Shown here piece after piece: positions 1-55,916 of a stretch of 55,916 bases of DNA. The notes beneath the pieces are model-generated. The model was not told the DNA's origin and ran no database searches. It worked only from the letters and a program-made list of their open reading frames with translations. The translations under genes were made by a program, and so were the position numbers. Position 1 is the first letter of the stretch. Each line of letters opens with the position of its first letter. The DNA is from an uncultured Desulfosporosinus sp. (lineage in GTDB: Bacteria; Bacillota; Desulfitobacteriia; Desulfitobacteriales; Desulfitobacteriaceae), in NCBI GenBank assembly GCA_927405585.1, contig CAKMJS010000125.1, positions 1 to 55,916 on the forward strand. Direction: 5' to 3'.

Positions 1-24
1 TAAGGTCAGATCACCTGATCGAAG

Positions 25-345
25 ATAAGCTAGGACCAGTATTTATAGCCTAGTGAGGAAAGGCTCCCCGCCTAGTTAGGGGAGACTTTCCGAGCGGCCG
101 AAACCGGCCGGCAAGACTTTGTCTGGTGGGGTAAAACCCCAGCAGCAAAGTCAAGCGGGCCAAAAGCAGGATAACTGCGGTCATGCCAAAAGCCACGGCA
201 TACCAGCATCTTTATCCCAGCATGCTTTAGCATAGTGGGGTAACAGGCGTGGTATGCCGTGGCTATCGTTCCAGACCGCTTGTTCCCGACTAAGAGGAGG
301 GAAAGAGCGGCTTATCGGCCCGCTGGCGTTACACGATTTTTTATT
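25..345 (+). ncRNA. Large structured RNA, HEARO/OMEGA-like candidate
   Basis: About 320 bases without a credible gene hold many compensating helices. These include CTCCCC/GGGGAG near 70-92, CGGCC-GAAA-CCGGCCG near 96-112, a seven-base GACTTTG/CAAAGTC helix with an inner GGGGT/ACCCC stem (114-152), GCAG/CTGC, and a perfect 14-bp GCCACGGCATACCA/TGGTATGCCGTGGC helix (190-265). A long-range AGCGGGCC/GGCCCGCT pairing (about 153-160 with 317-324) closes the 3' half, and a T-run follows. The segment GACTTTCCGAGCGGCCGAAA resembles, from memory, the HEARO core, the RNA partner of IscB/IsrB. No IscB or IsrB gene is present here. It could also be another ribozyme-sized RNA. Confidence 0.45.
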
Positions 346-431
346 TGAAAGCAGGGATTTATAAGTTAATGTAGAATTATAGAATATATTACTATCAACC
401 ATTGATTAGAAAATGGAAACTGAAGATTGTA

Positions 432-495
432 TTAAAGACCATGGAGGTCATTAGGCGGCAAGACGGCGCCTGTGATTTTCTATGGTTTTTTTTAT
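432..495 (+). promoter_or_regulatory. GACCATGG leader hairpin, copy A
   Basis: AAAGACCATGGA pairs with a TCTATGGTTTTTT segment around an inner AGGCG/CGCCT helix, and a T-run follows. It lies about 100 bases before the first binding lipoprotein (598) and on the same strand. Its inner part (AGGCG...CGCCTGTGAT) matches copy B at 2938. I infer a terminator or attenuator in the leader of the downstream gene. It could equally end transcription of the structured RNA upstream. Confidence 0.6.
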
Positions 496-597
496 ATTAA
501 TTATTGAAGGGGTGATTGTTTTAGAGAGATAGTTATTTGAAGAATTAGGTCACGATGTATATAAGGATGGGAAAAGGAAAGGAAAGGTGTTATAAAA

Positions 598-1767
598 ATG
601 AATAAGAAGATCATGAAGGGAAGCGCTTGGTTTCTCAGTTTGATGCTCCTAGGAATCGTTCTGATGGGTTGTTCAGGTGTTCAAACCGGAAAGGAAGTTA
701 ACAAGTCGGAGTCGGGCCAAGTTGCCGTAAGTGCACAGGGGACCGTCAATCCAGAAATGCAATTAGTGACTGACCTAGTTGGTCGTGAGGTGAAGGTAAA
801 AGTTCCCGCTCAACGAATTGTAGCCCTCGGACCAGGTTCGTTAAGGCTGGTTGCTTACGCTAATGGAACTGATCGAGTGGTTGGGATTGAAGATATGGAA
901 AAGAAAGTATCGACGGGAAGACCCTATATGTTCGCCTATCCGGAACTGAAGACGCTGCCGACGATTGGGCAGGGCGGAATAGATACTGTGCCAGATGAAG
1001 AAGCGTTGCTGAGTGTTAAGCCTGATGTCATTTTTATTGCTTATCTGGTAGACAAGGCGAAGGCAGATAATTTACAGAAAAAGACCGGGATTCCTGTCGT
1101 TGTCTTGAGTTATGGGCCATTGGCAACCTTTAATGAAGAAGAAATTTACCGGTCTTTAGATCTGGTCGGTAAGGTTATCGGGACACAACAGAGAACAGAC
1201 GAAGTCATTAACTATATTAAGAAAAGTCAGGCGGATTTGGCAGAGCGCACGAAGGGTATTGCAGACTCTGATAAGCCTAAAGTTTATGTAGGGGCATTAG
1301 GCGTAAAAGGCACCCAGGGCATTGAAAGCACTCAGGCTAAATATCCTCCGTTTGTGAACATCGGAGCTCGTAATGTCGCTGATGAAACAGGAAAAAGTGG
1401 TAGCTTGATGATCGAACGTGAGAAGCTTATCAGCTGGGACCCCGATATTCTCTTTATCGATGAAGGAGGCTACAGCAAAGTGCTTGCTGACGCTCAGAAG
1501 AACCCGTCTTTTTATCAGTCTTTGCGTGCAGTCAAGAATGGGCAGGTCTACGGTCAGATCCCCTATAATTTTTACACCACGAATATCGATACAGCCTTGG
1601 CGGACGCTTATTACGCTGGGAAAGTGATTTTCCCGGAAAAATTTCAGGATATCGATCCCATTAAGAAGAGTGAGGATATCTATACATTTCTCTTAGGTAA
1701 ACCAATCTACGAACAGATGGCTAAGGATTATGGAGGATTTCAAAAACTCAATTTGATTCAGCCGTAG
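598..1767 (+). CDS. Metal-chelate ABC transporter substrate-binding lipoprotein (orphan copy)
   Basis: This is a 389-residue binding protein of the iron-siderophore/cobalamin class (PF01497 type). An N-terminal hydrophobic signal ends in LMGC with Cys25 as the lipidation site. The mature protein starts its fold at VTDLVGREVKV and contains the typical KPDVIF segment. It is very close to the protein at 4778 along its whole length, including the KYPPF/KYPPL and SWDPDIL segments. Unlike that copy it has no permease or ATPase next to it; a methyltransferase and a DUF3842 gene follow instead. It may share the 5922/6998 transporter. The ATG has AAAGGAAAGG upstream. The substrate is unknown; the nickel context (CooT, NikMN, His-rich peptide, shared leader) makes a nickel or cobalt chelate my inference. 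The family fit is secure, the substrate is not. Confidence 0.88.
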   Translation: MNKKIMKGSAWFLSLMLLGIVLMGCSGVQTGKEVNKSESGQVAVSAQGTVNPEMQLVTDLVGREVKVKVPAQRIVALGPGSLRLVAYANGTDRVVGIEDMEKKVSTGRPYMFAYPELKTLPTIGQGGIDTVPDEEALLSVKPDVIFIAYLVDKAKADNLQKKTGIPVVVLSYGPLATFNEEEIYRSLDLVGKVIGTQQRTDEVINYIKKSQADLAERTKGIADSDKPKVYVGALGVKGTQGIESTQAKYPPFVNIGARNVADETGKSGSLMIEREKLISWDPDILFIDEGGYSKVLADAQKNPSFYQSLRAVKNGQVYGQIPYNFYTTNIDTALADAYYAGKVIFPEKFQDIDPIKKSEDIYTFLLGKPIYEQMAKDYGGFQKLNLIQP

Positions 1768-1844
1768 GATAAGATAGGTGGGCGATAGGCCTAGGTCAAT
1801 GAAAGTGAGAGTTACCATTTTAATAGAGAAAGTAAGGTGGCGCG

Positions 1845-2441
1845 ATGTGCCCGAAGAAAGCCTATTTTGACGAGAAGGCTGCCGAGTGGGATACCCTTAT
1901 TAAAGATGAAGTAGTAATCCGCATAAAAAATATGGTAGAAGAGCTTGCGTTGCCCCAAGGCAGTAAGGTTCTTGATCTGGGGACCGGGACAGGTATACTC
2001 ATTCCAATGTTGATCGAGGCCGTAGGTTCATCAGGAGCGGTGGTGGCAGTAGATTTTGCCCCCCAAATGTTGGCAGAAGCTCGTAAGAAGTATCAGTGGC
2101 CAAATCTAGAGTTCTTAGAGGGGGCTGCCGAGGAGATTCCTCTGGAGGACCAAGTGTTCGATGAAGTCGTGTGCAACTCAGCCTTTCCGCACTTTGATGA
2201 TCTGAGGCAAGCCGCTCAGGAAATGGCTCGCGTGCTGAGACCTGGGGGACGAGTTACTGTAATGCATCCGCATAGCAGAGAGTATATTAATGATCTCCAT
2301 GTATCCCTTGGTGGTGCAGTCAAGACCTGTCTGTTGCCGGAAGAGGAGGTTATGCTGGCAATTTTTGCTGAGGCAGGTTTTGAAGCGCTTACCCTTGAAG
2401 ATGTGCCTGGGCGTTATTGCTTGTCGGGGAGAAAAGCGTGA
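1845..2441 (+). CDS. Class I SAM-dependent methyltransferase
   Basis: This 198-residue protein has a clear Rossmann methyltransferase core. Motif I is VLDLGTGTGIL (about residues 44-54), followed by an acidic VVAVDFAPQML motif, EGAAEEIPL, and an RVLRPGGRV segment typical of the UbiE/Methyltransf_11 group. It starts at ATG 1845 behind AAGTAAGG and is followed 22 bases later by a DUF3842 gene. The lipoprotein gene lies just upstream, so the three probably form one operon. A second methyltransferase (3047) lies next to FmdE in the facing operon, so methyltransferases recur with these metal genes. The acceptor is unknown. A small-molecule metal ligand is one possibility, but nothing in the sequence shows it. 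Confidence 0.82.
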   Translation: MCPKKAYFDEKAAEWDTLIKDEVVIRIKNMVEELALPQGSKVLDLGTGTGILIPMLIEAVGSSGAVVAVDFAPQMLAEARKKYQWPNLEFLEGAAEEIPLEDQVFDEVVCNSAFPHFDDLRQAAQEMARVLRPGGRVTVMHPHSREYINDLHVSLGGAVKTCLLPEEEVMLAIFAEAGFEALTLEDVPGRYCLSGRKA

Positions 2442-2463
2442 ACATATTAGGTATGGAGGGAAT

Positions 2464-2883
2464 ATGCGGGTAGCAGTTATCGATGGACAGGGCGGTGGCA
2501 TTGGGAAACATATTGTAGAACAGTTACGCAAACGAATTCCCGAACTGGATATCCTCGTGCTGGGAACGAATGCACTTGCCACTGGAGCAATGATGCGCGC
2601 GGGAGCCACAGAAGGAGCTTCAGGGGAGTCCGCGATTTGTTATAATATTGATCGGGTAGACATTATTGCAGGATCGATTGCCGTAATGATGGTCTATGGT
2701 TTATTGGGGGAAATAACACCCACGATGGCTACGGCTATTTCGGCTAGTAAAGCAGTCAAATTATTGCTTCCGATACAACGTGGAAATATTCTACTCGTGG
2801 GAGTCCCCCGTAGCCCTCTGCCTCACCAGATTGAAGCCTTAGTGAACGAAGTAGAGGAACGATTAAAAATTGACCCTTCATGA
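2464..2883 (+). CDS. DUF3842 family protein
   Basis: This 139-residue protein begins MRVAVIDGQGGGIGK, a glycine-rich nucleotide-binding-like N terminus, and has the internal TNALATGAMMRAGA and GLLGEITPTMA segments that I recognise as the DUF3842 family. The function of the family is not established. ATG 2464 is chosen because GGAGGGA ends three bases before it; a longer upstream reading of the same frame overlaps the methyltransferase gene and lacks such a site. It is the last gene of the 598-2883 unit and is followed by a strong bidirectional hairpin terminator. The operon position ties it to chelate uptake only by context. Confidence 0.75.
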   Translation: MRVAVIDGQGGGIGKHIVEQLRKRIPELDILVLGTNALATGAMMRAGATEGASGESAICYNIDRVDIIAGSIAVMMVYGLLGEITPTMATAISASKAVKLLLPIQRGNILLVGVPRSPLPHQIEALVNEVEERLKIDPS

Positions 2884-2937
2884 TGATGGGGAAATGGTTG
2901 AAGTATCACAGTGGGCATTACGTTTTGAAATAATCAG

Positions 2938-2997
2938 AAAAGACCATGGAGATCATCAAGCAGTAAGGCGCGCCTGTGATTTCCATGGTCTTTTTTG
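2938..2997. terminator. Bidirectional terminator, GACCATGG family copy B
   Basis: AAAAGACCATGGA pairs exactly with TCCATGGTCTTTTTT, with an inner palindrome AGGCGCGCCT. It lies between the convergent ends of the genes at 2883 and 3047, and both strands have a terminal T-run. It is built like copy A, which shows that the same sequence family can serve as an ordinary terminator. Confidence 0.75.
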
Positions 2998-3046
2998 CGA
3001 AGGATTGAAATGGTGAGTGTCAATATTTAAATAATCAAAGAGGACT

Positions 3047-3868
3047 CTAAACTTGCCAATAAATCCAAGCGGTTTTTGTCCGAACTTTTTCCCGCACAAA
3101 TCCATTGACAGAGACCTCTTTAAGGTAACCTCTGATTAAATTGTTCTGCTTATCACCGGAGTTATCCTGTGGTTCAAAGAGTGTACCATAATAAATACAA
3201 GCTTCCTCGACAGTGCGGACATGTTCTCGATCTGTATCGACATAGGCAATGCTTGGATAATAGCCAGTCAGCCAAAGGATATTAAAGATGCTGTACACTG
3301 TATTGGTGTAGAATTTTCCTTCATCAAGTTTGAGTATTTCCGTGCGCAGAATATCCTGTATAGAGTCGGAGCGATCAACAAAATTGGATAAAAAGCAGTA
3401 GCCCTTGCTGGCCTCGATCATCTTCTCAAGAGTGATCAGATTATGGATCCCGGGGCTGTTGATCGCGGTCACCAAGTCGAACCGTTTTCTCCAGCCGTAG
3501 TCATCAAGGTTGACCTCATCCCAGTTTATGTTTTTAAAGGAGGTATTGGTAAGGTTAGCTGCTGCGGCATTCTTTAACACATAGTCTAGCATATTGTCAG
3601 ATATGTCTAGGCCGGTAACGTCTGTCGAGAGCTTTGCAAATTCTACGGCAAACCGTCCCGGACCACAGCCAATGTCTAGGATGCTGCTATTCTTTGCGAG
3701 CAGACCATGATCAAACAAAAATTCAACTATTTTACGAATACGTTCGTCGGGCTGGCCTTGCGTAACTAATTTATTAAACTCGGCTGCCCTGTTGTCCCAA
3801 AACGCCTTTCCGGATTTGCTGGTGGTCGTTTTTTCGCTCCAAAGATCTGCGAAGTATTGAAGCTCCAT
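3047..3868 (-). CDS. SAM-dependent methyltransferase linked to FmdE gene
   Basis: This 273-residue class I methyltransferase has motif I ILDIGCGPGRFAVEF (about residues 64-78) and motif II DVTGLDISDNML; the AFWDNRAAEFNKL segment near the N terminus is common in the family. The C-terminal half (WLTGYYPSIAYVDTDREH) is not one I can place and may bind the acceptor. It is translated directly after the FmdE-family gene, with only three bases between that stop and this start, so the two are one transcription unit. The pairing of a methyltransferase with FmdE and chelate-uptake genes suggests a shared role in handling a metal or its ligand. That is inference. Confidence 0.8.
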   Translation of the reverse strand: MELQYFADLWSEKTTTSKSGKAFWDNRAAEFNKLVTQGQPDERIRKIVEFLFDHGLLAKNSSILDIGCGPGRFAVEFAKLSTDVTGLDISDNMLDYVLKNAAAANLTNTSFKNINWDEVNLDDYGWRKRFDLVTAINSPGIHNLITLEKMIEASKGYCFLSNFVDRSDSIQDILRTEILKLDEGKFYTNTVYSIFNILWLTGYYPSIAYVDTDREHVRTVEEACIYYGTLFEPQDNSGDKQNNLIRGYLKEVSVNGFVREKVRTKTAWIYWQV

Positions 3869-3871
3869 CCA

Positions 3872-4402
3872 TTACCATCCTCTCGAATAGTCTTTGAAGC
3901 AGTCAAGACAGACTTTCTTGCCGTCATTGAGGCGAAGTTTATGCTCCGGAGCACCTTCTCCGCAAATTTCACACACTACTGTCGTAAATAATCTGGCCTT
4001 TTCAGGCAGCTCAAAGGTCGGCTTCGAGAAATTAAAGAGTTCATCGACAGGCGAGTTGAGCAGAAATTCTTGACGTTGCTGACGGTCCATTTCTCCCTGG
4101 AAAGACTTCAGGATCACTCTTAAGCTTTCGCCATTGGATCTGTTATAGAAGCTGAAGGCCATCTTGCCGGTCCCTTTATACAGAAGATTCCCTTTCCCAA
4201 AAGTACAGCCCGTGAGTACCTGAACGGCATCGACACCGCAGGCATCGTTTTCGGTAACGCAGACGATTTCCTCATCAGGAGAAAAACGCAGACCCATTTT
4301 CCTAATCGCGGCCTCACAGGCTTTAAAACCGATCGCCAGACCTGGGCATTCATGTCCATGAAATTCTACGGATTTTTCCCATGGTGTTTTTTCTCTACAC
4401 AT
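3872..4402 (-). CDS. FmdE family protein with C-terminal zinc ribbon
   Basis: This 176-residue protein has the FmdE signature FHGHECPGLAIGFKACEAAI near the N terminus, then TENDACGVDAVQVLTGCTFGK spread over residues 45-66, and a two-pair cysteine ribbon CEICG...CLDC at the C terminus. FmdE was named from molybdenum formylmethanofuran dehydrogenase operons of methanogens, but stand-alone homologues in Clostridia have no proven role. The conserved His/Cys cluster looks suited to binding metal. The start at 4402 is set by AAAGGGGA about nine bases upstream on the minus strand; a longer reading adds a hydrophobic stretch without such a site. Leader copy C precedes it. The protein at 3047 follows in the same operon. 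Confidence 0.82.
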   Translation of the reverse strand: MCREKTPWEKSVEFHGHECPGLAIGFKACEAAIRKMGLRFSPDEEIVCVTENDACGVDAVQVLTGCTFGKGNLLYKGTGKMAFSFYNRSNGESLRVILKSFQGEMDRQQRQEFLLNSPVDELFNFSKPTFELPEKARLFTTVVCEICGEGAPEHKLRLNDGKKVCLDCFKDYSRGW

Positions 4403-4431
4403 CAAAATAATCCCCTTTCGTATTGAGAAAA

Positions 4432-4511
4432 CCAAAAAAGACCACAAAAAACTGACTATCAAAGTCAGACCTCCATGGTCTTTGCAAACACCTTCGTGGT
4501 CCTGCAGGTTT
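4432..4511 (-). promoter_or_regulatory. GACCATGG leader, tandem-box copy C
   Basis: Read on the minus strand, this has two boxes, GGACCACGAAGGTGTTTGCA and AGACCATGGAGGTCTGACTT. They are followed by AGTCA, then TTTTTTGTGGTCTTTTTT, which pairs with the second box to make a terminator hairpin. It ends about 30 bases before the FmdE gene and closely matches copies F and G. The spacing and order are the same in all three. Confidence 0.7.
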
Positions 4512-4686
4512 CTGATTAGTCTTAGTATTCGATAACTACCGATGAATTCCTGCTTAATTTATGCTAAAAATATTTTGCCTCGCTCCATAATAATGCACCA
4601 TAATGATTTCTGTAAACTATCGAATTAAAAAAATTGTTTAAGTAAGCAGGAATTACTAAATTTTCGTAGAAGCCAGTAATAATAGA

Positions 4687-4750
4687 ATAAAAAAATTAGA
4701 CCATGGAGGTCTGGCTTCAATACAGAAGTCAGCTTCATGGTCTAATTTTT
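4687..4750 (+). promoter_or_regulatory. GACCATGG leader hairpin, copy D
   Basis: AGACCATGGAGGTCTGGCTT pairs with AAGTCAGCTTCATGGTCT around a short loop, and a T-run follows. It ends about 28 bases before the second binding lipoprotein. An AAGCAGGAATT motif lies about 45 bases upstream, and the same motif faces it upstream of copy C. Confidence 0.7.
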
Positions 4751-4777
4751 TACTAACATTAAGGAGTCGATGAATAG

Positions 4778-5905
4778 ATGAACAGAATTCTAGCAGTATT
4801 TTTGACCATTCTTATGTCCGTGTTGCTTTTAGCGGGATGTGGAGGAACGGCAGGTACGAAGGAAGCAGGAACAGTTCCGACGACGCCTCAAGCCCAGAAA
4901 CAAAAAATTACCGATTTGGTCGGCAGAGAAGTTGAAGTGGCAGTCCCTGTCCAAAGAGTCGTGGCGATCGGACCGGGTGCGTTGCGGTTGGTGACTTATA
5001 CCGAAGGAGCAGCCATGGTGGTCGGTATTGAAGAGATTGAGAAGAAACCTAACCTAGGAAGATCCTATACGATGGCTTATCCGGATTTGCTAAAGCTACC
5101 CAGTATTGGGCAGGGGGGCCCGGATACGGCTCCGAATGAGGAGAGCTTAGTTAGTGCCAAACCTGATGTGATTTTTGTCAGCACCCTCGTAGATAAAGAA
5201 AAGGCCAATCAACTTCAAGCCAAGACGGGGATTCCAGTCGTTGTTCTAAGCTATAGTAGTAGTACAACGTCATTTGATGAAAATTTATATCGATCTTTGA
5301 CAATGTTGGGCACGATCCTTGGCAAGGAAAAGAGGGCTCAAGACGTTGTGGCCTATCTTAAACAAAATGAAAAGGATTTAGCAGATCGGACAAAGGGTGT
5401 TCCAGAAAGTGAAAAAGCCAAGGTTTATGTTGGGGCAGTGAGTATGAAAGGTGTACGCGGGATAGAAAGTACTCAAGCCAAATACCCACCGTTAATGTTT
5501 ATAGGAGCAAAAAATGTAGTTGATGAAACTGGAAAAAGCGGAAGCTTCATGATTGATAAAGAAAAACTGATCAGTTGGGATCCTGATATTTTGTTTCTTG
5601 ATGCAGGTGGGTATGCGCTAGTTACAGAAGATTACAAAAAAAACCCGGCCTTCTACCAGTCCCTGCGGGCGGTGAAGAACGGGAAAGTTTATAACCAGAT
5701 TCCTTATAATAACTATTCTGCTAATATTGATACAGCCTTTGCCGATGCCTATTTTGCAGGCAAAATAATTTTTCCTAAGCAGTTCCAAGACATCGATCCG
5801 ATTAAAAAGAGCGATGAAATTTATCAGTTTCTACTAGGTAAGCCCCTGTATGCAGATATGGCACGGAATTTAGGTGGTTTTATCAAGCTAGAGCTCGGAA
5901 AATGA
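4778..5905 (+). CDS. Metal-chelate ABC transporter substrate-binding lipoprotein
   Basis: This 375-residue PF01497-type binding protein has a lipoprotein signal ending LLAGC (Cys21). It is the close paralogue of the protein at 598; shared stretches include ITDLVGREV, KTGIPVVVLSY and YQSLRAVKNGKVYNQIPYN. It is followed after 16 bases by a FecCD-like permease and an overlapping ATPase, making a complete importer. ATG 4778 is preceded by AAGGAG. Upstream lies leader copy D, in a divergent intergenic region shared with FmdE. The ligand is not visible. Family members carry ferric siderophores, cobalamin, haem or nickel chelates; I favour a nickel or cobalt chelate from context. Two copies may recognise different ligands for one transporter. 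Confidence 0.9.
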   Translation: MNRILAVFLTILMSVLLLAGCGGTAGTKEAGTVPTTPQAQKQKITDLVGREVEVAVPVQRVVAIGPGALRLVTYTEGAAMVVGIEEIEKKPNLGRSYTMAYPDLLKLPSIGQGGPDTAPNEESLVSAKPDVIFVSTLVDKEKANQLQAKTGIPVVVLSYSSSTTSFDENLYRSLTMLGTILGKEKRAQDVVAYLKQNEKDLADRTKGVPESEKAKVYVGAVSMKGVRGIESTQAKYPPLMFIGAKNVVDETGKSGSFMIDKEKLISWDPDILFLDAGGYALVTEDYKKNPAFYQSLRAVKNGKVYNQIPYNNYSANIDTAFADAYFAGKIIFPKQFQDIDPIKKSDEIYQFLLGKPLYADMARNLGGFIKLELGK

Positions 5906-5921
5906 TATGAGGTGATTAGCG

Positions 5922-7001
5922 TTGGTTCGTGATGAAACCCTGCCTGATGGCGAGATAACTCACTATTTGAGATATACTTGGAAGAAAAAAATAATCATGT
6001 TGGGTCTGATGATGATGACGGCAATGCTTGCCCTCTATGCCATCAGTGCCGGTTCAGCCGAGCTTTCGCCTTGGCAAGTCTTACTGACGTTACTCGGTCA
6101 AACCGAGGGGCAGTCAAAGATTATCATTTGGTCCATCCGCTTGCCTCGGGTGTTGGCAGCCATGGTCGCTGGGATCGGTTTGGCGGTGGCGGGAGCAGTC
6201 ATGCAAACTATCCTCCGAAATCCCTTGGCGTCTCCGAGTACCCTCGGGATTGCTCAAGGCGCAGCCTTCGGGGCTGCGCTGGCCATCATTGGGTTGGGTG
6301 CAGGTAGTACTCCCAGTACTGGCGGAGGTGCGTTGCTGATTAACAGCCCCTATCTTGTCACAATCTCAGCCTTCGTAGCGGCCATGCTTACGACGATGAT
6401 CATTCTCTTTCTGGCCCAATATAAGGGGGTGTCCCCGGAGTCGATGGTGTTAGCTGGGGTGGCCCTAGGATCTCTCTTTTCGGCAGCCACAATGCTATTA
6501 CAGTATTTCACCAACGATGTGAATGTTGCTGCTGTCGTTTTTTGGACCTTCGGTGACATCGGGAGGGCATCCTGGGGGGAGTTGGGAATTATGTTCTGTG
6601 TCGTCTTTGGCTCCTTGCTCTTTTTCTTGTTTAACCGTTGGAATTACAACGCCCTGGATAGTGGGGCAGAGACTGCCAAGGGTCTCGGTGTCAACGTGGA
6701 AAGCACGAGACAGTGGGGGATGTTTTTTGCTTCTTTGATCACTGCCACCGTCGTTTCCTTCCTGGGCATCATGGCTTTCATTGGTCTCGTGGCTCCCCAC
6801 CTCGTAAAGCGCTTGATTGGCGGGGACAATCGCTTTCTTATTCCAGCGTCTGGGGTGATGGGTGCTCTGTTACTTCTGGCGGCCGATACTCTAGCTAGAC
6901 GAATCATTGCGCCTGTAGTCTTGCCTGTTGGGGCAGTCACTTCCTTTCTCGGGGCACCGCTCTTTCTCTATCTGCTGGTTAGGGGGTCTAAATTGCGATG
7001 A
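5922..7001 (+). CDS. FecCD-family ABC transporter permease
   Basis: This 359-residue integral membrane protein has about nine to ten hydrophobic segments. The family hallmarks are IRLPRVLAAMVAGIGLAVAG, QTILRNPLASPSTLGI and the cytoplasmic coupling region near FIGLVAPHLVKRL. It begins with TTG at 5922, supported by GAGGTGAT a few bases upstream. It moves the chelate brought by the lipoprotein at 4778, with the ATPase at 6998, which overlaps it by four bases (GATGA). A decayed copy of its middle region lies at 9063-9172, which shows that a second such operon once existed nearby. Confidence 0.92.
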   Translation: MVRDETLPDGEITHYLRYTWKKKIIMLGLMMMTAMLALYAISAGSAELSPWQVLLTLLGQTEGQSKIIIWSIRLPRVLAAMVAGIGLAVAGAVMQTILRNPLASPSTLGIAQGAAFGAALAIIGLGAGSTPSTGGGALLINSPYLVTISAFVAAMLTTMIILFLAQYKGVSPESMVLAGVALGSLFSAATMLLQYFTNDVNVAAVVFWTFGDIGRASWGELGIMFCVVFGSLLFFLFNRWNYNALDSGAETAKGLGVNVESTRQWGMFFASLITATVVSFLGIMAFIGLVAPHLVKRLIGGDNRFLIPASGVMGALLLLAADTLARRIIAPVVLPVGAVTSFLGAPLFLYLLVRGSKLR

Positions 7002-7750
7002 TCTTATCAGTTAATGGGATCGAATTTAGATATGGTAGCCGGCCAATCTTAGAAAATATTGGCTTTACGGTACAGAGAGGTGAGTTTCTATCGATTCTAG
7101 GGAACAATGGCGCTGGAAAATCCACGCTGCTCAAGACCTTGAACAAGATACTGTCACCGAAAAAGGGAAGCATTTTATTGGATGGGCAGGAAGTGTCTAA
7201 GCTAAGTCGCTTGGCAATAGCCCTTAAGATGGCCTATGTCGCGCAGAACTACGAGAGTAACCGACAAACCGTCTTTGACGCAGTACTCTTAGGTCGTAAA
7301 CCCTACATTAAGTGGGAGGCAACAGCGTCGGATTTGGCGTTGGTGCAAGGGGTATTGGCAAAAACAGGTCTGGAGGAGTTTGCTCTGCGCTACTTAGATG
7401 AACTGAGCGGGGGAGAACTGCAGAAAGTCGTCATTGCTAGGGCTTTAGCACAGGAACCCGAGGTCCTGTTACTAGATGAGCCAACCAGTAATTTAGACCT
7501 GAGAAATCAAATGGAAGTCCTGAAAACCATCCAGACCGCTGCCAAAGAGAAGAATATAGCGGTGATCGCTGTGATGCACGATCTTAATCTCGCTTTGCGC
7601 TTTTCAGATAAATTTATGTTACTCCAGAACACCAAGGTCTTTGTCGCTGGCGGTCCAGAAGTGATGACAGCAGAAAATATTACTCAGTCGTACGGGGTTT
7701 CAGTTAGTGTGGAAAGGGTACGGAATCAAATCGTTGTGATCCCCATGTGA
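6998..7750 (+). CDS. FecE/BtuD-type ABC transporter ATPase
   Basis: This 250-residue nucleotide-binding protein has Walker A GNNGAGKST (about residues 36-44), signature LSGGELQKV, Walker B VLLLDEPTSNLD and an H-loop MHDLNLA. These are typical of chelate/cobalamin importers. It overlaps the permease stop by four bases and ends the 4778-7750 operon. Its last codons (VSVERVRNQIVVIPM) recur in a short fragment at 8482, a remnant of a lost paralogue. A hairpin terminator follows at about 7839. Confidence 0.92.
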   Translation: MILSVNGIEFRYGSRPILENIGFTVQRGEFLSILGNNGAGKSTLLKTLNKILSPKKGSILLDGQEVSKLSRLAIALKMAYVAQNYESNRQTVFDAVLLGRKPYIKWEATASDLALVQGVLAKTGLEEFALRYLDELSGGELQKVVIARALAQEPEVLLLDEPTSNLDLRNQMEVLKTIQTAAKEKNIAVIAVMHDLNLALRFSDKFMLLQNTKVFVAGGPEVMTAENITQSYGVSVSVERVRNQIVVIPM

Positions 7751-7838
7751 TTTGGGAGGCATCGCTGAAAGCACCACAGTTTTCAAAGCTTCAAAATAGA
7801 CACAGAAAGAAGTTTGCAATGTCTAACTGTCTTACACC

Positions 7839-7869
7839 AAAGGTGGGGTGCCATTAGTGACACCTTTTT
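7839..7869 (+). terminator. Intrinsic terminator after chelate importer
   Basis: AAAGGTG pairs with CACCTTT and the second arm merges into TTTTTA. It lies about 90 bases behind the ATPase stop. Confidence 0.55.
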
Positions 7870-7937
7870 ATTCTCTAGCATAGTTTGTATATTGGCTTTA
7901 AGAAACAAAGCACAATATACTTTTTACCTCCTGATTT

Positions 7938-7967
7938 GTCACCAATGTTGTTGTGGGCATTGGTGAC
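7938..7967. repeat. Perfect 10-bp inverted repeat
   Basis: GTCACCAATG and CATTGGTGAC are separated by ten bases and have no T-run after them. It could be an operator or an RNA hairpin. It lies in the 400-base gap between the chelate importer and the 8159 small gene, where I see no gene. Confidence 0.4.
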
Positions 7968-8054
7968 GCTTTCAAGTTGATCGAAGGATATAAGCTTTTG
8001 ATGTCGCATCGGGCGCTCGTATATTAAAAGCTCTAAATAGAATGAGTAATTTAA

Positions 8055-8110
8055 ATTAGACCATGGAGGTCTGGCTTGAATCGAAAGTCAGCTTCATGGT
8101 CTTTTTTTCC
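8055..8110 (+). promoter_or_regulatory. GACCATGG leader hairpin, copy E
   Basis: AGACCATGGAGGTCTGGCTT pairs with AAGTCAGCTTCATGGTCT and is followed by seven T. The arms are nearly identical to copy D; only the loop differs. The small gene at 8159 follows about 50 bases later, so this unknown gene belongs with the metal genes by leader. Confidence 0.7.
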
Positions 8111-8158
8111 AATTTAAAGTGAAAGATAGATGCTTTACAGATAAAGGAGGCGCGAAAT

Positions 8159-8341
8159 TTGATTCGAAATGATAAACTACACGAGATTGAAAAGCGGAGG
8201 CAAGTGCTGAAGGCTGCGCGAGAAGAAATTTTAGGCAAATTCATATCAGAAAAGGAACAACGCTCTCAGTGGCTGGTGAAGCTTCTAGATCTTGATGACG
8301 AACTCGAAGAATTATCCCATCAGCAAAGCAAATTGATCTAA
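8159..8341 (+). CDS. Small charged protein of unknown function
   Basis: This 60-residue protein is rich in Lys, Glu and Arg and probably entirely helical, ending in SQWLVKLLDLDDELEELS. I know no family for it. Two things argue that it is real: AAAGGAGG lies eight bases before the TTG start, and a clear paralogue is coded at 21712 (shared REEIL/GEIL, QWLVK, DELEELS). This copy stands behind a GACCATGG leader, the other behind a cobalamin riboswitch. A helical hairpin or coiled coil with a partner protein is plausible. No metal-binding residues such as Cys are present, and only two His. Confidence 0.6.
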   Translation: MIRNDKLHEIEKRRQVLKAAREEILGKFISEKEQRSQWLVKLLDLDDELEELSHQQSKLI

Positions 8342-8481
8342 TACGCATGAGTTTTGCTATTTTAAATTATATAGATAAGATGAGAAAAAGAGGCACTAAG
8401 TTAAGGGCGGGGAAAGAGATGAACGGCACGATGGTGGTCTAACGTCTGAAAAAACGTTTCCAGCCTTGACCTATAGAAATT

Positions 8482-8529
8482 GTAAGCGTGGAAAGGGTAC
8501 GGAACCAAATGGTCGTGATACCCAGGTAA
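8482..8529 (+). pseudogene. Fragment of a FecE-like ATPase 3' end
   Basis: These 48 bases translate to VSVERVRNQMVVIPR then stop, almost the same as the last codons of the ATPase at 6998-7750. No start or catalytic region is present. Together with the permease scrap at 9063 it is the residue of a lost second importer operon. The ATPase end now lies before the permease piece, so a rearrangement has occurred. Confidence 0.7.
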
Positions 8530-8533
8530 CAAA

Positions 8534-8740
8534 TTAATGTGTATGTAGATGCTCGTGGTGTGTAAGCTCGTGCTCGTGATCTTTACCTGCCTGGTGATCA
8601 TGTTCATGACCGTGTGTATATGCGGGGTGAGTATGCTCGTGGACGTGCATTTCGCCATTATGCATGTGTGAGTGTGTGTGGTGAATTTCAGAATGTTCAT
8701 GTTCATGTACAAGTTCATGACTAATAATATCCTTTTCCAT
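8534..8740 (-). CDS. Histidine-rich small protein, probable nickel-binding
   Basis: This 68-residue protein is about one third histidine, with runs such as HEHEHSEIHHTHSHMHNGE and HGHEHDHQAGKDHEHEL and a HTH end. Such sequences bind Ni, Zn or Cu, as in Hpn-like storage proteins and the histidine tails of nickel chaperones. There is no signal peptide or membrane segment, so a cytoplasmic store or chaperone is likely. The ATG at 8740 has GGAGGT eight bases upstream on the minus strand; a TTG six bases earlier is too close to that site. It is next to CooT on the same strand, separated by the permease remnant and a large hairpin, so the two may be transcribed separately. Confidence 0.75.
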   Translation of the reverse strand: MEKDIISHELVHEHEHSEIHHTHSHMHNGEMHVHEHTHPAYTHGHEHDHQAGKDHEHELTHHEHLHTH

Positions 8741-8913
8741 TACCAATTACCTCCATGACAAATTTCTGAATTTAGCTTTCACATTTCCAAATGTTTTATA
8801 CATTACAACTTGATATGTAAAGGGATTTATTATTTTAATACCGAATTGAGGTGATGATCGATCACCCAGGAGAGGGTGTGGCTGGCCTTCACGTCCGGTT
8901 CCATGAGAAACTC

Positions 8914-8961
8914 AATGCCAATGCCTAATACGACTGATCGGTCGCATTAGGCATTGGCATT
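8914..8961. repeat. Long perfect hairpin (16-bp arms)
   Basis: AATGCCAATGCCTAAT and ATTAGGCATTGGCATT are perfectly complementary, around a 16-base spacer that itself contains CGAC/GTCG. It lies between the His-rich gene and the permease remnant. It may be a terminator of the minus-strand cooT transcript or a small mobile remnant; the T-run is weak on both sides. Confidence 0.5.
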
Positions 8962-9062
8962 TTAGATGAGGTGATCACACGCTGAGTCTGGCTATACCAG
9001 TACTCGGAGTACTACTTGCTCCCAACCCGATGATGGTCAGCGCAGGCCCAAAGGCTGCGCCT

Positions 9063-9172
9063 TGGAGGAGCGTTGCTAATTAATAGCCCCTATATTGACA
9101 CTAATTCGGCCTTCGTAGCGGCCATGATTACTACTATGATCCTTCTCTTTCTAGCCCAATATAAGGGGGTGT
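9063..9172 (+). pseudogene. Fragment of a FecCD-like permease
   Basis: About 110 bases match positions 6322-6430 of the intact permease gene with scattered changes. Shared runs include CCTTCGTAGCGGCCATG and CCCAATATAAGGGGGTGT. It has no start, no end and no flanking permease sequence. It abuts the 3' end of cooT, and marks deletion of a paralogous importer. Confidence 0.75.
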
Positions 9173-9177
9173 GTGGA

Positions 9178-9366
9178 TTAAATCTTTTCTAAGACAATAC
9201 GGTGGTTGAGAAGGGTCATATCTTTAATTTTGGCTTTAGTAAATAGTTGTTTTCCGAAAATATCCACTAGTTTAAGTCCATCTTCACAGGGTTCGATGGT
9301 ATCAACCGACTCCATGAGCATTACCTCGTTTTCTCCATCTCTGAGAAAGGCATTTGATTCACACAT
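9178..9366 (-). CDS. cooT: CooT family nickel-binding protein
   Basis: This 62-residue protein starts MCESNAFLRDGENEVMLMES and continues DTIEPCEDGLKLVDIFGKQ, with IVLEK at the end, matching the CooT family of small nickel-binding proteins linked to carbon monoxide dehydrogenase maturation. The conserved Cys2, which in characterised CooT takes part in nickel binding, is present. The ATG at 9366 is preceded on the minus strand by a GAAGGAG site. No CO dehydrogenase gene is in this window. On its own strand it is preceded by two inverted repeats (9459-9546) and leader copy H (9686-9741). It is the strongest single pointer to nickel for this region. Confidence 0.85.
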   Translation of the reverse strand: MCESNAFLRDGENEVMLMESVDTIEPCEDGLKLVDIFGKQLFTKAKIKDMTLLNHRIVLEKI

Positions 9367-9458
9367 TGCAGTTAGCTCCTTCCTTTAAGAATTATAAAAG
9401 CTTTGCCAGAACTAGGACATAACTCCTTGGCTGGAAAAGGTTCAATTTAAGTTAGGGT

Positions 9459-9546
9459 CAGACCTAATAATATCATGACGGTCAGATCAAAATATTATTA
9501 GGTCTGATGTTGATAGTTTCCATAAGGAACCAGACTTTCCTTATGG
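9459..9546 (-). promoter_or_regulatory. Two inverted repeats in the cooT leader
   Basis: CAGACCTAATAATAT pairs perfectly with ATATTATTAGGTCTG (9459-9473 with 9492-9506), and CCATAAGGA pairs with TCCTTATGG (9520-9528 with 9538-9546). Both lie between leader copy H and cooT on the minus strand. Neither has a T-run, so they may be operators or structured leader RNA. Confidence 0.45.
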
Positions 9547-9683
9547 ATCATGAGTTGACATTTTCGCACGTAAGATGCAAGAGGACTTTGAAGGTATTTT
9601 GGAACGCCGAATTCATTATTTACAAACCATGGAAAGACATCCGGCGTGAGCTCGTATGCCAATAATCACCTCCTTGCAAAATA

Positions 9684-9742
9684 ATAAAGACCATGGAAAG
9701 TATGACCAGACAACTGTCAGGTCAAGACCTCCATGGTCTCGT
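9684..9742 (-). promoter_or_regulatory. GACCATGG leader hairpin, copy H
   Basis: On the minus strand AGACCATGGAGGT pairs with ACTTTCCATGGTCT, around a second perfect stem TGACC/GGTCA with an inner GACA/TGTC. A short T-rich tract follows. It is about 320 bases upstream of cooT in the right orientation. Apart from this copy and the cooT leader repeats, the 800-base stretch 9367-10176 holds copy F and no gene I can support. Confidence 0.6.
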
Positions 9743-10000
9743 TTTCATAATGAAATTTACTATAAGAATTATATTCTACATACAAGAGTTAATTCCTTCT
9801 TTTCTAAGAAAAGATCTTTTTTTGTAAGTCATAAGAAAATACCATCAGATACAAAGTCCCGACAAGAGAGGGGTTTGAAACCCATCGATTACGGTGTTCC
9901 CTGAGGGAAAATAATTATTTTCTTAAGCAGGGTCCACCTGGGCAGGAAATTGTGGACCTATCTAGAATATAAATACCTATCTCATAATTGATATAGCAGA

Positions 10001-10071
10001 GCAAGACCATGTAGGTGTTTGCAAGGACCATGGAGGTTTGACTCGTTAGAGTCATCTTTGTGGTCTTTTTG
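10001..10071 (+). promoter_or_regulatory. GACCATGG leader, tandem-box copy F
   Basis: The first box is AGACCATGTAGGTGTTTGCA and the second GGACCATGGAGGTTTGACT. A GTCATCTTTGTGGTCTTTTT segment then pairs with the second box to form a terminator. The first box CCATG can instead pair with CATGG of the second. It precedes the Nik-type importer operon. GCAGGAAATT lies about 55 bases upstream. Confidence 0.72.
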
Positions 10072-10176
10072 TTATGTTAGGGAGGACGTGATAGCGGCGG
10101 CATTAGAAATAATTATTGGGCAAGTCATTGAACAAGAAAATGGTTTGAATAATTGATTGATTGAGGAGTAGTGTAT

Positions 10177-11760
10177 ATGCAAATAGTTAATTACAAAAAG
10201 AGCAAGTATCTCAGCCTGTTCATCGCAGCGGTCCTGCTGGTGACCCTCTTACTTTCCGGATGCCAGAAGGCAGCTATAAATGATAGTCCAACGAAGGCAA
10301 TTAAACAGGAATTGGTGATCGGAGAGCAATTTGATTTAGTCAGTTATGATCCATCCAAAAATATGTCCGATTTTGTAAGAGCACTGGTCTTCAACAGCTT
10401 GGTAGAAATTGATATGGATTTTAAAAAATCGCCTGGTCTGGCAGAAACTTGGACCATGAGTCCTGATGGAAAAACTTGGACTTTTCAATTACGGAAAAAT
10501 GTTGTGTTCCATGATGGTACTCCCTGGAATTCTGAGGCAGCAAAAACTAACTTAAAGTGGCTGGCCAATGGGTCAGGGAAAAATACCTTAGCGGCCGTCG
10601 AGAGTATAGAAACGCCGGATCCATCGACGCTGATTATCAAACTCAAAAAACCAGTCTTTACCTTTGACTCTGATCTAACACCTCCCTTTATGTCCATGGT
10701 CAGTCCCAAAGCGATTGATGAAAAAGGAACTGTAACCGCTGCTATAGGTACCGGACCCTTTAAACTGGTCAGCTGGCAGAAGGATAATAATTTTGTGATG
10801 GAGAGAAATGAACAATACTTTGCAGGAGCACCTAAGCTCACGAAACTGACCTTCAAAGTTATGCCGGATGCAGAGTCCAGAGCGATGGCTCTAGAGGCCG
10901 GACAAATTGATCTGATGAGTGGCCGCGAAGCGTTGACTGCAGTCCAGAGATTGAAGACGAATCCAGCTTTGAAAATTGTGAAGAAAATGGGACAGACATC
11001 TGAACTGATGTTCTTTAATCTTTATAAAGCGCCCTTTGATGACTTGAAAGTTCGTCAGGCAGTAGCTAATGCCATTAACCTTAATGAAATGATCCCCAAA
11101 CTGATCGGTGACCTGGCAGAACCGCCGGTGAATTTCTTTTCCACGGCCTTTGGTAAATTTCTAAATCCCAATCCTCAGATGCCCAAATATGACCTCCAAG
11201 CGTCAAAGGCCCTCTTGGCAGAGGCTGGTTGGAAGGACTCCGATGGAGACGGCATCCTAGAGAAAAGTGGTACGAAGCTGAAAGCAACGCTTAGTTACGG
11301 ATCTAATAATACAGAGGATAAACTTCTTTGCACAGCGTTTCAGGGAGCACTCAAGGGAATTGGTATGGAGGTTGACCTGCGTCCTATGGATACGGCAGCT
11401 TTGAAACAAGCCTTAGAGAAGAAAGATTACCAGCTGATTATGGTGGGGCAATGGTCGGTCCCTCATGATGATCCGTCTATGCATTACATTAGTGGATATT
11501 GGCATAGCAAATCGACCTATACCATTTTCACCTCTCCGGAGCTCGATTCTAGAATAGACAAACTAGCGGCCTCTCTGGACGCTCAGGAAAGAATCAAACT
11601 GCATCAAGAGATTCAGGCGGAGATCATGAAAAACACGCCTGAAATGGTAATCTTCCATCGGAATAATGTGCTGGTTATGAAAAAGAATATTGAGAATCTG
11701 AATCCCTCCGTCGGAACCTGGCAGATTTTCAGAGGGCTCACTCAAGCAGAGATCAAATAG
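10177..11760 (+). CDS. Nickel/peptide-type ABC transporter substrate-binding lipoprotein
   Basis: This 527-residue SBP_bac_5 protein has a lipoprotein signal ending LLLSGC (Cys29), then the family blocks LAETWTMSPDGKTWTFQLR, VVFHDGTPW and IGTGPFKL. ATG 10177 is preferred to GTG 10171 because TTGAGGAG lies eight bases before it. It is the first gene of a five-gene importer (10177-15349). NikA, CntA and oligopeptide receptors share this fold, so sequence class alone does not fix the ligand. The leader shared with CooT and NikMN, and the His-rich neighbour, make nickel or a nickel complex the likely cargo. Confidence 0.87.
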   Translation: MQIVNYKKSKYLSLFIAAVLLVTLLLSGCQKAAINDSPTKAIKQELVIGEQFDLVSYDPSKNMSDFVRALVFNSLVEIDMDFKKSPGLAETWTMSPDGKTWTFQLRKNVVFHDGTPWNSEAAKTNLKWLANGSGKNTLAAVESIETPDPSTLIIKLKKPVFTFDSDLTPPFMSMVSPKAIDEKGTVTAAIGTGPFKLVSWQKDNNFVMERNEQYFAGAPKLTKLTFKVMPDAESRAMALEAGQIDLMSGREALTAVQRLKTNPALKIVKKMGQTSELMFFNLYKAPFDDLKVRQAVANAINLNEMIPKLIGDLAEPPVNFFSTAFGKFLNPNPQMPKYDLQASKALLAEAGWKDSDGDGILEKSGTKLKATLSYGSNNTEDKLLCTAFQGALKGIGMEVDLRPMDTAALKQALEKKDYQLIMVGQWSVPHDDPSMHYISGYWHSKSTYTIFTSPELDSRIDKLAASLDAQERIKLHQEIQAEIMKNTPEMVIFHRNNVLVMKKNIENLNPSVGTWQIFRGLTQAEIK

Positions 11761-11761
11761 T

Positions 11762-12718
11762 ATGAAATCCTATGTCTTCAAACGACTGTTACAATTAATT
11801 CCCGTCTTGTTGGGTGTATCTGTGGTTACCTTCACCCTGATACACTTGGCCCCGGGGGATCCTGCCCATTTCATGCTGCAAAAGACGGGTGCCGAGCCAA
11901 CCAAGGAAGCTCTCCAGGCACTCCGGCATGAAATGGGTCTGGATCTGCCAATTTGGCAGCAGTACCTGAGGTGGTGCGAACAAATTCTGCAGCTTAATTT
12001 AGGAATATCGATTAAGAGCGGAGATACAGTCCTAAAAGAGCTCCTCGACAGGCTGCCGGCAACCTTAGAACTGGCCGCCTCCAGCCTGGCTTTTGTGGTA
12101 TTAGTAGCCTTTCCCTTGGGAATATTCTCTGCCATGTATAAAGGACGATGGATCGACCAACTTTCCCGAGCAATGGCCATAGTTTTTGGGGCCATGCCTC
12201 GGTTCTGGTTAGGTCTTTTGTTTATTTATTTTTTTGCCGTGAAGTTTCATGTCTTGCCTGTGGCAGGTAGAGGGGATGCAGTGCATTTGCTTCTCCCGAC
12301 CTTGACACTAGGTTTGGGAATGTCGGCTAACTACGCCAGACTATTGCGAACCAGCCTGCTTGAAGTGTTCAGCCAGGAATATGTCCGCGCTGCCAGAGCA
12401 AGAGGGGTAAAACCAGGACAGCTTGTGATAAACTATGGCCTGAAAAATGCTCTTGTTCCTATCTTAACGGCCTTTGGTATGAGTCTTGGGCAATTGCTGG
12501 GCGGCAGTGCCATCATTGAGACGGTTTTTAGTTGGCCGGGCATCGGAAAATTTGCCCTGGAGTCAATCATGAACAGAGATTACATGGTTGTCCAGGGCTA
12601 TGCTCTCCTGATGGCACTGATTTTTGTAGTTGTGAACCTCTGTATCGATGTCGCCTGTATGCTGCTGGATCCCAAGACGAAAAAGTTGCAAGTTAAGCAG
12701 GCAGGGGGTGGAAAATGA
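11762..12718 (+). CDS. NikB/DppB-type ABC permease
   Basis: This 318-residue membrane protein has the N-terminal YVFKRLLQLIPVLLGVSVVT block, about six transmembrane segments, and the cytoplasmic loop EYVRAARARGVKPGQLVINYGLKNAL (EAA-type motif). It begins two bases after the receptor stop and its end overlaps the next permease by four bases. It forms the channel with the protein at 12715. Confidence 0.92.
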   Translation: MKSYVFKRLLQLIPVLLGVSVVTFTLIHLAPGDPAHFMLQKTGAEPTKEALQALRHEMGLDLPIWQQYLRWCEQILQLNLGISIKSGDTVLKELLDRLPATLELAASSLAFVVLVAFPLGIFSAMYKGRWIDQLSRAMAIVFGAMPRFWLGLLFIYFFAVKFHVLPVAGRGDAVHLLLPTLTLGLGMSANYARLLRTSLLEVFSQEYVRAARARGVKPGQLVINYGLKNALVPILTAFGMSLGQLLGGSAIIETVFSWPGIGKFALESIMNRDYMVVQGYALLMALIFVVVNLCIDVACMLLDPKTKKLQVKQAGGGK

Positions 12719-13575
12719 GCCGCAAACTGTGGCGTAAGCCAATGATTTTAATAGGGTGCCTCATCCTCTTGTTCTATATGGTGGTGGCATGTTTGGCTCC
12801 TGCGCTTGTTCCAAATAATCCGGATGAAATCCATCTGGACAGCCTCTTTTTGCCTGCGGATGCAACCTATCCTTTGGGGACGGACTTTTTAGGCAGATGC
12901 AGTTATTCGCGTCTGATTATGGCCAGCCGACATACGTTAGGTGCAGCTTTGCTAATCGAGGGGATTGTCCTCGTGGTAGGGGTCACGATAGGAGGATTAG
13001 CTGGCTACTTCAAAGGATGGTTGGATAAAGTTATCATTAGTATCATCGACATTCTCTTGGCTTTTCCCGGGATAATTTTGGCCCTGGTGATCGCAGGAAT
13101 GCTGGGCCCTGGGATGAAGAATCTCATTATTGCTGTTTCGGCGGTTCACTGGATAGGATATGCCAGGATTGTCAGGAATATGGTAATCTCTGTAAAGGAG
13201 AAAGAGTTTGTGACAGCCGCTGTTTCGTTAGGCAGTAACCATCCGCAGATTATTTTCAAGCATATCCTGCCCAACATTCTGCCCTTTATCTTGGTTTATG
13301 CAACCTTGAATTTGGGTTTACTGATCTTGAACATAGCGGGACTTTCCTTTCTTGGGCTGGGGGTTCAACCTCCTACAGCAGAATGGGGTGCAATGCTGAA
13401 TGAGGCCAGACCGTATTTTAGGGATTATCCGGCCTTGATGTTACTGCCGGGAGCTGCCATTTTAGTGATTGGGCTGGCGTTTCAGCTTATCGGCGAAGGA
13501 TTGCGGGATATCCTGAGTCCCAGAGCATCTCAACTTGGTCTGGAAAAAAGAATCCTGGCAGAGCTAGAAGAATAA
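12715..13575 (+). CDS. NikC/DppC-type ABC permease
   Basis: This 286-residue membrane protein has the typical DppC start with the YPLGTDFLGR motif after the first membrane segment. Later come DILLAFPGIILALV, the KEFVTAAVSLGSNHPQIIFKHILPN coupling loop, and FLGLGVQPPTAEWG. Five to six membrane segments are visible. It overlaps the preceding permease (ATGA). The ATPase gene at 13596 follows after 20 bases. Confidence 0.92.
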   Translation: MSRKLWRKPMILIGCLILLFYMVVACLAPALVPNNPDEIHLDSLFLPADATYPLGTDFLGRCSYSRLIMASRHTLGAALLIEGIVLVVGVTIGGLAGYFKGWLDKVIISIIDILLAFPGIILALVIAGMLGPGMKNLIIAVSAVHWIGYARIVRNMVISVKEKEFVTAAVSLGSNHPQIIFKHILPNILPFILVYATLNLGLLILNIAGLSFLGLGVQPPTAEWGAMLNEARPYFRDYPALMLLPGAAILVIGLAFQLIGEGLRDILSPRASQLGLEKRILAELEE

Positions 13576-13595
13576 ATCGGGGGTGGAAGGGAACC

Positions 13596-14564
13596 ATGCT
13601 TGAAGCAAGAGAACTGTATAAAAAATATCCGGGAGGAGCTCAAGCAGTTCGAGGGGTATCCCTTAGAATTCTGCCGGGAGAGACTTTGGGTTTAGCAGGG
13701 GAAAGCGGCTGTGGAAAGTCAACCTTGGGGAAGCTGTTACTAAGGCTGGAGGAGCCGGATAGTGGCAGCCTTTTACTTGAGGGGACTGATTATACAAAAT
13801 TCACTGGGAAAAAAATGCGTAATCTGCGCCGCAAAATTCAGATGGTTTTTCAAGACTGTTCCGGTTCCTTGAATCCTAGACTCACCGTAGCCCAAAGCTT
13901 GTCAGAACCGTTGAACAATTATTTCAGTCTGAGTGCCGGAGAGAGGGAAGCCCAGATTCGGACCTTATTAGAATCGGTAGGACTTCAGCCTGGACATAGT
14001 CAGAGATTTCCCCATGAGCTTTCTGGAGGACAACGACAACGAGTGGGAATTGCCCGGGCCCTGGCTGTTCAACCTGAATGGATGATCTGTGATGAACCGG
14101 TTTCCAGTTTAGATGTTCTAGTTCAGGCTCAGATTTTAGAACTCTTTGCAGAAATCAAAGAGGAACGCAGGATAAGCCTGCTGTTTATATCTCATGATCT
14201 TTCAGTCTTAAGTCGTGTCAGTAGCAAGATCGCCATTATGTATGAAGGGCAGCTTGTCGAGGTGCTGCCTGCCGAGAATCTCAAAAAGCAGGCAGCACAT
14301 CCCTACACCCAAGAATTGATCAGAGCGGTTCCGGTGCTTGGGCTGCGACGACAGTCTGTGTCAAGACAGCCTGTGGATGAGACATTAAGCAAAGAAACCC
14401 CAAACCACGGGTGTTCATACCTGGCCAGATGTAATCGGGCCAATGAGCAATGTGCTGTTCAAAGGCCGGTGTTGAGAAGTTATGGGACAGCTCAAGTGGC
14501 TTGCCACTTTCCCGGTCAAGTAAGCAGTAATAAGACTAAAGGATGGATAACGTCATGCTTTTGA
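13596..14564 (+). CDS. Nik/Opp-type ABC ATPase (OppF-like, with C-terminal Cys domain)
   Basis: This 322-residue ATPase has Walker A GESGCGKST, signature LSGGQRQRVGIARAL, Walker B MICDEPVSSLD and an H-loop SHDLSV. The last 60 residues carry the Opp C-terminal region with CSYLARCNRANEQC, a cysteine-rich segment known from oligopeptide/nickel ATPases. GGGTGGAAGG precedes ATG 13596. It pairs with the ATPase at 14543, which it overlaps. The order here is F-like before D-like, the reverse of E. coli nikDE. Confidence 0.88.
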   Translation: MLEARELYKKYPGGAQAVRGVSLRILPGETLGLAGESGCGKSTLGKLLLRLEEPDSGSLLLEGTDYTKFTGKKMRNLRRKIQMVFQDCSGSLNPRLTVAQSLSEPLNNYFSLSAGEREAQIRTLLESVGLQPGHSQRFPHELSGGQRQRVGIARALAVQPEWMICDEPVSSLDVLVQAQILELFAEIKEERRISLLFISHDLSVLSRVSSKIAIMYEGQLVEVLPAENLKKQAAHPYTQELIRAVPVLGLRRQSVSRQPVDETLSKETPNHGCSYLARCNRANEQCAVQRPVLRSYGTAQVACHFPGQVSSNKTKGWITSCF

Positions 14565-15349
14565 GTCTGGATAACCTGACCATTAGTTTTAAATCTGAGA
14601 CTGAATCACTTCAGGCGGTGAAGGGCGTTTCCTTGCAAATTGCAAGCAGCGAAATACTGGGTCTGGTCGGTGAAAGCGGCAGCGGAAAAACAGTTCTGGC
14701 CAGTTCTCTGCTGGGGATGGTGGAATCTCCCAGCAGAATTGAAAGCGGGAATATCATCTTTAACCTGAGTACGGGAAGCGTTTTCTTAACTAAGCTCCCT
14801 GAAAGGAGCTGGCAGGATATTAGAGGGAAACACATTTCCATGATTTTTCAGGATCCGATGAATGCCCTGAATCCGGCCAGAACTATCGGAAGTCAGTTTT
14901 TAGAAGCCATCCATATCCATAAACCACAGCTTGATAGAGCTAACGCTGTCAGGCTGGCTGTCGATATGCTGGACCGGGTGTGGTTGAATAAACCTGTCGA
15001 TTTACTGCCTCGTTATCCCTTTGAGCTAAGTGGGGGAATGCGGCAGAGAGTGATGATTGCTATGGCTTTGGTGCATGAACCGCAGCTATTGATTGCCGAT
15101 GAGCCTACTACCGCGCTGGATGTCACAGTTCAGGCCCAGATCTTGGATATTCTGCTTGATTTGAGACAGCGCATAAATATGGCCATCCTATTTATTTCCC
15201 ATGATTTAGCAGTGGTAGGAAGCATTGCAGATAGGATTGCTGTGATGCACGACGGAGAAATAGTTGAAACTGGGCAAACATCAGACATCCTGGAAAATCC
15301 GCAGCATGAGTATACCAAAAAACTGCTTTGGGCAGCTCCTAGTTTTTGA
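14543..15349 (+). CDS. Nik/Opp-type ABC ATPase (OppD-like)
   Basis: This 268-residue ATPase has Walker A GESGSGKT, the Q-loop MIFQDPMNALNPARTI, signature LSGGMRQRVMIAMAL, Walker B LLIADEPTTALD and an H-loop SHDLAV. It starts inside the preceding ATPase gene (22-base overlap at ATG 14543); an alternative ATG 12 bases later is possible. It lacks the cysteine-rich tail of its partner. It completes the receptor-two permeases-two ATPases importer. Confidence 0.88.
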   Translation: MDNVMLLSLDNLTISFKSETESLQAVKGVSLQIASSEILGLVGESGSGKTVLASSLLGMVESPSRIESGNIIFNLSTGSVFLTKLPERSWQDIRGKHISMIFQDPMNALNPARTIGSQFLEAIHIHKPQLDRANAVRLAVDMLDRVWLNKPVDLLPRYPFELSGGMRQRVMIAMALVHEPQLLIADEPTTALDVTVQAQILDILLDLRQRINMAILFISHDLAVVGSIADRIAVMHDGEIVETGQTSDILENPQHEYTKKLLWAAPSF

Positions 15350-15565
15350 GGGAATCTAAGAAGGAGAAGAGATGAAAAGACATATTGCTCAATAACAGCT
15401 GAAGATGGTACTCCATATTTTGTGTATCAAATTAGAAGATGGTATCGGCCCCCAAAGACCCATATTTGGTGCCTCCGATGTAAGAAAAAACTTTCAGACT
15501 TTTTTTTCTTTTGCAGGAAATTTATAAATGTTGTAGAACGTATTTATAGTAAGATAAACATTGCT

Positions 15566-15640
15566 GAGCAAGACCATGAAGGTGTTTGCAGAAACCATGG
15601 AGGTTTGACTCATTGAGAGTCAACTTTGTGGTTTTTTTGT
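15566..15640 (+). promoter_or_regulatory. GACCATGG leader, tandem-box copy G
   Basis: AGACCATGAAGGTGTTTGCA, then AAACCATGGAGGTTTGACT, then AGTCAACTTTGTGGTTTTTTT. It has the same layout as copies C and F, including the GTTTGCA linker. It stands about 125 bases before NikMN. GCAGGAAATT lies about 50 bases upstream, and a TTGTAG...GATAAA promoter-like pair (16-base spacer) lies between. The 412-base gap 15350-15762 holds no other supported feature. Confidence 0.72.
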
Positions 15641-15762
15641 TTACTTGAGAGGAAGGGGGAGAAACTTCTACTTATTCACAAACTTTTAAACTTTATGGAA
15701 TTATGCAACTTGCAAAGACAAAAAATTAAGCATGTACTTATACTATAATTGGAGGGATACTT

Positions 15763-16815
15763 ATGCATATGGCAGATGCCTTGATTTCACCGTTAGTGGG
15801 TGGAACCATGTGGGTGGCAACAGCAGGTGTTGCAGCTTATTCGATTAAGAAGATTCAAAACGAGATGGATGAAAAGAAAATTCCTTTAATGGGGGTTATG
15901 GGTGCGTTTATCTTTGCCTCCCAGATGATCAACTTCACGATACCGGCAACAGGTTCGAGTGGTCATATCGGAGGGGGTTTATTACTTGCAATCTTACTGG
16001 GGCCCTATGCGGGCTTCCTTACTATCGCCTCGGTTCTCACGATTCAAGCGCTATTTTTTGCAGATGGAGGGTTACTCGCCTTGGGGAGTAATGTGTTCAA
16101 TATGGGCTTTTTCTCCTGTTTTATTGCCTACCCTCTGATCTATAAACTGTTCATGAAAAAGGGGTATTCGACGAAGCGAATAATCGTTGCATCCGTTATT
16201 GCAGCAATCATTGGCCTTCAGATGGGTGCTTTTGGTGTCGTGCTAGAAACGCTCTTTTCCGGCAAGACCGAGTTGCCTTTTGTAACATTTGTACTATTAA
16301 TGCAGCCAATTCATCTGGCAATTGGTGCAGTAGAGGGTCTTGTCACGGCAGCCGTTGTAACATATATTTGGAACGCTCGGCCTGAAATTATTGAGGGGGC
16401 TGCTTCTGGGGATGCGATAGGCAATGTCTCCATCAAGAAGGTCATTGCTGGAATGGTCACCCTTGCACTGATTACAGGGGTAGGGTTATCTTGGTTTGCC
16501 TCTTCCAATCCGGATGGTTTGGAATGGGCCATGATTAAAACGGCTGGTACCGCCGAACTGGAAGCCCCCGATGGCTTACATCAGCACCTATCTGACCTCC
16601 AGAGCAAGATCGCATTTCTGCCTGATTATTCCTTTAAGGCACCTGAAAGTGAGGTAGGAGAAAGTGCAGGAGAAAGCGAAGAAGCATGGCCTGCCGTAAG
16701 CGGAGGAACGAGTACCTCAGGATTAGTAGGTGGCGGAATGACACTTGCCTTAGCGGCCATTGTGGGTGCGGGTATCAGCATATTGAAGCGACGGAGGAAC
16801 CGAGCAAACGCTTAA
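15763..16815 (+). CDS. nikMN: NikMN fusion, nickel ECF transporter S-component
   Basis: This 350-residue protein begins MHMADALISP, the exposed N-terminal Met-His pair that chelates the metal in NikM/CbiM, followed by seven or so membrane segments and the conserved ATGSSGHIGGG block. A C-terminal NikN-like part carries SNPDGLEWA (PDGLE motif), a periplasm-facing loop and a last membrane helix near residues 322-340. Such M-N fusions are typical of nickel, while CbiM and CbiN for cobalt are separate, as seen at 19435/20184. No Q or O gene follows directly, so it must borrow the CbiQ/CbiO modules at 17559/18438 or partners elsewhere. GGAGGG precedes ATG 15763. Confidence 0.88.
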   Translation: MHMADALISPLVGGTMWVATAGVAAYSIKKIQNEMDEKKIPLMGVMGAFIFASQMINFTIPATGSSGHIGGGLLLAILLGPYAGFLTIASVLTIQALFFADGGLLALGSNVFNMGFFSCFIAYPLIYKLFMKKGYSTKRIIVASVIAAIIGLQMGAFGVVLETLFSGKTELPFVTFVLLMQPIHLAIGAVEGLVTAAVVTYIWNARPEIIEGAASGDAIGNVSIKKVIAGMVTLALITGVGLSWFASSNPDGLEWAMIKTAGTAELEAPDGLHQHLSDLQSKIAFLPDYSFKAPESEVGESAGESEEAWPAVSGGTSTSGLVGGGMTLALAAIVGAGISILKRRRNRANA

Positions 16816-16882
16816 TTCCGGAACTCATTGTCTAATATGCGGATGTTAGATGATCCGCCTAGGCAGGAAACAGTGATACACA

Positions 16883-16975
16883 AGCTTCATCCTCTCATCA
16901 AATTATTAACCATGGTTTGTAAGAATACGAACAAGGCGATGAAGCTGACTCAGTAGAATCAGCTTCATCACTTTC
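16883..16975 (+). promoter_or_regulatory. Three-way complementary leader/attenuator candidate
   Basis: AGCTTCATC occurs at 16883-16891 and again at 16961-16969, and GATGAAGCT at 16938-16946 can pair with either. The downstream pair makes an 11-bp hairpin (GATGAAGCTGA/TCAGCTTCATC), and its arms resemble the AGTCAGCTTCAT arm of leader copies D and E. GGCAGGAAA lies just upstream, as in the GACCATGG leaders. It follows NikMN by about 70 bases and precedes the cobalt operon. It could simply be the NikMN terminator, but the tail is T-poor. Confidence 0.5.
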
Positions 16976-17057
16976 TATTGGTGGAGATAGAAATACGCAG
17001 TGAATACAGTTAGTTTGACAATCAGTGCGGATAATTGTGAAATTTGTACTGACAGGG

Positions 17058-17087
17058 TTTACATAAATTTATAATTAAGGGTATAAT
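17058..17087 (+). promoter_or_regulatory. Putative sigma-A promoter of the cobalt operon
   Basis: TTTACA and TATAAT are separated by 18 bases, about 140 bases ahead of the cobalamin riboswitch. It is the best -35/-10 pair in the 740-base gap between NikMN and CbiQ. Confidence 0.45.
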
Positions 17088-17231
17088 AATACGGCATTCA
17101 GTCAAAAGCCCAGTAGTAGGATGATTGATTTTGAGGCGTGAAGAAACAGTTGCGACGCTTTGGCCTTACCCAATGGGACTATACAAACTTATTGGTTCGT
17201 GTTACAATATGCACAATTAAATATGTAGGAA

Positions 17232-17400
17232 TAAGTGATTCTTTCCTGAGGGGAAAGAATTGAAAAGGGAAGTCAGTTAAGCTGACACGGCGCCCGCCAC
17301 TGTGAAAGGGAGTCTGCTTACAAAATGTCACTGGGTATCCAATCCTGGGAAGACGTAAGTCGATGAAGATCTTAAGTCAGGAGACCTGCTTGTTCTGAAG
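17232..17400 (+). promoter_or_regulatory. Cobalamin riboswitch 1
   Basis: The conserved core elements appear in order: GAAAAGGGAAGTCAG, GCCCGCCACTGTGA, TCACTGGG, GGGAAGACG and the B12 box AAGTCAGGAGACCTGC at about 17374. It precedes cbiQOMN-cobK, so cobalt uptake is expected to fall when cobalamin is plentiful. A terminator hairpin follows at 17462. Confidence 0.95.
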
Positions 17401-17461
17401 TGAAAACTACCTACGGGAGTGTTGGGGGGTTTATTATTAGTGTTCGTGATTGATACGAGCT

Positions 17462-17499
17462 AAACCTTTTGCCCTTATGTGGTAAAGGGTTTTTATTTT
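17462..17499 (+). terminator. Expression-platform terminator of cobalamin riboswitch 1
   Basis: AAACCTTTT pairs with AAAGGGTTT and a long T-rich tail follows, 60 bases before the cbiQ start. It fits a transcription-terminating off-switch. Confidence 0.65.
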
Positions 17500-17558
17500 T
17501 GCCACCGACGACAGTTTTGTAAAGACCATCGGTATTGTAAAACGGAAGGGAGATAGGG

Positions 17559-18425
17559 ATGAGTACAATCGCTCTCAAAGGTGAACATTGGGATGGCCAT
17601 ACCCATGGGGATGGAATAAATCATCGTCACCATAAAATCAGACATAAGCACGGCGAAGGGTCTTCCATTGATTTTTATGCTTATGCCTCCAATATCAGAG
17701 ATTGGAATCCTGCTTTTAAAGTATCCCTTTCCATGCTGACACTAGTTCTTTCTATTGTATTGAACAATCCCTATGTATCCCTTGCGGTCATCGTTGCAAT
17801 GGGCTACTTGACCATCATAGAAGGGGGGCTTTCAATACAGGCCTATTTGTCGATATTGATGATTCCAATCTCCTTTATTCTTCTTGGCACGATTACCATA
17901 GGCATTGACTTTTCGACACAACCGATTGGACAGTACAATCTGCATCTTGGTTTCTTCTATGTGTTTACTTCCCTGGCGAAGCTTAAGATTATGTTCTTCT
18001 TGATGCTGAAGGTTTTTGCGGCGATTAGTGCTATGGAAATGATGAGCTTATCGACTCCATCCTCTGAGATTATCAGTGTCATGCAAAGAGTACATGTGCC
18101 AAAGCTTTTTACAGAACTGATGAATCTTATTTACCGGTACATTTTCATTCTCATCGATGTCAATATTAAAATGAGAAATTCTGCAAATTCCCGCCTTGGC
18201 TTCTGCGATATTAAGACTTCCTGGTATACTTTCGGCAAAATTGCCAGCAATCTGCTGATTGTTTCGTTTAAAAAGGCTAATGCTTATTATGATGCCATGG
18301 AAGCCCGATGCTATGATGGGGATCTTATATTTTTGGAAGAGGACAAAAAGGTTACAACATTACAAATTGCCAAGGCAGCGGTATTCGTCAGTTTTCTCAT
18401 GCTGCTCTGGGGTTTTACGCGATAG
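17559..18425 (+). CDS. cbiQ: CbiQ, ECF cobalt transporter T-component, with His-rich N terminus
   Basis: This 288-residue membrane protein has about five helices and the coupling-helix signature region STPSSEIISVMQRVHVPKLF and EARCYDG late in the sequence, as in CbiQ/EcfT. Unusually, it starts with about 40 soluble residues rich in histidine (HWDGHTHGDGINHRHHKIRH), which look able to bind Ni or Co at the cytoplasmic face. It is the first gene behind cobalamin riboswitch 1, and cbiO follows after 12 bases. GGAAGGGAGA precedes ATG 17559. It may serve both CbiMN and the orphan NikMN. Confidence 0.9.
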   Translation: MSTIALKGEHWDGHTHGDGINHRHHKIRHKHGEGSSIDFYAYASNIRDWNPAFKVSLSMLTLVLSIVLNNPYVSLAVIVAMGYLTIIEGGLSIQAYLSILMIPISFILLGTITIGIDFSTQPIGQYNLHLGFFYVFTSLAKLKIMFFLMLKVFAAISAMEMMSLSTPSSEIISVMQRVHVPKLFTELMNLIYRYIFILIDVNIKMRNSANSRLGFCDIKTSWYTFGKIASNLLIVSFKKANAYYDAMEARCYDGDLIFLEEDKKVTTLQIAKAAVFVSFLMLLWGFTR

Positions 18426-18437
18426 AAAGGAACGATT

Positions 18438-19268
18438 ATGGGAGAACCAATCTTAAAGATCAGGGATCTGCATTATGCCTACGGAAATGGGACGCCTGCC
18501 TTGAACCGCATTGATGCGGATATCTATGAAGGTGAGAAAATAGCGGTCATTGGCTCCAATGGTGCCGGTAAATCGACATTTTTTCTGAATGCGAACGGCG
18601 TCCTCACTCCGGACCGGGGAGAAATCAGCTACCGTGGGACGATCATTAATAAAAAGAACTTAAAAGAGCTACGTAAAAATATAGGCATCGTATTTCAGGA
18701 TGCCGACAATCAGATCATCGCTTCTACAGTAATGGCAGAAGTCGGATTCGGACCGATGAATTTAAAGCTTCCCAAAGAGGAAGTCTTGAGGCGGGTTGAG
18801 GAAGCACTGACCTATATGAACATCCTGGATTATAAGGATCGTCCGCCTCACTATTTGAGCGGAGGAGAAAAGAAGCGCGTCAGCATAGCCGATATCATCG
18901 CCATGAAATCAGAGATCATTATTTTTGATGAACCTACGGCGGGACTAGATCCCTTAAATACACAGATGTTGGAAGAAGTTTTAGACAAACTTGGTTCAGA
19001 GGGCAAGACCATGCTTATTTCCACCCATGATGTCGATTTTGTCTACAGATGGGCTGAACGAGCCATTGTATTCAGTCAAGGGAAAATTATCGCAGACGGT
19101 ACACCCCTGAAGATTTTCCAAAGCGAAGAGATTTTGAAAAAGGCAAATCTTAAACGACCGACACTGATGGAAGTCTATGATCTGCTTGTCGAAAAACATC
19201 TTCTTGAAGATACAAAGGCCTATCCCACAAGTACTCAGGCCTTCAAGGAAATGCTTGGAAACATGTAA
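18438..19268 (+). CDS. cbiO: CbiO, ECF cobalt transporter ATPase
   Basis: This 276-residue ATPase has Walker A GSNGAGKST, Q-loop FQDADNQI, signature LSGGEKKRVSIADI and Walker B IIIFDEPTAGLD, followed by an H-loop STHDVDF. FQDADNQI is characteristic of CbiO/EcfA proteins. It starts at ATG 18438 behind GAAAGGAACG and sits between cbiQ and cbiM. It may also power NikMN, which has no ATPase of its own nearby. Confidence 0.93.
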   Translation: MGEPILKIRDLHYAYGNGTPALNRIDADIYEGEKIAVIGSNGAGKSTFFLNANGVLTPDRGEISYRGTIINKKNLKELRKNIGIVFQDADNQIIASTVMAEVGFGPMNLKLPKEEVLRRVEEALTYMNILDYKDRPPHYLSGGEKKRVSIADIIAMKSEIIIFDEPTAGLDPLNTQMLEEVLDKLGSEGKTMLISTHDVDFVYRWAERAIVFSQGKIIADGTPLKIFQSEEILKKANLKRPTLMEVYDLLVEKHLLEDTKAYPTSTQAFKEMLGNM

Positions 19269-19434
19269 TGCTAAGCACATTCAGTTGCGAACTTAGGAGG
19301 GATGCTTTAGCAAGGAAAATATCTGATTCCATCATCGATGGAGGGGAATTATATTTCCTCATTTTTAATGAATTCATATTAAAATAACAAGAGAAAAAAT
19401 GAACATAAGAAAAAGGATTTATGGAGGAGAAAAA

Positions 19435-20184
19435 ATGAACATCAAAGAAAAAGGATTTTTTATTAGTATAACAGCAATCTCCCTACTTTTCGGAATACTT
19501 CCCGTAGCCAACGCCATGCACATCATGGAAGGTTATCTTCCAGTCGGATACTGTATAGCGTGGGGCGCAATCTGCATACCGTTTTTGGTGGTAGGTTACC
19601 TTTCAATTAAAAAAACAATCGCTGCGAATCGTAAATCAATTACTTTGTTTGCCATGGCAGGCGCCTTCGTTTTCGTACTATCATCGTTAAAGATTCCGTC
19701 AGTAACCGGAAGTTGTTCCCATATGACCGGTACCGGCCTTGGTGCAATTTTATTTGGACCGGCTGCAGTCAGCATCCTGGGTATCATTGTCCTGATCTTC
19801 CAGGCAATCCTGCTTGCTCATGGCGGACTGACCACTCTTGGTGCTAATACGTTTTCTATGGCTATTGCCGGTCCGTTCGTTACTTATGGAATCTACAAAT
19901 TATGCCAGCTGCTGAAAGTCAATAAGTATGTCGGTATTTTTCTAGCAGCATCAATCGGTGACTTATTTACCTATTGCGTAACCAGTGCTGAGCTTGCACT
20001 TGCCTATCCCTCTGCGACTGGTGGTGTCTTGGCATCGGCACTCAAGTTCCTGGCAGTATTTGCACCGACCCAACTTCCACTGGCAATTATCGAAGGTATT
20101 CTGACTGTTGTCATCATTATGGGTCTTGAAACCTATGCTAAACCAGAATTGACCAAGATTGGATTTTTCGGAGGTAATAAGTAA
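19435..20184 (+). CDS. cbiM: CbiM, ECF cobalt transporter S-component
   Basis: This 249-residue membrane protein has an N-terminal signal-like segment ending [11 protein letters not shown]. In this family cleavage leaves Met-His at the mature N terminus, where His2 binds cobalt. Conserved [15 protein letters not shown] and [14 protein letters not shown] blocks follow. ATG 19435 is preferred over an upstream ATG at 19399 because GGAGGAG lies just before it. It overlaps cbiN by one base (TAATG). With CbiN, CbiQ and CbiO it makes a full Co importer. Confidence 0.93.
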
Positions 20185-20528
20185 TGGCAAAGACCAAAAA
20201 CAAAGTAATTATATTATTAAGTTTGGCTGTATTGATTGCCCTTGTACCCTTATTTGCTTTAAAGGGTGCTGAATTCGGTGGCTCCGATGACGCAGGAAGT
20301 CAAGTGATTTCCGAAATTACAGGTACCGAATATCAACCTTGGTTTACACCTGTTATGGAAACCTGGATTGGTGGAGAATTACCAGGAGAAATTGAGAGTT
20401 TACTCTTTTGTGTTCAGACCGGTATTGGAGTCGGCATTATGTTCTTTTTCCTAGGAAGATTCGTAGAGAGAACAAAGATAGAAAATGAGAATAAGAAAAA
20501 GGGAATCGGTCAATCTGCTTCTGTATAA
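20184..20528 (+). CDS. cbiN: CbiN, cobalt transporter accessory subunit
   Basis: This 114-residue protein has two membrane helices, one at each end. The outer loop carries the family block GAEFGGSDDAGSQ and YQPWFTPVMETW, then GEIESLLFCVQTGIGVG at the second helix. CbiN helps load CbiM with Co. The ATG overlaps the cbiM stop, which implies translational coupling. The tail is short and basic. Confidence 0.93.
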   Translation: MAKTKNKVIILLSLAVLIALVPLFALKGAEFGGSDDAGSQVISEITGTEYQPWFTPVMETWIGGELPGEIESLLFCVQTGIGVGIMFFFLGRFVERTKIENENKKKGIGQSASV

Positions 20529-20609
20529 TTGAAAGTTCCATGGAACAGGCCATGAAGCTTTTTGACACAAAGTGATTTTTCATAATGGCTAGGGAGGTGA
20601 CTTACAAAC

Positions 20610-21341
20610 ATGATCATACTTTTGGGGGAAACGGCTGAGGCAGGTGAGATCGCTGCAGGTCTTAAAATCAGGGGGCTTGTGTTTGAACGCACACAAAGCT
20701 GGACGGAAAAGGCTTGTCCACAGACGCCTTCCGTCATTCTTGATGCCAGCCATCCTTCAAGCAGTGGTAAGTTCGCGACCTTAAGCCAATGGTGTGAACA
20801 AAGGGGTATTTCCTTCCTCAGGCTTGAAAGACCTGAAACTAAGATCCCTGCCAGCCCCTTAATATTTCCAGTTTATAGTTGGGAGGATGCTTTGCTCCAA
20901 CTAAAACAAAGCGTCGAAAATTTGTCTCAAAAAAAGGGAAGACGGGTAACGATTTTTGTTACAACAGGCAGCCATCAGTTGGAAAGTGTCGTGCTCAGTC
21001 CTTTTGCCAGTTCGGCTCGTGTGGTTGTACGAATTCTTCCACAAGGGCATTTAGTAGAAAAATGTCGGGATATGGGCATTCATCCTAGGGATATTGTAGC
21101 TATGCAAGGCCCTTTTTCCAAAGAGATAAATAGAGGATTATTTAAGTTCTATCGAGCAGATATTCTTTTGACTCTGGACAGTGGCCTTGCAGGGGGAACA
21201 GATACAAAAATATCAGCGGCCTTAGAACTTGGTTTAGAAATTGTGCTTGTCAAAAAAACCAAGGCTAGCACCGGCTTGACCGCAAATAATGTTGGTGAAT
21301 TACTGAATTGGGTAGATGATAATATTCCTAACATGAGGTAA
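20610..21341 (+). CDS. cobK: Precorrin-6A/cobalt-precorrin-6A reductase (CobK/CbiJ)
   Basis: This 243-residue protein begins with MIILLGETAEAGEIAAGL, a Rossmann-like start, and contains ILDASHPSS, FLRLERPE and FVTTGSHQLE, all typical of CobK/CbiJ. The enzyme reduces the macrocycle with NADPH in corrin-ring synthesis. The late segment DILLTLDSGLAGGTDTKISA is also typical. It lies 80 bases behind cbiN, so corrin synthesis and cobalt supply appear co-regulated by riboswitch 1. No other ring-building genes are nearby. Confidence 0.88.
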   Translation: MIILLGETAEAGEIAAGLKIRGLVFERTQSWTEKACPQTPSVILDASHPSSSGKFATLSQWCEQRGISFLRLERPETKIPASPLIFPVYSWEDALLQLKQSVENLSQKKGRRVTIFVTTGSHQLESVVLSPFASSARVVVRILPQGHLVEKCRDMGIHPRDIVAMQGPFSKEINRGLFKFYRADILLTLDSGLAGGTDTKISAALELGLEIVLVKKTKASTGLTANNVGELLNWVDDNIPNMR

Positions 21342-21399
21342 TAAGAACTTTCATGAACCCTGTCATTCCCATGTTCATGAAGAGAACAATTTAATAGTT

Positions 21400-21575
21400 G
21401 GTAATGAGTGATTCTTTTCTAAGGGAAAGAATTGAAAAGGGAAGTCAGTTAGAATCTGACGCGGTCTCGCCACTGTAATAGGGAGTTGCCTCATAAAATG
21501 TCACTGGATTTTATCTGGGAAGACGTGGGGTAATGATGAACTAAAGCCAGGAAACCTGCTCATTGCAGATAAACA
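21400..21575 (+). promoter_or_regulatory. Cobalamin riboswitch 2
   Basis: The core order matches riboswitch 1: GAAAAGGGAAGTCAGTTAG, GCCACTGTAATAGGGAG, TCACTGG, GGGAAGACG and B12 box AAGCCAGGAAACCTGC (about 21544). A terminator hairpin CCCTTTACAG/CTGTAGAGGT with a T-run lies at 21656-21687. The genes behind it are small and unknown. Confidence 0.95.
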
Positions 21576-21655
21576 CAGGAACCTACGAAGATAGGGGAGG
21601 TGTCTTTTTTGTCGGGTATTCAGCGTATTTTATCCGGCTAGCGGAGTCACTATAT

Positions 21656-21687
21656 CCCTTTACAGGTATTCTGTAGAGGTTTTTTTG
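21656..21687 (+). terminator. Expression-platform terminator of cobalamin riboswitch 2
   Basis: CCCTTTACAG pairs with CTGTAGAGGT and runs into seven T. The next start codon is only 25 bases away. Confidence 0.7.
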
Positions 21688-21711
21688 TTTTCCTTGAAGG
21701 AGGCATGAGGG

Positions 21712-21891
21712 GTGAGAACTCGAGAGAAGAATCAGGAGATGGATGAGCACAGGCAAGCGTTGCTGGATATGCGAGGAGAAATCTTGGAGAAGTATAATTT
21801 GGCAAAGGCGCAGAGGATTCAGTGGCTCGTGAAGTTCATAGATATCGAAGATGAACTCGAAGAATTATCCCGTCGAAAAAGTGGTGATTGA
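21712..21891 (+). CDS. Small charged protein, paralogue of the 8159 protein
   Basis: This 59-residue protein starts at GTG 21712 behind GAAGGAGG. It is helical and charged. Its C-terminal half, QWLVKFIDIEDELEELSRR, aligns directly with QWLVKLLDLDDELEELSHQ of the protein at 8159, and the middle GEILEKY with EEILGKF. I recognise no family. It is the first gene after cobalamin riboswitch 2, while its paralogue follows a GACCATGG leader. A role tied to cobalt/cobalamin is inferred from the riboswitch only. Confidence 0.65.
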   Translation: MRTREKNQEMDEHRQALLDMRGEILEKYNLAKAQRIQWLVKFIDIEDELEELSRRKSGD

Positions 21892-21935
21892 GAAAAGGGA
21901 TGTATAAAGAATATTTGGGATGGGAGTGAAATGTC

Positions 21936-22355
21936 ATGATTACAGCCACTGCTCATAGCCTAGAAGGTGTTGTCTGCAGACTAGGGTTGGACCCACTCAT
22001 AGTTAACCGCTTTATGGAAGAGTGGTTGCAAACTGCACACAAGGTTTCGTTTGAGGAAGCTAATGAGGTAGCTTGTATCTTGAATAGAATAAAACGAGGC
22101 ACTCAGTACTATTTAGCCCCAGATCCTTCACAAGAGGGTCAGCAGGTTGTGCTCATTGTGAGAAAAAATCGAGTCATCACTGTACTTACTCAGATAACCA
22201 ATTCCTTTTTCGGTGTACCTGAAGCTAAGGCGATTAATGGCACACGTATGATTAGAACTCTAGGGGGTGATATGTATGAAGACTATGGCAATTGGGTTAG
22301 ACAACTTAGAAAAAGACGGGAGAAGTATTTTTTTAAAAAAAAGATTAGATCCTAG
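21936..22355 (+). CDS. Hypothetical protein behind cobalamin riboswitch 2
   Basis: This 139-residue protein is of no family I can name. It starts MITATAHSLEGVVCRLGLD, has a middle strand pattern GQQVVLIVRKNRVITVLTQ that looks like a small alpha/beta fold, and ends in a very basic tail (LRKRREKYFFKKKI). GGGAGTG precedes the ATG by about ten bases. It lies 45 bases after the small gene at 21712. There are no membrane segments or Cys clusters. A second frame overlaps its end, so the basic tail could reflect overlapping coding or a frameshift. Confidence 0.55.
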   Translation: MITATAHSLEGVVCRLGLDPLIVNRFMEEWLQTAHKVSFEEANEVACILNRIKRGTQYYLAPDPSQEGQQVVLIVRKNRVITVLTQITNSFFGVPEAKAINGTRMIRTLGGDMYEDYGNWVRQLRKRREKYFFKKKIRS

Positions 22356-22497
22356 AAAATTCAAAAAGGAGTACAGCATGGCATCTAAAGAGGAATTTAT
22401 TATTGCAGCCATCTGGGGTACCCCCTATCCCCAAAGTCCTTTACCGTTGCACCATTCAACAAGATATGTGGTCATACAAGAAGATACCCCTACTTGA
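22276..22497 (+). CDS. Possible small protein overlapping the previous gene
   Basis: This would be a 73-residue protein starting MKTMAIGLDNLEKDGRS, with an AGGGGGTGAT site before ATG 22276. A shorter start at 22378 with AAAAAGGAG also exists (39 residues). It overlaps the previous frame by 80 bases. The second half, EEFIIAAIWGTPYPQSPLPL, is not basic and looks more protein-like than the overlapped tail of the other frame. I know no family. A terminator follows at 22606. Confidence 0.35.
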   Translation: MKTMAIGLDNLEKDGRSIFLKKRLDPRKFKKEYSMASKEEFIIAAIWGTPYPQSPLPLHHSTRYVVIQEDTPT

Positions 22498-22605
22498 GGA
22501 GCTCTAAAATTATCATAACGTGCGTTTTTGAAAAACTGGCACATGCAATAACTCTACGAGCGATAGAGGGTTCTATAAGTAGGTTTTGTATTTAGGGATA
22601 TACAC

Positions 22606-22646
22606 AGCCTCTTGGCGCTTAGCGTTCAGGGGCTTTTTATTTTTTC
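22606..22646 (+). terminator. Intrinsic terminator before the group II intron
   Basis: AGCCTCTTGGCGC pairs with GCGTTCAGGGGCT (with G-T pairs) and a long T-tract follows. It should end transcripts from the riboswitch 2 unit, just before the cobO leader that the intron interrupts. Confidence 0.75.
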
Positions 22647-22721
22647 CGAACGCCTCGGCAAGTGTCATGAAGCAATAACTAGATGAAATAGGCGGATTAG
22701 CAAAGTAACCCGCCCCTTCCC

Positions 22722-22756
22722 GAACCGTACAAGCGACTTTCGAACGCATACGGCTC
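22722..22756 (-). ncRNA. Group II intron domain V
   Basis: The 35-base hairpin begins GAGCCG and ends CGGTTC on the minus strand, with the catalytic-type stem interrupted in the usual place. It is 18 bases beyond the stop of the intron protein. Confidence 0.9.
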
Positions 22757-22773
22757 TCCGTATTCCAAATGAG

Positions 22774-24546
22774 CTATCGTCGTTTTAGCTGATTAAGCTG
22801 AAACCTGTCAGCTTCGACATTGGCAAAGCAGTGCCCGCATAAGGATATCTGTCGCCGGTTGATGGCCAGCATGACAGTGACAATCGGAGAGTAGGGCTTA
22901 TCCAGCTTCTTCTTTGTTTTCCTGTGATACATGCTGACATGTAAACGCGGATTGCCGCAGATGTAGCAGACACGGGCCAGAGGATCCATCAAGTTGAGCT
23001 TAGGCAAGGAGACACATGAAACAGCCGACTTGATTATGGCAAAGAAGTCCCTTTTTCTCGCAAACGATTTGAATAATGCCAACGAAACTGAACAGGCTTT
23101 ATCCTTGGCATTTCTGTAACTGACCGATAGAGAGCTTCCGAAGCGGGCAAATACTTTCTTTACACTGATGTCGAATTTTCGTGCCAGGGTTTTAGCAATA
23201 GAAAACATTATAACGTATTGGATGCGCCAACCCTCAAAGAAGTTGTAGCATCCACGCTGCTGAGTGAGGAGTCCTCGGAGAACCTGATTGCCGTATTTGA
23301 TGATTTCTTCCGGAGGTTCCCTAAGGAGGCGGGAGATACCAATGGGATAACCGTTGCTTCTGCACATACCGTTTTCACGTAGCTTCTTCAGGATACCCTC
23401 CGTATTCATGAAGACACGGAGGGTTGAGTCAAAAGGGTTGCTGTGAAATTTGCAGTGTTTGCCTGTGCCCTTGCGGATAATATATCCGAGAAAAGACACT
23501 TCATTTTCTGCAGCATGTGTGATTTTGGTCTTCTCGTCACTCAACCTTAAGGATAACTCGTTGTTCAGGAATTCTTTGATTTTCCGTTTCAAATCGACTG
23601 CATAAGCTTTAGGGGCAATCACGCCAATCAGAAAATCGTCGGCGTAGCGCACATACTTTACTCTGCGGAAATTGGGGTCATATCTATCAGTGGACGGGAG
23701 GTTTGCCATTGTATAGTTCAGTTGTTTAATAGTTTTGGGATCGCTGCCGTTACTGATTGCCTTTCTGTAAAGGTATCTTGCCTTGGCATAGTCAGGGTTT
23801 TGCTTGCGATAGTTGCCCGTCGTGTCAGAGTCGATAACAGTTTCCATAAATCTGTCCAGCTTATCAAGATAAATATTGCAGAGGATAGGGCTGCAACAAG
23901 AGCCCTGTGCGTTACCGGTTTTAGTTCTCTGGAGAGTGTGCTGCATGTCGAAATAGCCGGCCTTGAGAATCTTATTAATAAGCCGGATGAGGCGCTCATC
24001 GTCGATACGTTCGCGGAGTATTGTTTCCAGAATGCGGTGGTCAATTTCATCAAAGCAGGCGGAAATGTCACCCTCGATAAACCAAACCGTACCCTTCCAT
24101 GTTTCCACCTCAGCGATAGCCCCTTGAGTAGAGCGCTTGGGACGAAAACCGTAGGAAAGGTTAGAGAAGGTAGGTTCGTAGATGCACTCCAGAATAACGC
24201 GGACAGCCTCCTGAACAAGCTTGTCCTTTCCGTTGGGAAAACTAAGTTTGCGCATTTTACCATTCTTCTTGGGAATCATCGTTGTTCTGTTTGGCTGAGG
24301 TTGGTAGGACTCGTCACGCATGGAAGAAATAAGTTCCGTAATCCATTCCTCGCAGAAGCCATGCAGGGAGGTGCCATCAGCGCCGGAGGTCTCCGCGCCG
24401 TCGTTAGACTTTACGGAGTTGTAGGCAATGATGTACAAGTCTCTGCTGTAAAACAAGCGATAGAGGTCATTGTTGACATAGCTTTGGTTGGAACTGTTAC
24501 GACGGCGATAACCTTCCAATCTTTCCACAAGTTTTGATTGCTCCAT
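22774..24546 (-). CDS. ltrA: Group II intron reverse transcriptase/maturase
   Basis: This 590-residue protein has reverse transcriptase blocks from residue 90 on: SFPNGKDKLVQEAV, SYGFRPKRSTQGAI, IEGDISACFDEIDH, AQGSCCSPILCNIYLDKLD and the catalytic YADDFLIG. A maturase X domain follows (WRIQYVIMFSIAKTLARKF). The C terminus has a CYICG...CGHC zinc/HNH-like module with YHRK in between. There is a 60-residue insertion between the QGS and YADD motifs, as in larger intron lineages. Start ATG 24546 has AAAGGAG ten bases before it. The frame is intact, so the intron may be active. Confidence 0.93.
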   Translation of the reverse strand: MEQSKLVERLEGYRRRNSSNQSYVNNDLYRLFYSRDLYIIAYNSVKSNDGAETSGADGTSLHGFCEEWITELISSMRDESYQPQPNRTTMIPKKNGKMRKLSFPNGKDKLVQEAVRVILECIYEPTFSNLSYGFRPKRSTQGAIAEVETWKGTVWFIEGDISACFDEIDHRILETILRERIDDERLIRLINKILKAGYFDMQHTLQRTKTGNAQGSCCSPILCNIYLDKLDRFMETVIDSDTTGNYRKQNPDYAKARYLYRKAISNGSDPKTIKQLNYTMANLPSTDRYDPNFRRVKYVRYADDFLIGVIAPKAYAVDLKRKIKEFLNNELSLRLSDEKTKITHAAENEVSFLGYIIRKGTGKHCKFHSNPFDSTLRVFMNTEGILKKLRENGMCRSNGYPIGISRLLREPPEEIIKYGNQVLRGLLTQQRGCYNFFEGWRIQYVIMFSIAKTLARKFDISVKKVFARFGSSLSVSYRNAKDKACSVSLALFKSFARKRDFFAIIKSAVSCVSLPKLNLMDPLARVCYICGNPRLHVSMYHRKTKKKLDKPYSPIVTVMLAINRRQISLCGHCFANVEADRFQLNQLKRR

Positions 24547-25054
24547 TCAAAGCAACTCCTTTCAAAATAGGAACTTGGAATACTGCCCCCCTTCACCATG
24601 TGCCTTCCATTACAGAAGGCCGTTAGGCTACTATTAGGGCTCTCTGCCATATACCGAGAACGGCACTTAGGCAGGTCACGTTTGACAGCTTCATATAGTG
24701 TATCCATACGTAGGTATCCGGTTGGTCGTTACCCTGCTTATCGCAGGTGCGTCAATAGGCCTGCTTATACACGGTCTCTCTCATATTGGGTATACCTATT
24801 GATGCCGGTGCATGACCGGCAGCGCACTAAAGCCACAGACCCGGATTCAGCCCACAGGCTTTACCATATATGGCCTGACTCGCCAGGCCACTCGACAGTG
24901 GTAGCTGTCTAATCCTGACTTTACCGACATGCTGTTGTCCTCCAGAGGCTTTCGCATAAAGTTAGTCGGTTGTCTTACATCGCAACGCAGGAGCGATGAT
25001 TTCTTCGAAATTTATATGAAGCGCACAACGTGCGCACTAAGAGGAGAAATAAGT

Positions 25055-25585
25055 ATGCGACAAGGGCTCATTCACATTTACACAGGAGCAGGGAAAGGAA
25101 AGACGACGGCTGCCATCGGATTGGGAATTAGGGCCTATGGACAGGGATTTAAGGTCCTCATGGTTCAATTTTTAAAGGGATGGGCTACGGGAGAAATGAA
25201 GGTTATCGCTAGTCTAGGGCCGAGCTTTCAGCTCTTTAAAAAGCAGGACAATGACAAATTCACTTGGGATATGTCAGAAGAAGAAATGAAAGGAATGAAA
25301 GGAAAAATAAGGATTGGTCTGAACTATACTATTGAGGCCGTCAAGAGCGAGGAATGGGATATGATCATCTTGGATGAGATTATGGCCGCAGTGCATTGCG
25401 GGTTCGTATCACTGGAGGAAGTTGTCGAGCTTGTTAGGAACAAGCCACTTAATTTGGAACTCGTTCTAACCGGGAGGGATGCACCTGCAAAGCTGATCGA
25501 GTTAGCTGATTATGTCTCGGAAATAACTGCCCGCAAACATCCCATGAAACAGGGCATCATAGCGCGAGAGGGGATAGAGTATTAA
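25055..25585 (+). CDS. cobO: Cob(I)yrinic acid a,c-diamide adenosyltransferase (CobO/BtuR type)
   Basis: This 176-residue P-loop protein begins with MRQGLIHIYTGAGKGKTTAA, the CobO/CobA nucleotide site, and has WDMIILDEIMAAVHCGFVS and LVLTGRDAP. It transfers the adenosyl group of ATP to the corrinoid cobalt. ATG 25055 is fixed by AAGAGGAG ten bases before; a longer upstream reading lies in the intron. The ribosome site starts only a few bases from the intron edge, so any original promoter or leader was cut off by the insertion and transcription must start in or across the intron. Confidence 0.92.
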   Translation: MRQGLIHIYTGAGKGKTTAAIGLGIRAYGQGFKVLMVQFLKGWATGEMKVIASLGPSFQLFKKQDNDKFTWDMSEEEMKGMKGKIRIGLNYTIEAVKSEEWDMIILDEIMAAVHCGFVSLEEVVELVRNKPLNLELVLTGRDAPAKLIELADYVSEITARKHPMKQGIIAREGIEY

Positions 25586-26070
25586 GCTTAACAAATAAGG
25601 CAAGAATGTGACGTCCGAAACAACCGGATCCATTGCTGTCTTGAGGATGAGTGATGCGAGGTTGTATGGAGAGACAAAGTCGATGAATTACTGCCCCTGG
25701 CAGAAATCCTGAACTTTCGTTAAAAAGAATAGGAATCGTTAATAGATAAACTGATTTAGATGGAGGAAATGGTTACGTCAGCTCTATCGTCAGCCGTTAC
25801 CTGCAACGCATCTGACGATACAGATATTTCAGAGTATGAAATAGCCTTACGGCAATACCTATGACTGCTTACAAGTCGCACTCAACTATCCTATCACAGG
25901 GAGCATCTTAATATCCTAAATTATTGATAATATGGAATAGTTGTTGCATTATTAACATTATGATAATATTATATGAATATATAAGTATAGTGTTATAGAT
26001 AGGAGGGGTAACAGCAGATTTGAACTTTTAACATTTCAGACTATGATTCTAATAAAAAGGAGGAAGTAAA
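25586..26070. other. Non-coding gap between cobO and yedE
   Basis: I see no gene here. It contains an inverted repeat TATCGTCAG/CTGACGATA (25785-25793 with 25812-25820). A promoter-like pair TTGTTG and TAATAT, spaced 17 bases apart (25941-25969), lies in a very AT-rich stretch that probably drives the operon beginning at 26071. Confidence 0.5.
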
Positions 26071-27159
26071 ATGGAAAGTAAAAAAGGTATAATTTTTACG
26101 GGAGCAGTCATTGGGATTCTTGCTGTCATCCTAGTTCGCTTTGGTAATCCTGTAAACATGGGAATTTGTATCGCATGCTTTATTCGGGACACAACGGGAG
26201 CTTTGGGATTACATCGGGCTGATGTTGTTCAGTACATACGTCCGGAAATTATTGGGATTGTCCTTGGAGCTTTTCTGATGGCATTTGCTAAAAAGGAATT
26301 TGACGTGCGTGGAGGCTCATCCCCTTTCATACGGTTTATTCTTGGTTTTGTAGTTATGATTGGTGCATTAATGTTTTTAGGCTGTCCACTCCGCATGGTC
26401 TTAAGGCTTGGGGGCGGTGATCTTAATGCTCTGTTTGGCTTAGCCGGATTTGCAGCTGGGATTATCGTTGGCATTATCTTCTTAAAAAGTGGGTTTAGTC
26501 TTAAGAGAACTTATAAACTGTCCAAACTAGAAGGTTACCTTTTTCCGATGTTTAATGTCGTGCTTCTCATCCTTCTTCTTACTGCGCCTGCCTTTATTTT
26601 TTTTAGTAAGAAAGGTCCGGGGTCTTTGCATGCGCCAATATGGATCGCTCTTGCTGTCGGATTGATCGTCGGGGTCTTAGTGCAGCGAACAAGGTTATGC
26701 ATGGTAGGTGGTATTCGAGATGCGATTCTATTTAAAGATACCTATTTAATTCTAGGATTTATATCAATTATTGTTTTTGCGAGCTTGGGAAATTTATACT
26801 TTGGTTTTTATAAGCTCGGTTTTACTGGTCAATCCATTGCCCATGTTGATGGATTATGGAATTTTCTCGGCATGGCACTCGCCGGATGGGGTTCTGTGCT
26901 TCTAGGAGGGTGCCCACTTAGACAACTTATTCTAGCTGCTGAAGGGAATGTTGATTCTGTCATTACAATTTTAGGAATGTCTGCTGGAGCGGCCTTTGCT
27001 CATAACTTTTCCCTTGCCGCCAGTGCTCAAGGTCCTTCCCCTAACGGAAAAATCGCAGTACTCATTGGGTTCGTTCTGTTACTGATCATTGCGTATTTCA
27101 ACCAAGAAAAAGATGTGAAAGCATCGGTACAAGGAGGTGTTAAGATTGGCGCAAATTGA
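26071..27159 (+). CDS. yedE: YedE family putative selenium/sulfur transporter
   Basis: This 362-residue membrane protein has about ten helices and two YeeE/YedE half repeats with the paired cysteine motifs MFLGCPLRMVLRLGGGD and LLGGCPLRQLILAAEGN. GNPVNMGICIACFIRD near the N terminus is also typical. YedE next to YedF-type proteins is associated with selenium metabolism in many Clostridia; related YeeE moves thiosulfate. AAAGGAGGAAG precedes the ATG. It overlaps the next gene by 14 bases. Transport direction and substrate are not evident from the sequence. Confidence 0.88.
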   Translation: MESKKGIIFTGAVIGILAVILVRFGNPVNMGICIACFIRDTTGALGLHRADVVQYIRPEIIGIVLGAFLMAFAKKEFDVRGGSSPFIRFILGFVVMIGALMFLGCPLRMVLRLGGGDLNALFGLAGFAAGIIVGIIFLKSGFSLKRTYKLSKLEGYLFPMFNVVLLILLLTAPAFIFFSKKGPGSLHAPIWIALAVGLIVGVLVQRTRLCMVGGIRDAILFKDTYLILGFISIIVFASLGNLYFGFYKLGFTGQSIAHVDGLWNFLGMALAGWGSVLLGGCPLRQLILAAEGNVDSVITILGMSAGAAFAHNFSLAASAQGPSPNGKIAVLIGFVLLLIIAYFNQEKDVKASVQGGVKIGAN

Positions 27160-27361
27160 TACAAGAGGTATGTCCTGTCCCCAACCAGTTCTGATGACTA
27201 AAAAGGCACTGGAAGTTAACTCGACTGAAATCACAGTTCTCGTTGACAGCAAAACAGCAAAATCGAATGTGGAACGATACTTGAACTTAACGGGCTACAC
27301 GGTTAATACTGTCGAACTCGATGGTGACGCTAATACCTTTGAAATATCAGCGAAGAAATAG
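27146..27361 (+). CDS. yedF: TusA/YedF family sulfurtransferase-like protein
   Basis: This 71-residue protein is of the SirA/TusA fold. It starts AQIDTRGMSCPQPVLMTKKAL, with the single catalytic-type cysteine in the CPxP motif. TTG 27146 is chosen because AAGGAGGT lies seven bases upstream. It overlaps the end of yedE, so translation is likely coupled. In larger YedF proteins a DsrE-like domain follows; here the neighbour is a DUF3343 gene instead. It probably carries sulfur or selenium as a persulfide. Confidence 0.9.
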   Translation: MAQIDTRGMSCPQPVLMTKKALEVNSTEITVLVDSKTAKSNVERYLNLTGYTVNTVELDGDANTFEISAKK

Positions 27362-27365
27362 AGCT

Positions 27366-27605
27366 ATGGACTACATTGTGCTGTTCTACACAAACTCTTC
27401 CGCTATAAAATTCGCAAAACTCATTAAGAAGTCTAATTATATAGGGGAATTAATCCCCTTACCCCGCAAGTTGACTTCCAGTTGTGGCATGGGCGTCAAA
27501 TTCCACTTTACCAGGGATCTTACCGAGATTATTTCGGACGAAATCGAGAAGATTTATGCTGTTGAAGGGAATCAGTACAAATTAGTTTATCGTGCTGAAG
27601 AGTGA
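27366..27605 (+). CDS. DUF3343 family protein
   Basis: This 79-residue protein starts MDYIVLFYTNSSAIKFAKLI and has PRKLTSSCGMGVKFH, matching DUF3343 proteins (putative Se/S carriers found beside YedE, YedF and cysteine desulfurase-like genes). The SCG cysteine is the obvious reactive residue. Start ATG 27366 is four bases after the yedF stop. The gene is in the same operon as both neighbours. Confidence 0.82.
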   Translation: MDYIVLFYTNSSAIKFAKLIKKSNYIGELIPLPRKLTSSCGMGVKFHFTRDLTEIISDEIEKIYAVEGNQYKLVYRAEE

Positions 27606-27664
27606 ACTTAATAATAGTAAGGGCTTCGTTGAATGACGGGGCCCTTACTAAAAGGAATGGTGTC

Positions 27665-28816
27665 ATGGACGGATTATACTTAGATAATGCAGCCACTTCT
27701 TTCCCTAAGGCTCCTGGCGTGGCTGATGCTGTCGCTGGATTTCTAACCAATAGCGGCTGTAATATTAACCGAGGGCTATACACGGCATCATTTGAAGCTG
27801 CCAACATTGTCTATGAAACACGGGAACTTCTGTGTAACCTGTTTAATTTTCCGAAACCAGAAAACGTAATTTTTACTAAAAATATTACGGAGAGTCTTAA
27901 TGTTATCCTTAAAGGGTTATTGAAACCAGGAGATCATGTGATTGTTTCTTCCATGGAACATAACGCAGTGATGCGCCCCTTAGCTTCACTGGCTGAAAAA
28001 GGGGTTGAACTATCAACGGTTCTCTGTAATAACAAAGGGGAACTTCGCACCAGCGACTTATTCCTCCACATAAAGTCTAATACAAAAGCGGTTATTATGA
28101 CTCATGCTTCCAATGTCAGCGGTACGATATTACCTTTAGAAGAAGTCGGCAAACTATGCAAGGAGCATAACCTGTTTTTTATTATTGATTGCGCACAGAC
28201 AACGGGCTTCTTAAGCATAGACTTTGTTAGACTTAACGCCGATGCGTTAGCATTTACAGGCCATAAAGGTCTCTTAGGACCTCAAGGAATAGGCGGGTTT
28301 TACCTTAACGATAAATTAGTTTCTCTCGTTGAACCCTTGATCGAAGGGGGAACAGGAAGCGCATCAGAGAGTGTTCTTCAACCCAATTATATGCCCGATC
28401 GTTTTGAAGCGGGCACCTTAAACTTGCCGGGTATTTACGGGCTTAATGCCTCACTTAGATACTTAATCGCGGAAGGCATTACGACTATTAGAGAAAAAGA
28501 GCTTAATCTTGTGCACCGGTTTATTCAAAATGTGCAAACGATTCCTGGTGTTTCGCTCATTGGCCCTGACCTAAATCAAGACCGTACGGGGATTGCTTCT
28601 CTTAACTTTTTGAATCACGATAATGCAGAAGTTAGCTATCAATTGTTTAAGGACTTTGGAATCATGACCCGTTGTGGCCTACATTGTGCTCCAGCTGCCC
28701 ATCACACACTGGGAACGTTTCCGCAGGGAACGATACGCTTTAGTTTCAGCCATTTTAATTCAATCCAGGATGTGGACTATGTAATTAATTCATTAATAAA
28801 GACTTTTAGAATCTAA
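27665..28816 (+). CDS. Class V aminotransferase, cysteine desulfurase/selenocysteine lyase-like
   Basis: This 383-residue PLP enzyme starts MDGLYLDNAATSFPKAPGV. The PLP lysine lies in AFTGHKGLLGPQG and the aspartate in IIDCAQTTGF; a C-terminal TRCGLHCAPAAHHTLG loop holds the candidate catalytic cysteine. This group releases sulfur from cysteine or selenium from selenocysteine. ATG 27665 follows AAAGGAATGG. A longer start overlapping the DUF3343 stop is possible. It sits between selenium/sulfur carrier genes, which fits a donor role. Confidence 0.88.
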   Translation: MDGLYLDNAATSFPKAPGVADAVAGFLTNSGCNINRGLYTASFEAANIVYETRELLCNLFNFPKPENVIFTKNITESLNVILKGLLKPGDHVIVSSMEHNAVMRPLASLAEKGVELSTVLCNNKGELRTSDLFLHIKSNTKAVIMTHASNVSGTILPLEEVGKLCKEHNLFFIIDCAQTTGFLSIDFVRLNADALAFTGHKGLLGPQGIGGFYLNDKLVSLVEPLIEGGTGSASESVLQPNYMPDRFEAGTLNLPGIYGLNASLRYLIAEGITTIREKELNLVHRFIQNVQTIPGVSLIGPDLNQDRTGIASLNFLNHDNAEVSYQLFKDFGIMTRCGLHCAPAAHHTLGTFPQGTIRFSFSHFNSIQDVDYVINSLIKTFRI

Positions 28817-28882
28817 TGGATGCATCCTTTGACGCACAAAATGCCAAATTGAGATATCAATGAAAGTCTGGAGGGTAACATA

Positions 28883-29356
28883 TTGGAAAGAGAAGAAATT
28901 ATTGCTGATGTAAGAACTAAGGCCGGAGGGTGTTTTCAAAGAGGTGAGTTGTATTGTTCCGAAGCCGTGATTCATACCCTCAACGAATTTCTTGGCTGGC
29001 CCTTTGATCGTGCAATTGTCCGTTTGGCCGCCGGTTTCCCGGTCGGCATCGGTCGATCTGGTTGCGTTTGTGGAGCTATCAGTGGTGGTGTCATGGCGTT
29101 AGGGATGGTTTACGGTAGGGATCCTGGCAATGCTATGAACGCGAATATGTTCCCTATTGCAGCTGAACTTCATGACCATATTAAAAAATCATATAAGAGT
29201 ACTTGCTGCCGAGTGATAACTAAAGATTTAGTCTTTGACTCTCCTGAACGCAAAGCGCACTGTGTAAAAATTACCGGGGAAGTTGCGGCCTGGTTAGCTG
29301 AAAAATTTCTCGTCGATGAAGCGCTTAAAGAAAAAATCCAACCAGTGGAATTATAG
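28883..29356 (+). CDS. C_GCAxxG_C_C family redox protein
   Basis: This 157-residue protein has the family cysteine pattern GCVCGAISGGVMALGMVYG with an earlier YCSEAV and a later CCR plus KAHC. Such proteins are often next to YedE and selenium genes or oxidoreductases, and the cysteines may bind a cluster or form disulfides. TTG 28883 has CTGGAGGGT nine bases upstream. It is the last gene of the yedE operon; an intrinsic terminator follows at 29419. Confidence 0.88.
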   Translation: MEREEIIADVRTKAGGCFQRGELYCSEAVIHTLNEFLGWPFDRAIVRLAAGFPVGIGRSGCVCGAISGGVMALGMVYGRDPGNAMNANMFPIAAELHDHIKKSYKSTCCRVITKDLVFDSPERKAHCVKITGEVAAWLAEKFLVDEALKEKIQPVEL

Positions 29357-29418
29357 AAAAATCAGGGTATAATCGATTTGTTTTTCTAGAGAATTGAGTA
29401 AACACAATATAGTCCTGT

Positions 29419-29454
29419 CAGATCGTTTTTATGTAAACGATCTGGCTTTTTTTT
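29419..29454 (+). terminator. Terminator of the yedE operon
   Basis: CAGATCGTTT pairs perfectly with AAACGATCTG around six bases, with GGC and eight T following. Confidence 0.85.
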
Positions 29455-29623
29455 GCCCATCATAGACGAAGTTCCCATCGCTAACTCTCTATTATTATGC
29501 GTATTGAAAAGTAAGGTAGTACTAATATATAATTAGTAAGTAATACGACAGCATAACGTATAAATTATGCCGTTGTCCATTCACTAAAGAAATTCATGAG
29601 CCTAGCTTGAAGGGGGGACCTAA

Positions 29624-30109
29624 TTGAATCATCAATTATTGAAGTGTGCTTCTCAAGAGAGTAGGGATAACTATTTAAGACAAGAACTCGGAATGGAAAA
29701 GTGTGAGGTATTAGACAAGTATCAACTAAGAAGTAACGCCAACCTTTACTGGGAACGGTACCATGAGCACCAACCTGTACAGGAATTCTTCAGTCAAAAA
29801 TTCGCCAGAAAAGCATCTCCCATAGGAATGATCTTTCATATCTATAAACTTTGTTATGCTAAAGTAAAGTATTTTGACCAAAATTGGGAAAATTTTGCGC
29901 CATGTATCTACAATTGGCAAACCGGATTGTTTGAGAAGACAAGACTGTCGGATATGGAATTTATTAAACACTTAAGGACGGGCATAATTCTTGATTTGCG
30001 ATATCTGGCCAAAATTAATAGATATGAAGATTTTTTGGCACTGTGTAATTACTTTGAAAAACAACCACCTTGCACACTTATTAAACAAAAGGAATTAAGG
30101 GCGATCTAA
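29624..30109 (+). CDS. Hypothetical protein upstream of gltX
   Basis: This 161-residue soluble protein matches no family I know. It is rich in aromatic and charged residues (NANLYWERYHEHQP, FDQNWENFAPCIYNWQTGLFEK). TTG 29624 follows AAGGGGGGACC. It is separated from gltX by 64 bases without a visible terminator, so co-transcription is possible. There are no membrane segments and no cysteine cluster. Confidence 0.6.
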   Translation: MNHQLLKCASQESRDNYLRQELGMEKCEVLDKYQLRSNANLYWERYHEHQPVQEFFSQKFARKASPIGMIFHIYKLCYAKVKYFDQNWENFAPCIYNWQTGLFEKTRLSDMEFIKHLRTGIILDLRYLAKINRYEDFLALCNYFEKQPPCTLIKQKELRAI

Positions 30110-30173
30110 GTCGTCAAGATTTTATAGGTCAAATGGCTTTTTGTTAAGCCAAATAATACTTGGGAGATAATAC

Positions 30174-31646
30174 ATGGAAAAGGTCAGAGTCAGATTTGCT
30201 CCGAGTCCGACAGGTTATTTGCATATCGGGGGAGCAAGGACAGCCTTGTTCAACTGGTTGTTTGCTAAAAAACACAACGGAAAACTGATTCTCCGAATCG
30301 AGGATACGGACACAGATAGACTTAAGGAGGATTCCGTAAGTCAAATTCTTAGTAGCCTAAAATGGTTAGGGATCGACTGGGATGAGGGGCCGGAAAAAGG
30401 CGGCGAATTCGGTCCCTATTTCCAATCCCAACGACAAGAACTATACACTATGGCAGCTCAAACGCTAATTCAGGAAAACAAAGCCTACCATTGTTTTTGT
30501 AGCGTAGAAGAAATTGAAGAGGAACGCCAGAAGCAACGGCAAGCGGGTAAACCCTTTCGTTATCCAGGGAAATGCCGCGGCTTATCTTCAGAGGAAGTTC
30601 AAACTAGACTGAAGCAGGGACTCCCTTCGGTGATCCGGATCATAGTGCCTGAGGTAGGCCACGTTCTCGTCGAGGATATTATTAGAGGAACAGTAAGCTT
30701 TGAAGCGGAGCAATTTGACGATTTTATTATTATGAAATCGAATGGAACTGCTGCCTATAATTTTGCTTGTGTCGTTGATGACCATGCCATGCAAATTAGT
30801 CATGTTATTCGAGCTGAAGAGCATTTATCTAATACACCTAAGCAATGTCTTATTTATCGTGCCTTGGGATACGAACTGCCTTTATTTGCTCACTTATCCA
30901 TGATTTTAGCACCAGACCGCAGTAAATTAAGCAAAAGGCACGGCGCAACCGCTGTTGGCGAATTCCAAGAGATGGGTTGTCTACCTGAAGCTTTGGTCAA
31001 CTATCTGACCCTTCTTGGTTGGTCTCCGACAGAGGCGCAAGGGGAATTAGTTACTCCTGACCAAACCATCCCATACTTCTCCCTCGAAAAAGTTTCCAAA
31101 ACCGCCGCAGTCTATGACATTCATAAGTTGATTTGGCTGAACGGACAATATATGACCAGCTATGATATTGATAGTCTGACACGACAAGCAATACCGTTTT
31201 TCATTCAGGCGGGACTGATCAGTGATTTGGAAGCCCTAGAAAAGCGAGAGTACATTCGGGACGTCGTGAACACCGTAAGAGAACGAGTAAGAACTCTGGG
31301 AGAACTGGCCGAAGCAAGTCGTTACTTTTTTCAAGAAATTGGTGACTATGACGAAAAGGGACAAGAGAAATACTTTATTAAACAAGAGGGTGTGGAAGCT
31401 TTGCTCTTTAAGGGCAGAGAATGTCTAAATACTCTAGATCGTTTTAACGTAGAAAGTGTGGATAGCGCATATCGCCAGTTAATGGATGAACTTCAGATTA
31501 AAGGTGGACTAATTATTCACCCGACAAGATTAGCGATAACAGGACGTACGGTTACTCCGGGGCTGTTTGAGGTCATGGCGCTATTAGGGAAAAGGAAATG
31601 TATTGAACGCTTAGATAAAGCCATTGAATTTATCCAGCAGATGTGA
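30174..31646 (+). CDS. gltX: Glutamyl-tRNA synthetase
   Basis: This 490-residue class I synthetase has the HIGH-type site FAPSPTGYLHIGGARTAL (residues 8-25), the KMSKS-type site DRSKLSKRHGA near 250, and a zinc knuckle-like CFC...YPGKC. It charges tRNA-Glu and, in many Firmicutes, also tRNA-Gln for later amidation. tRNA-Gln and tRNA-Glu genes lie 1.1 kb downstream. ATG 30174 follows TTGGGAG. The frame is complete and the length is normal. Confidence 0.97.
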   Translation: MEKVRVRFAPSPTGYLHIGGARTALFNWLFAKKHNGKLILRIEDTDTDRLKEDSVSQILSSLKWLGIDWDEGPEKGGEFGPYFQSQRQELYTMAAQTLIQENKAYHCFCSVEEIEEERQKQRQAGKPFRYPGKCRGLSSEEVQTRLKQGLPSVIRIIVPEVGHVLVEDIIRGTVSFEAEQFDDFIIMKSNGTAAYNFACVVDDHAMQISHVIRAEEHLSNTPKQCLIYRALGYELPLFAHLSMILAPDRSKLSKRHGATAVGEFQEMGCLPEALVNYLTLLGWSPTEAQGELVTPDQTIPYFSLEKVSKTAAVYDIHKLIWLNGQYMTSYDIDSLTRQAIPFFIQAGLISDLEALEKREYIRDVVNTVRERVRTLGELAEASRYFFQEIGDYDEKGQEKYFIKQEGVEALLFKGRECLNTLDRFNVESVDSAYRQLMDELQIKGGLIIHPTRLAITGRTVTPGLFEVMALLGKRKCIERLDKAIEFIQQM

Positions 31647-31671
31647 GGCAAAATTATGGGAGGCCAACTAA

Positions 31672-31989
31672 GTGAAAGACAATCCAAATAAAATATGGGT
31701 CGTTGTGCACCCGAAACGTGCGAGCAATCCAGAGTATTATCAGTATAATTCAGTCTTGGAGGCACTATCCGATTTTGACGATTGGACGCTCGATACTGGT
31801 AATATAGTAAGAAGTGAAGTGCTTTATCGAGGTATCGCCATGATGCAGTCTTCAAAGGGTATAGTAAACGGTGCGGCTTGCAATCAGTATAACCAAGACT
31901 GCGCAGTAAGAAATCAATTACCAAACTCACTCGAGATACTAACTTGTGTAGAATGTGTAAAGAAAATGATGGTGGACTACGTCATTTGA
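31672..31989 (+). CDS. Hypothetical protein downstream of gltX
   Basis: This 105-residue protein starts at GTG 31672 with GGGAGG upstream, 25 bases after gltX. It contains CNQYNQDC and CVECVKKM, so four cysteines lie in its second half, which might bind metal. It begins KDNPNKIWVVVHPKRASNP. I know no family for it and would not assign a role. Confidence 0.55.
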   Translation: MKDNPNKIWVVVHPKRASNPEYYQYNSVLEALSDFDDWTLDTGNIVRSEVLYRGIAMMQSSKGIVNGAACNQYNQDCAVRNQLPNSLEILTCVECVKKMMVDYVI

Positions 31990-32054
31990 GAAAGTCCTAG
32001 CGGTAAGAAGGACTATGCCTTGACTGCGGAAGTGTGTCTTGAAGGGAGTAACGT

Positions 32055-32597
32055 ATGAAGTGGAAGGAACTATCCAGGATTCCACGATTCTTGCCTGTGG
32101 AAAAAGTGTTTGAGAGATATAGTGATCCGAAATTCAGGCTAGGTATAGAAAATGTTTACTACATGGGTAACGGATTGTTACTGGGATTTTCCAATGAGCA
32201 GTTTCGTTTTGAAACTATAAAACAGATAGAATTTGGTGGGCCTGGTCAATTTTCGATTCAGCTAAGTTATTTTGCCAATCGAGATGAACTATGCTCATGT
32301 TATTCGATTAATAACGAAAAGTATGACTTTGAATCCGATTTATTGAGTGAACCATTCCGGATCAGCAATAACATTAAGATTGGATCAACGTTTGAACAGG
32401 TTTCAACTTTTCTAAAGTTGCAAGCTCACACTGATTATTATAATGAAGGTGAAACTAGCGAATTAGTTAATGGGAAATCTCAATTTCGTCACAAATGGAT
32501 TCATTGGAATAACTATGAATTGCTTTTTTTTGGAAGGTCAAAGAAAACCAAACTGTCAGCAGTACACCTATCTTTAAAAGATTATTGCGTTTGGTAA
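32055..32597 (+). CDS. Hypothetical protein
   Basis: This 180-residue soluble protein without an evident signal peptide starts MKWKELSRIPRFLPVEKVFE behind AAGGGAG. The pattern of short beta-like stretches (FRLGIENVYYMGNGLLLGFS, GGPGQFSIQLSYF) suggests an all-beta fold. No family is recognised. It is preceded by the 31672 gene and followed by the tRNA cluster. Confidence 0.55.
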   Translation: MKWKELSRIPRFLPVEKVFERYSDPKFRLGIENVYYMGNGLLLGFSNEQFRFETIKQIEFGGPGQFSIQLSYFANRDELCSCYSINNEKYDFESDLLSEPFRISNNIKIGSTFEQVSTFLKLQAHTDYYNEGETSELVNGKSQFRHKWIHWNNYELLFFGRSKKTKLSAVHLSLKDYCVW

Positions 32598-32748
32598 GAA
32601 GTTAGCTCAGGTGTTGCATGGCTCAATAAAATTTATTAAAGATTACTAGCTTTTGAGCTAAAGGTAGACTATAATAGTAACATAATTTAAAGCAAATGAT
32701 TATACATTTAGTTTTAATTATGACTGTAAGTTGTTATGCAGTCAGTAT

Positions 32749-32822
32749 TCCGGGATTGTGTAGTGGTAGCACATGTGTTTCTGGAACATATAGCCTGGGT
32801 TCGAATCCTAGTCCCGGAGCCA
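32749..32822 (+). tRNA. tRNA-Gln(CUG)
   Basis: The cloverleaf is complete: acceptor TCCGGGA/TCCCGGA, anticodon stem TGTGT/ACATA with loop TTCTGGA (anticodon CTG), T arm CTGGG-TTCGAAT-CCTAG, and encoded CCA. Confidence 0.93.
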
Positions 32823-32830
32823 AACCACAA

Positions 32831-32905
32831 GGCCCCATGGTCAAGCGGCTAAGACGTCGCCTTCTCAAGGCGAAATCAGGGGTTCGATTCCCCTTGGGGC
32901 TACCA
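32831..32905 (+). tRNA. tRNA-Glu(CUC)
   Basis: Acceptor GGCCCCA/TGGGGCT (first pair G-U), anticodon stem TCGCC/GGCGA with loop TTCTCAA (anticodon CTC), T arm GGGG-TTCGATT-CCCC, and encoded CCA. It lies eight bases after tRNA-Gln. Confidence 0.93.
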
Positions 32906-32973
32906 AAAGGTATAACCGATTTATTATTATTTAACAATCAATATGGTTTCTTTTAAAAAGGAGTGACTATAAA

Positions 32974-33318
32974 ATGGTAAAAATTACAGAACTTGCAGCT
33001 CAAAAAGTTAAGGAAGTGCTAAAAGCTCAAAATAAAGAAAATGCACTTCTTCGTCTCTATCTAGTCGGAATGGGTTGCGGTGGACCGAATTTCGGCATGG
33101 CTCTGGAAGAGGTAAAAACAGAGGACGATATTCATGATGAAGAATACGGTGTTTCGATGATCATAGATAAAAAGCTGGCTCCACAGTTAGAAGGCGCCAT
33201 TGTCGACTATGTTGAGTCAAGTGACGGTGGAGGTTTTGAAATACGTACAGCAAAGACTGCTAATAACAATAGCGATGCCTGCGGTAGCGGTTGCGGTGGT
33301 TGCGGCGGAAGTTGCTAA
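32974..33318 (+). CDS. HesB/IscA-like protein with Cys/Gly-rich tail
   Basis: This 114-residue protein is of the HesB/IscA (A-type Fe-S carrier) fold. It has VKITELAAQKVKEVL at the N terminus and GMGCGGPNFGMALEE with the first conserved cysteine at about residue 35. The C terminus CGSGCGGCGGSC has four cysteines in twelve residues, more than the CGC of normal IscA. AAAGGAGTG precedes the ATG. It lies between the Glu and Lys tRNA genes. It may carry Fe-S clusters or another metal. Confidence 0.82.
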   Translation: MVKITELAAQKVKEVLKAQNKENALLRLYLVGMGCGGPNFGMALEEVKTEDDIHDEEYGVSMIIDKKLAPQLEGAIVDYVESSDGGGFEIRTAKTANNNSDACGSGCGGCGGSC

Positions 33319-33353
33319 TTAGTTCATTCGTGTAAATAATACTATCAGATCTT

Positions 33354-33429
33354 GCGCCACTAGCTCAGCTGGTAGAGCATCCGACTCTTAATCGGCAGGT
33401 CCCTGGTTCGATCCCTGGGTGGCGCACCA
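33354..33429 (+). tRNA. tRNA-Lys(CUU)
   Basis: Acceptor GCGCCAC/GTGGCGC, D arm GCTCAGCTGGTAGAGC, anticodon loop CTCTTAA (anticodon CTT), T arm CCTGG-TTCGATC-CCTGG and encoded CCA. A terminator follows. Confidence 0.94.
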
Positions 33430-33440
33430 TAGAATGTCTC

Positions 33441-33467
33441 ATCCCGCAAGTGATTGCGGGATTTTTG
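33441..33467 (+). terminator. Terminator after tRNA-Lys
   Basis: ATCCCGCA pairs with TGCGGGAT and runs into five T, 12 bases behind the tRNA. Confidence 0.85.
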
Positions 33468-33713
33468 TTTTCTAGATCCGTATAATCTAGAAAACTACAA
33501 CACTAAATAAATCTATCAACTTTTGTTAGTATAAATTTTACCTAATCATAACTAATCAATTATTTAAATACATATGTTTACAGTAATGACAACCTATAAT
33601 ATAATTCAATAAACATTAAGAAAGGAGACAAATACTGAGTGTTTTGTAAAATCATACATAACCCAAGAGCAGATGTGTATTCGGAAATTAATCAGGATGG
33701 AGAGTTGATAAAA

Positions 33714-35342
33714 TTGGGAAAAATCTCACAAAAACTTATTGTAGTACTTATAGTCATATTATTATCCTTATCTTCAATGGCCTGCTCAACAAATACAGTT
33801 CAAAATCAATCTCAACCTAAAACTTCAGAAGAAAAAGTCCTGCGTATGGATGAAGAAAACCTCGGTTATCCCTCTGTCTACACTGTATCCTCACGCGGCA
33901 GAGGGTATCTAATGATGAGCTTTATGTTTGACACCTTGACTTGGAAAGATGAAAAAGGGGTTATTCCACTGCTGGCCGAAAAGTGGGAGGTGACACCTGA
34001 TCAGAAGACATGGACCTTCCGGCTTGTTAAAAATGCCAAGTTTACGGATGGCAAGCAGCTTACTGCCGAAGATGTAAAATTTTCCTTTGACTACATAAAA
34101 CAACATCCTCATCCTTGGGTCTATCTAAATATGCTTGACGAAGTCAAGGTAATAGACGAATACACGGTCCAAATCAGTCTTAATCAGATCTATGCGCCCT
34201 TTATCACGGATGTGGCTGGAAACGTCCCGATTATGCCAAAGCATATTTGGCAGGATATCAAAGAACCTGAAAAATTTGATACCCCAGAAGCAGTGGTCGG
34301 TTCAGGGCCTTTTGCTCTAGAGAGCTACGACAAAATTGCTGGAACTTATGTATATCAAGCGAATAAAGATTATTTCTATGGTGAGCCTGTTGTCGATAAG
34401 CTCGTTTTTAGTGCAAGCCAAAATCCGAAAGAGGCTCTTATAAAGGGTGAACTTGATGCTGCGCAGAGAACGAAATACGGTGAGGCCATCCAGCTGCAAA
34501 AGGAGGGAAAGTTTAAAGTCATCGAAGGACCAGGTCTGTGGGTTGCAAGGATGTATTTTAATTTTGGAGTACCAGAGTTTAACCAACGTGAGTTGAGACA
34601 GGCTTTATATTACGCCATCAACCGTCAAGAGCTGGTAGAAAAAGCGACTAAAAACAGTACCGTAGCGGGCAATCCCGGGCATATTCATCCCGATTCCGAA
34701 TGGTATTCTAAAGATGTAAAGCAGTATGAATTTAGTCCCGAAAAAGCGAAACAACTGTTGGATGCTGCTGGGATGAAGGATGTCAATCAAGATGGCACGA
34801 GGGATTTCAAGGGTAAATCCATGGAGTATGAATTCATAGTCACAGATGATCGAGTCAATGAAGCAGAAATGATTAAAAATTATTGTGCTGCTGTGGGGAT
34901 TAAAATAACCGTTAAAGCCATGGATGGGCAGAGCTTAGATTCATTAATGAAGGAAGGAAAATTTCAGTTAGCTCTCAATGGGCATGGTTCCTTTGGTGGA
35001 GATCCGGTGCTTCTTGCCAGGTTTGCTTCGGAAAAAGTGACTCAAGGGTCTACGCCCAAAATAACAACTCAGGGCGGAAAAGGTTGGTCTAATGATCAAT
35101 TTGATCAGCTCTTTACTGAGCAGTTAAGAGAAAACGATCACTCTAAGCGTTACCAAAAGGTCGCCGAGCTTCAAGAAATCATTGCAGAGGAACTGCCAAC
35201 GTTAACCCTGTATTATAGGAAAATTACGTTTGCTTATAATCAGAATAAATTGGACGGTTGGTTTTTCACGAAAGACGGGGTTGCTATCGCTGTGCCCACG
35301 ACACAAAACAAATTGGTTTATATTAAGGGACAGTGGAAGTAA
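33714..35342 (+). CDS. Peptide/nickel-type ABC substrate-binding lipoprotein
   Basis: This 542-residue SBP_bac_5 protein is preceded by a lipoprotein signal ending SSMAC (Cys24). Family blocks are LAEKWEVTPDQKTWTFRL, KFTDGKQLTAEDVKFSF, VVGSGPFALE and NFGVPEFNQRELRQALYYAI. TTG 33714 has GGAGAG nine bases upstream and puts the signal peptide at the N terminus. A GTG at 33639 with AAAGGAGA would add 25 residues, which is odd for a lipoprotein. It opens a seven-gene unit that continues to the MFS gene at 40233. The cargo is unknown. Confidence 0.85.
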   Translation: MGKISQKLIVVLIVILLSLSSMACSTNTVQNQSQPKTSEEKVLRMDEENLGYPSVYTVSSRGRGYLMMSFMFDTLTWKDEKGVIPLLAEKWEVTPDQKTWTFRLVKNAKFTDGKQLTAEDVKFSFDYIKQHPHPWVYLNMLDEVKVIDEYTVQISLNQIYAPFITDVAGNVPIMPKHIWQDIKEPEKFDTPEAVVGSGPFALESYDKIAGTYVYQANKDYFYGEPVVDKLVFSASQNPKEALIKGELDAAQRTKYGEAIQLQKEGKFKVIEGPGLWVARMYFNFGVPEFNQRELRQALYYAINRQELVEKATKNSTVAGNPGHIHPDSEWYSKDVKQYEFSPEKAKQLLDAAGMKDVNQDGTRDFKGKSMEYEFIVTDDRVNEAEMIKNYCAAVGIKITVKAMDGQSLDSLMKEGKFQLALNGHGSFGGDPVLLARFASEKVTQGSTPKITTQGGKGWSNDQFDQLFTEQLRENDHSKRYQKVAELQEIIAEELPTLTLYYRKITFAYNQNKLDGWFFTKDGVAIAVPTTQNKLVYIKGQWK

Positions 35343-35410
35343 ACTTGTTCTTTCGCACAAATAAGAAGTGGGTGAATGAACTTATCCATGGGATAAGGCG
35401 AGGATCAACG

Positions 35411-36370
35411 ATGAAGATTCTAAGTAAGACGATCATTTATATAGTTATAGTAGCTTCAATAAGTTTTTTACTTCCCAGGTTGATCCCGGGAAGTCCCTTC
35501 TTTTTTTCGCATTCGGATATGAATGTACTCAATACAATGATGCCGGAAGATAGCTTTAACTCCTTTGTTCAATACTATCATCCGGACAAACCTGTAGCAG
35601 AGCAGTTTTGGTTGTATCTCAAAGATCTCTTGAAGTTTGATCTGGGTAGGTCCTTCTATTATAAACTGCCTGTTGCTGATTTATTGACGGGGTGCTTGGG
35701 TTGGACAATTTTTTTGTCCTTTGTATCTATTGGAATTTCATCCGGTATTGGAATACCCTTAGGCTTATTTCATGCTGTTAAAAACGCTAAAAACAGAGCA
35801 GTTTGGTTGAACGTTTTTACTGGACTGAACTCTGTGCCGGTCATCGTAATAGCTGTCGTTATGCAAATGTTGTTAAGTTATAAGTTTGACCTGTTTCCTT
35901 CGAGTGGAGCATATACCCCAGGAATCAGCGTTAGTGACCCTGGTTGGATACTGGATGTAATAGGGCATGCTATTTTGCCCTTATTGGTACTTGTTTTAGC
36001 TGAACTGCCTCCAATTTTTATCTTGACCTATAATACTTGTTCGAGAACCAAGAACGAACCGTTTGTGGAAATGGCACAGTATTTTAATATTCAAGATAAT
36101 GTAATTAATCACCAGTATATCTTAAAGAACACCTTACCTGAGATTCTGAGTAAGATTAATATTCAGTTTCTCTACGCCATCTCGGGAGTCTTATTTGTAG
36201 AAGTAGTATTTTCATATCCGGGTATAGGGAGCCTGCTCAAGATCGCCGCCTTTGGCAGGGACTACCCACTCTTGCAGGGCATTTTGCTCGTTACGGGTAT
36301 TTACGGAATTATAATTAATTTAATCTTTGAACTAATCATCAAAAGGTTAAACCCGAGGGTGCAGGTATGA
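35411..36370 (+). CDS. DppB/NikB-type ABC permease
   Basis: This 319-residue membrane protein has the family N terminus (STKIL-like start, then IIYIVIVASISFLLPRLIPG), about six helices, and the coupling loop NEPFVEMAQYFNIQDNVINHQYILKN. ATG 35411 has AAGGCGAGGA upstream; an earlier GTG at 35333, overlapping the receptor gene, would add 26 polar residues. It overlaps the next permease by four bases. It is more divergent from standard DppB than the copy at 11762. Confidence 0.85.
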   Translation: MKILSKTIIYIVIVASISFLLPRLIPGSPFFFSHSDMNVLNTMMPEDSFNSFVQYYHPDKPVAEQFWLYLKDLLKFDLGRSFYYKLPVADLLTGCLGWTIFLSFVSIGISSGIGIPLGLFHAVKNAKNRAVWLNVFTGLNSVPVIVIAVVMQMLLSYKFDLFPSSGAYTPGISVSDPGWILDVIGHAILPLLVLVLAELPPIFILTYNTCSRTKNEPFVEMAQYFNIQDNVINHQYILKNTLPEILSKINIQFLYAISGVLFVEVVFSYPGIGSLLKIAAFGRDYPLLQGILLVTGIYGIIINLIFELIIKRLNPRVQV

Positions 36371-37161
36371 GAGTTTTTCATTCAAATAAAGGATCATGGA
36401 TCATTATACTAGTCATGGCTCTGATTGGGTTAACTTATCCGCTCATTTCTCCCTATGACGCAGGTGATTTTAGTTTTGATTCCTTAGTGTCCCCATCCTT
36501 AGATCATCTTTTGGGAACGGATGAAATGGGACATGATATTTTATCCATGCTCCTCGCCGGCTTCAGGGTATCTATAGGAATTGCAATATCTGCGTCAGTA
36601 TTAGCCACGTTAAGTGGGACAGTCCTAGCGATCATAGCTGCTTATTATAAAGGCTTAGTTGATCGGATTATTGTTAGGCTTACGGAAGTGTTTATTCTTG
36701 TCCCGGAAATTGTGGTCTTGCTTTTTGTTACGGCGATCGCTAAGCCAACGGTTTACAACAGCATTCTGGCGATTGCTTTTTTTTCCTGGAGTAAGATCAC
36801 TAGGATTGTTAGAGCAAAGGCTCTCAGTATTATTGAGCTGGAAAAGGTTCAATACACCCTGCTTTTAAAAGGCAATATTTTCGATATTATCCTAAAAATG
36901 TGGCGAGAATTGTATCCTGCTATTGCCACGATGTTTGTTTTCCAGTGTGGTAAAGCGGCGGTGTATGAATCCACATTGGCCTTTTTCGGGATAGGAGACC
37001 CTCTGGCTAAATCCTGGGGGCGGATTATGCGGAATGCTTTAGATTGTGAAGGGATTTTTAGCGGCAATACTTTTCTATGGTATCTGCTTCCACCGATTCT
37101 TTGCATTTTAATTTTTGTGTTGGCTATTTCTAGAATTGCCTATAACGTTGATGAATTTTGA
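36367..37161 (+). CDS. DppC/NikC-type ABC permease
   Basis: This 264-residue membrane protein has HLLGTDEMGHDILSMLLAG (the LGTDxxGHD motif after the first helix), TEVFILVPEIVVLLF, and LAFFGIGDPLAKSWGRIM near the end, all typical. The EAA-type loop is EKVQYTLLLKGNIFDIIL. Five to six helices are visible. It overlaps the preceding permease (ATGA) and the ATPase gene follows after 18 bases. Confidence 0.88.
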   Translation: MRVFHSNKGSWIIILVMALIGLTYPLISPYDAGDFSFDSLVSPSLDHLLGTDEMGHDILSMLLAGFRVSIGIAISASVLATLSGTVLAIIAAYYKGLVDRIIVRLTEVFILVPEIVVLLFVTAIAKPTVYNSILAIAFFSWSKITRIVRAKALSIIELEKVQYTLLLKGNIFDIILKMWRELYPAIATMFVFQCGKAAVYESTLAFFGIGDPLAKSWGRIMRNALDCEGIFSGNTFLWYLLPPILCILIFVLAISRIAYNVDEF

Positions 37162-37179
37162 AGTTAGAAGTGAAACGAA

Positions 37180-37809
37180 ATGATTTTAAAGGTTCATAAG
37201 TTTAAAGCAAGGTATTCTAGTAATTCTTCTTGGTGGAGTTACCCGAAACTTGAACTGAGTAAGGGTATGTGTCTGGCGATCATGGGCGAAACCGGGTGTG
37301 GTAAGACCACCTTGTTAAATGCCCTTTTTAGTCATTCTTTCACAGGCATGGTGGAATACGACCTTGCTGAACTAATGGGGGAGGATCTGCGGGTCTGGGG
37401 GAGGGAGCGGTATCAAGCCATCAGTTATATGCCGCAATATGCCCAAAACGGCTTAAACCCGACATTAACCATCGGGGAACAGATTGAGTTGGTTAAAAGA
37501 AGCTGCAAGGCACCTGACTCAAGACTGGAATTATTTTTTCAAGATCTAGGCTTAGAGAAAGAGATCAGTCGTTTATACCCTTTTCAGATTAGTGGCGGAA
37601 TGAAGCAAAGAGTGGTGATTTTGATGGGGTTTATCAAGCAGCCGCGGCTGTTTATCTTGGATGAACCTTCCTCTGCCTTAGATTTTTTGACCTTATCTAA
37701 GACGATGGATTTTCTTAAAAAGCGAAAACATGAGGGAGCGGGCCTAATTGTTGTGTCCCATCATTTGGGGTTTGCAACGAGTATCGCTGACAAGGTGATT
37801 GAGCTGTAG
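37180..37809 (+). CDS. Short OppD-like ABC ATPase
   Basis: This 209-residue ATPase has Walker A GETGCGKTT, a Q-loop region SYMPQYAQNGLNPTLTIG, signature ISGGMKQRVVILMGF, Walker B LFILDEPSSALD and an H-loop SHHLGF. It is about 60 residues shorter than normal OppD/NikD because it ends soon after the H-loop. All catalytic motifs are intact, so it should hydrolyse ATP. The pair partner is at 37863. Confidence 0.85.
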   Translation: MILKVHKFKARYSSNSSWWSYPKLELSKGMCLAIMGETGCGKTTLLNALFSHSFTGMVEYDLAELMGEDLRVWGRERYQAISYMPQYAQNGLNPTLTIGEQIELVKRSCKAPDSRLELFFQDLGLEKEISRLYPFQISGGMKQRVVILMGFIKQPRLFILDEPSSALDFLTLSKTMDFLKKRKHEGAGLIVVSHHLGFATSIADKVIEL

Positions 37810-37862
37810 CATACTCAATCAATTGGGAATTGAGTAGAGCTGAACTCTATAAGGAGGTTAAA

Positions 37863-38669
37863 ATGTCTGGACTGTTAAAAGGGACGAACCTGACCAAGTC
37901 CTTTGACACTCATTTTGGGAGCGCGTTGATCCTAAGCGGAGTAAATCTGAACCTAGAGGAAGGGAGTATTATTGCGCTGATCGGAGAGAGCGGCGGGGGC
38001 AAAACAACGCTTTGCAGAATCTTGATGGGTTTGGAAACAGCAGATTCAGGCAATGTATTTTTGCTGGGAAAAGAGGTAGGGCGACTTAGAATGCGCAGTT
38101 TTGCAGAATGTGCGTCTATTCAGTATGTCTTCCAGGATCCTTACTCCTCCATGGCGGATGAAGCTACGGTTATTAGCACCCTGTCTGAACCGGCAAGACT
38201 CTGTAAACGAAATCATCGAGATTACTTGGAACCTGAAGAAGCACTTCTTTTAGCAGGGCTTTCTGGGGAAAAATTTCTGGACCGGAAAATAAAGAGCCTT
38301 AGTGGTGGGCAAAGGCAAAAAATCGCCATAGCTCGTGCCTTGATTACACGTCCTCAAATCATTATTGCGGATGAAAGCACGTCTATGCTTGACGAAGGTT
38401 CTGCGCAGGAAATGAGTTCGATTTTTTGCAGAGTAAACAAACTGCTGGGGGTTAGCTTTATTATCGTGACTCATAACAAAAATATATTGTTTGATTTATG
38501 CACCTTCATACTTGTCCTTCATCAAGGGAAAATCGTTGAAGCCGGTCTGAAAGAAGAGGTCTTGACCTCGCCTCAAGCGGAATATACGCGTCAATATTTG
38601 GAGTGCATGTTAAATATTGAAGGGAGAACTGAGTTTGAGCAAAATAATGTACATAAATCTTACGGCTGA
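37863..38669 (+). CDS. OppF-like ABC ATPase
   Basis: This 268-residue ATPase has Walker A GESGGGKTT, Q-loop FQDPYSSMADEATV, signature LSGGQRQKIAIARAL, Walker B IIIADESTSMLD and an H-loop THNKNI (His followed by Asn, a slight deviation). ATG 37863 follows AAGGAGG. Its end overlaps the aldehyde oxidoreductase-like gene by 35 bases, which implies coupled expression of transport and enzyme. Confidence 0.87.
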   Translation: MSGLLKGTNLTKSFDTHFGSALILSGVNLNLEEGSIIALIGESGGGKTTLCRILMGLETADSGNVFLLGKEVGRLRMRSFAECASIQYVFQDPYSSMADEATVISTLSEPARLCKRNHRDYLEPEEALLLAGLSGEKFLDRKIKSLSGGQRQKIAIARALITRPQIIIADESTSMLDEGSAQEMSSIFCRVNKLLGVSFIIVTHNKNILFDLCTFILVLHQGKIVEAGLKEEVLTSPQAEYTRQYLECMLNIEGRTEFEQNNVHKSYG

Positions 38670-40236
38670 AACAGTGGAAGAACGAGAGTATGGTGATGCC
38701 CTTAGTCAATATTATGGCAGAGGGCTGACTTCCTACCTGGTTAAAGAAAATGTGCCTCCTCATGTAGGGCGACATAGTGAGGGAAATTGTCTTATTTTGG
38801 TGCCGGGGCTCCTCTCAGGAACCTTTGCACCAAGCACTGGGAGACTGAGTATTGCCGCAAAGAAAGCCCAGGATTCTGGAATACAATACCTGAACTTAGC
38901 GGGGCCATTTTCACAAAAGATGGCTTGTTTGGGCATTGTGGCCATTGTGATTACGGGTAAAAATCCAGAAGCTGTTCCAGCTGTAATAAGCTTCGACGAA
39001 GGTGGGGGGCAGATCCTAAAGGTCCCTTGTCTAAAGGAAAGAGAAATATCTGAGACGATCAGCTATATTCGCAATAATATCGGAAGGGGAAAGGATACAG
39101 CGGTCATCGGGATTGGCTCTGCCGGTGAACATTTATTGCCGATTGCTTCTGTGTTTACTACCTATCCCGAGGGTAATCCCCTCTTTAACTGTGCCCGGGG
39201 CGGAATGGGAGATGTTTTTGGCTCCAAAGGCTTAAAGGCAGTGGCAGTCACGACAAAAGCTAACTTTACCAGCAAGGTAGGGAATGTTACTGAAATGGAA
39301 AGAGCTTCCAAAAGGTTGGCCAGAATCATTATCGATCATCCGGTATGTGGGGGAGCTCTGCCTGCTTATGGTTCAATCACTTTAATGAAAATGATGAAGA
39401 GTAACAAGTTAAATCTTAGTTCGATCAAAGATACTCCCCAGAGTAAGATCATAGCAGAGAACCAGAGGGTTAATCGGCATAAAGAGGGTAGTCCCAGAAT
39501 CAACCGCACTTGTGCCCCGTTATGTGTTGTGGGTTGTCTAAACCGTCATGCCCGCGGCAATGAAACCCTGTTGGCATCCCCAGCTGAGAGTGAGGTTTCG
39601 GCAGCCCTGGAGGATTTTGGTGTAGAAGACGTTACATTTGCCTCGAGGTTTAATAGAATAGCCTTTGAACAAGGGATTGATTCAGTCGAATTTCTGTTTT
39701 GTTGCGCCTTATATTACAAAATCAAGAATATCAAGGCAGGTAAAGATGAATTATTAGCGGCCCTCAATGAAGTTAAAGAGCTAACCGATCTGGGCAGAAT
39801 TCTGGCTTCCAGGACGGAAGGATTATATCGGCTATATCAAGATCACACCGAGTTGTTGCCTATGGTCACCCGGCCGTCAATTGCTGAGGAACATAACTTT
39901 AATGTTAACCTGAGTTTTAAAGTTGCGGGGTGTGAGGATTTAGAGGACAAACAATATCTATATGCCAATATGCTGACCTTAGGCAACCTAGGCATTTGTC
40001 TTTTTACCTCGTTTGCGATTATAGAAAGTCGTGAGGCCATGGACCTGCTTGCGGTCTTGTTTGAGGCTAAAACAGGACGTAAGGTTGAGGCGAATGATCT
40101 AATTAAGTATTCTGTTGATTGCCTTAAGATTGAGGAGGACTATGAAAAACAAGCCAAGCTACTAAGTCTGCAAAAAGAAATACCGGAGTTCGTTAAGGTG
40201 CTCCATAGGTATTTTGGCAAAGGCGTGGACAAATGA
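38635..40236 (+). CDS. Aldehyde:ferredoxin oxidoreductase-like protein, divergent
   Basis: This 533-residue protein of the tungsten AOR family starts SKIMYINLTAETVEEREYGD and has YYGRGLTSYLV, TFAPSTGRLSIAAKKA, AIGIGSAGEHLL-like VIGIGSAGEHLLPIA and the CARGGMGDVFGSKGLKAVAV loop that holds the pterin in true AOR. The [4Fe-4S] cysteines are Cys293, Cys297 and Cys301 (CAPLCVVGC) and Cys455. Pyrococcus AOR has 288, 291, 295 and 494, so here the first spacing is three, not two, and the protein is about 70 residues shorter. TTG 38635 has AGGGAGA seven bases before it. Overlaps on both sides tie it to the ABC importer and the MFS protein. The substrate is unknown, and loss of activity is possible. 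Confidence 0.82.
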   Translation: MSKIMYINLTAETVEEREYGDALSQYYGRGLTSYLVKENVPPHVGRHSEGNCLILVPGLLSGTFAPSTGRLSIAAKKAQDSGIQYLNLAGPFSQKMACLGIVAIVITGKNPEAVPAVISFDEGGGQILKVPCLKEREISETISYIRNNIGRGKDTAVIGIGSAGEHLLPIASVFTTYPEGNPLFNCARGGMGDVFGSKGLKAVAVTTKANFTSKVGNVTEMERASKRLARIIIDHPVCGGALPAYGSITLMKMMKSNKLNLSSIKDTPQSKIIAENQRVNRHKEGSPRINRTCAPLCVVGCLNRHARGNETLLASPAESEVSAALEDFGVEDVTFASRFNRIAFEQGIDSVEFLFCCALYYKIKNIKAGKDELLAALNEVKELTDLGRILASRTEGLYRLYQDHTELLPMVTRPSIAEEHNFNVNLSFKVAGCEDLEDKQYLYANMLTLGNLGICLFTSFAIIESREAMDLLAVLFEAKTGRKVEANDLIKYSVDCLKIEEDYEKQAKLLSLQKEIPEFVKVLHRYFGKGVDK

Positions 40237-41588
40237 AGGATAAGCTATCCGTTGAGATTTTACCAATGGCTCTCGGCGCTTTTTCTGCAGCCTTGGACAA
40301 CAATGTCTTAAATATCTGTCTGCCCCTATTAGCCAAGGAATTTGAAACAGATCTGGGTACGGTCCAATTTGTGTCATCTTCTTATGTATTCGCTATTTGC
40401 AGTTTATTGTTGTTTTTTGCCTATCTCTCAGCATCCATTGGCAGAAAATACGTTTTTAGTATTGGTGTTACTTTGTTTTCACTGGGGAGCTTGGCCGCAG
40501 CCTTTTCCCCTAATATTTTTATGCTTATTCTCCTTAGGATAATTCAGGGGATGGGTGCTGCTATGTTCATGGCCAACGGTATGGCGTTAATAAATACCCA
40601 CTTCAGTAACGAGGTAAAAGGAAGAGCGTTTGGGATTATATTTACTGCCACATCCGTTGCAAGCATTATAGGTCCAGTTGTAGGAGGGGCTATTGCCACA
40701 ATGTGGGGATGGCGTACGGTTTTTTTCTTAATCACCCCGATAGGTGCTTTAGCCGGGGTGTTGGCTATGAAAATCTTAAATAAAGAAGATCAAAAACCAA
40801 TAACATCGTTTGATTTTAAAGGGTCAGTCTTGAGTATTCTGGGTGTATTCGCCTTTTTTAGCTGTTTTTATCTTGTGAAGAGCAAGTATCCGTTGTGCGC
40901 TCTTTTAGCTTTGGCAGGGGCTATTTCTTTATTCTATTTTTTCAGAAACAGTCAAAGAGAAAGTTTGAATCCTGTCTTAAACCCAAAGATCTGGGGACAA
41001 CAAACCTTTCTCCAGGCAAATATACAGTCTGGATTGATCTTCGCCATTATGATGGCAGTTTCAGTAGTATTACCTTTCTATTTCCATGATGTTTTTGGTT
41101 ACTCTTCCGCGTACTCAGGTATGGTTCTAGCTTCTATGGCTATTTCAATAGCAGCTGTTTCATATTATAGCGGGTTTTTTGCGGATAAAATAGGAACTCA
41201 AAAAATCACATCGATTGGTATAATATTAGTGTTAATCGGCATGATGACACTGCTTATAGGAGTCTATGTTAAATTGAATGGGATACTAATTATGGGTAAT
41301 CTCATTCTGGGCTTGGGGGTAGGCATCTTTAACCCTGCCAATAATAAAATGATTATGCAAAGTGTGCCTAACGAATTTGCTGCTATGGCAGCATGTATTA
41401 ACGTTCTTTCACGCAATGCTGGAGTTGCTATTGGCATTGCTTTATCAGGCATAGCATATAGTGCATTTATTAGTTTCCATTTACGACCAGATATAGCTGC
41501 CTTCTGCGTTTTAGGATTATTTCTAATTTTGAATGTATTTTTGTATAAAATAAGAGTTGACGATATTCGTCCTGCCTGCTCCCAATGA
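40233..41588 (+). CDS. MFS transporter, DHA2-like
   Basis: This 451-residue membrane protein has about 12-14 helices and starts SVEILPMALGAFSAALDNNVLNICLP, as in EmrB/DHA2 drug exporters (the usual LDxTIVNVALP motif is here LDNNVLNICLP). RIIQGMGAAMFMANGMALI and RGRAFGI-like KGRAFGIIFTATSVASIIGP (motif C) suggest an antiporter that exports. It overlaps the AOR-like gene by four bases and ends the operon begun at 33714. An importer, an enzyme and an exporter in one unit is unusual. Confidence 0.87.
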   Translation: MKDKLSVEILPMALGAFSAALDNNVLNICLPLLAKEFETDLGTVQFVSSSYVFAICSLLLFFAYLSASIGRKYVFSIGVTLFSLGSLAAAFSPNIFMLILLRIIQGMGAAMFMANGMALINTHFSNEVKGRAFGIIFTATSVASIIGPVVGGAIATMWGWRTVFFLITPIGALAGVLAMKILNKEDQKPITSFDFKGSVLSILGVFAFFSCFYLVKSKYPLCALLALAGAISLFYFFRNSQRESLNPVLNPKIWGQQTFLQANIQSGLIFAIMMAVSVVLPFYFHDVFGYSSAYSGMVLASMAISIAAVSYYSGFFADKIGTQKITSIGIILVLIGMMTLLIGVYVKLNGILIMGNLILGLGVGIFNPANNKMIMQSVPNEFAAMAACINVLSRNAGVAIGIALSGIAYSAFISFHLRPDIAAFCVLGLFLILNVFLYKIRVDDIRPACSQ

Positions 41589-41689
41589 GTTGCGCGCGCT
41601 CAAACAGGTAATGTAACCCTGGGTGAACGTATTTATTGAGACGCTCTGGCTTTTTAGATTTGCATATTTGATTATACATAATATTAAAC

Positions 41690-41720
41690 TTATACCATAG
41701 TATATATTTAATGTTATAAT
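41690..41720 (+). promoter_or_regulatory. Promoter of the TudS-related/ECF cluster
   Basis: TTATAC and TATAAT with a 19-base spacer in an AT-rich tract, 33 bases before the gene at 41753. The same stretch is repeated, with a few changes, before the truncated copy at 45824. Confidence 0.5.
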
Positions 41721-41752
41721 GCTAAGGTATATAAAGGAAAGGAGGTGAATAT

Positions 41753-42328
41753 ATGCCAGATCGGGTTGTCTTCTTGGCCCATTGTTTCTTAAATCCTCAA
41801 GCTAAAATTCAAGGTTCGCCAGATATTGCCGACCTTAGTGGAAAAATTCTTAAAATACTATTGGAGAACAAGTGTGGAATTATCCAGTTACCCTGTCCTG
41901 AGTTGCTCCATGGTGGGTTATCTCGTTGGGGTCAAACTAAATACCAGTATGATACAATATTTTTCCGACGGCATTGTGAAAAGCTAGCTGAAACCATTGT
42001 TGATCAAGCTGAGGAGTATCAACGCCATCAAGTCCCTTTAGGTCCTATCATCGGAGTAGAAGGAAGTCCCTCGTGCGGGGTAACGTTGACTTGTGATGGT
42101 CCCTGGGGTGGCGAACTCTCGGAAAACGATAATTTACTGAACAAAATCCGAGAAGTGCAACTAGTCAAAAGTCGTGGAGTTTTCATGGAGGTCTTACAGT
42201 TAAGTTTGGACCATCGATCAATCACTCTGGATGAGTTCGGGATTGTTGAGTCTGATCCGGACAATAGCCTACATAAACTCCAAAATTATTTTTGTAAAAG
42301 AAAAATTGTAGGGGAGAAAAAAGTATGA
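41753..42328 (+). CDS. CD3072-type TudS-related putative desulfidase
   Basis: This 191-residue protein starts MPDRVVFLAHCFLNPQAKI and has QLPCPELLHGG and GVEGSPSCGVTL. The three cysteine sites match the DUF523/TudS type, in which they hold a [4Fe-4S] cluster that removes sulfur from thiouracil; I recognise this longer variant as the CD3072 type. AAAGGAGGTG precedes the ATG. It overlaps the S-component gene by four bases, so the importer next to it may bring its substrate. A truncated copy lies at 45824. Confidence 0.8.
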   Translation: MPDRVVFLAHCFLNPQAKIQGSPDIADLSGKILKILLENKCGIIQLPCPELLHGGLSRWGQTKYQYDTIFFRRHCEKLAETIVDQAEEYQRHQVPLGPIIGVEGSPSCGVTLTCDGPWGGELSENDNLLNKIREVQLVKSRGVFMEVLQLSLDHRSITLDEFGIVESDPDNSLHKLQNYFCKRKIVGEKKV

Positions 42329-42891
42329 ATAAGAAACTTGCCTTAACCATGGTATCCACAGGTATTGTCATTAACATCATAGGTGGACTAGTGGCTACAA
42401 CGTTTAAGATTCCCATTTTCCTAGATAGTATCGGCACGATGTTAGCCGCAGTAACTTTGGGCCCTTGGTTAGGTGCTTTAACTGGGTTACTAAGTAACCT
42501 TTTTCTAGGACTGGCGACCGATCCTATCTCTATTCCGTTTGCCTTAGTTAATGCAGCGATTGGCCTAGTGGTAGGATTTTTAGCAATGAAACGAGGATTT
42601 ACAGACTATATTACGCCCTTATTGGCAGGTATAATTCTAGCCTTTGTGGCCCCAATCATTGGTACTCCTATCGCTGTTTATTTGTTTGGTGGGGTTACTG
42701 GAGGCGGTGTGGACATACTTTATTCCGTTTTATTGAAATCAGGAAACGAAATTTTCGCCAGTGCCTTTCTAGCACGTATACCTGCTAATCTAGTTGATAA
42801 ACTTTTGAGCGCCTATTTGGTCATGGCCATTATTCGTAAATTACCCCAAAATATGAAGGGGATTAGTAAGAGTCCTAATGTTACCGGTTAA
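42325..42891 (+). CDS. CD3073-type ECF transporter S-component
   Basis: This 188-residue membrane protein has six helices. It starts KLALTMVSTGIVINIIGGLVA and has PIFLDSIGTMLAAVTLGPWLGALTG and ISIPFALVNAAIGLVVGF, typical of small ECF substrate-binding subunits. It overlaps both neighbours: the TudS-related gene upstream and EcfT downstream. The family's ligand is not established; a thiolated base or precursor is suggested by the neighbour. Confidence 0.82.
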   Translation: MNKKLALTMVSTGIVINIIGGLVATTFKIPIFLDSIGTMLAAVTLGPWLGALTGLLSNLFLGLATDPISIPFALVNAAIGLVVGFLAMKRGFTDYITPLLAGIILAFVAPIIGTPIAVYLFGGVTGGGVDILYSVLLKSGNEIFASAFLARIPANLVDKLLSAYLVMAIIRKLPQNMKGISKSPNVTG

Positions 42892-43612
42892 ACAAAAACT
42901 TCGCAATATCAACATAGGAGCACAAGCCATTTTAGTTTTGCTTGTACTCCTATCTTTACTATTTTTGCATACCTGGTTTGCCTTGCTTGTTGCCACCCTA
43001 TTGTCACTGCTGATAGCAGCTTATCTTGGCATTCTCATTCCCTTACTTAAGCGCTTATTACCTATCGTTTATCTAGGAAGCGTCATCATCTTACTCCACA
43101 CCCTGGTGAATCCGCACAATCGTCATTTTATATATTTTTTTGGACTCGAAGGGTTCAATTATGGGTTAATTACAGCGCTACGCTTGCTGGGGATTGTGAC
43201 AGTGACCCAGATATTCATGCTTATTAACCCCTTGAGGAAAATAATATCTGCTTTAAGTTGGATACATCCTGACCTGGGCATTGTTCTAGGGCTCGTCCTT
43301 TCGATATTGCCGGTAATTCGTCAACAAATGGACGTTACATTAGGTGTCCAGATAGCCCGGGGGTTGCGAATCGGAAAATACCCTTGGCAACGAATACAAG
43401 CTTACCTTGCGGTGATGATACCCATCATCATTAAATCACTGATTCGAGCCCAAATAATGGCTCAACTTCTTCACGTGCGTGGATACGATTCCAAAGGTGA
43501 GAAAAGGCAAATCCACTGGGATATCACTGACAAACTGGTCATTGCAAGCGGCCTTTGTTTCCTCATAATCAGTCTCTGGATCCGGTATAAGAGTGTTTTT
43601 ACTTCCCTCTAA
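42878..43612 (+). CDS. ECF transporter T-component (CbiQ-like)
   Basis: This 244-residue membrane protein starts at ATG 42878, overlapping the S-component by 14 bases. It has about five helices and the coupling motifs IARGLRIGKYPWQRIQAYLAV and AQLLHVRGYDSKGEKRQIHW, the two Arg-Gly motifs by which EcfT grips the ATPases. It forms an ECF complex with the proteins at 42325 and 43710. Confidence 0.87.
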   Translation: MLPVKQKLRNINIGAQAILVLLVLLSLLFLHTWFALLVATLLSLLIAAYLGILIPLLKRLLPIVYLGSVIILLHTLVNPHNRHFIYFFGLEGFNYGLITALRLLGIVTVTQIFMLINPLRKIISALSWIHPDLGIVLGLVLSILPVIRQQMDVTLGVQIARGLRIGKYPWQRIQAYLAVMIPIIIKSLIRAQIMAQLLHVRGYDSKGEKRQIHWDITDKLVIASGLCFLIISLWIRYKSVFTSL

Positions 43613-43626
43613 CACAGTACTTGCGT

Positions 43627-43654
43627 GTAGGGGCAATTCATGAATTGCCCCTAC
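43627..43654. repeat. 28-bp perfect palindrome
   Basis: GTAGGGGCAATTCA joins directly to its own reverse complement. It lies in the 97 bases between EcfT and the ATPase gene. It looks like a dispersed intergenic repeat, of a kind seen in many bacteria, more than a terminator, since no T-run follows. Confidence 0.7.
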
Positions 43655-43709
43655 GTCAGCCACAGGCAAGGTTTTCAGCATTAAGAACGTTAGAAAAAAG
43701 GAGTACAAG

Positions 43710-45227
43710 TTGGCGAGTATCACGATAAATAATCTTAGTTTCACCTATGATGAAGCGGCAACTCCAACTCTGAAAACAATTAATTTCAGCGCCACTCCAA
43801 GGCAAATTATCTTAATTGGGGGCAATAATGGAAGTGGCAAGTCTACTTTGTTAGCCTGCTTATCAGGGATTATACCTGAACTAACTTCAGGTGAGCTTGT
43901 GGGTCAAATCTTCTTCGGCGATAACGCTGATACGAAACTTCAAAAAAATAGTCCAACATTAGGAGTCTTGTTACAGGATTCTGACGTTTATCTTTTGGAA
44001 GAAGTTTATGAAGAGTTGGCCTTTACTTTACAGAATTCCGGAACGAGTGGACCAGATTTAGACATACGTATTCAAGAGGTTGCGTCAAGCTTGGGATTAA
44101 GTGGTTTACTGCAACGCAAAATTAGGTCTCTTTCTGGCGGAGAAAGACAAAAAGTAGCTATTGGAGCAGCGTTAATAAGCGACGCTCCAATTCTGCTCCT
44201 GGATGAACCTGTTGAACAGTTAGATCCCTTGTCTGCCTTCGATCTATTCCACACCTTAAGGAAATTCGCGGATAATGGGAAAACAATCCTAGTGTGTATG
44301 CACAACCCGATTACAGCATCGCCATGGGCCGATAGGATATTATGCTTTCGTAACGGTGAGTTGTTTGAAGAAACCCTAAAGCCTGACGAGGTCCTCACGC
44401 CGACGCAGTTTATTCAACCAAAAGCATGGACATTTCCGTCTCTACTCGATCAAGAGAATTCAACATCAGAGAAAGTAGTAGTGACCCAAAAAGCAACAAC
44501 AAACGAATTGCTTAGCAAAAACGGAAACCCTGTCATTGAGGTGCAGAACCTCACTCATCGTTATGATACGCAAAGCGGCATAGAAGATATAACCCTAAAG
44601 GTCAACCAACAAGAAATCCTTGCTCTCATAGGCCCGAACGGCTCGGGTAAATCGACCTTACTTCAACACTTTGTTGGATTACTACGGCCACAAGCCGGAA
44701 AGGTCTTCGTCGGGGGCTTAGACACAGAAAAGGTCCCGACTTGGGAACTGGCTAAGAAAGTTGGGATTTTGTTTCAAAATCCAGATGACCAGATCTTTAA
44801 CGCCACAGTTGCTGAAGAAATTGCTTGGAGCCTTGTTGTTCGCGGTATACCGAAACGAGAAGCTTTAACTGAGGCCCGAAAACTGGCTGCAGATTTTGAT
44901 TTGGAAAGTATGCTGGATAAACATCCCCATGATCTTAACCGTTCCTTACGACAATTGGTTGCGCTAGCATCCGTGCTAATCACCAAGCCAAAAATCCTCA
45001 TCCTTGATGAACCAACAAAAATGATGGACTTCGACCTTCTAACGAAAATTATGGCTTGGTTACTAAATTACCGTGAACAAGGTGGGACGATCCTAATAGT
45101 AACCCATGATATGACCTTAGCTAGAAGATATACTGATCGAACGGCCTTCTTAGTTGGCGGACGTCTGGCGGGAATCGGTATGACAGCAGAATTATTGGCA
45201 TCTATGACGAGGGCTAATCCAACTTGA
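43710..45227 (+). CDS. Fused double ECF ATPase (EcfA-EcfA')
   Basis: This 505-residue protein holds two ABC ATPase domains. Domain 1 has Walker A GGNNGSGKST, signature LSGGERQKVAIGAAL and Walker B ILLLDEPVEQLD. Domain 2 (from about residue 270) has GPNGSGKST, Q-loop FQNPDDQIFNATV and LILDEPTKMMD, but the signature LSGGQ is replaced by LNRSLRQLVALASV. So one of the two composite ATP sites should be weak or dead. TTG 43710 has AAAAAAGGAG upstream. It completes the ECF set with 42325 and 42878. Confidence 0.88.
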   Translation: MASITINNLSFTYDEAATPTLKTINFSATPRQIILIGGNNGSGKSTLLACLSGIIPELTSGELVGQIFFGDNADTKLQKNSPTLGVLLQDSDVYLLEEVYEELAFTLQNSGTSGPDLDIRIQEVASSLGLSGLLQRKIRSLSGGERQKVAIGAALISDAPILLLDEPVEQLDPLSAFDLFHTLRKFADNGKTILVCMHNPITASPWADRILCFRNGELFEETLKPDEVLTPTQFIQPKAWTFPSLLDQENSTSEKVVVTQKATTNELLSKNGNPVIEVQNLTHRYDTQSGIEDITLKVNQQEILALIGPNGSGKSTLLQHFVGLLRPQAGKVFVGGLDTEKVPTWELAKKVGILFQNPDDQIFNATVAEEIAWSLVVRGIPKREALTEARKLAADFDLESMLDKHPHDLNRSLRQLVALASVLITKPKILILDEPTKMMDFDLLTKIMAWLLNYREQGGTILIVTHDMTLARRYTDRTAFLVGGRLAGIGMTAELLASMTRANPT

Positions 45228-45823
45228 GATTTAGTCCTAGGACCTTAAAGTATTTCTCCGCAAGCTCGCTCGGGACCGTGAAATCATAGCAACCTAAACG
45301 AAAATACCTAGGTACCTGGTATGCATGGGAGGAATGTATGTGTAGGTGGGATTTAATTGCCAATATTTTTCAGAACGGGCAGGAACATGTGTTCTTGCCC
45401 GTTCAAATGCGTTATAATACCCAATAGATAGCAGGAAGATAGTCGCATCGCAGAAAGGTATAATTTTTCGGAAATGCAGGATTCTATGGAAACCATGATT
45501 CTGCCAGAGTATCAGCATGTCAAAACTCTGCTGCAGGATGAAGAGCTTAAGGAAAATTTCAACCTGTGAAAATATAGGATAGTCTGGTCAGAGAGCTCGA
45601 TTTCGGGCTCTCTTTAATTATATAAGGGGAAAGAGTAACAATTTCTGAGACGGGTAAGGACATGATTATGGCAAATGCAATTTCAGTATATTTTTAAATA
45701 AAATCTATTAAAAAATCAGAAAGCGTCTCCTTAAACATTTTATTATATATAACATGAAACTTATACAATAGCATAAATTTAATGTTATAATATAAAGGTA
45801 TATAAAGGGAAGAAGGTGAATAT
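45228..45823. other. Gap with a short protein-like remnant and a terminator
   Basis: No full gene is present. A 31-codon stretch at 45475-45570 (MQDSMETMILPEYQHVKTLL...) looks protein-like and may be a remnant. A hairpin GAGAGC/GCTCTC at 45591-45612 ends in TTT. From about 45735 the sequence repeats the promoter region of the gene at 41753. Confidence 0.4.
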
Positions 45824-46081
45824 TTGCCAGATCGTGTTGTCTTCTTGGCCTATTGTTTCTTAAATCCTCAAGCTAAGATCCAAGGTTTGCCAAATATTGC
45901 GGACCTTGGTGAAAAATTATTAATACACTTTGGGAGCACAAGTGTGGAATTATTCAGTTGCCTTGTTAAGTTGTGCTCCATGGTGGGTTGTCTCGCTGGG
46001 GTCAAACCAAATACCAGTACGATATTATATTTTTCCGACGACATTGTGAAAATCTAGCAGAAACTATTGTTGACCAGGCTG
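45824..46081 (+). pseudogene. Truncated, frameshifted copy of the TudS-related gene
   Basis: The first 260 bases of the gene at 41753 are repeated, starting TTG instead of ATG, with LAYCFLNPQAKIQGLPNIADL still readable. Small deletions near 45915 shift the frame. Similarity ends abruptly at about 46081. The repeat includes the upstream TATAAT region, so the duplication covered the promoter too. Confidence 0.82.
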
Positions 46082-46159
46082 GTAAACTTTCATGTTGACA
46101 AATACATACTATGGTTTTCACACAACCTGCCATATACTTGGAATTTCCATAATGCGAAA

Positions 46160-46640
46160 TTGAGGGTTAATTTGACAGCATGGTAGGACTATATTATGCC
46201 AGGTAAGGCTCAAGACTGTGTAGTATCTAAACCTGATTTGGCTATGGTGGAGATCCTGCTGGAATACAGTCTGTTAGTTCAGCGGTTTTCTGTTGATGAG
46301 TGTTTTATGGACTTCTCTGAGATGAATCTTATATATGATGAGCCCGTAGCCACGGCACATATAATCAAAGACCGAATCAAGAATGAGCGGGCTTTCCGTA
46401 AATGTTGGGTTATCGACGAATAAACTTCTGGCAAAAATGGCTTCAGAGGTTAAAAAGTTAGATAGAGTGCATACGATTTCCACAGAAGATGTACCTCAAA
46501 AGATGTGGTCACTCCCTATTGAAGAGTTATTTTTTGGTAGGCCAGACAACTTTTAAGAAGTTCCGTCAAGGGGCAAACGGACTGTTTGTGATTTGGCTAA
46601 TTTCCAATCTCAAATGGTTGAAGACATTACTGAAAAGTCA
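46160..46640 (+). pseudogene. Decayed Y-family DNA polymerase (DinB/UmuC-like)
   Basis: Readable pieces are YSLLVQRFSVDECFMDFSEM (with the family SxDE catalytic motif) and IKDRIKNE, then in another frame STNKLLAKMASEVKKLDRV and PQKMWSLPIEELFFGR, and finally TFKKFRQ. The N-terminal and C-terminal parts are missing and at least two frame changes separate the pieces. It is a dead remnant near the edge of the integrated region. Confidence 0.78.
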
Positions 46641-46710
46641 TGGCGTTCTCATTTGGATTTCCTCTCAACACAAATAATTGTTGTGTTGTTATAAATAACA
46701 ATTGAATTAT

Positions 46711-46815
46711 CAGCGCTAAGGGCAAACCTGCCAAAAGACAGGGACGCAAAGCCATAGGGTCTAAGGTGCTTACCAGCACTATGACAGCCTGGCTACCGCA
46801 GAGACTACGTGTCTA
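46711..46815 (+). promoter_or_regulatory. Cyclic di-GMP-I riboswitch
   Basis: Class I aptamer features are GGCAAACCTGCC, AAAAGACAGGGACGCAAAGCC (the invariant GACGCAAAGCC), then a second hairpin AGGTGCTTACCAGCACT and ATGACAGCCTGGCTACCGCAG. The closing helix uses CGCTAAGGGCA (46714-46724) and TGCCCTTAGCG (46820-46830). That second strand overlaps the terminator at 46818, so ligand binding should favour read-through. No obvious target gene follows. Confidence 0.92.
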
Positions 46816-46817
46816 AA

Positions 46818-46842
46818 CCTGCCCTTAGCGGCAGGCTTTTTT
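46818..46842 (+). terminator. Terminator competing with the c-di-GMP aptamer
   Basis: CCTGCC pairs with GGCAGG around CTTAGC, then C and six T follow. Its 5' arm and loop are the 3' strand of the aptamer's closing helix, so both cannot form at once. Confidence 0.8.
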
Positions 46843-46942
46843 GCGTTTTAGACGTAACGAGGGAATTTCATAATTTGATGCCAGTAATACAATGACATAT
46901 TTCAATAAAATATGACCGTTACAGCCTTATTTTTCATTTCAT

Positions 46943-47347
46943 ATGAGTGAGGTGCTGGCAAATGGAAAACGGGATTTTAAGAAAAATAGAAAGGCTAAAG
47001 TAGCTGAACTGCAAAGATACAAAGGCACTTATCATGCAGAGATCAATTTCTCCGACACGGATAGGTACCTTAGATCTCTGCGGACTTCCACGCAGGCCCC
47101 AACAATTTTACAATTCAATACACCTCATACAAGCCGTAAAAACGCAATTTGGTTGTCGCAAATTGCGTTTTTTTATTTGACAAAAAATCTAAATTTCCGA
47201 CTGCAGATTGCAATTAAATACTTTGACACCCTTGCCAAGTCGGTAGGGTGCCGCTCTCCTCCCTCCATTTCTGATTTTGAGAAATTCACAAATCAGAAAC
47301 GGAGGGAATCAAAATGCAGGAGGACAAAACATACACCCTGCTTATAA
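46943..47347 (+). CDS. Doubtful reading frame behind the c-di-GMP riboswitch
   Basis: This would be a 134-residue frame of which only the first 50 residues (SEVLANGKRDFKKNRKAKVA...) look protein-like. The rest crosses a terminator-type hairpin at 47138-47171 and overlaps the next gene. I know no family. It may be the stump of the riboswitch's former target, cut by insertion of the element to the right. Low confidence. Confidence 0.2.
   Translation: MSEVLANGKRDFKKNRKAKVAELQRYKGTYHAEINFSDTDRYLRSLRTSTQAPTILQFNTPHTSRKNAIWLSQIAFFYLTKNLNFRLQIAIKYFDTLAKSVGCRSPPSISDFEKFTNQKRRESKCRRTKHTPCL
47138..47171 (+). terminator. Intrinsic terminator
   Basis: AAAACGCAATT pairs with AATTGCGTTTT around GGTTGTCGC, with a run of seven T. 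It may close the transcript from the c-di-GMP riboswitch. Confidence 0.7.
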
Positions 47348-47727
47348 ATAAGAAGAGAATCCCGGTAACCGAGGAAGTTTACAAGGCATATTATCAGCAT
47401 AAAGAGCGCGAATCCTATTTGGACAAGCTTTCCGAGCGAAATAATCTATCCTATGAAGAATGCGAGGAAAAAGGCATTCAGATAGATTACTTATTACCGC
47501 AGACACAGGAATCCGCGGAGGACAAGCTTATCAAGGTTGAAATGCTTTCCCGACTGTCCGCGGCGATGGAAAAGCTGACGGAGCAGGAACGGCTGCTGAT
47601 CTATACGCTGTTTTTCAAGGGCAAAAGCGAAAGAGAACTGTGCGCTATGCTCGGAATTGCAAAGACGACCCTGCATGATAGAAAAACGAAGATACTCGGC
47701 AAGCTAAAAAAGATACTACAAACTTAA
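47314..47727 (+). CDS. Sigma-70 region 4-like HTH protein
   Basis: This 137-residue protein ends in a sigma region 4-like helix-turn-helix (LTEQERLLIYTLFFKGKSERELCAMLGIAKTTLHDRKTKILGKL). The N-terminal half is charged and starts MQEDKTYTLLINKKRIPVTE. Such short sigma-like proteins are common in clostridial conjugative elements. An inverted repeat, CCCTCC..TTTCTGATTT with AAATCAGAAACGGAGGG, lies just before it, and its second arm holds the ribosome site GGAGGG; this could hide the site. A strong terminator follows. Confidence 0.8.
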   Translation: MQEDKTYTLLINKKRIPVTEEVYKAYYQHKERESYLDKLSERNNLSYEECEEKGIQIDYLLPQTQESAEDKLIKVEMLSRLSAAMEKLTEQERLLIYTLFFKGKSERELCAMLGIAKTTLHDRKTKILGKLKKILQT

Positions 47728-47743
47728 AAATAATTCCGACCAC

Positions 47744-47782
47744 CCCCTCACTTTTTTCCTTAAAGAAGTGAGGGGTATTTTT
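47744..47782 (+). terminator. Terminator after the sigma-like gene
   Basis: CCCCTCACTT pairs with AAGTGAGGGG around 12 bases, and TATTTTT follows. Confidence 0.85.
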
Positions 47783-48299
47783 ATTATCTCCCTCGCTGTT
47801 CCTTGACAAGTGCATATACGGTGTATCGGGAAAACCACCTTTCCCGCCGCTTAGAAGCGGCAAGCCACATAAGCGGGAACGCCATGACCATTCCGTAGGA
47901 ATGCGAGCGATTACTCCCGGCTTTGAATCAGCCTGTTGCGGTCTGAATGGCGATGACGGGGAAAGGGATACACAATGATACTTCTGCCTTGAACGCCTCA
48001 CCGCATTGGGCAGCCCGCGACGAATGACGGGATCAGGCCGGTTTGGGTTGGAAACTGATACCCATGCCAGTTGATATGTTGCTCTCCAGCAAGGAGCAGA
48101 CCGGTACATACCCTTGTATCAGGGACGTTGTGAACAAGTATGATACATATATTTTTGCCATTTTTGTTTGACGGCAGAACTATTGCGCCGGGACACAAAG
48201 CGATTGACGCCTTGATGTGTTTTCAAAACCATTGGTGCTCCGGCGCACCATTCTGTCGCCAGGCATTTTCATATTTTCGAAATTCAAGGGAGATAAAAA
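47783..48299 (+). other. Long non-coding leader before the helicase gene
   Basis: These 500 bases have no supported gene. They include TTGACA (47810) with the half repeats GTGTATC and GATACAC further on, hairpins such as CCGCTT-AGAAGCGG, CCATTCCGTAGGAATG and TGCTCTCCAGCAAGGAGCA, and a ribosome site AAGGGAGA before ATG 48300. The base composition is that of the element. A structured leader RNA is possible. Confidence 0.35.
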
Positions 48300-50597
48300 A
48301 TGTTTGATATAACGACGAGAGACTATTCTATTCTGGAAAAGTACATCCTAGCCGGAAGGATAAAGGCTGACAGCAGTTATTTCTTTACCCTGGACGGCAG
48401 GTATATTGTCCATTTCCGATTTTCAGGTAAGAGATTTACTTATTCCGTGCTGAACTACGCCACCGAGAAGTCAGTCGTGTTGGCGACAAGCCGAACTGTG
48501 CTCTCCGAAGCAGACTATCCGGGCCTTGTTAAAAAGATACTCCATTGCAAGGTATATCAGTTTGTGCTGCCACCACAGCCCCAAATTCTGATTGAAGCCA
48601 TATTCCGGCAGCTCCTGCCGGAATACGGCTATACGGTGCGGGACAAGCAGCTTGAACTGTCGATGATGATGTTTGAGAGCATGAGGCATAAAAAGGTCGC
48701 CCTGTGCGAAGCCGAGGTGGGCACGGGCAAAACTCTTGCCTACCTTGTGGCTGCCATTGTCTATGGTCTGTATGAGGGGAAGGAAAGACGCACGAGTCCC
48801 TATGTTTTTGCCGGTCCGATGAGCCCGACGCCCATTACCATCACCACCTCCAGCATTGATTTACAGCAGGCCATCATAAGGAAGTTTATCCCAGACCTTT
48901 CAAGGATACTGATGGAGTATAAAATCATCGAAGGCCCCGTTACCGCCGTACTCCGAAAGGGAAAGGAGCATTATCTGTGCCAGGAACGCTATGCGGATTT
49001 CATGGGTTATCTTGAAAACAGTGATATTTCAAGGGATGTAAGGCTTTATCAAAAGCTGAAAGCAAAGACACTGGAGCAGGGCGATATTGACCTGGACGCC
49101 TACCCCGACATCAAACAGCATGTAGTCCGCAAAATTAACGTGCCCAGGGACTGCGACCGCAAGTGCCCCTACTACAAAAGGTGCCGGTATATCGACCATA
49201 TCAGCCGTGCCAGGTCGAACGGCTATACCTTTCAGGTGACAAACCATAATTACTATCTTGCCAATGCACAGCGGGAGTATTTGGGACTTGCACCCCTGAT
49301 ACCGAAATGCGGCGTTCATATCATAGACGAGGCCCATAAACTCCTGGACGCCGCCTATCAGATATTGGGAGAAAGCTTTTCAAGCAGTCTGTCAGGTGAG
49401 TTTATCCGAATCCTCCACAATCATACCACCGGCAACAAGGCATATCACAAAAAAGTCTATCTGCTAACCGATGACCTGGCCTTTCATAACCAAAGGCTGT
49501 TTATGGAGCTTGAGAAAACCCTGCCCACGGATGAAACGGAGGAAAATCGGCGGAAAAACGTAAAGCTCAATGCCGCCGTCAAACAAGCCATGCGGGATTT
49601 GCAGACCAGTCTTGACGGGATATACCGGGCCTGCTTTCAGGATATTGCCTGCTGTCGGCAGCTTGGGCACCTGCACCGGGAAATCAGCGGCGGAATTGAA
49701 ACCTTTCTGGAGCCGAAGAATATCATCTACTGGCTGGAGAAGGGCGGCGACGGATTGTGGCAGCTTGCCGCCATCCCCACCAACATGGAAGCTATGCTCT
49801 ATGACGTGCTGTGGAAAGGCATGGCCTCTAAAATACTGACCTCAGCAACCTTGACCGACGACACAGGCTACGGCTTTTTCAAGGAGCAGACAGGCATCGG
49901 CAAACTGTCCTCCTTGCTGCTGGCGGAGCTACGGACGCCTTCACCCTTTGACTATAAGAGCAACACCAGGCTCTATCTCTCCGAGAAAATACCCTTTCCC
50001 GATAAAAACGACGAGCGGTACATAGCCGCCGTTTCGGATGAAATTGAAAAGTTGGTGGAGGCCACCTACGGACATACCGCCATTTTGTTCACCTCTTACA
50101 AGTTGCTGTCGGCTGTGCATGAGCTATTGAAGGACAGAATCACCCATTTCCCCCTTATTACCATGCACAAGGGGACAAAGAACACCGCCGAGGCATATCG
50201 AAAAAGCCGAAACGGTGTCCTTTTCGCTTCCGGCTCCTTTTGGGAGGGCGTGGACTTCCCCGGCGATATCCTGTCCTCAATCATTGTAATCAATCTGCCC
50301 TTTCCCGTACCGTCACCCATCATGGAGTACAAGAAGAAGGACTTTTCCTCTCTTTCAAAGTTTATTGACAGGTATGCCTTCCCGGTGATGATTGCCAGGC
50401 TCCGGCAGGGTCTTGGACGGTTAATCCGCAGCGAAACCGATACGGGAGTGGTCGCCATTTTGGATTATCGCGCCAGCAGGTACGGCAAATACCATCGCAG
50501 GGTGCTGGCTTCCATCCTCGGATATACCCTGGTCGGGTCCATTGACGAGGTTGGGGAGTTTGTGAAAAGCGTCAAGGCTGCGGAGTATTTTGAATGA
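48300..50597 (+). CDS. DinG/XPD-like ATP-dependent DNA helicase
   Basis: This 765-residue superfamily 2 helicase has Walker A CEAEVGTGKTLAY (about residues 136-148), DEAH box HIIDEAHKLLD, an Fe-S type cysteine set (CQERY, then CDRKCPYYKRC), and the C-terminal motifs GSFWEGVDFPGD and RLRQGLGRLIRSETD. DinG and XPD unwind DNA 5' to 3' using this cluster. The N-terminal 110 residues are not part of the helicase core and are unknown to me. Genes of this type are found in clostridial conjugative elements. The next gene begins 42 bases later. Confidence 0.88.
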   Translation: MFDITTRDYSILEKYILAGRIKADSSYFFTLDGRYIVHFRFSGKRFTYSVLNYATEKSVVLATSRTVLSEADYPGLVKKILHCKVYQFVLPPQPQILIEAIFRQLLPEYGYTVRDKQLELSMMMFESMRHKKVALCEAEVGTGKTLAYLVAAIVYGLYEGKERRTSPYVFAGPMSPTPITITTSSIDLQQAIIRKFIPDLSRILMEYKIIEGPVTAVLRKGKEHYLCQERYADFMGYLENSDISRDVRLYQKLKAKTLEQGDIDLDAYPDIKQHVVRKINVPRDCDRKCPYYKRCRYIDHISRARSNGYTFQVTNHNYYLANAQREYLGLAPLIPKCGVHIIDEAHKLLDAAYQILGESFSSSLSGEFIRILHNHTTGNKAYHKKVYLLTDDLAFHNQRLFMELEKTLPTDETEENRRKNVKLNAAVKQAMRDLQTSLDGIYRACFQDIACCRQLGHLHREISGGIETFLEPKNIIYWLEKGGDGLWQLAAIPTNMEAMLYDVLWKGMASKILTSATLTDDTGYGFFKEQTGIGKLSSLLLAELRTPSPFDYKSNTRLYLSEKIPFPDKNDERYIAAVSDEIEKLVEATYGHTAILFTSYKLLSAVHELLKDRITHFPLITMHKGTKNTAEAYRKSRNGVLFASGSFWEGVDFPGDILSSIIVINLPFPVPSPIMEYKKKDFSSLSKFIDRYAFPVMIARLRQGLGRLIRSETDTGVVAILDYRASRYGKYHRRVLASILGYTLVGSIDEVGEFVKSVKAAEYFE

Positions 50598-50639
50598 GAA
50601 ATACTCTGCCAAATACCTTGAGGAAAGGAAGACGATGTC

Positions 50640-51359
50640 TTGAGAATTCTTAAAAACCGGATATTTTTAAGTGCCCTCTGCATTATCCTGGCAGCAGCCA
50701 TTTCCTTTGTGCTGCTGCCAAAGCTTTACGCGGACAAGGGCGCAACCGTGACGGTGCTCCGGGCGGCGGAGGATATCCCCGCGGGCATCAGGATAGAGGA
50801 CAAACAACTTGCTGCAGTGGAGGTGGGAAGCTTCGGCCTGCCCGACGGCATCGTCAATGACAAGACCCTGATTGTAGGGAAGATCGCACAGACCGATCTT
50901 GCCAAAGGGGATTACCTGTTTTCCCAAAAGCTCGGTGAGTTTATCGCCGATGAAAAGCTGGATCGTATTGCCGCGGAGAATAAGCGCCTGGTTACGGTGA
51001 GCGTGCCGAGTATTGCCGCAGGGCTTTCTTCCCACCTGCAAAGCGGCGACATTGTGACGGTGGCTGTGTTTTCAAGCCAAAAGAATGAAGGGAATACAAG
51101 TCAAAGCGCTTCTTCACAGGTTATCCTTTACCCCGAACTGAAAGGGCTGGAGGTTTACAGCGTGGAAAATTCCCGCACTCAGAGCACTGTTCAGGTCCGG
51201 GAGCAGCAGGCAGAAAAACAGCAAGGCTCCAGTGACCCTATCCCCAAAGCCGTCACCCTGATTGTCACCGAAGCGCAGGCCACCAAGCTTATCGAAGCCG
51301 AGTACACCGGCAAACTGCACTTAATTTTTGAAAAAAGGGGGATGAGCCATGAGCGCTAG
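50640..51359 (+). CDS. CpaB/RcpC-like protein with SAF domain
   Basis: This 239-residue protein has one N-terminal membrane helix (about residues 8-24) and an SAF domain VTVLRAAEDIPAGIRIEDKQL, followed by RLVTVSVPSIAAGLSSHLQSGDIV. CpaB/RcpC proteins belong to Tad/Flp pilus machines. A low-complexity Gln/Ser stretch lies at about residues 190-205. TTG 50640 follows AAAGGAAG with a rather long spacing. It overlaps the next gene by 11 bases. It likely starts the pilus operon. Confidence 0.83.
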   Translation: MRILKNRIFLSALCIILAAAISFVLLPKLYADKGATVTVLRAAEDIPAGIRIEDKQLAAVEVGSFGLPDGIVNDKTLIVGKIAQTDLAKGDYLFSQKLGEFIADEKLDRIAAENKRLVTVSVPSIAAGLSSHLQSGDIVTVAVFSSQKNEGNTSQSASSQVILYPELKGLEVYSVENSRTQSTVQVREQQAEKQQGSSDPIPKAVTLIVTEAQATKLIEAEYTGKLHLIFEKRGMSHER

Positions 51360-52083
51360 AATCATCACCGTATGGGGCGGAGACAACAGCGGGAAAAGCA
51401 CCTTCGCGGTCAACCTGGCCTGCGCCCTTTCCAGCCGTGACTATCTGGTGGGCCTAATTTCCTCCAGTCTGACCTATGGCAATCTTCAAATCTTTTTTGG
51501 ACAGAGCATCCCACCGGAAAAGGGCCTGTTTCACGCGCTGCATGAGGATAATCCCAACATCGGCGAGAAATTTTCGAAATACGAGGAAACCAAGAACCTA
51601 TTTTTCCTGTCCGCACCCACGCACTACACCGGCCTTCTCTGCGACACTGTGACGCTGCAAAGTGTGGAACGGATGATTACCGCCTCCTCCCTGGTGTTTG
51701 ACATCCTGATTATTGATGGTGCCGGGGAGCTTGCAAACCCTGTATCCGGTGCAGGGCTCTGGATGGCCGAAAGGATTTACACACTGCACAAGCCCTCTAT
51801 CGCGGCGCAAATGTGGCATCAGGGCGTAGAAGATTTTGTGCGGGAGCTGCACATTGCCGGCAAGCAAATCCATGTCATGCAGGCTCCCAACGGCGAGTTT
51901 GACGACAAGGTCTTTCAAAGTATGATGGGACTTTCCTTTGACTATGAGCTGCCCTTTGTAAAACGGGCGGGCGAATTGGAAAACGCCGGGACGCCTATCT
52001 ATCTCTTTCACGACAGAGTATGCAGGCGGTACGGCAGGGTGCTGGAGCAAATATCCGAGGAAATCTGCGGAGGCAAAGCATGA
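51349..52083 (+). CDS. CpaE/ParA-like ATPase
   Basis: This 244-residue P-loop protein has Walker A GGDNSGKSTFAVNLA (without the first lysine of classic ParA) and FDILIIDGAGE in the Walker B place. CpaE-like proteins localise Tad machines. The ATG overlaps the CpaB-like gene, and CpaF begins at the stop (ATGATGA). No receiver domain is present. Confidence 0.8.
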   Translation: MSARIITVWGGDNSGKSTFAVNLACALSSRDYLVGLISSSLTYGNLQIFFGQSIPPEKGLFHALHEDNPNIGEKFSKYEETKNLFFLSAPTHYTGLLCDTVTLQSVERMITASSLVFDILIIDGAGELANPVSGAGLWMAERIYTLHKPSIAAQMWHQGVEDFVRELHIAGKQIHVMQAPNGEFDDKVFQSMMGLSFDYELPFVKRAGELENAGTPIYLFHDRVCRRYGRVLEQISEEICGGKA

Positions 52084-53495
52084 TGAATAACAAGTTTTCA
52101 ATCAATGAGCTGATTTACAGGGCCAACAAGCAGCGCTCCGACACCGGAGAAAACAGCCTGGAGGCCCAGGACTACGGCGAAATCCTGGATAAGCTGCAGC
52201 GGATCATCGCCAAAAACCACTCTACCGAGCTGGCGCAGGTATTGTACTCGGAAGAAGCCGAGGAAAAGTTGAAAGATTTGATTATGCAGTATTTGAACAG
52301 TGAACATATGGTGGCCAAGGGGATTGCCAACATCTCCGAGCTGGTGGACGCCGTATATTTCGATATGGCCGGCATGGGGCTTTTATCCTCCTATCTCAAG
52401 GATGATGAGGTGGAAGAAGTGAACGTCAACGGCTATAACGGTATATGGGTTTTATACAAGGACAAAAAGGTGCGGCTTTCATCCACCTTCGGCAGCCCGG
52501 AGGCTTGCACCAACATCACCAGAAAAATGAGCCGGTTTGGGAACGTCATCCTGGACGGCTCCAAGCCCATCGGGGACAGCTTTATTGCACGGGGCATACG
52601 CATGTCGGGCGCCATCGCCCCCTGTGTGGACCCTGACGCCGGAGCCATTGCTTCGGTGCGAAAACAAAAGCCTTCCTATATAACTAGGGAAAATCTCATT
52701 GTTTGGAATACGGCCACAGCGGAAGAACTGGATTTTCTCACCCTGTGCATCAACAATGGCATATCGGTCGCCCTGGCCGGAGCCACCGGCAGCGGAAAAA
52801 CCTCTGACATGGGATATGTTTTAAGCTGTGTATCCCAGGACAAAAGAATTGTGACCATAGAAGACACCCGCGAGCTAACCCTGGCACAGTTTGATGAAAA
52901 CGGGGTGATGACAAATGACGTTATTCATCTTCTCACAAAGGAAGAACCTAACCCCGTCACCATGCTGGACCTTTTAAAACTATCATTAAGGCTGCACCCT
53001 GAAATCCTTGTCCCGGCAGAAATGCGGGGCAAGGAAGCCCTGACGGTGCAGGAGGCCGGACGGACGGGGCACACCATCATCAGCACCCTCCACGCCAACA
53101 GTGCGCGGACGGCCTATGAAAGAATTCTCACCATGTGCCTGGAGGCTGGAACGTCCTTGTCGGAGGAACGATTGCTCAAAAACATCGTGGAAGCCTTCCC
53201 TATTATGGTATTTAAGATGCAGCTCCCCGACAAATCCCGCAAGTACATGGAGGTGTTTGAAGCCACCGGAGTTAAAGACGGCGGAGTCACAGGCAATACC
53301 CTTTTCAAATATCAAGTAGACCAATATGAAAGGGATGAAGCCGGAAGAATCGTAAAGGTCGTGGGAAACCACAAGCGTTTGGGCTGCATCTCCTCCACCC
53401 TTGCCGAACGATTGCTGATAGGTGGCGTTGAGTTAAAGGAAATCCGCCGTTTTGCAGGAAACGGGTTTATGTTGAGGGAGGCCAGTCATGAATGA
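52080..53495 (+). CDS. cpaF: CpaF/TadA family secretion ATPase
   Basis: This 471-residue VirB11-type ATPase has VEEVNVNGYNGIWV in the N-terminal domain, Walker A AGATGSGKTSDM, ITIEDTRELTL-like IVTIEDTRELTL (Asp box), LHPEILVPAEMRGKEA and the His box TGHTIISTLHANS. It powers assembly of Tad/Flp-type pili or secretion. ATG 52080 has GGAGG five bases upstream; an ATG directly behind it is also possible. It overlaps TadB by eight bases. Confidence 0.92.
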   Translation: MMNNKFSINELIYRANKQRSDTGENSLEAQDYGEILDKLQRIIAKNHSTELAQVLYSEEAEEKLKDLIMQYLNSEHMVAKGIANISELVDAVYFDMAGMGLLSSYLKDDEVEEVNVNGYNGIWVLYKDKKVRLSSTFGSPEACTNITRKMSRFGNVILDGSKPIGDSFIARGIRMSGAIAPCVDPDAGAIASVRKQKPSYITRENLIVWNTATAEELDFLTLCINNGISVALAGATGSGKTSDMGYVLSCVSQDKRIVTIEDTRELTLAQFDENGVMTNDVIHLLTKEEPNPVTMLDLLKLSLRLHPEILVPAEMRGKEALTVQEAGRTGHTIISTLHANSARTAYERILTMCLEAGTSLSEERLLKNIVEAFPIMVFKMQLPDKSRKYMEVFEATGVKDGGVTGNTLFKYQVDQYERDEAGRIVKVVGNHKRLGCISSTLAERLLIGGVELKEIRRFAGNGFMLREASHE

Positions 53496-54402
53496 CATTC
53501 AGCTATCCCTTGCTATTATTTTTGCATTAATTAGCCTGTCCCTTTTTCTCCTGCTGAAACTAAATCCTTTTCTGATGGAGAAAAACCCCCTGAAAAAGCG
53601 GCGGCTTTACCTGTCGGGGGCCAGGCTGAAGATATTCGAGCGGATCGTCCTCCGGTTCCAAACCCTGTTCCGGCAGACCGGCACCACGCTGAGAAAATTC
53701 AGCCTGATGATGGCTGCGGCTTTTACGGCAGGGTTTCTGGCCGGAAGCTTGCTTTTTAGCAACACCGCACTGGCAGCGGTTATGGCGGTCTGCCTGATCC
53801 CCGCCCCTTACTTTTACCTGACCATAAAAAGTGCCAGGGCGGCAAGGGAGGAGATTGAAGGACTGGAGAACACCATGTCCGTTATTACCAATGCCTTTGC
53901 GGGATGTGACGACATCATCAAGGCTGTGGAAACCTATGTGCTGGAGAAAAACCGGTATATCCCCGTGAATCTGCGCAGGCCGACACCCTTTGACGAGTTC
54001 GTCTCCGAAATCCGGCTCATCAACCCCAATGTGGAGCACGGACTGTACCGCCTGTCGGCAAAGGTAAAGAACCGGTATTTTGCCGAGTGGATTAAAATGC
54101 TCATCCTCTGCTACCACGACCGGCGGCTGAAATTCGCCCTGTTCCCCATCATCCAGTCCATGAACGACGCCAAAGCGATGCAAATCGAAAGCGACAGCAT
54201 GATGGTGAGGGTCTGGAGGGATTACCTGATGACGGTAGGCATGATGTTCAGCATTATTCCCCTCATGCGTTTTTCCAATGCCGAATGGTTTGCCATCCTG
54301 ACGGAAACCACCATCGGGAAGCTATTGATTGTGGTTATGCTGCTGACCGCCCTTGCGACTTCCTTCTATGTAATGAAGGTGACAAAACCAGCAAACAGAT
54401 AG
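53488..54402 (+). CDS. TadB-like type II secretion F-family protein
   Basis: This 304-residue membrane protein has helices at about residues 5-25, 70-110 and 250-300, with a cytoplasmic T2SSF domain between (residues 120-240, with LENTMSVITNAFAGCDDIIKAVETY). It is the platform protein that CpaF acts on. It overlaps cpaF by eight bases. TadC follows 11 bases after its stop. Confidence 0.82.
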   Translation: MNDIQLSLAIIFALISLSLFLLLKLNPFLMEKNPLKKRRLYLSGARLKIFERIVLRFQTLFRQTGTTLRKFSLMMAAAFTAGFLAGSLLFSNTALAAVMAVCLIPAPYFYLTIKSARAAREEIEGLENTMSVITNAFAGCDDIIKAVETYVLEKNRYIPVNLRRPTPFDEFVSEIRLINPNVEHGLYRLSAKVKNRYFAEWIKMLILCYHDRRLKFALFPIIQSMNDAKAMQIESDSMMVRVWRDYLMTVGMMFSIIPLMRFSNAEWFAILTETTIGKLLIVVMLLTALATSFYVMKVTKPANR

Positions 54403-54413
54403 GAGGTTCAAAT

Positions 54414-55319
54414 TTGCTATATAAAATCATTGTCTTTGTCCTGCTGACTGCGGCAGGCTTTCTTATTTGCAGACAGATACTTAAGATACCCAGGTCAAGT
54501 ATGAAGAAAAACATCAAAAACGTACAGGCGGAAAAAGAACAGTCAGGAGCAAGGTTTTTAAACCTCTTTGTCATGCCCTTGGTAAAGCCGGTATCCCGGC
54601 TTATCCGAATCGACCCGGAGGAGGAAGCAAAAATGGCATCCATGTTGCGGCGCGGAGGGCTTGACCTGGCACCGAAGGAATATCACGCGCGGGCTCTCAT
54701 CTGTGCCGCCTTCACCCTGCCGCTTTTGCTTCTGCTTCTGGCAGCCGGGGCGACGAACATCGTCCCCGTAATCCTTATCTTTGCGGTGGTGGTGTATTTT
54801 CACTTTGTGACCGACCTTAAAGACAAGCTGAAGGAGAAAAAAAGGTTGATTGAAATGGAGCTTCCCAGCTTTGTCCGTTCCATCCTCTACAAGCTGGACG
54901 ACATTAGGGTAACCAATGAAAAAGCGGTTGTGCAGGTGGACCTGATCCAGATATTCGAGGATTACCTGAAGATATCCAGCGAAGTTTTTTACTATGATAT
55001 TGCCGTCCTGGTGATGGAAATGAAGGCAAAAGACATAGAAACCGCCCTTCGGAACTTCAAAGAACGCGTCGGGCTTTCGGAGGTGTCCTTTTTGGTCAAC
55101 GCCCTCATCGGCCTGTACCGCGGGGAGCATCAGGGCGAAGCGCTGATGTATCTTGCCAAGGATATGGACCTCAGGGCAAAGGAAGCCCTGCGGAAAAACC
55201 TCGACAGGCTGCCCGGCAAAATCAAGCTTGCATCCATCCCCCTGGTGGCAGTGACCCTTGCCAGCCTTTTATATGTCATCGGCTCTCACTTGATTAAGTC
55301 AATGGGGGGCCTTTTTTAG
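54414..55319 (+). CDS. TadC-like type II secretion F-family protein
   Basis: This 301-residue membrane protein starts at TTG 54414 with AGGAGGT six bases before it. It has an N-terminal helix (LYKIIVFVLLTAAGFLICR), a pair of helices near residues 90-130, and a last helix at the C terminus. The T2SSF-like part contains RNFKERVGLSEVSFLVNALIG. Together with TadB it makes the inner platform. A hairpin-rich 190-base gap follows. Confidence 0.82.
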   Translation: MLYKIIVFVLLTAAGFLICRQILKIPRSSMKKNIKNVQAEKEQSGARFLNLFVMPLVKPVSRLIRIDPEEEAKMASMLRRGGLDLAPKEYHARALICAAFTLPLLLLLLAAGATNIVPVILIFAVVVYFHFVTDLKDKLKEKKRLIEMELPSFVRSILYKLDDIRVTNEKAVVQVDLIQIFEDYLKISSEVFYYDIAVLVMEMKAKDIETALRNFKERVGLSEVSFLVNALIGLYRGEHQGEALMYLAKDMDLRAKEALRKNLDRLPGKIKLASIPLVAVTLASLLYVIGSHLIKSMGGLF

Positions 55320-55321
55320 TG

Positions 55322-55470
55322 CCAAAAGGCGATAAGCATCGAATTACAGCGTTGCACTGCGGTCGGAAAGTCCTCACATACAGGAAGTATGCTCCGGGTT
55401 TTCCGCCTTGTGCGCCTTGTACTTCTCGCTTCTGGCCTTTTCGCAGGCAATAAAGTGAAAACGGGGCAAC
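55322..55470. repeat. Hairpin-rich repeat between TadC and pilin-like genes
   Basis: GGAAAGTCCTCACATACAGG pairs imperfectly with GTATGCTCCGGGTTTTCC, and outer segments GCACTGCGGTC and CGCCTTGTGC also match in part. It looks like a dispersed intergenic hairpin repeat. It might lower read-through from TadC or set pilin mRNA stability. Confidence 0.4.
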
Positions 55471-55514
55471 CCTTTTCAAATATAACTATATTTTTCGGAA
55501 AGGAGGTCAAATCC

Positions 55515-55712
55515 ATGAAAAAAAGGATCACAAGTGTCCTTTTAAGGACAAAAGGGCTGCTGCGGAGCAGGTCCGGCGATCAGATGACGGGCTGGCTCAT
55601 TGTCGTACTGGTCGTCGTAGTCGTGGGCGCAGTGTTTATGACGCTATACCAGGGCTCGATTACCACTATCTGGAACAGCATTGTCAGCAAGATTACCGGC
55701 TTATTGAGCTGA
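55515..55712 (+). CDS. Small Flp pilin-like membrane peptide
   Basis: This 65-residue peptide has a basic N terminus (MKKRITSVLLRTKGLLRSRSGDQ), then one helix WLIVVLVVVVVGAVFMTLYQG and a short tail. The layout, with the helix after a positively charged stretch and its place just behind TadC, suggests the pilin of this system. It has no clear GF-type prepilin cleavage site with a Glu at +5. GGAAAGGAGG precedes ATG 55515. Confidence 0.65.
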   Translation: MKKRITSVLLRTKGLLRSRSGDQMTGWLIVVLVVVVVGAVFMTLYQGSITTIWNSIVSKITGLLS

Positions 55713-55762
55713 TGGCAGACGCAACAGGCATATCTGCTCATGCGGGAGGTGTGAAAAGTCAG

Positions 55763-55916
55763 ATGAACAGGCAGCACCGGGGCATAGAGGGGAGATTTTC
55801 TCCCCTCTTGCCTTTATCTGACAGAAGGGGCAGCTCTTACTACGACCTGATTATCAAGACCTTTGTAATCATCACGCTGCTGGCGACAGTGCTGTCCTTT
55901 CTGAGCATTTTTACCA
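55763..55916 (+). CDS. Membrane protein, DUF4320-like, cut by window end
   Basis: This is the first 51 residues of a protein that continues beyond the window. After a basic N terminus (NRQHRGIEGRF) comes SSYYDLIIKTFVIITLLATV, a helix with a preceding GSSYxDL motif as in DUF4320 or TadE-like minor pseudopilins. GGGAGGT lies before it; GTG 55751 is a possible earlier start. Too short for a firm call. Confidence 0.45.
   Translation, partial: MNRQHRGIEGRFSPLLPLSDRRGSSYYDLIIKTFVIITLLATVLSFLSIFT

Follow-up and report, generated by a model that had tools for sequence, protein, structure and literature searches.

The window, meaning the whole 55,916-nt stretch analyzed here, is part of a 4.48 Mb Desulfosporosinus genome and carries three copies of a leader element with two boxes (10001+, 15568+, and 4505-) and five with a single box (437+, 2942+, 4699+, 8059+, and 9738-). 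The genome has two more two-box copies outside the window (C5, 21066- and 23546+). All window copies but one or two precede metal or metallophore uptake genes, and the products encoded behind them are CbiM, a NikA-like SBP_bac_5 protein, Peripla_BP_2, FecCD, FmdE, and methyltransferases. The exceptions are the single-box copies at 2942 and 8059. In the list below, P1 and P2 are the small hairpins of the element, and C, F, and G are two-box copies.

434 to 492 (+): single-box element (P2/terminator) preceding genes for a periplasmic binding protein, a methyltransferase, and DUF3842
598 to 1767 (+): Peripla_BP_2 binding protein, metal/metallophore type
2464 to 2883 (+): DUF3842 (PF12953), Rossmann-like; candidate trans-acting factor
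2939 to 2995 (+): single-box element that follows DUF3842 and lies between convergent genes; the + strand has no gene immediately behind it
3047 to 3868 (-): SAM-dependent methyltransferase after FmdE
3872 to 4462 (-): ORF with FmdE domain and DksA/TraR zinc finger; true start probably at about 4405
4433 to 4508 (-): copy C, P1 (ACGAA loop) and P2/terminator, preceding FmdE
4696 to 4747 (+): single-box element before Peripla_BP_2, FecCD, and ATPase genes
4778 to 7750 (+): Peripla_BP_2, FecCD permease, and ABC ATPase
8056 to 8106 (+): single-box element before a small ORF
9184 to 9366 (-): CooT (PF10133), small nickel-binding protein; candidate metal sensor/trans-acting factor
9686 to 9741 (-): single-box element, CooT side
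10001 to 10022 (+): P1 hairpin of copy F, GCAAGACC-AUGUA-GGU(G)UUUGC, comprising box 1 and the linker (from folding and stem covariation among homologues)
10026 to 10038 (+): P2 hairpin of copy F, GACC-AUGGA-GGUU, box 2; antiterminator candidate
10023 to 10069 (+): intrinsic terminator of copy F; the 5' arm holds P2, and the 3' arm is CTTTGTGGTC followed by a T-run
10171 to 15349 (+): operon behind copy F for a NikABCDE-like ABC transporter, comprising SBP_bac_5, two permeases, and two ATPases
15565 to 15640 (+): copy G, P1 and P2/terminator, preceding CbiM
15763 to 16815 (+): CbiM-PDGLE, cobalt/nickel ECF substrate component

The element at 2939 to 2995 is perhaps a mere terminator or a relic. 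Directly behind the one at 8056 lies a small, charged ORF of 60 amino acids (8160 to 8342). Near CooT, a histidine-rich ORF without a Pfam match (8401 to 8718, -) recalls CooJ-type nickel-binding tails, and duplicated, inverted FecCD/ATPase gene fragments (8482 to 9172) are apparent gene remnants, pairing 6255 to 6432 with 8997 to 9172 and 7703 to 7748 with 8482 to 8527. A strong inverted repeat, TCAGACCTAATAATAT...ATATTATTAGGTCTGA, stands at 9459 to 9507, between CooT and copy F. Farther along the window, a group II intron RNA end (RF00029) adjoins a 590-amino-acid ORF (22683 to 24546, -), and direct repeats at 41666 to 42011 and 45737 to 46081, about 4.07 kb apart, share 180 nt at 88% and 171 nt at 84% identity. 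There is also a c-di-GMP-I riboswitch at 46711 to 46800 and a dinG RNA match at 47974 to 48075.

Two pentaloop hairpins and an overlapping terminator

The original prediction had described at 10001 to 10071 (+) a first box, a second box, a small hairpin, and a last arm. The letters there agree with that description exactly (GCAAGACCATGTAGGTGTTTGCAAGGACCATGGAGGTTTGACTCGTTAGAGTCATCTTTGTGGTCTTTTT), and the second box, the small hairpin, and the CTTTGTGGT-T-run arm are all found at copy F. With up to 3 mismatches allowed, the long box-1 pattern matched the window four times, versus 0.07 times expected from shuffles; the matches are copies F (10006+), G (15573+), and C (4500-) and one coding near-match. 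The linker GTTTGCA, which had been called invariant, is constant across the three window copies but variable among homologues, since it supplies the 3' side of the P1 stem. The boxes represent one small hairpin in duplicate: each folds on itself, and they are not mutual partners. Both hairpins are closed by an A-N-G-R-A pentaloop (AYGAA in P1; AUGGA in P2 of copy F), with the general consensus GCAAGACC-AUGAA-GGU(G)UUUGC for P1 and RACC-AUGGA-GGUY for P2.

Copy F also contains an intrinsic terminator, a GC-containing hairpin followed by a T-run, for which RNA folding gave -31.6 kcal/mol. P2 doubles as the 5' arm of this terminator, so that the two structures are mutually exclusive. A partial transcript lacking the 3' arm folds as P1, P2, and an apical hairpin, and this fold amounts to -17.4 kcal/mol, compared with -31.6 for the terminator. 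RNAalifold on 30 aligned copies returned P1 and the terminator. Given these energies, the terminator appears to be the default, so read-through would need a factor that stabilizes P2.

The predicted terminator/antiterminator switch thus survives in part: the leader has an intrinsic terminator, and the 5' arm of this terminator can take an alternative fold, but boxes 1 and 2 are not the alternative partners. It had been proposed that CCATG of box 1 pairs with CATGG of box 2 and thereby frees the last arm of the terminator. The two motifs are complementary, and all five pairs are kept in 24 of 29 copies. However, a search for covariation between the boxes, proposed at the time as a check, found none over 29 distinct homologues, an outcome that the prediction itself had named as refuting it. 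In 5 of the 29 copies the pairing is broken (ACCACG with CATGG), with no compensation. Folds forced into it reach -14.9 kcal/mol at best, versus -21.7 with P2 and -31.6 with the terminator, and box 1 is absent altogether from many copies. We consider the box 1-box 2 model scarcely credible; since this pairing lacks covariation and is energetically poor, the switch would lie between P2 and the terminator.

The covariation of P1 was assessed in 62 copies defined by position and loop only, with pairing not used for selection. All three inner pairs are present in 57 of the 62 copies, compared with 7.5% of background ANGRA motifs, and 180 of 186 P1 cells are paired, a value as high as which was seen in 0 of 2,000 shuffles. 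While the ANGAA loop stays constant, the inner stem takes the forms ACC/GGU, GCC/GGU, ACU/GGU, AUC/GAU, AUC/GGU, GCU/GGU, GCU/AGC, and CUC/GGG; this list of variants, unlike the two counts, was selected on pairing. Outer stems change as well, from GCAA/UUGC to CACCAA/UUGGUG or GCAG/CUGC, and distant genera carry unrelated P1 stems with an identical loop. For P2, 92.3% of the cells are paired over 31 diverse copies and covariation exceeds that of 497 of 500 shuffles, figures to be read with caution in that the identical columns pair within the terminator too. The terminator covaries (at one pair, GC in 16 and AU in 14 of 30 aligned copies). In the alignment of 30 copies its 5' arm, ACCAUGGAGGU, is invariant, whereas the 3' arm drifts via wobble pairs; the 5' arm therefore appears to have a second function.

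Distribution of the element and the genes behind it

When 46 genomes of the family were searched by pattern, two-box copies turned up in 15, all of one genus, the window's own, and the reversed box pattern in none of the 46. A covariance model of P1 plus the terminator (R1) detected up to 13 copies per genome within the genus and weak single-box forms only in other genera of the family. Because R1 was weak outside the genus, we built a second model from P2 plus the terminator (R2). This model, which was trained on lineages having CooT and whose E values are rough, matched 107 of the 398 phylum genomes searched; false positives were recognized by hand in G112 and G346. At the gathering threshold, Rfam matched the element neither in the window nor at 12 related loci, and a permissive Rfam scan of positions 9600 to 10200 returned chance-level matches only.

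About 140 elements in Desulfosporosinus clusters precede genes of the Ni/Co type. Within the genus, the downstream genes encode CbiM, periplasmic binding proteins, FecCD, NikA-like proteins, FmdE, methyltransferases, DUF3842, CsoR/RcnR-like regulators, and CooT. Elsewhere in the phylum, other classes have terminator-linked copies before genes for a HoxN/NicO-type permease, CbiM, FmdE plus a NikB-type permease, and CooT, and the matches checked there also precede Ni/Co genes such as those for LarC and metal-linked methyltransferases. Further downstream genes, named from their translations, include ECF components, CobN-like proteins, a hydrogenase maturation protease, and CooC-like ATPases. Among 76 downstream ORFs across the phylum sorted by Pfam domain, the most frequent were FmdE (9), CbiM (8), SBP_bac_5 (7), and DUF3842 (5); CobN (3), LarC (2), and NicO (2) were also present. 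From this gene content, the common denominator of the regulon is nickel, with cobalt possible too.

CooT and DUF3842 as candidate factors

CooT (PF10133) is encoded in 119 of the 398 phylum genomes and DUF3842 (PF12953) in 181. R2 and CooT occur together in 82 genomes, R2 alone in 25, CooT alone in 37, and neither in 254 (odds ratio, 22.5; P = 1.4e-33; at the genus level, P = 5e-22), statistics that ignore shared ancestry. Of the 33 genomes with three or more R2 matches, 31 have CooT. For R2 and DUF3842 the corresponding counts are 98, 9, 83, and 208 (odds ratio, 27, again ignoring shared ancestry). R2 and CooT without DUF3842 were found in 0 genomes, and R2 is present in 0 of the 7 CooT genomes that lack DUF3842. 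Among DUF3842 genomes, R2 occurs in 82 of 112 with CooT versus 16 of 69 without it (P = 4e-11). The CooT gene lies directly behind that of DUF3842 in at least 58 cases, in a list chosen for shared contigs. The element often directly precedes CooT or the DUF3842-CooT pair, and CooC-like genes follow element-associated CooT in some genomes.

The CooT of the window matches PF10133 with an E value of 1.9e-21; this family, we presume, was once named a predicted RNA-binding protein (RNA_bind_2, COG1532). Residues M1 and C2 are invariant in 31 CooT sequences. Cys2 is the nickel-binding residue of CooT, and the R. rubrum protein binds one nickel per dimer with a Kd of 9 nM (PMC6006190). A model of the window CooT aligned with the Carboxydothermus hydrogenoformans structure 6fan at a Z score of 13.0 (rmsd, 0.8 over 60 residues). 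Beyond CooT itself, the fold search reached F1 epsilon subunits and RimM PRC-barrel-like folds at Z scores of 4 to 5, too weak for use, and for DUF3842 it returned generic Rossmann-like matches only (best Z, 9.7), with no lead toward RNA binding. The published role of CooT is that of a CODH maturation factor; in the open literature on RNA-binding CooT, DUF3842, and nickel antitermination, we found nothing relevant.

Together, the co-occurrence, the gene adjacency, the position of the element before the pair, and nickel binding by CooT place the candidate factor in the DUF3842-CooT pair. Against the pair stand verified elements in nearly complete genomes without CooT (G094, G285, G090, and G381), verified elements in G091, which has neither protein, and the 37 CooT genomes with no R2 match. 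The genomes that have verified elements but no CooT weaken the case for CooT alone as the factor; most of them have a DUF3842 match. Upstream of about 45 CooT genes of Desulfobacterota we found no element. Many Desulfobacterota (L169 to L218) conserve the DUF3842-CooT pair without the RNA element upstream of CooT; the pair can therefore exist without the element, and it may have other targets or functions there.

Proposed antitermination and its alternatives

Nickel limits the hydrogenases, CODH, and other enzymes of anaerobes. On sequence grounds, the element is best read as a new RNA family for protein-dependent antitermination, and it is probably a conditional antiterminator of the nickel regulon, with a factor that comes from the DUF3842-CooT pair and acts under nickel shortage. 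Two successive ANGRA pentaloop hairpins would form in the leader RNA as it is made. By default the terminator would prevail and the Ni/Co genes would stay off. A trans-acting factor, most likely encoded by the pair, would hold the loops so that P2 persists, the terminator is blocked, and the uptake genes are read. CooT would be the nickel sensor, and either CooT or DUF3842 may contact the RNA. Since the downstream genes serve uptake, antitermination would be expected when the metal is scarce: the apo-factor would be bound and uptake switched on, and in the presence of nickel the loaded factor would be released and transcription terminated.

The ANGRA hairpins might instead act as a protein-free riboswitch, binding Ni2+/Co2+ or a metal compound and so setting the balance with the terminator. 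The short, highly conserved loops adjoin Ni/Co genes, elements remain in a few genomes without CooT or without both proteins, and the trans-acting protein is itself a candidate. We nevertheless regard this as rather unlikely. If a ligand stabilized P2, metal would switch the uptake genes on, the reverse of what uptake calls for; the single-hairpin versions, which are common, would leave only a tiny aptamer; and DUF3842 and CooT co-occur strongly with the element. Binding by an ANTAR-domain response regulator would suit the architecture, in which P1 is free and P2 lies within the terminator (PMC8934654). The dual-hexaloop antitermination systems EutV, NasR, and AmiR likewise have tandem hairpins, conserved loop bases, and a second hairpin within the terminator 5' arm, and ANTAR proteins are encoded in 70 of 83 class genomes, with 3 in that of the window. 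Yet the ANTAR RNA motif is defined by hexaloops carrying A1 and G4 (PMC8934654), whereas here covarying closing pairs fix A-N-G-R-A pentaloops with G at position 3, and we therefore do not class the element as an ANTAR motif. It also differs in its widespread single-hairpin forms, its Ni/Co regulon, and its co-occurrence with DUF3842/CooT rather than with ANTAR proteins, which are equally common in genomes without elements; ANTAR control is distinctly unlikely.

A reading of the copies as plain intrinsic terminators or insulators, dispersed as an unregulated repeat, would be compatible with the strong, partly bidirectional folds and with the window copy at 2942, but it is very unlikely in view of the constant 5' arm beside a drifting 3' arm, the separately covarying P1, and the placement almost solely before Ni/Co genes. 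CsrA, encoded in 69 of 83 class genomes, could bind the GGA of the P2 loop, where CAUGGAGG resembles a CsrA site. This GGA is present in Desulfosporosinus P2 but not in P1, whose loops are AYGAA, and phylum-wide P2 loops are often AUGAA or ACGAA, without GGA (49 of 80); overall, the loops do not fit CsrA sites. Elements and CooT occur with no CsrA match in G001 (a one-contig genome), G002, and G034, and we judge CsrA binding extremely unlikely. Leader-peptide attenuation, with the loop AUG starting a short ORF, would agree with the P1 AUG lying in frame with the P2 AUG in 37 of 59 P1 copies. However, the AUG is missing from 10 of 59 P1 loops, many genomes have ACGGA or ACGAA in P2, and the P1-P2 spacing ranges from 18 to 22, so that reading frames change; we assign this explanation a practically negligible probability.

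If protein-dependent antitermination by the DUF3842-CooT pair is correct, the ANGRA family would control nickel uptake, nickel-cofactor genes, and the regulator's own genes, and CooT, hitherto viewed as a CODH nickel chaperone, would regulate genes in these bacteria. A broader claim, which we advance tentatively and place a little short of probable, is that DUF3842 and CooT together make up an RNA-binding antitermination system that responds to nickel, the first of its kind known, acting through a phylum-wide ANGRA RNA family that also controls their own genes, with CooT as a gene regulator. Among the nickel accessory proteins CooT, CooJ, and CooC, the CooT gene carries or follows the element, but the RNA-linked regulatory role proposed here goes unmentioned in the literature consulted, where CooT is a CODH maturation factor. 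To our knowledge, nickel regulation has so far been ascribed either to DNA-binding proteins or to the NiCo riboswitch. A regulon run by antitermination, with as many as 13 sites per genome and present in roughly one-quarter of the sampled phylum genomes, would, if real, be a third way. It would offer CooT and DUF3842, both poorly understood, a testable role and predict which orphan transporters, methyltransferases, and FmdE proteins serve nickel (or cobalt) metabolism.

The NiCo riboswitch (czcD; Rfam) is likewise an RNA tied to nickel/cobalt genes, but it is a multi-helix junction, whereas the ANGRA element consists of tandem minihairpins without an Rfam match. Cobalamin riboswitches (RF00174) serve cobalt/corrinoid genes in the same cluster of the window, at 17216 to 17407 and 21389 to 21577, before a CbiQ/CbiO/CbiM operon and another gene. 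They are unrelated to the element in sequence and structure, and the two kinds stand on different operons, so B12-type and ANGRA-type control appear to be split within one cluster. NikR also governs a nickel-uptake regulon but is a DNA repressor, and the genome of the window has no NikR_C match. In another genus of the family (g3; L061 and L066), single-box elements precede a gene for a CsoR/RcnR-like metal regulator, which would link RNA-level and DNA-level control.
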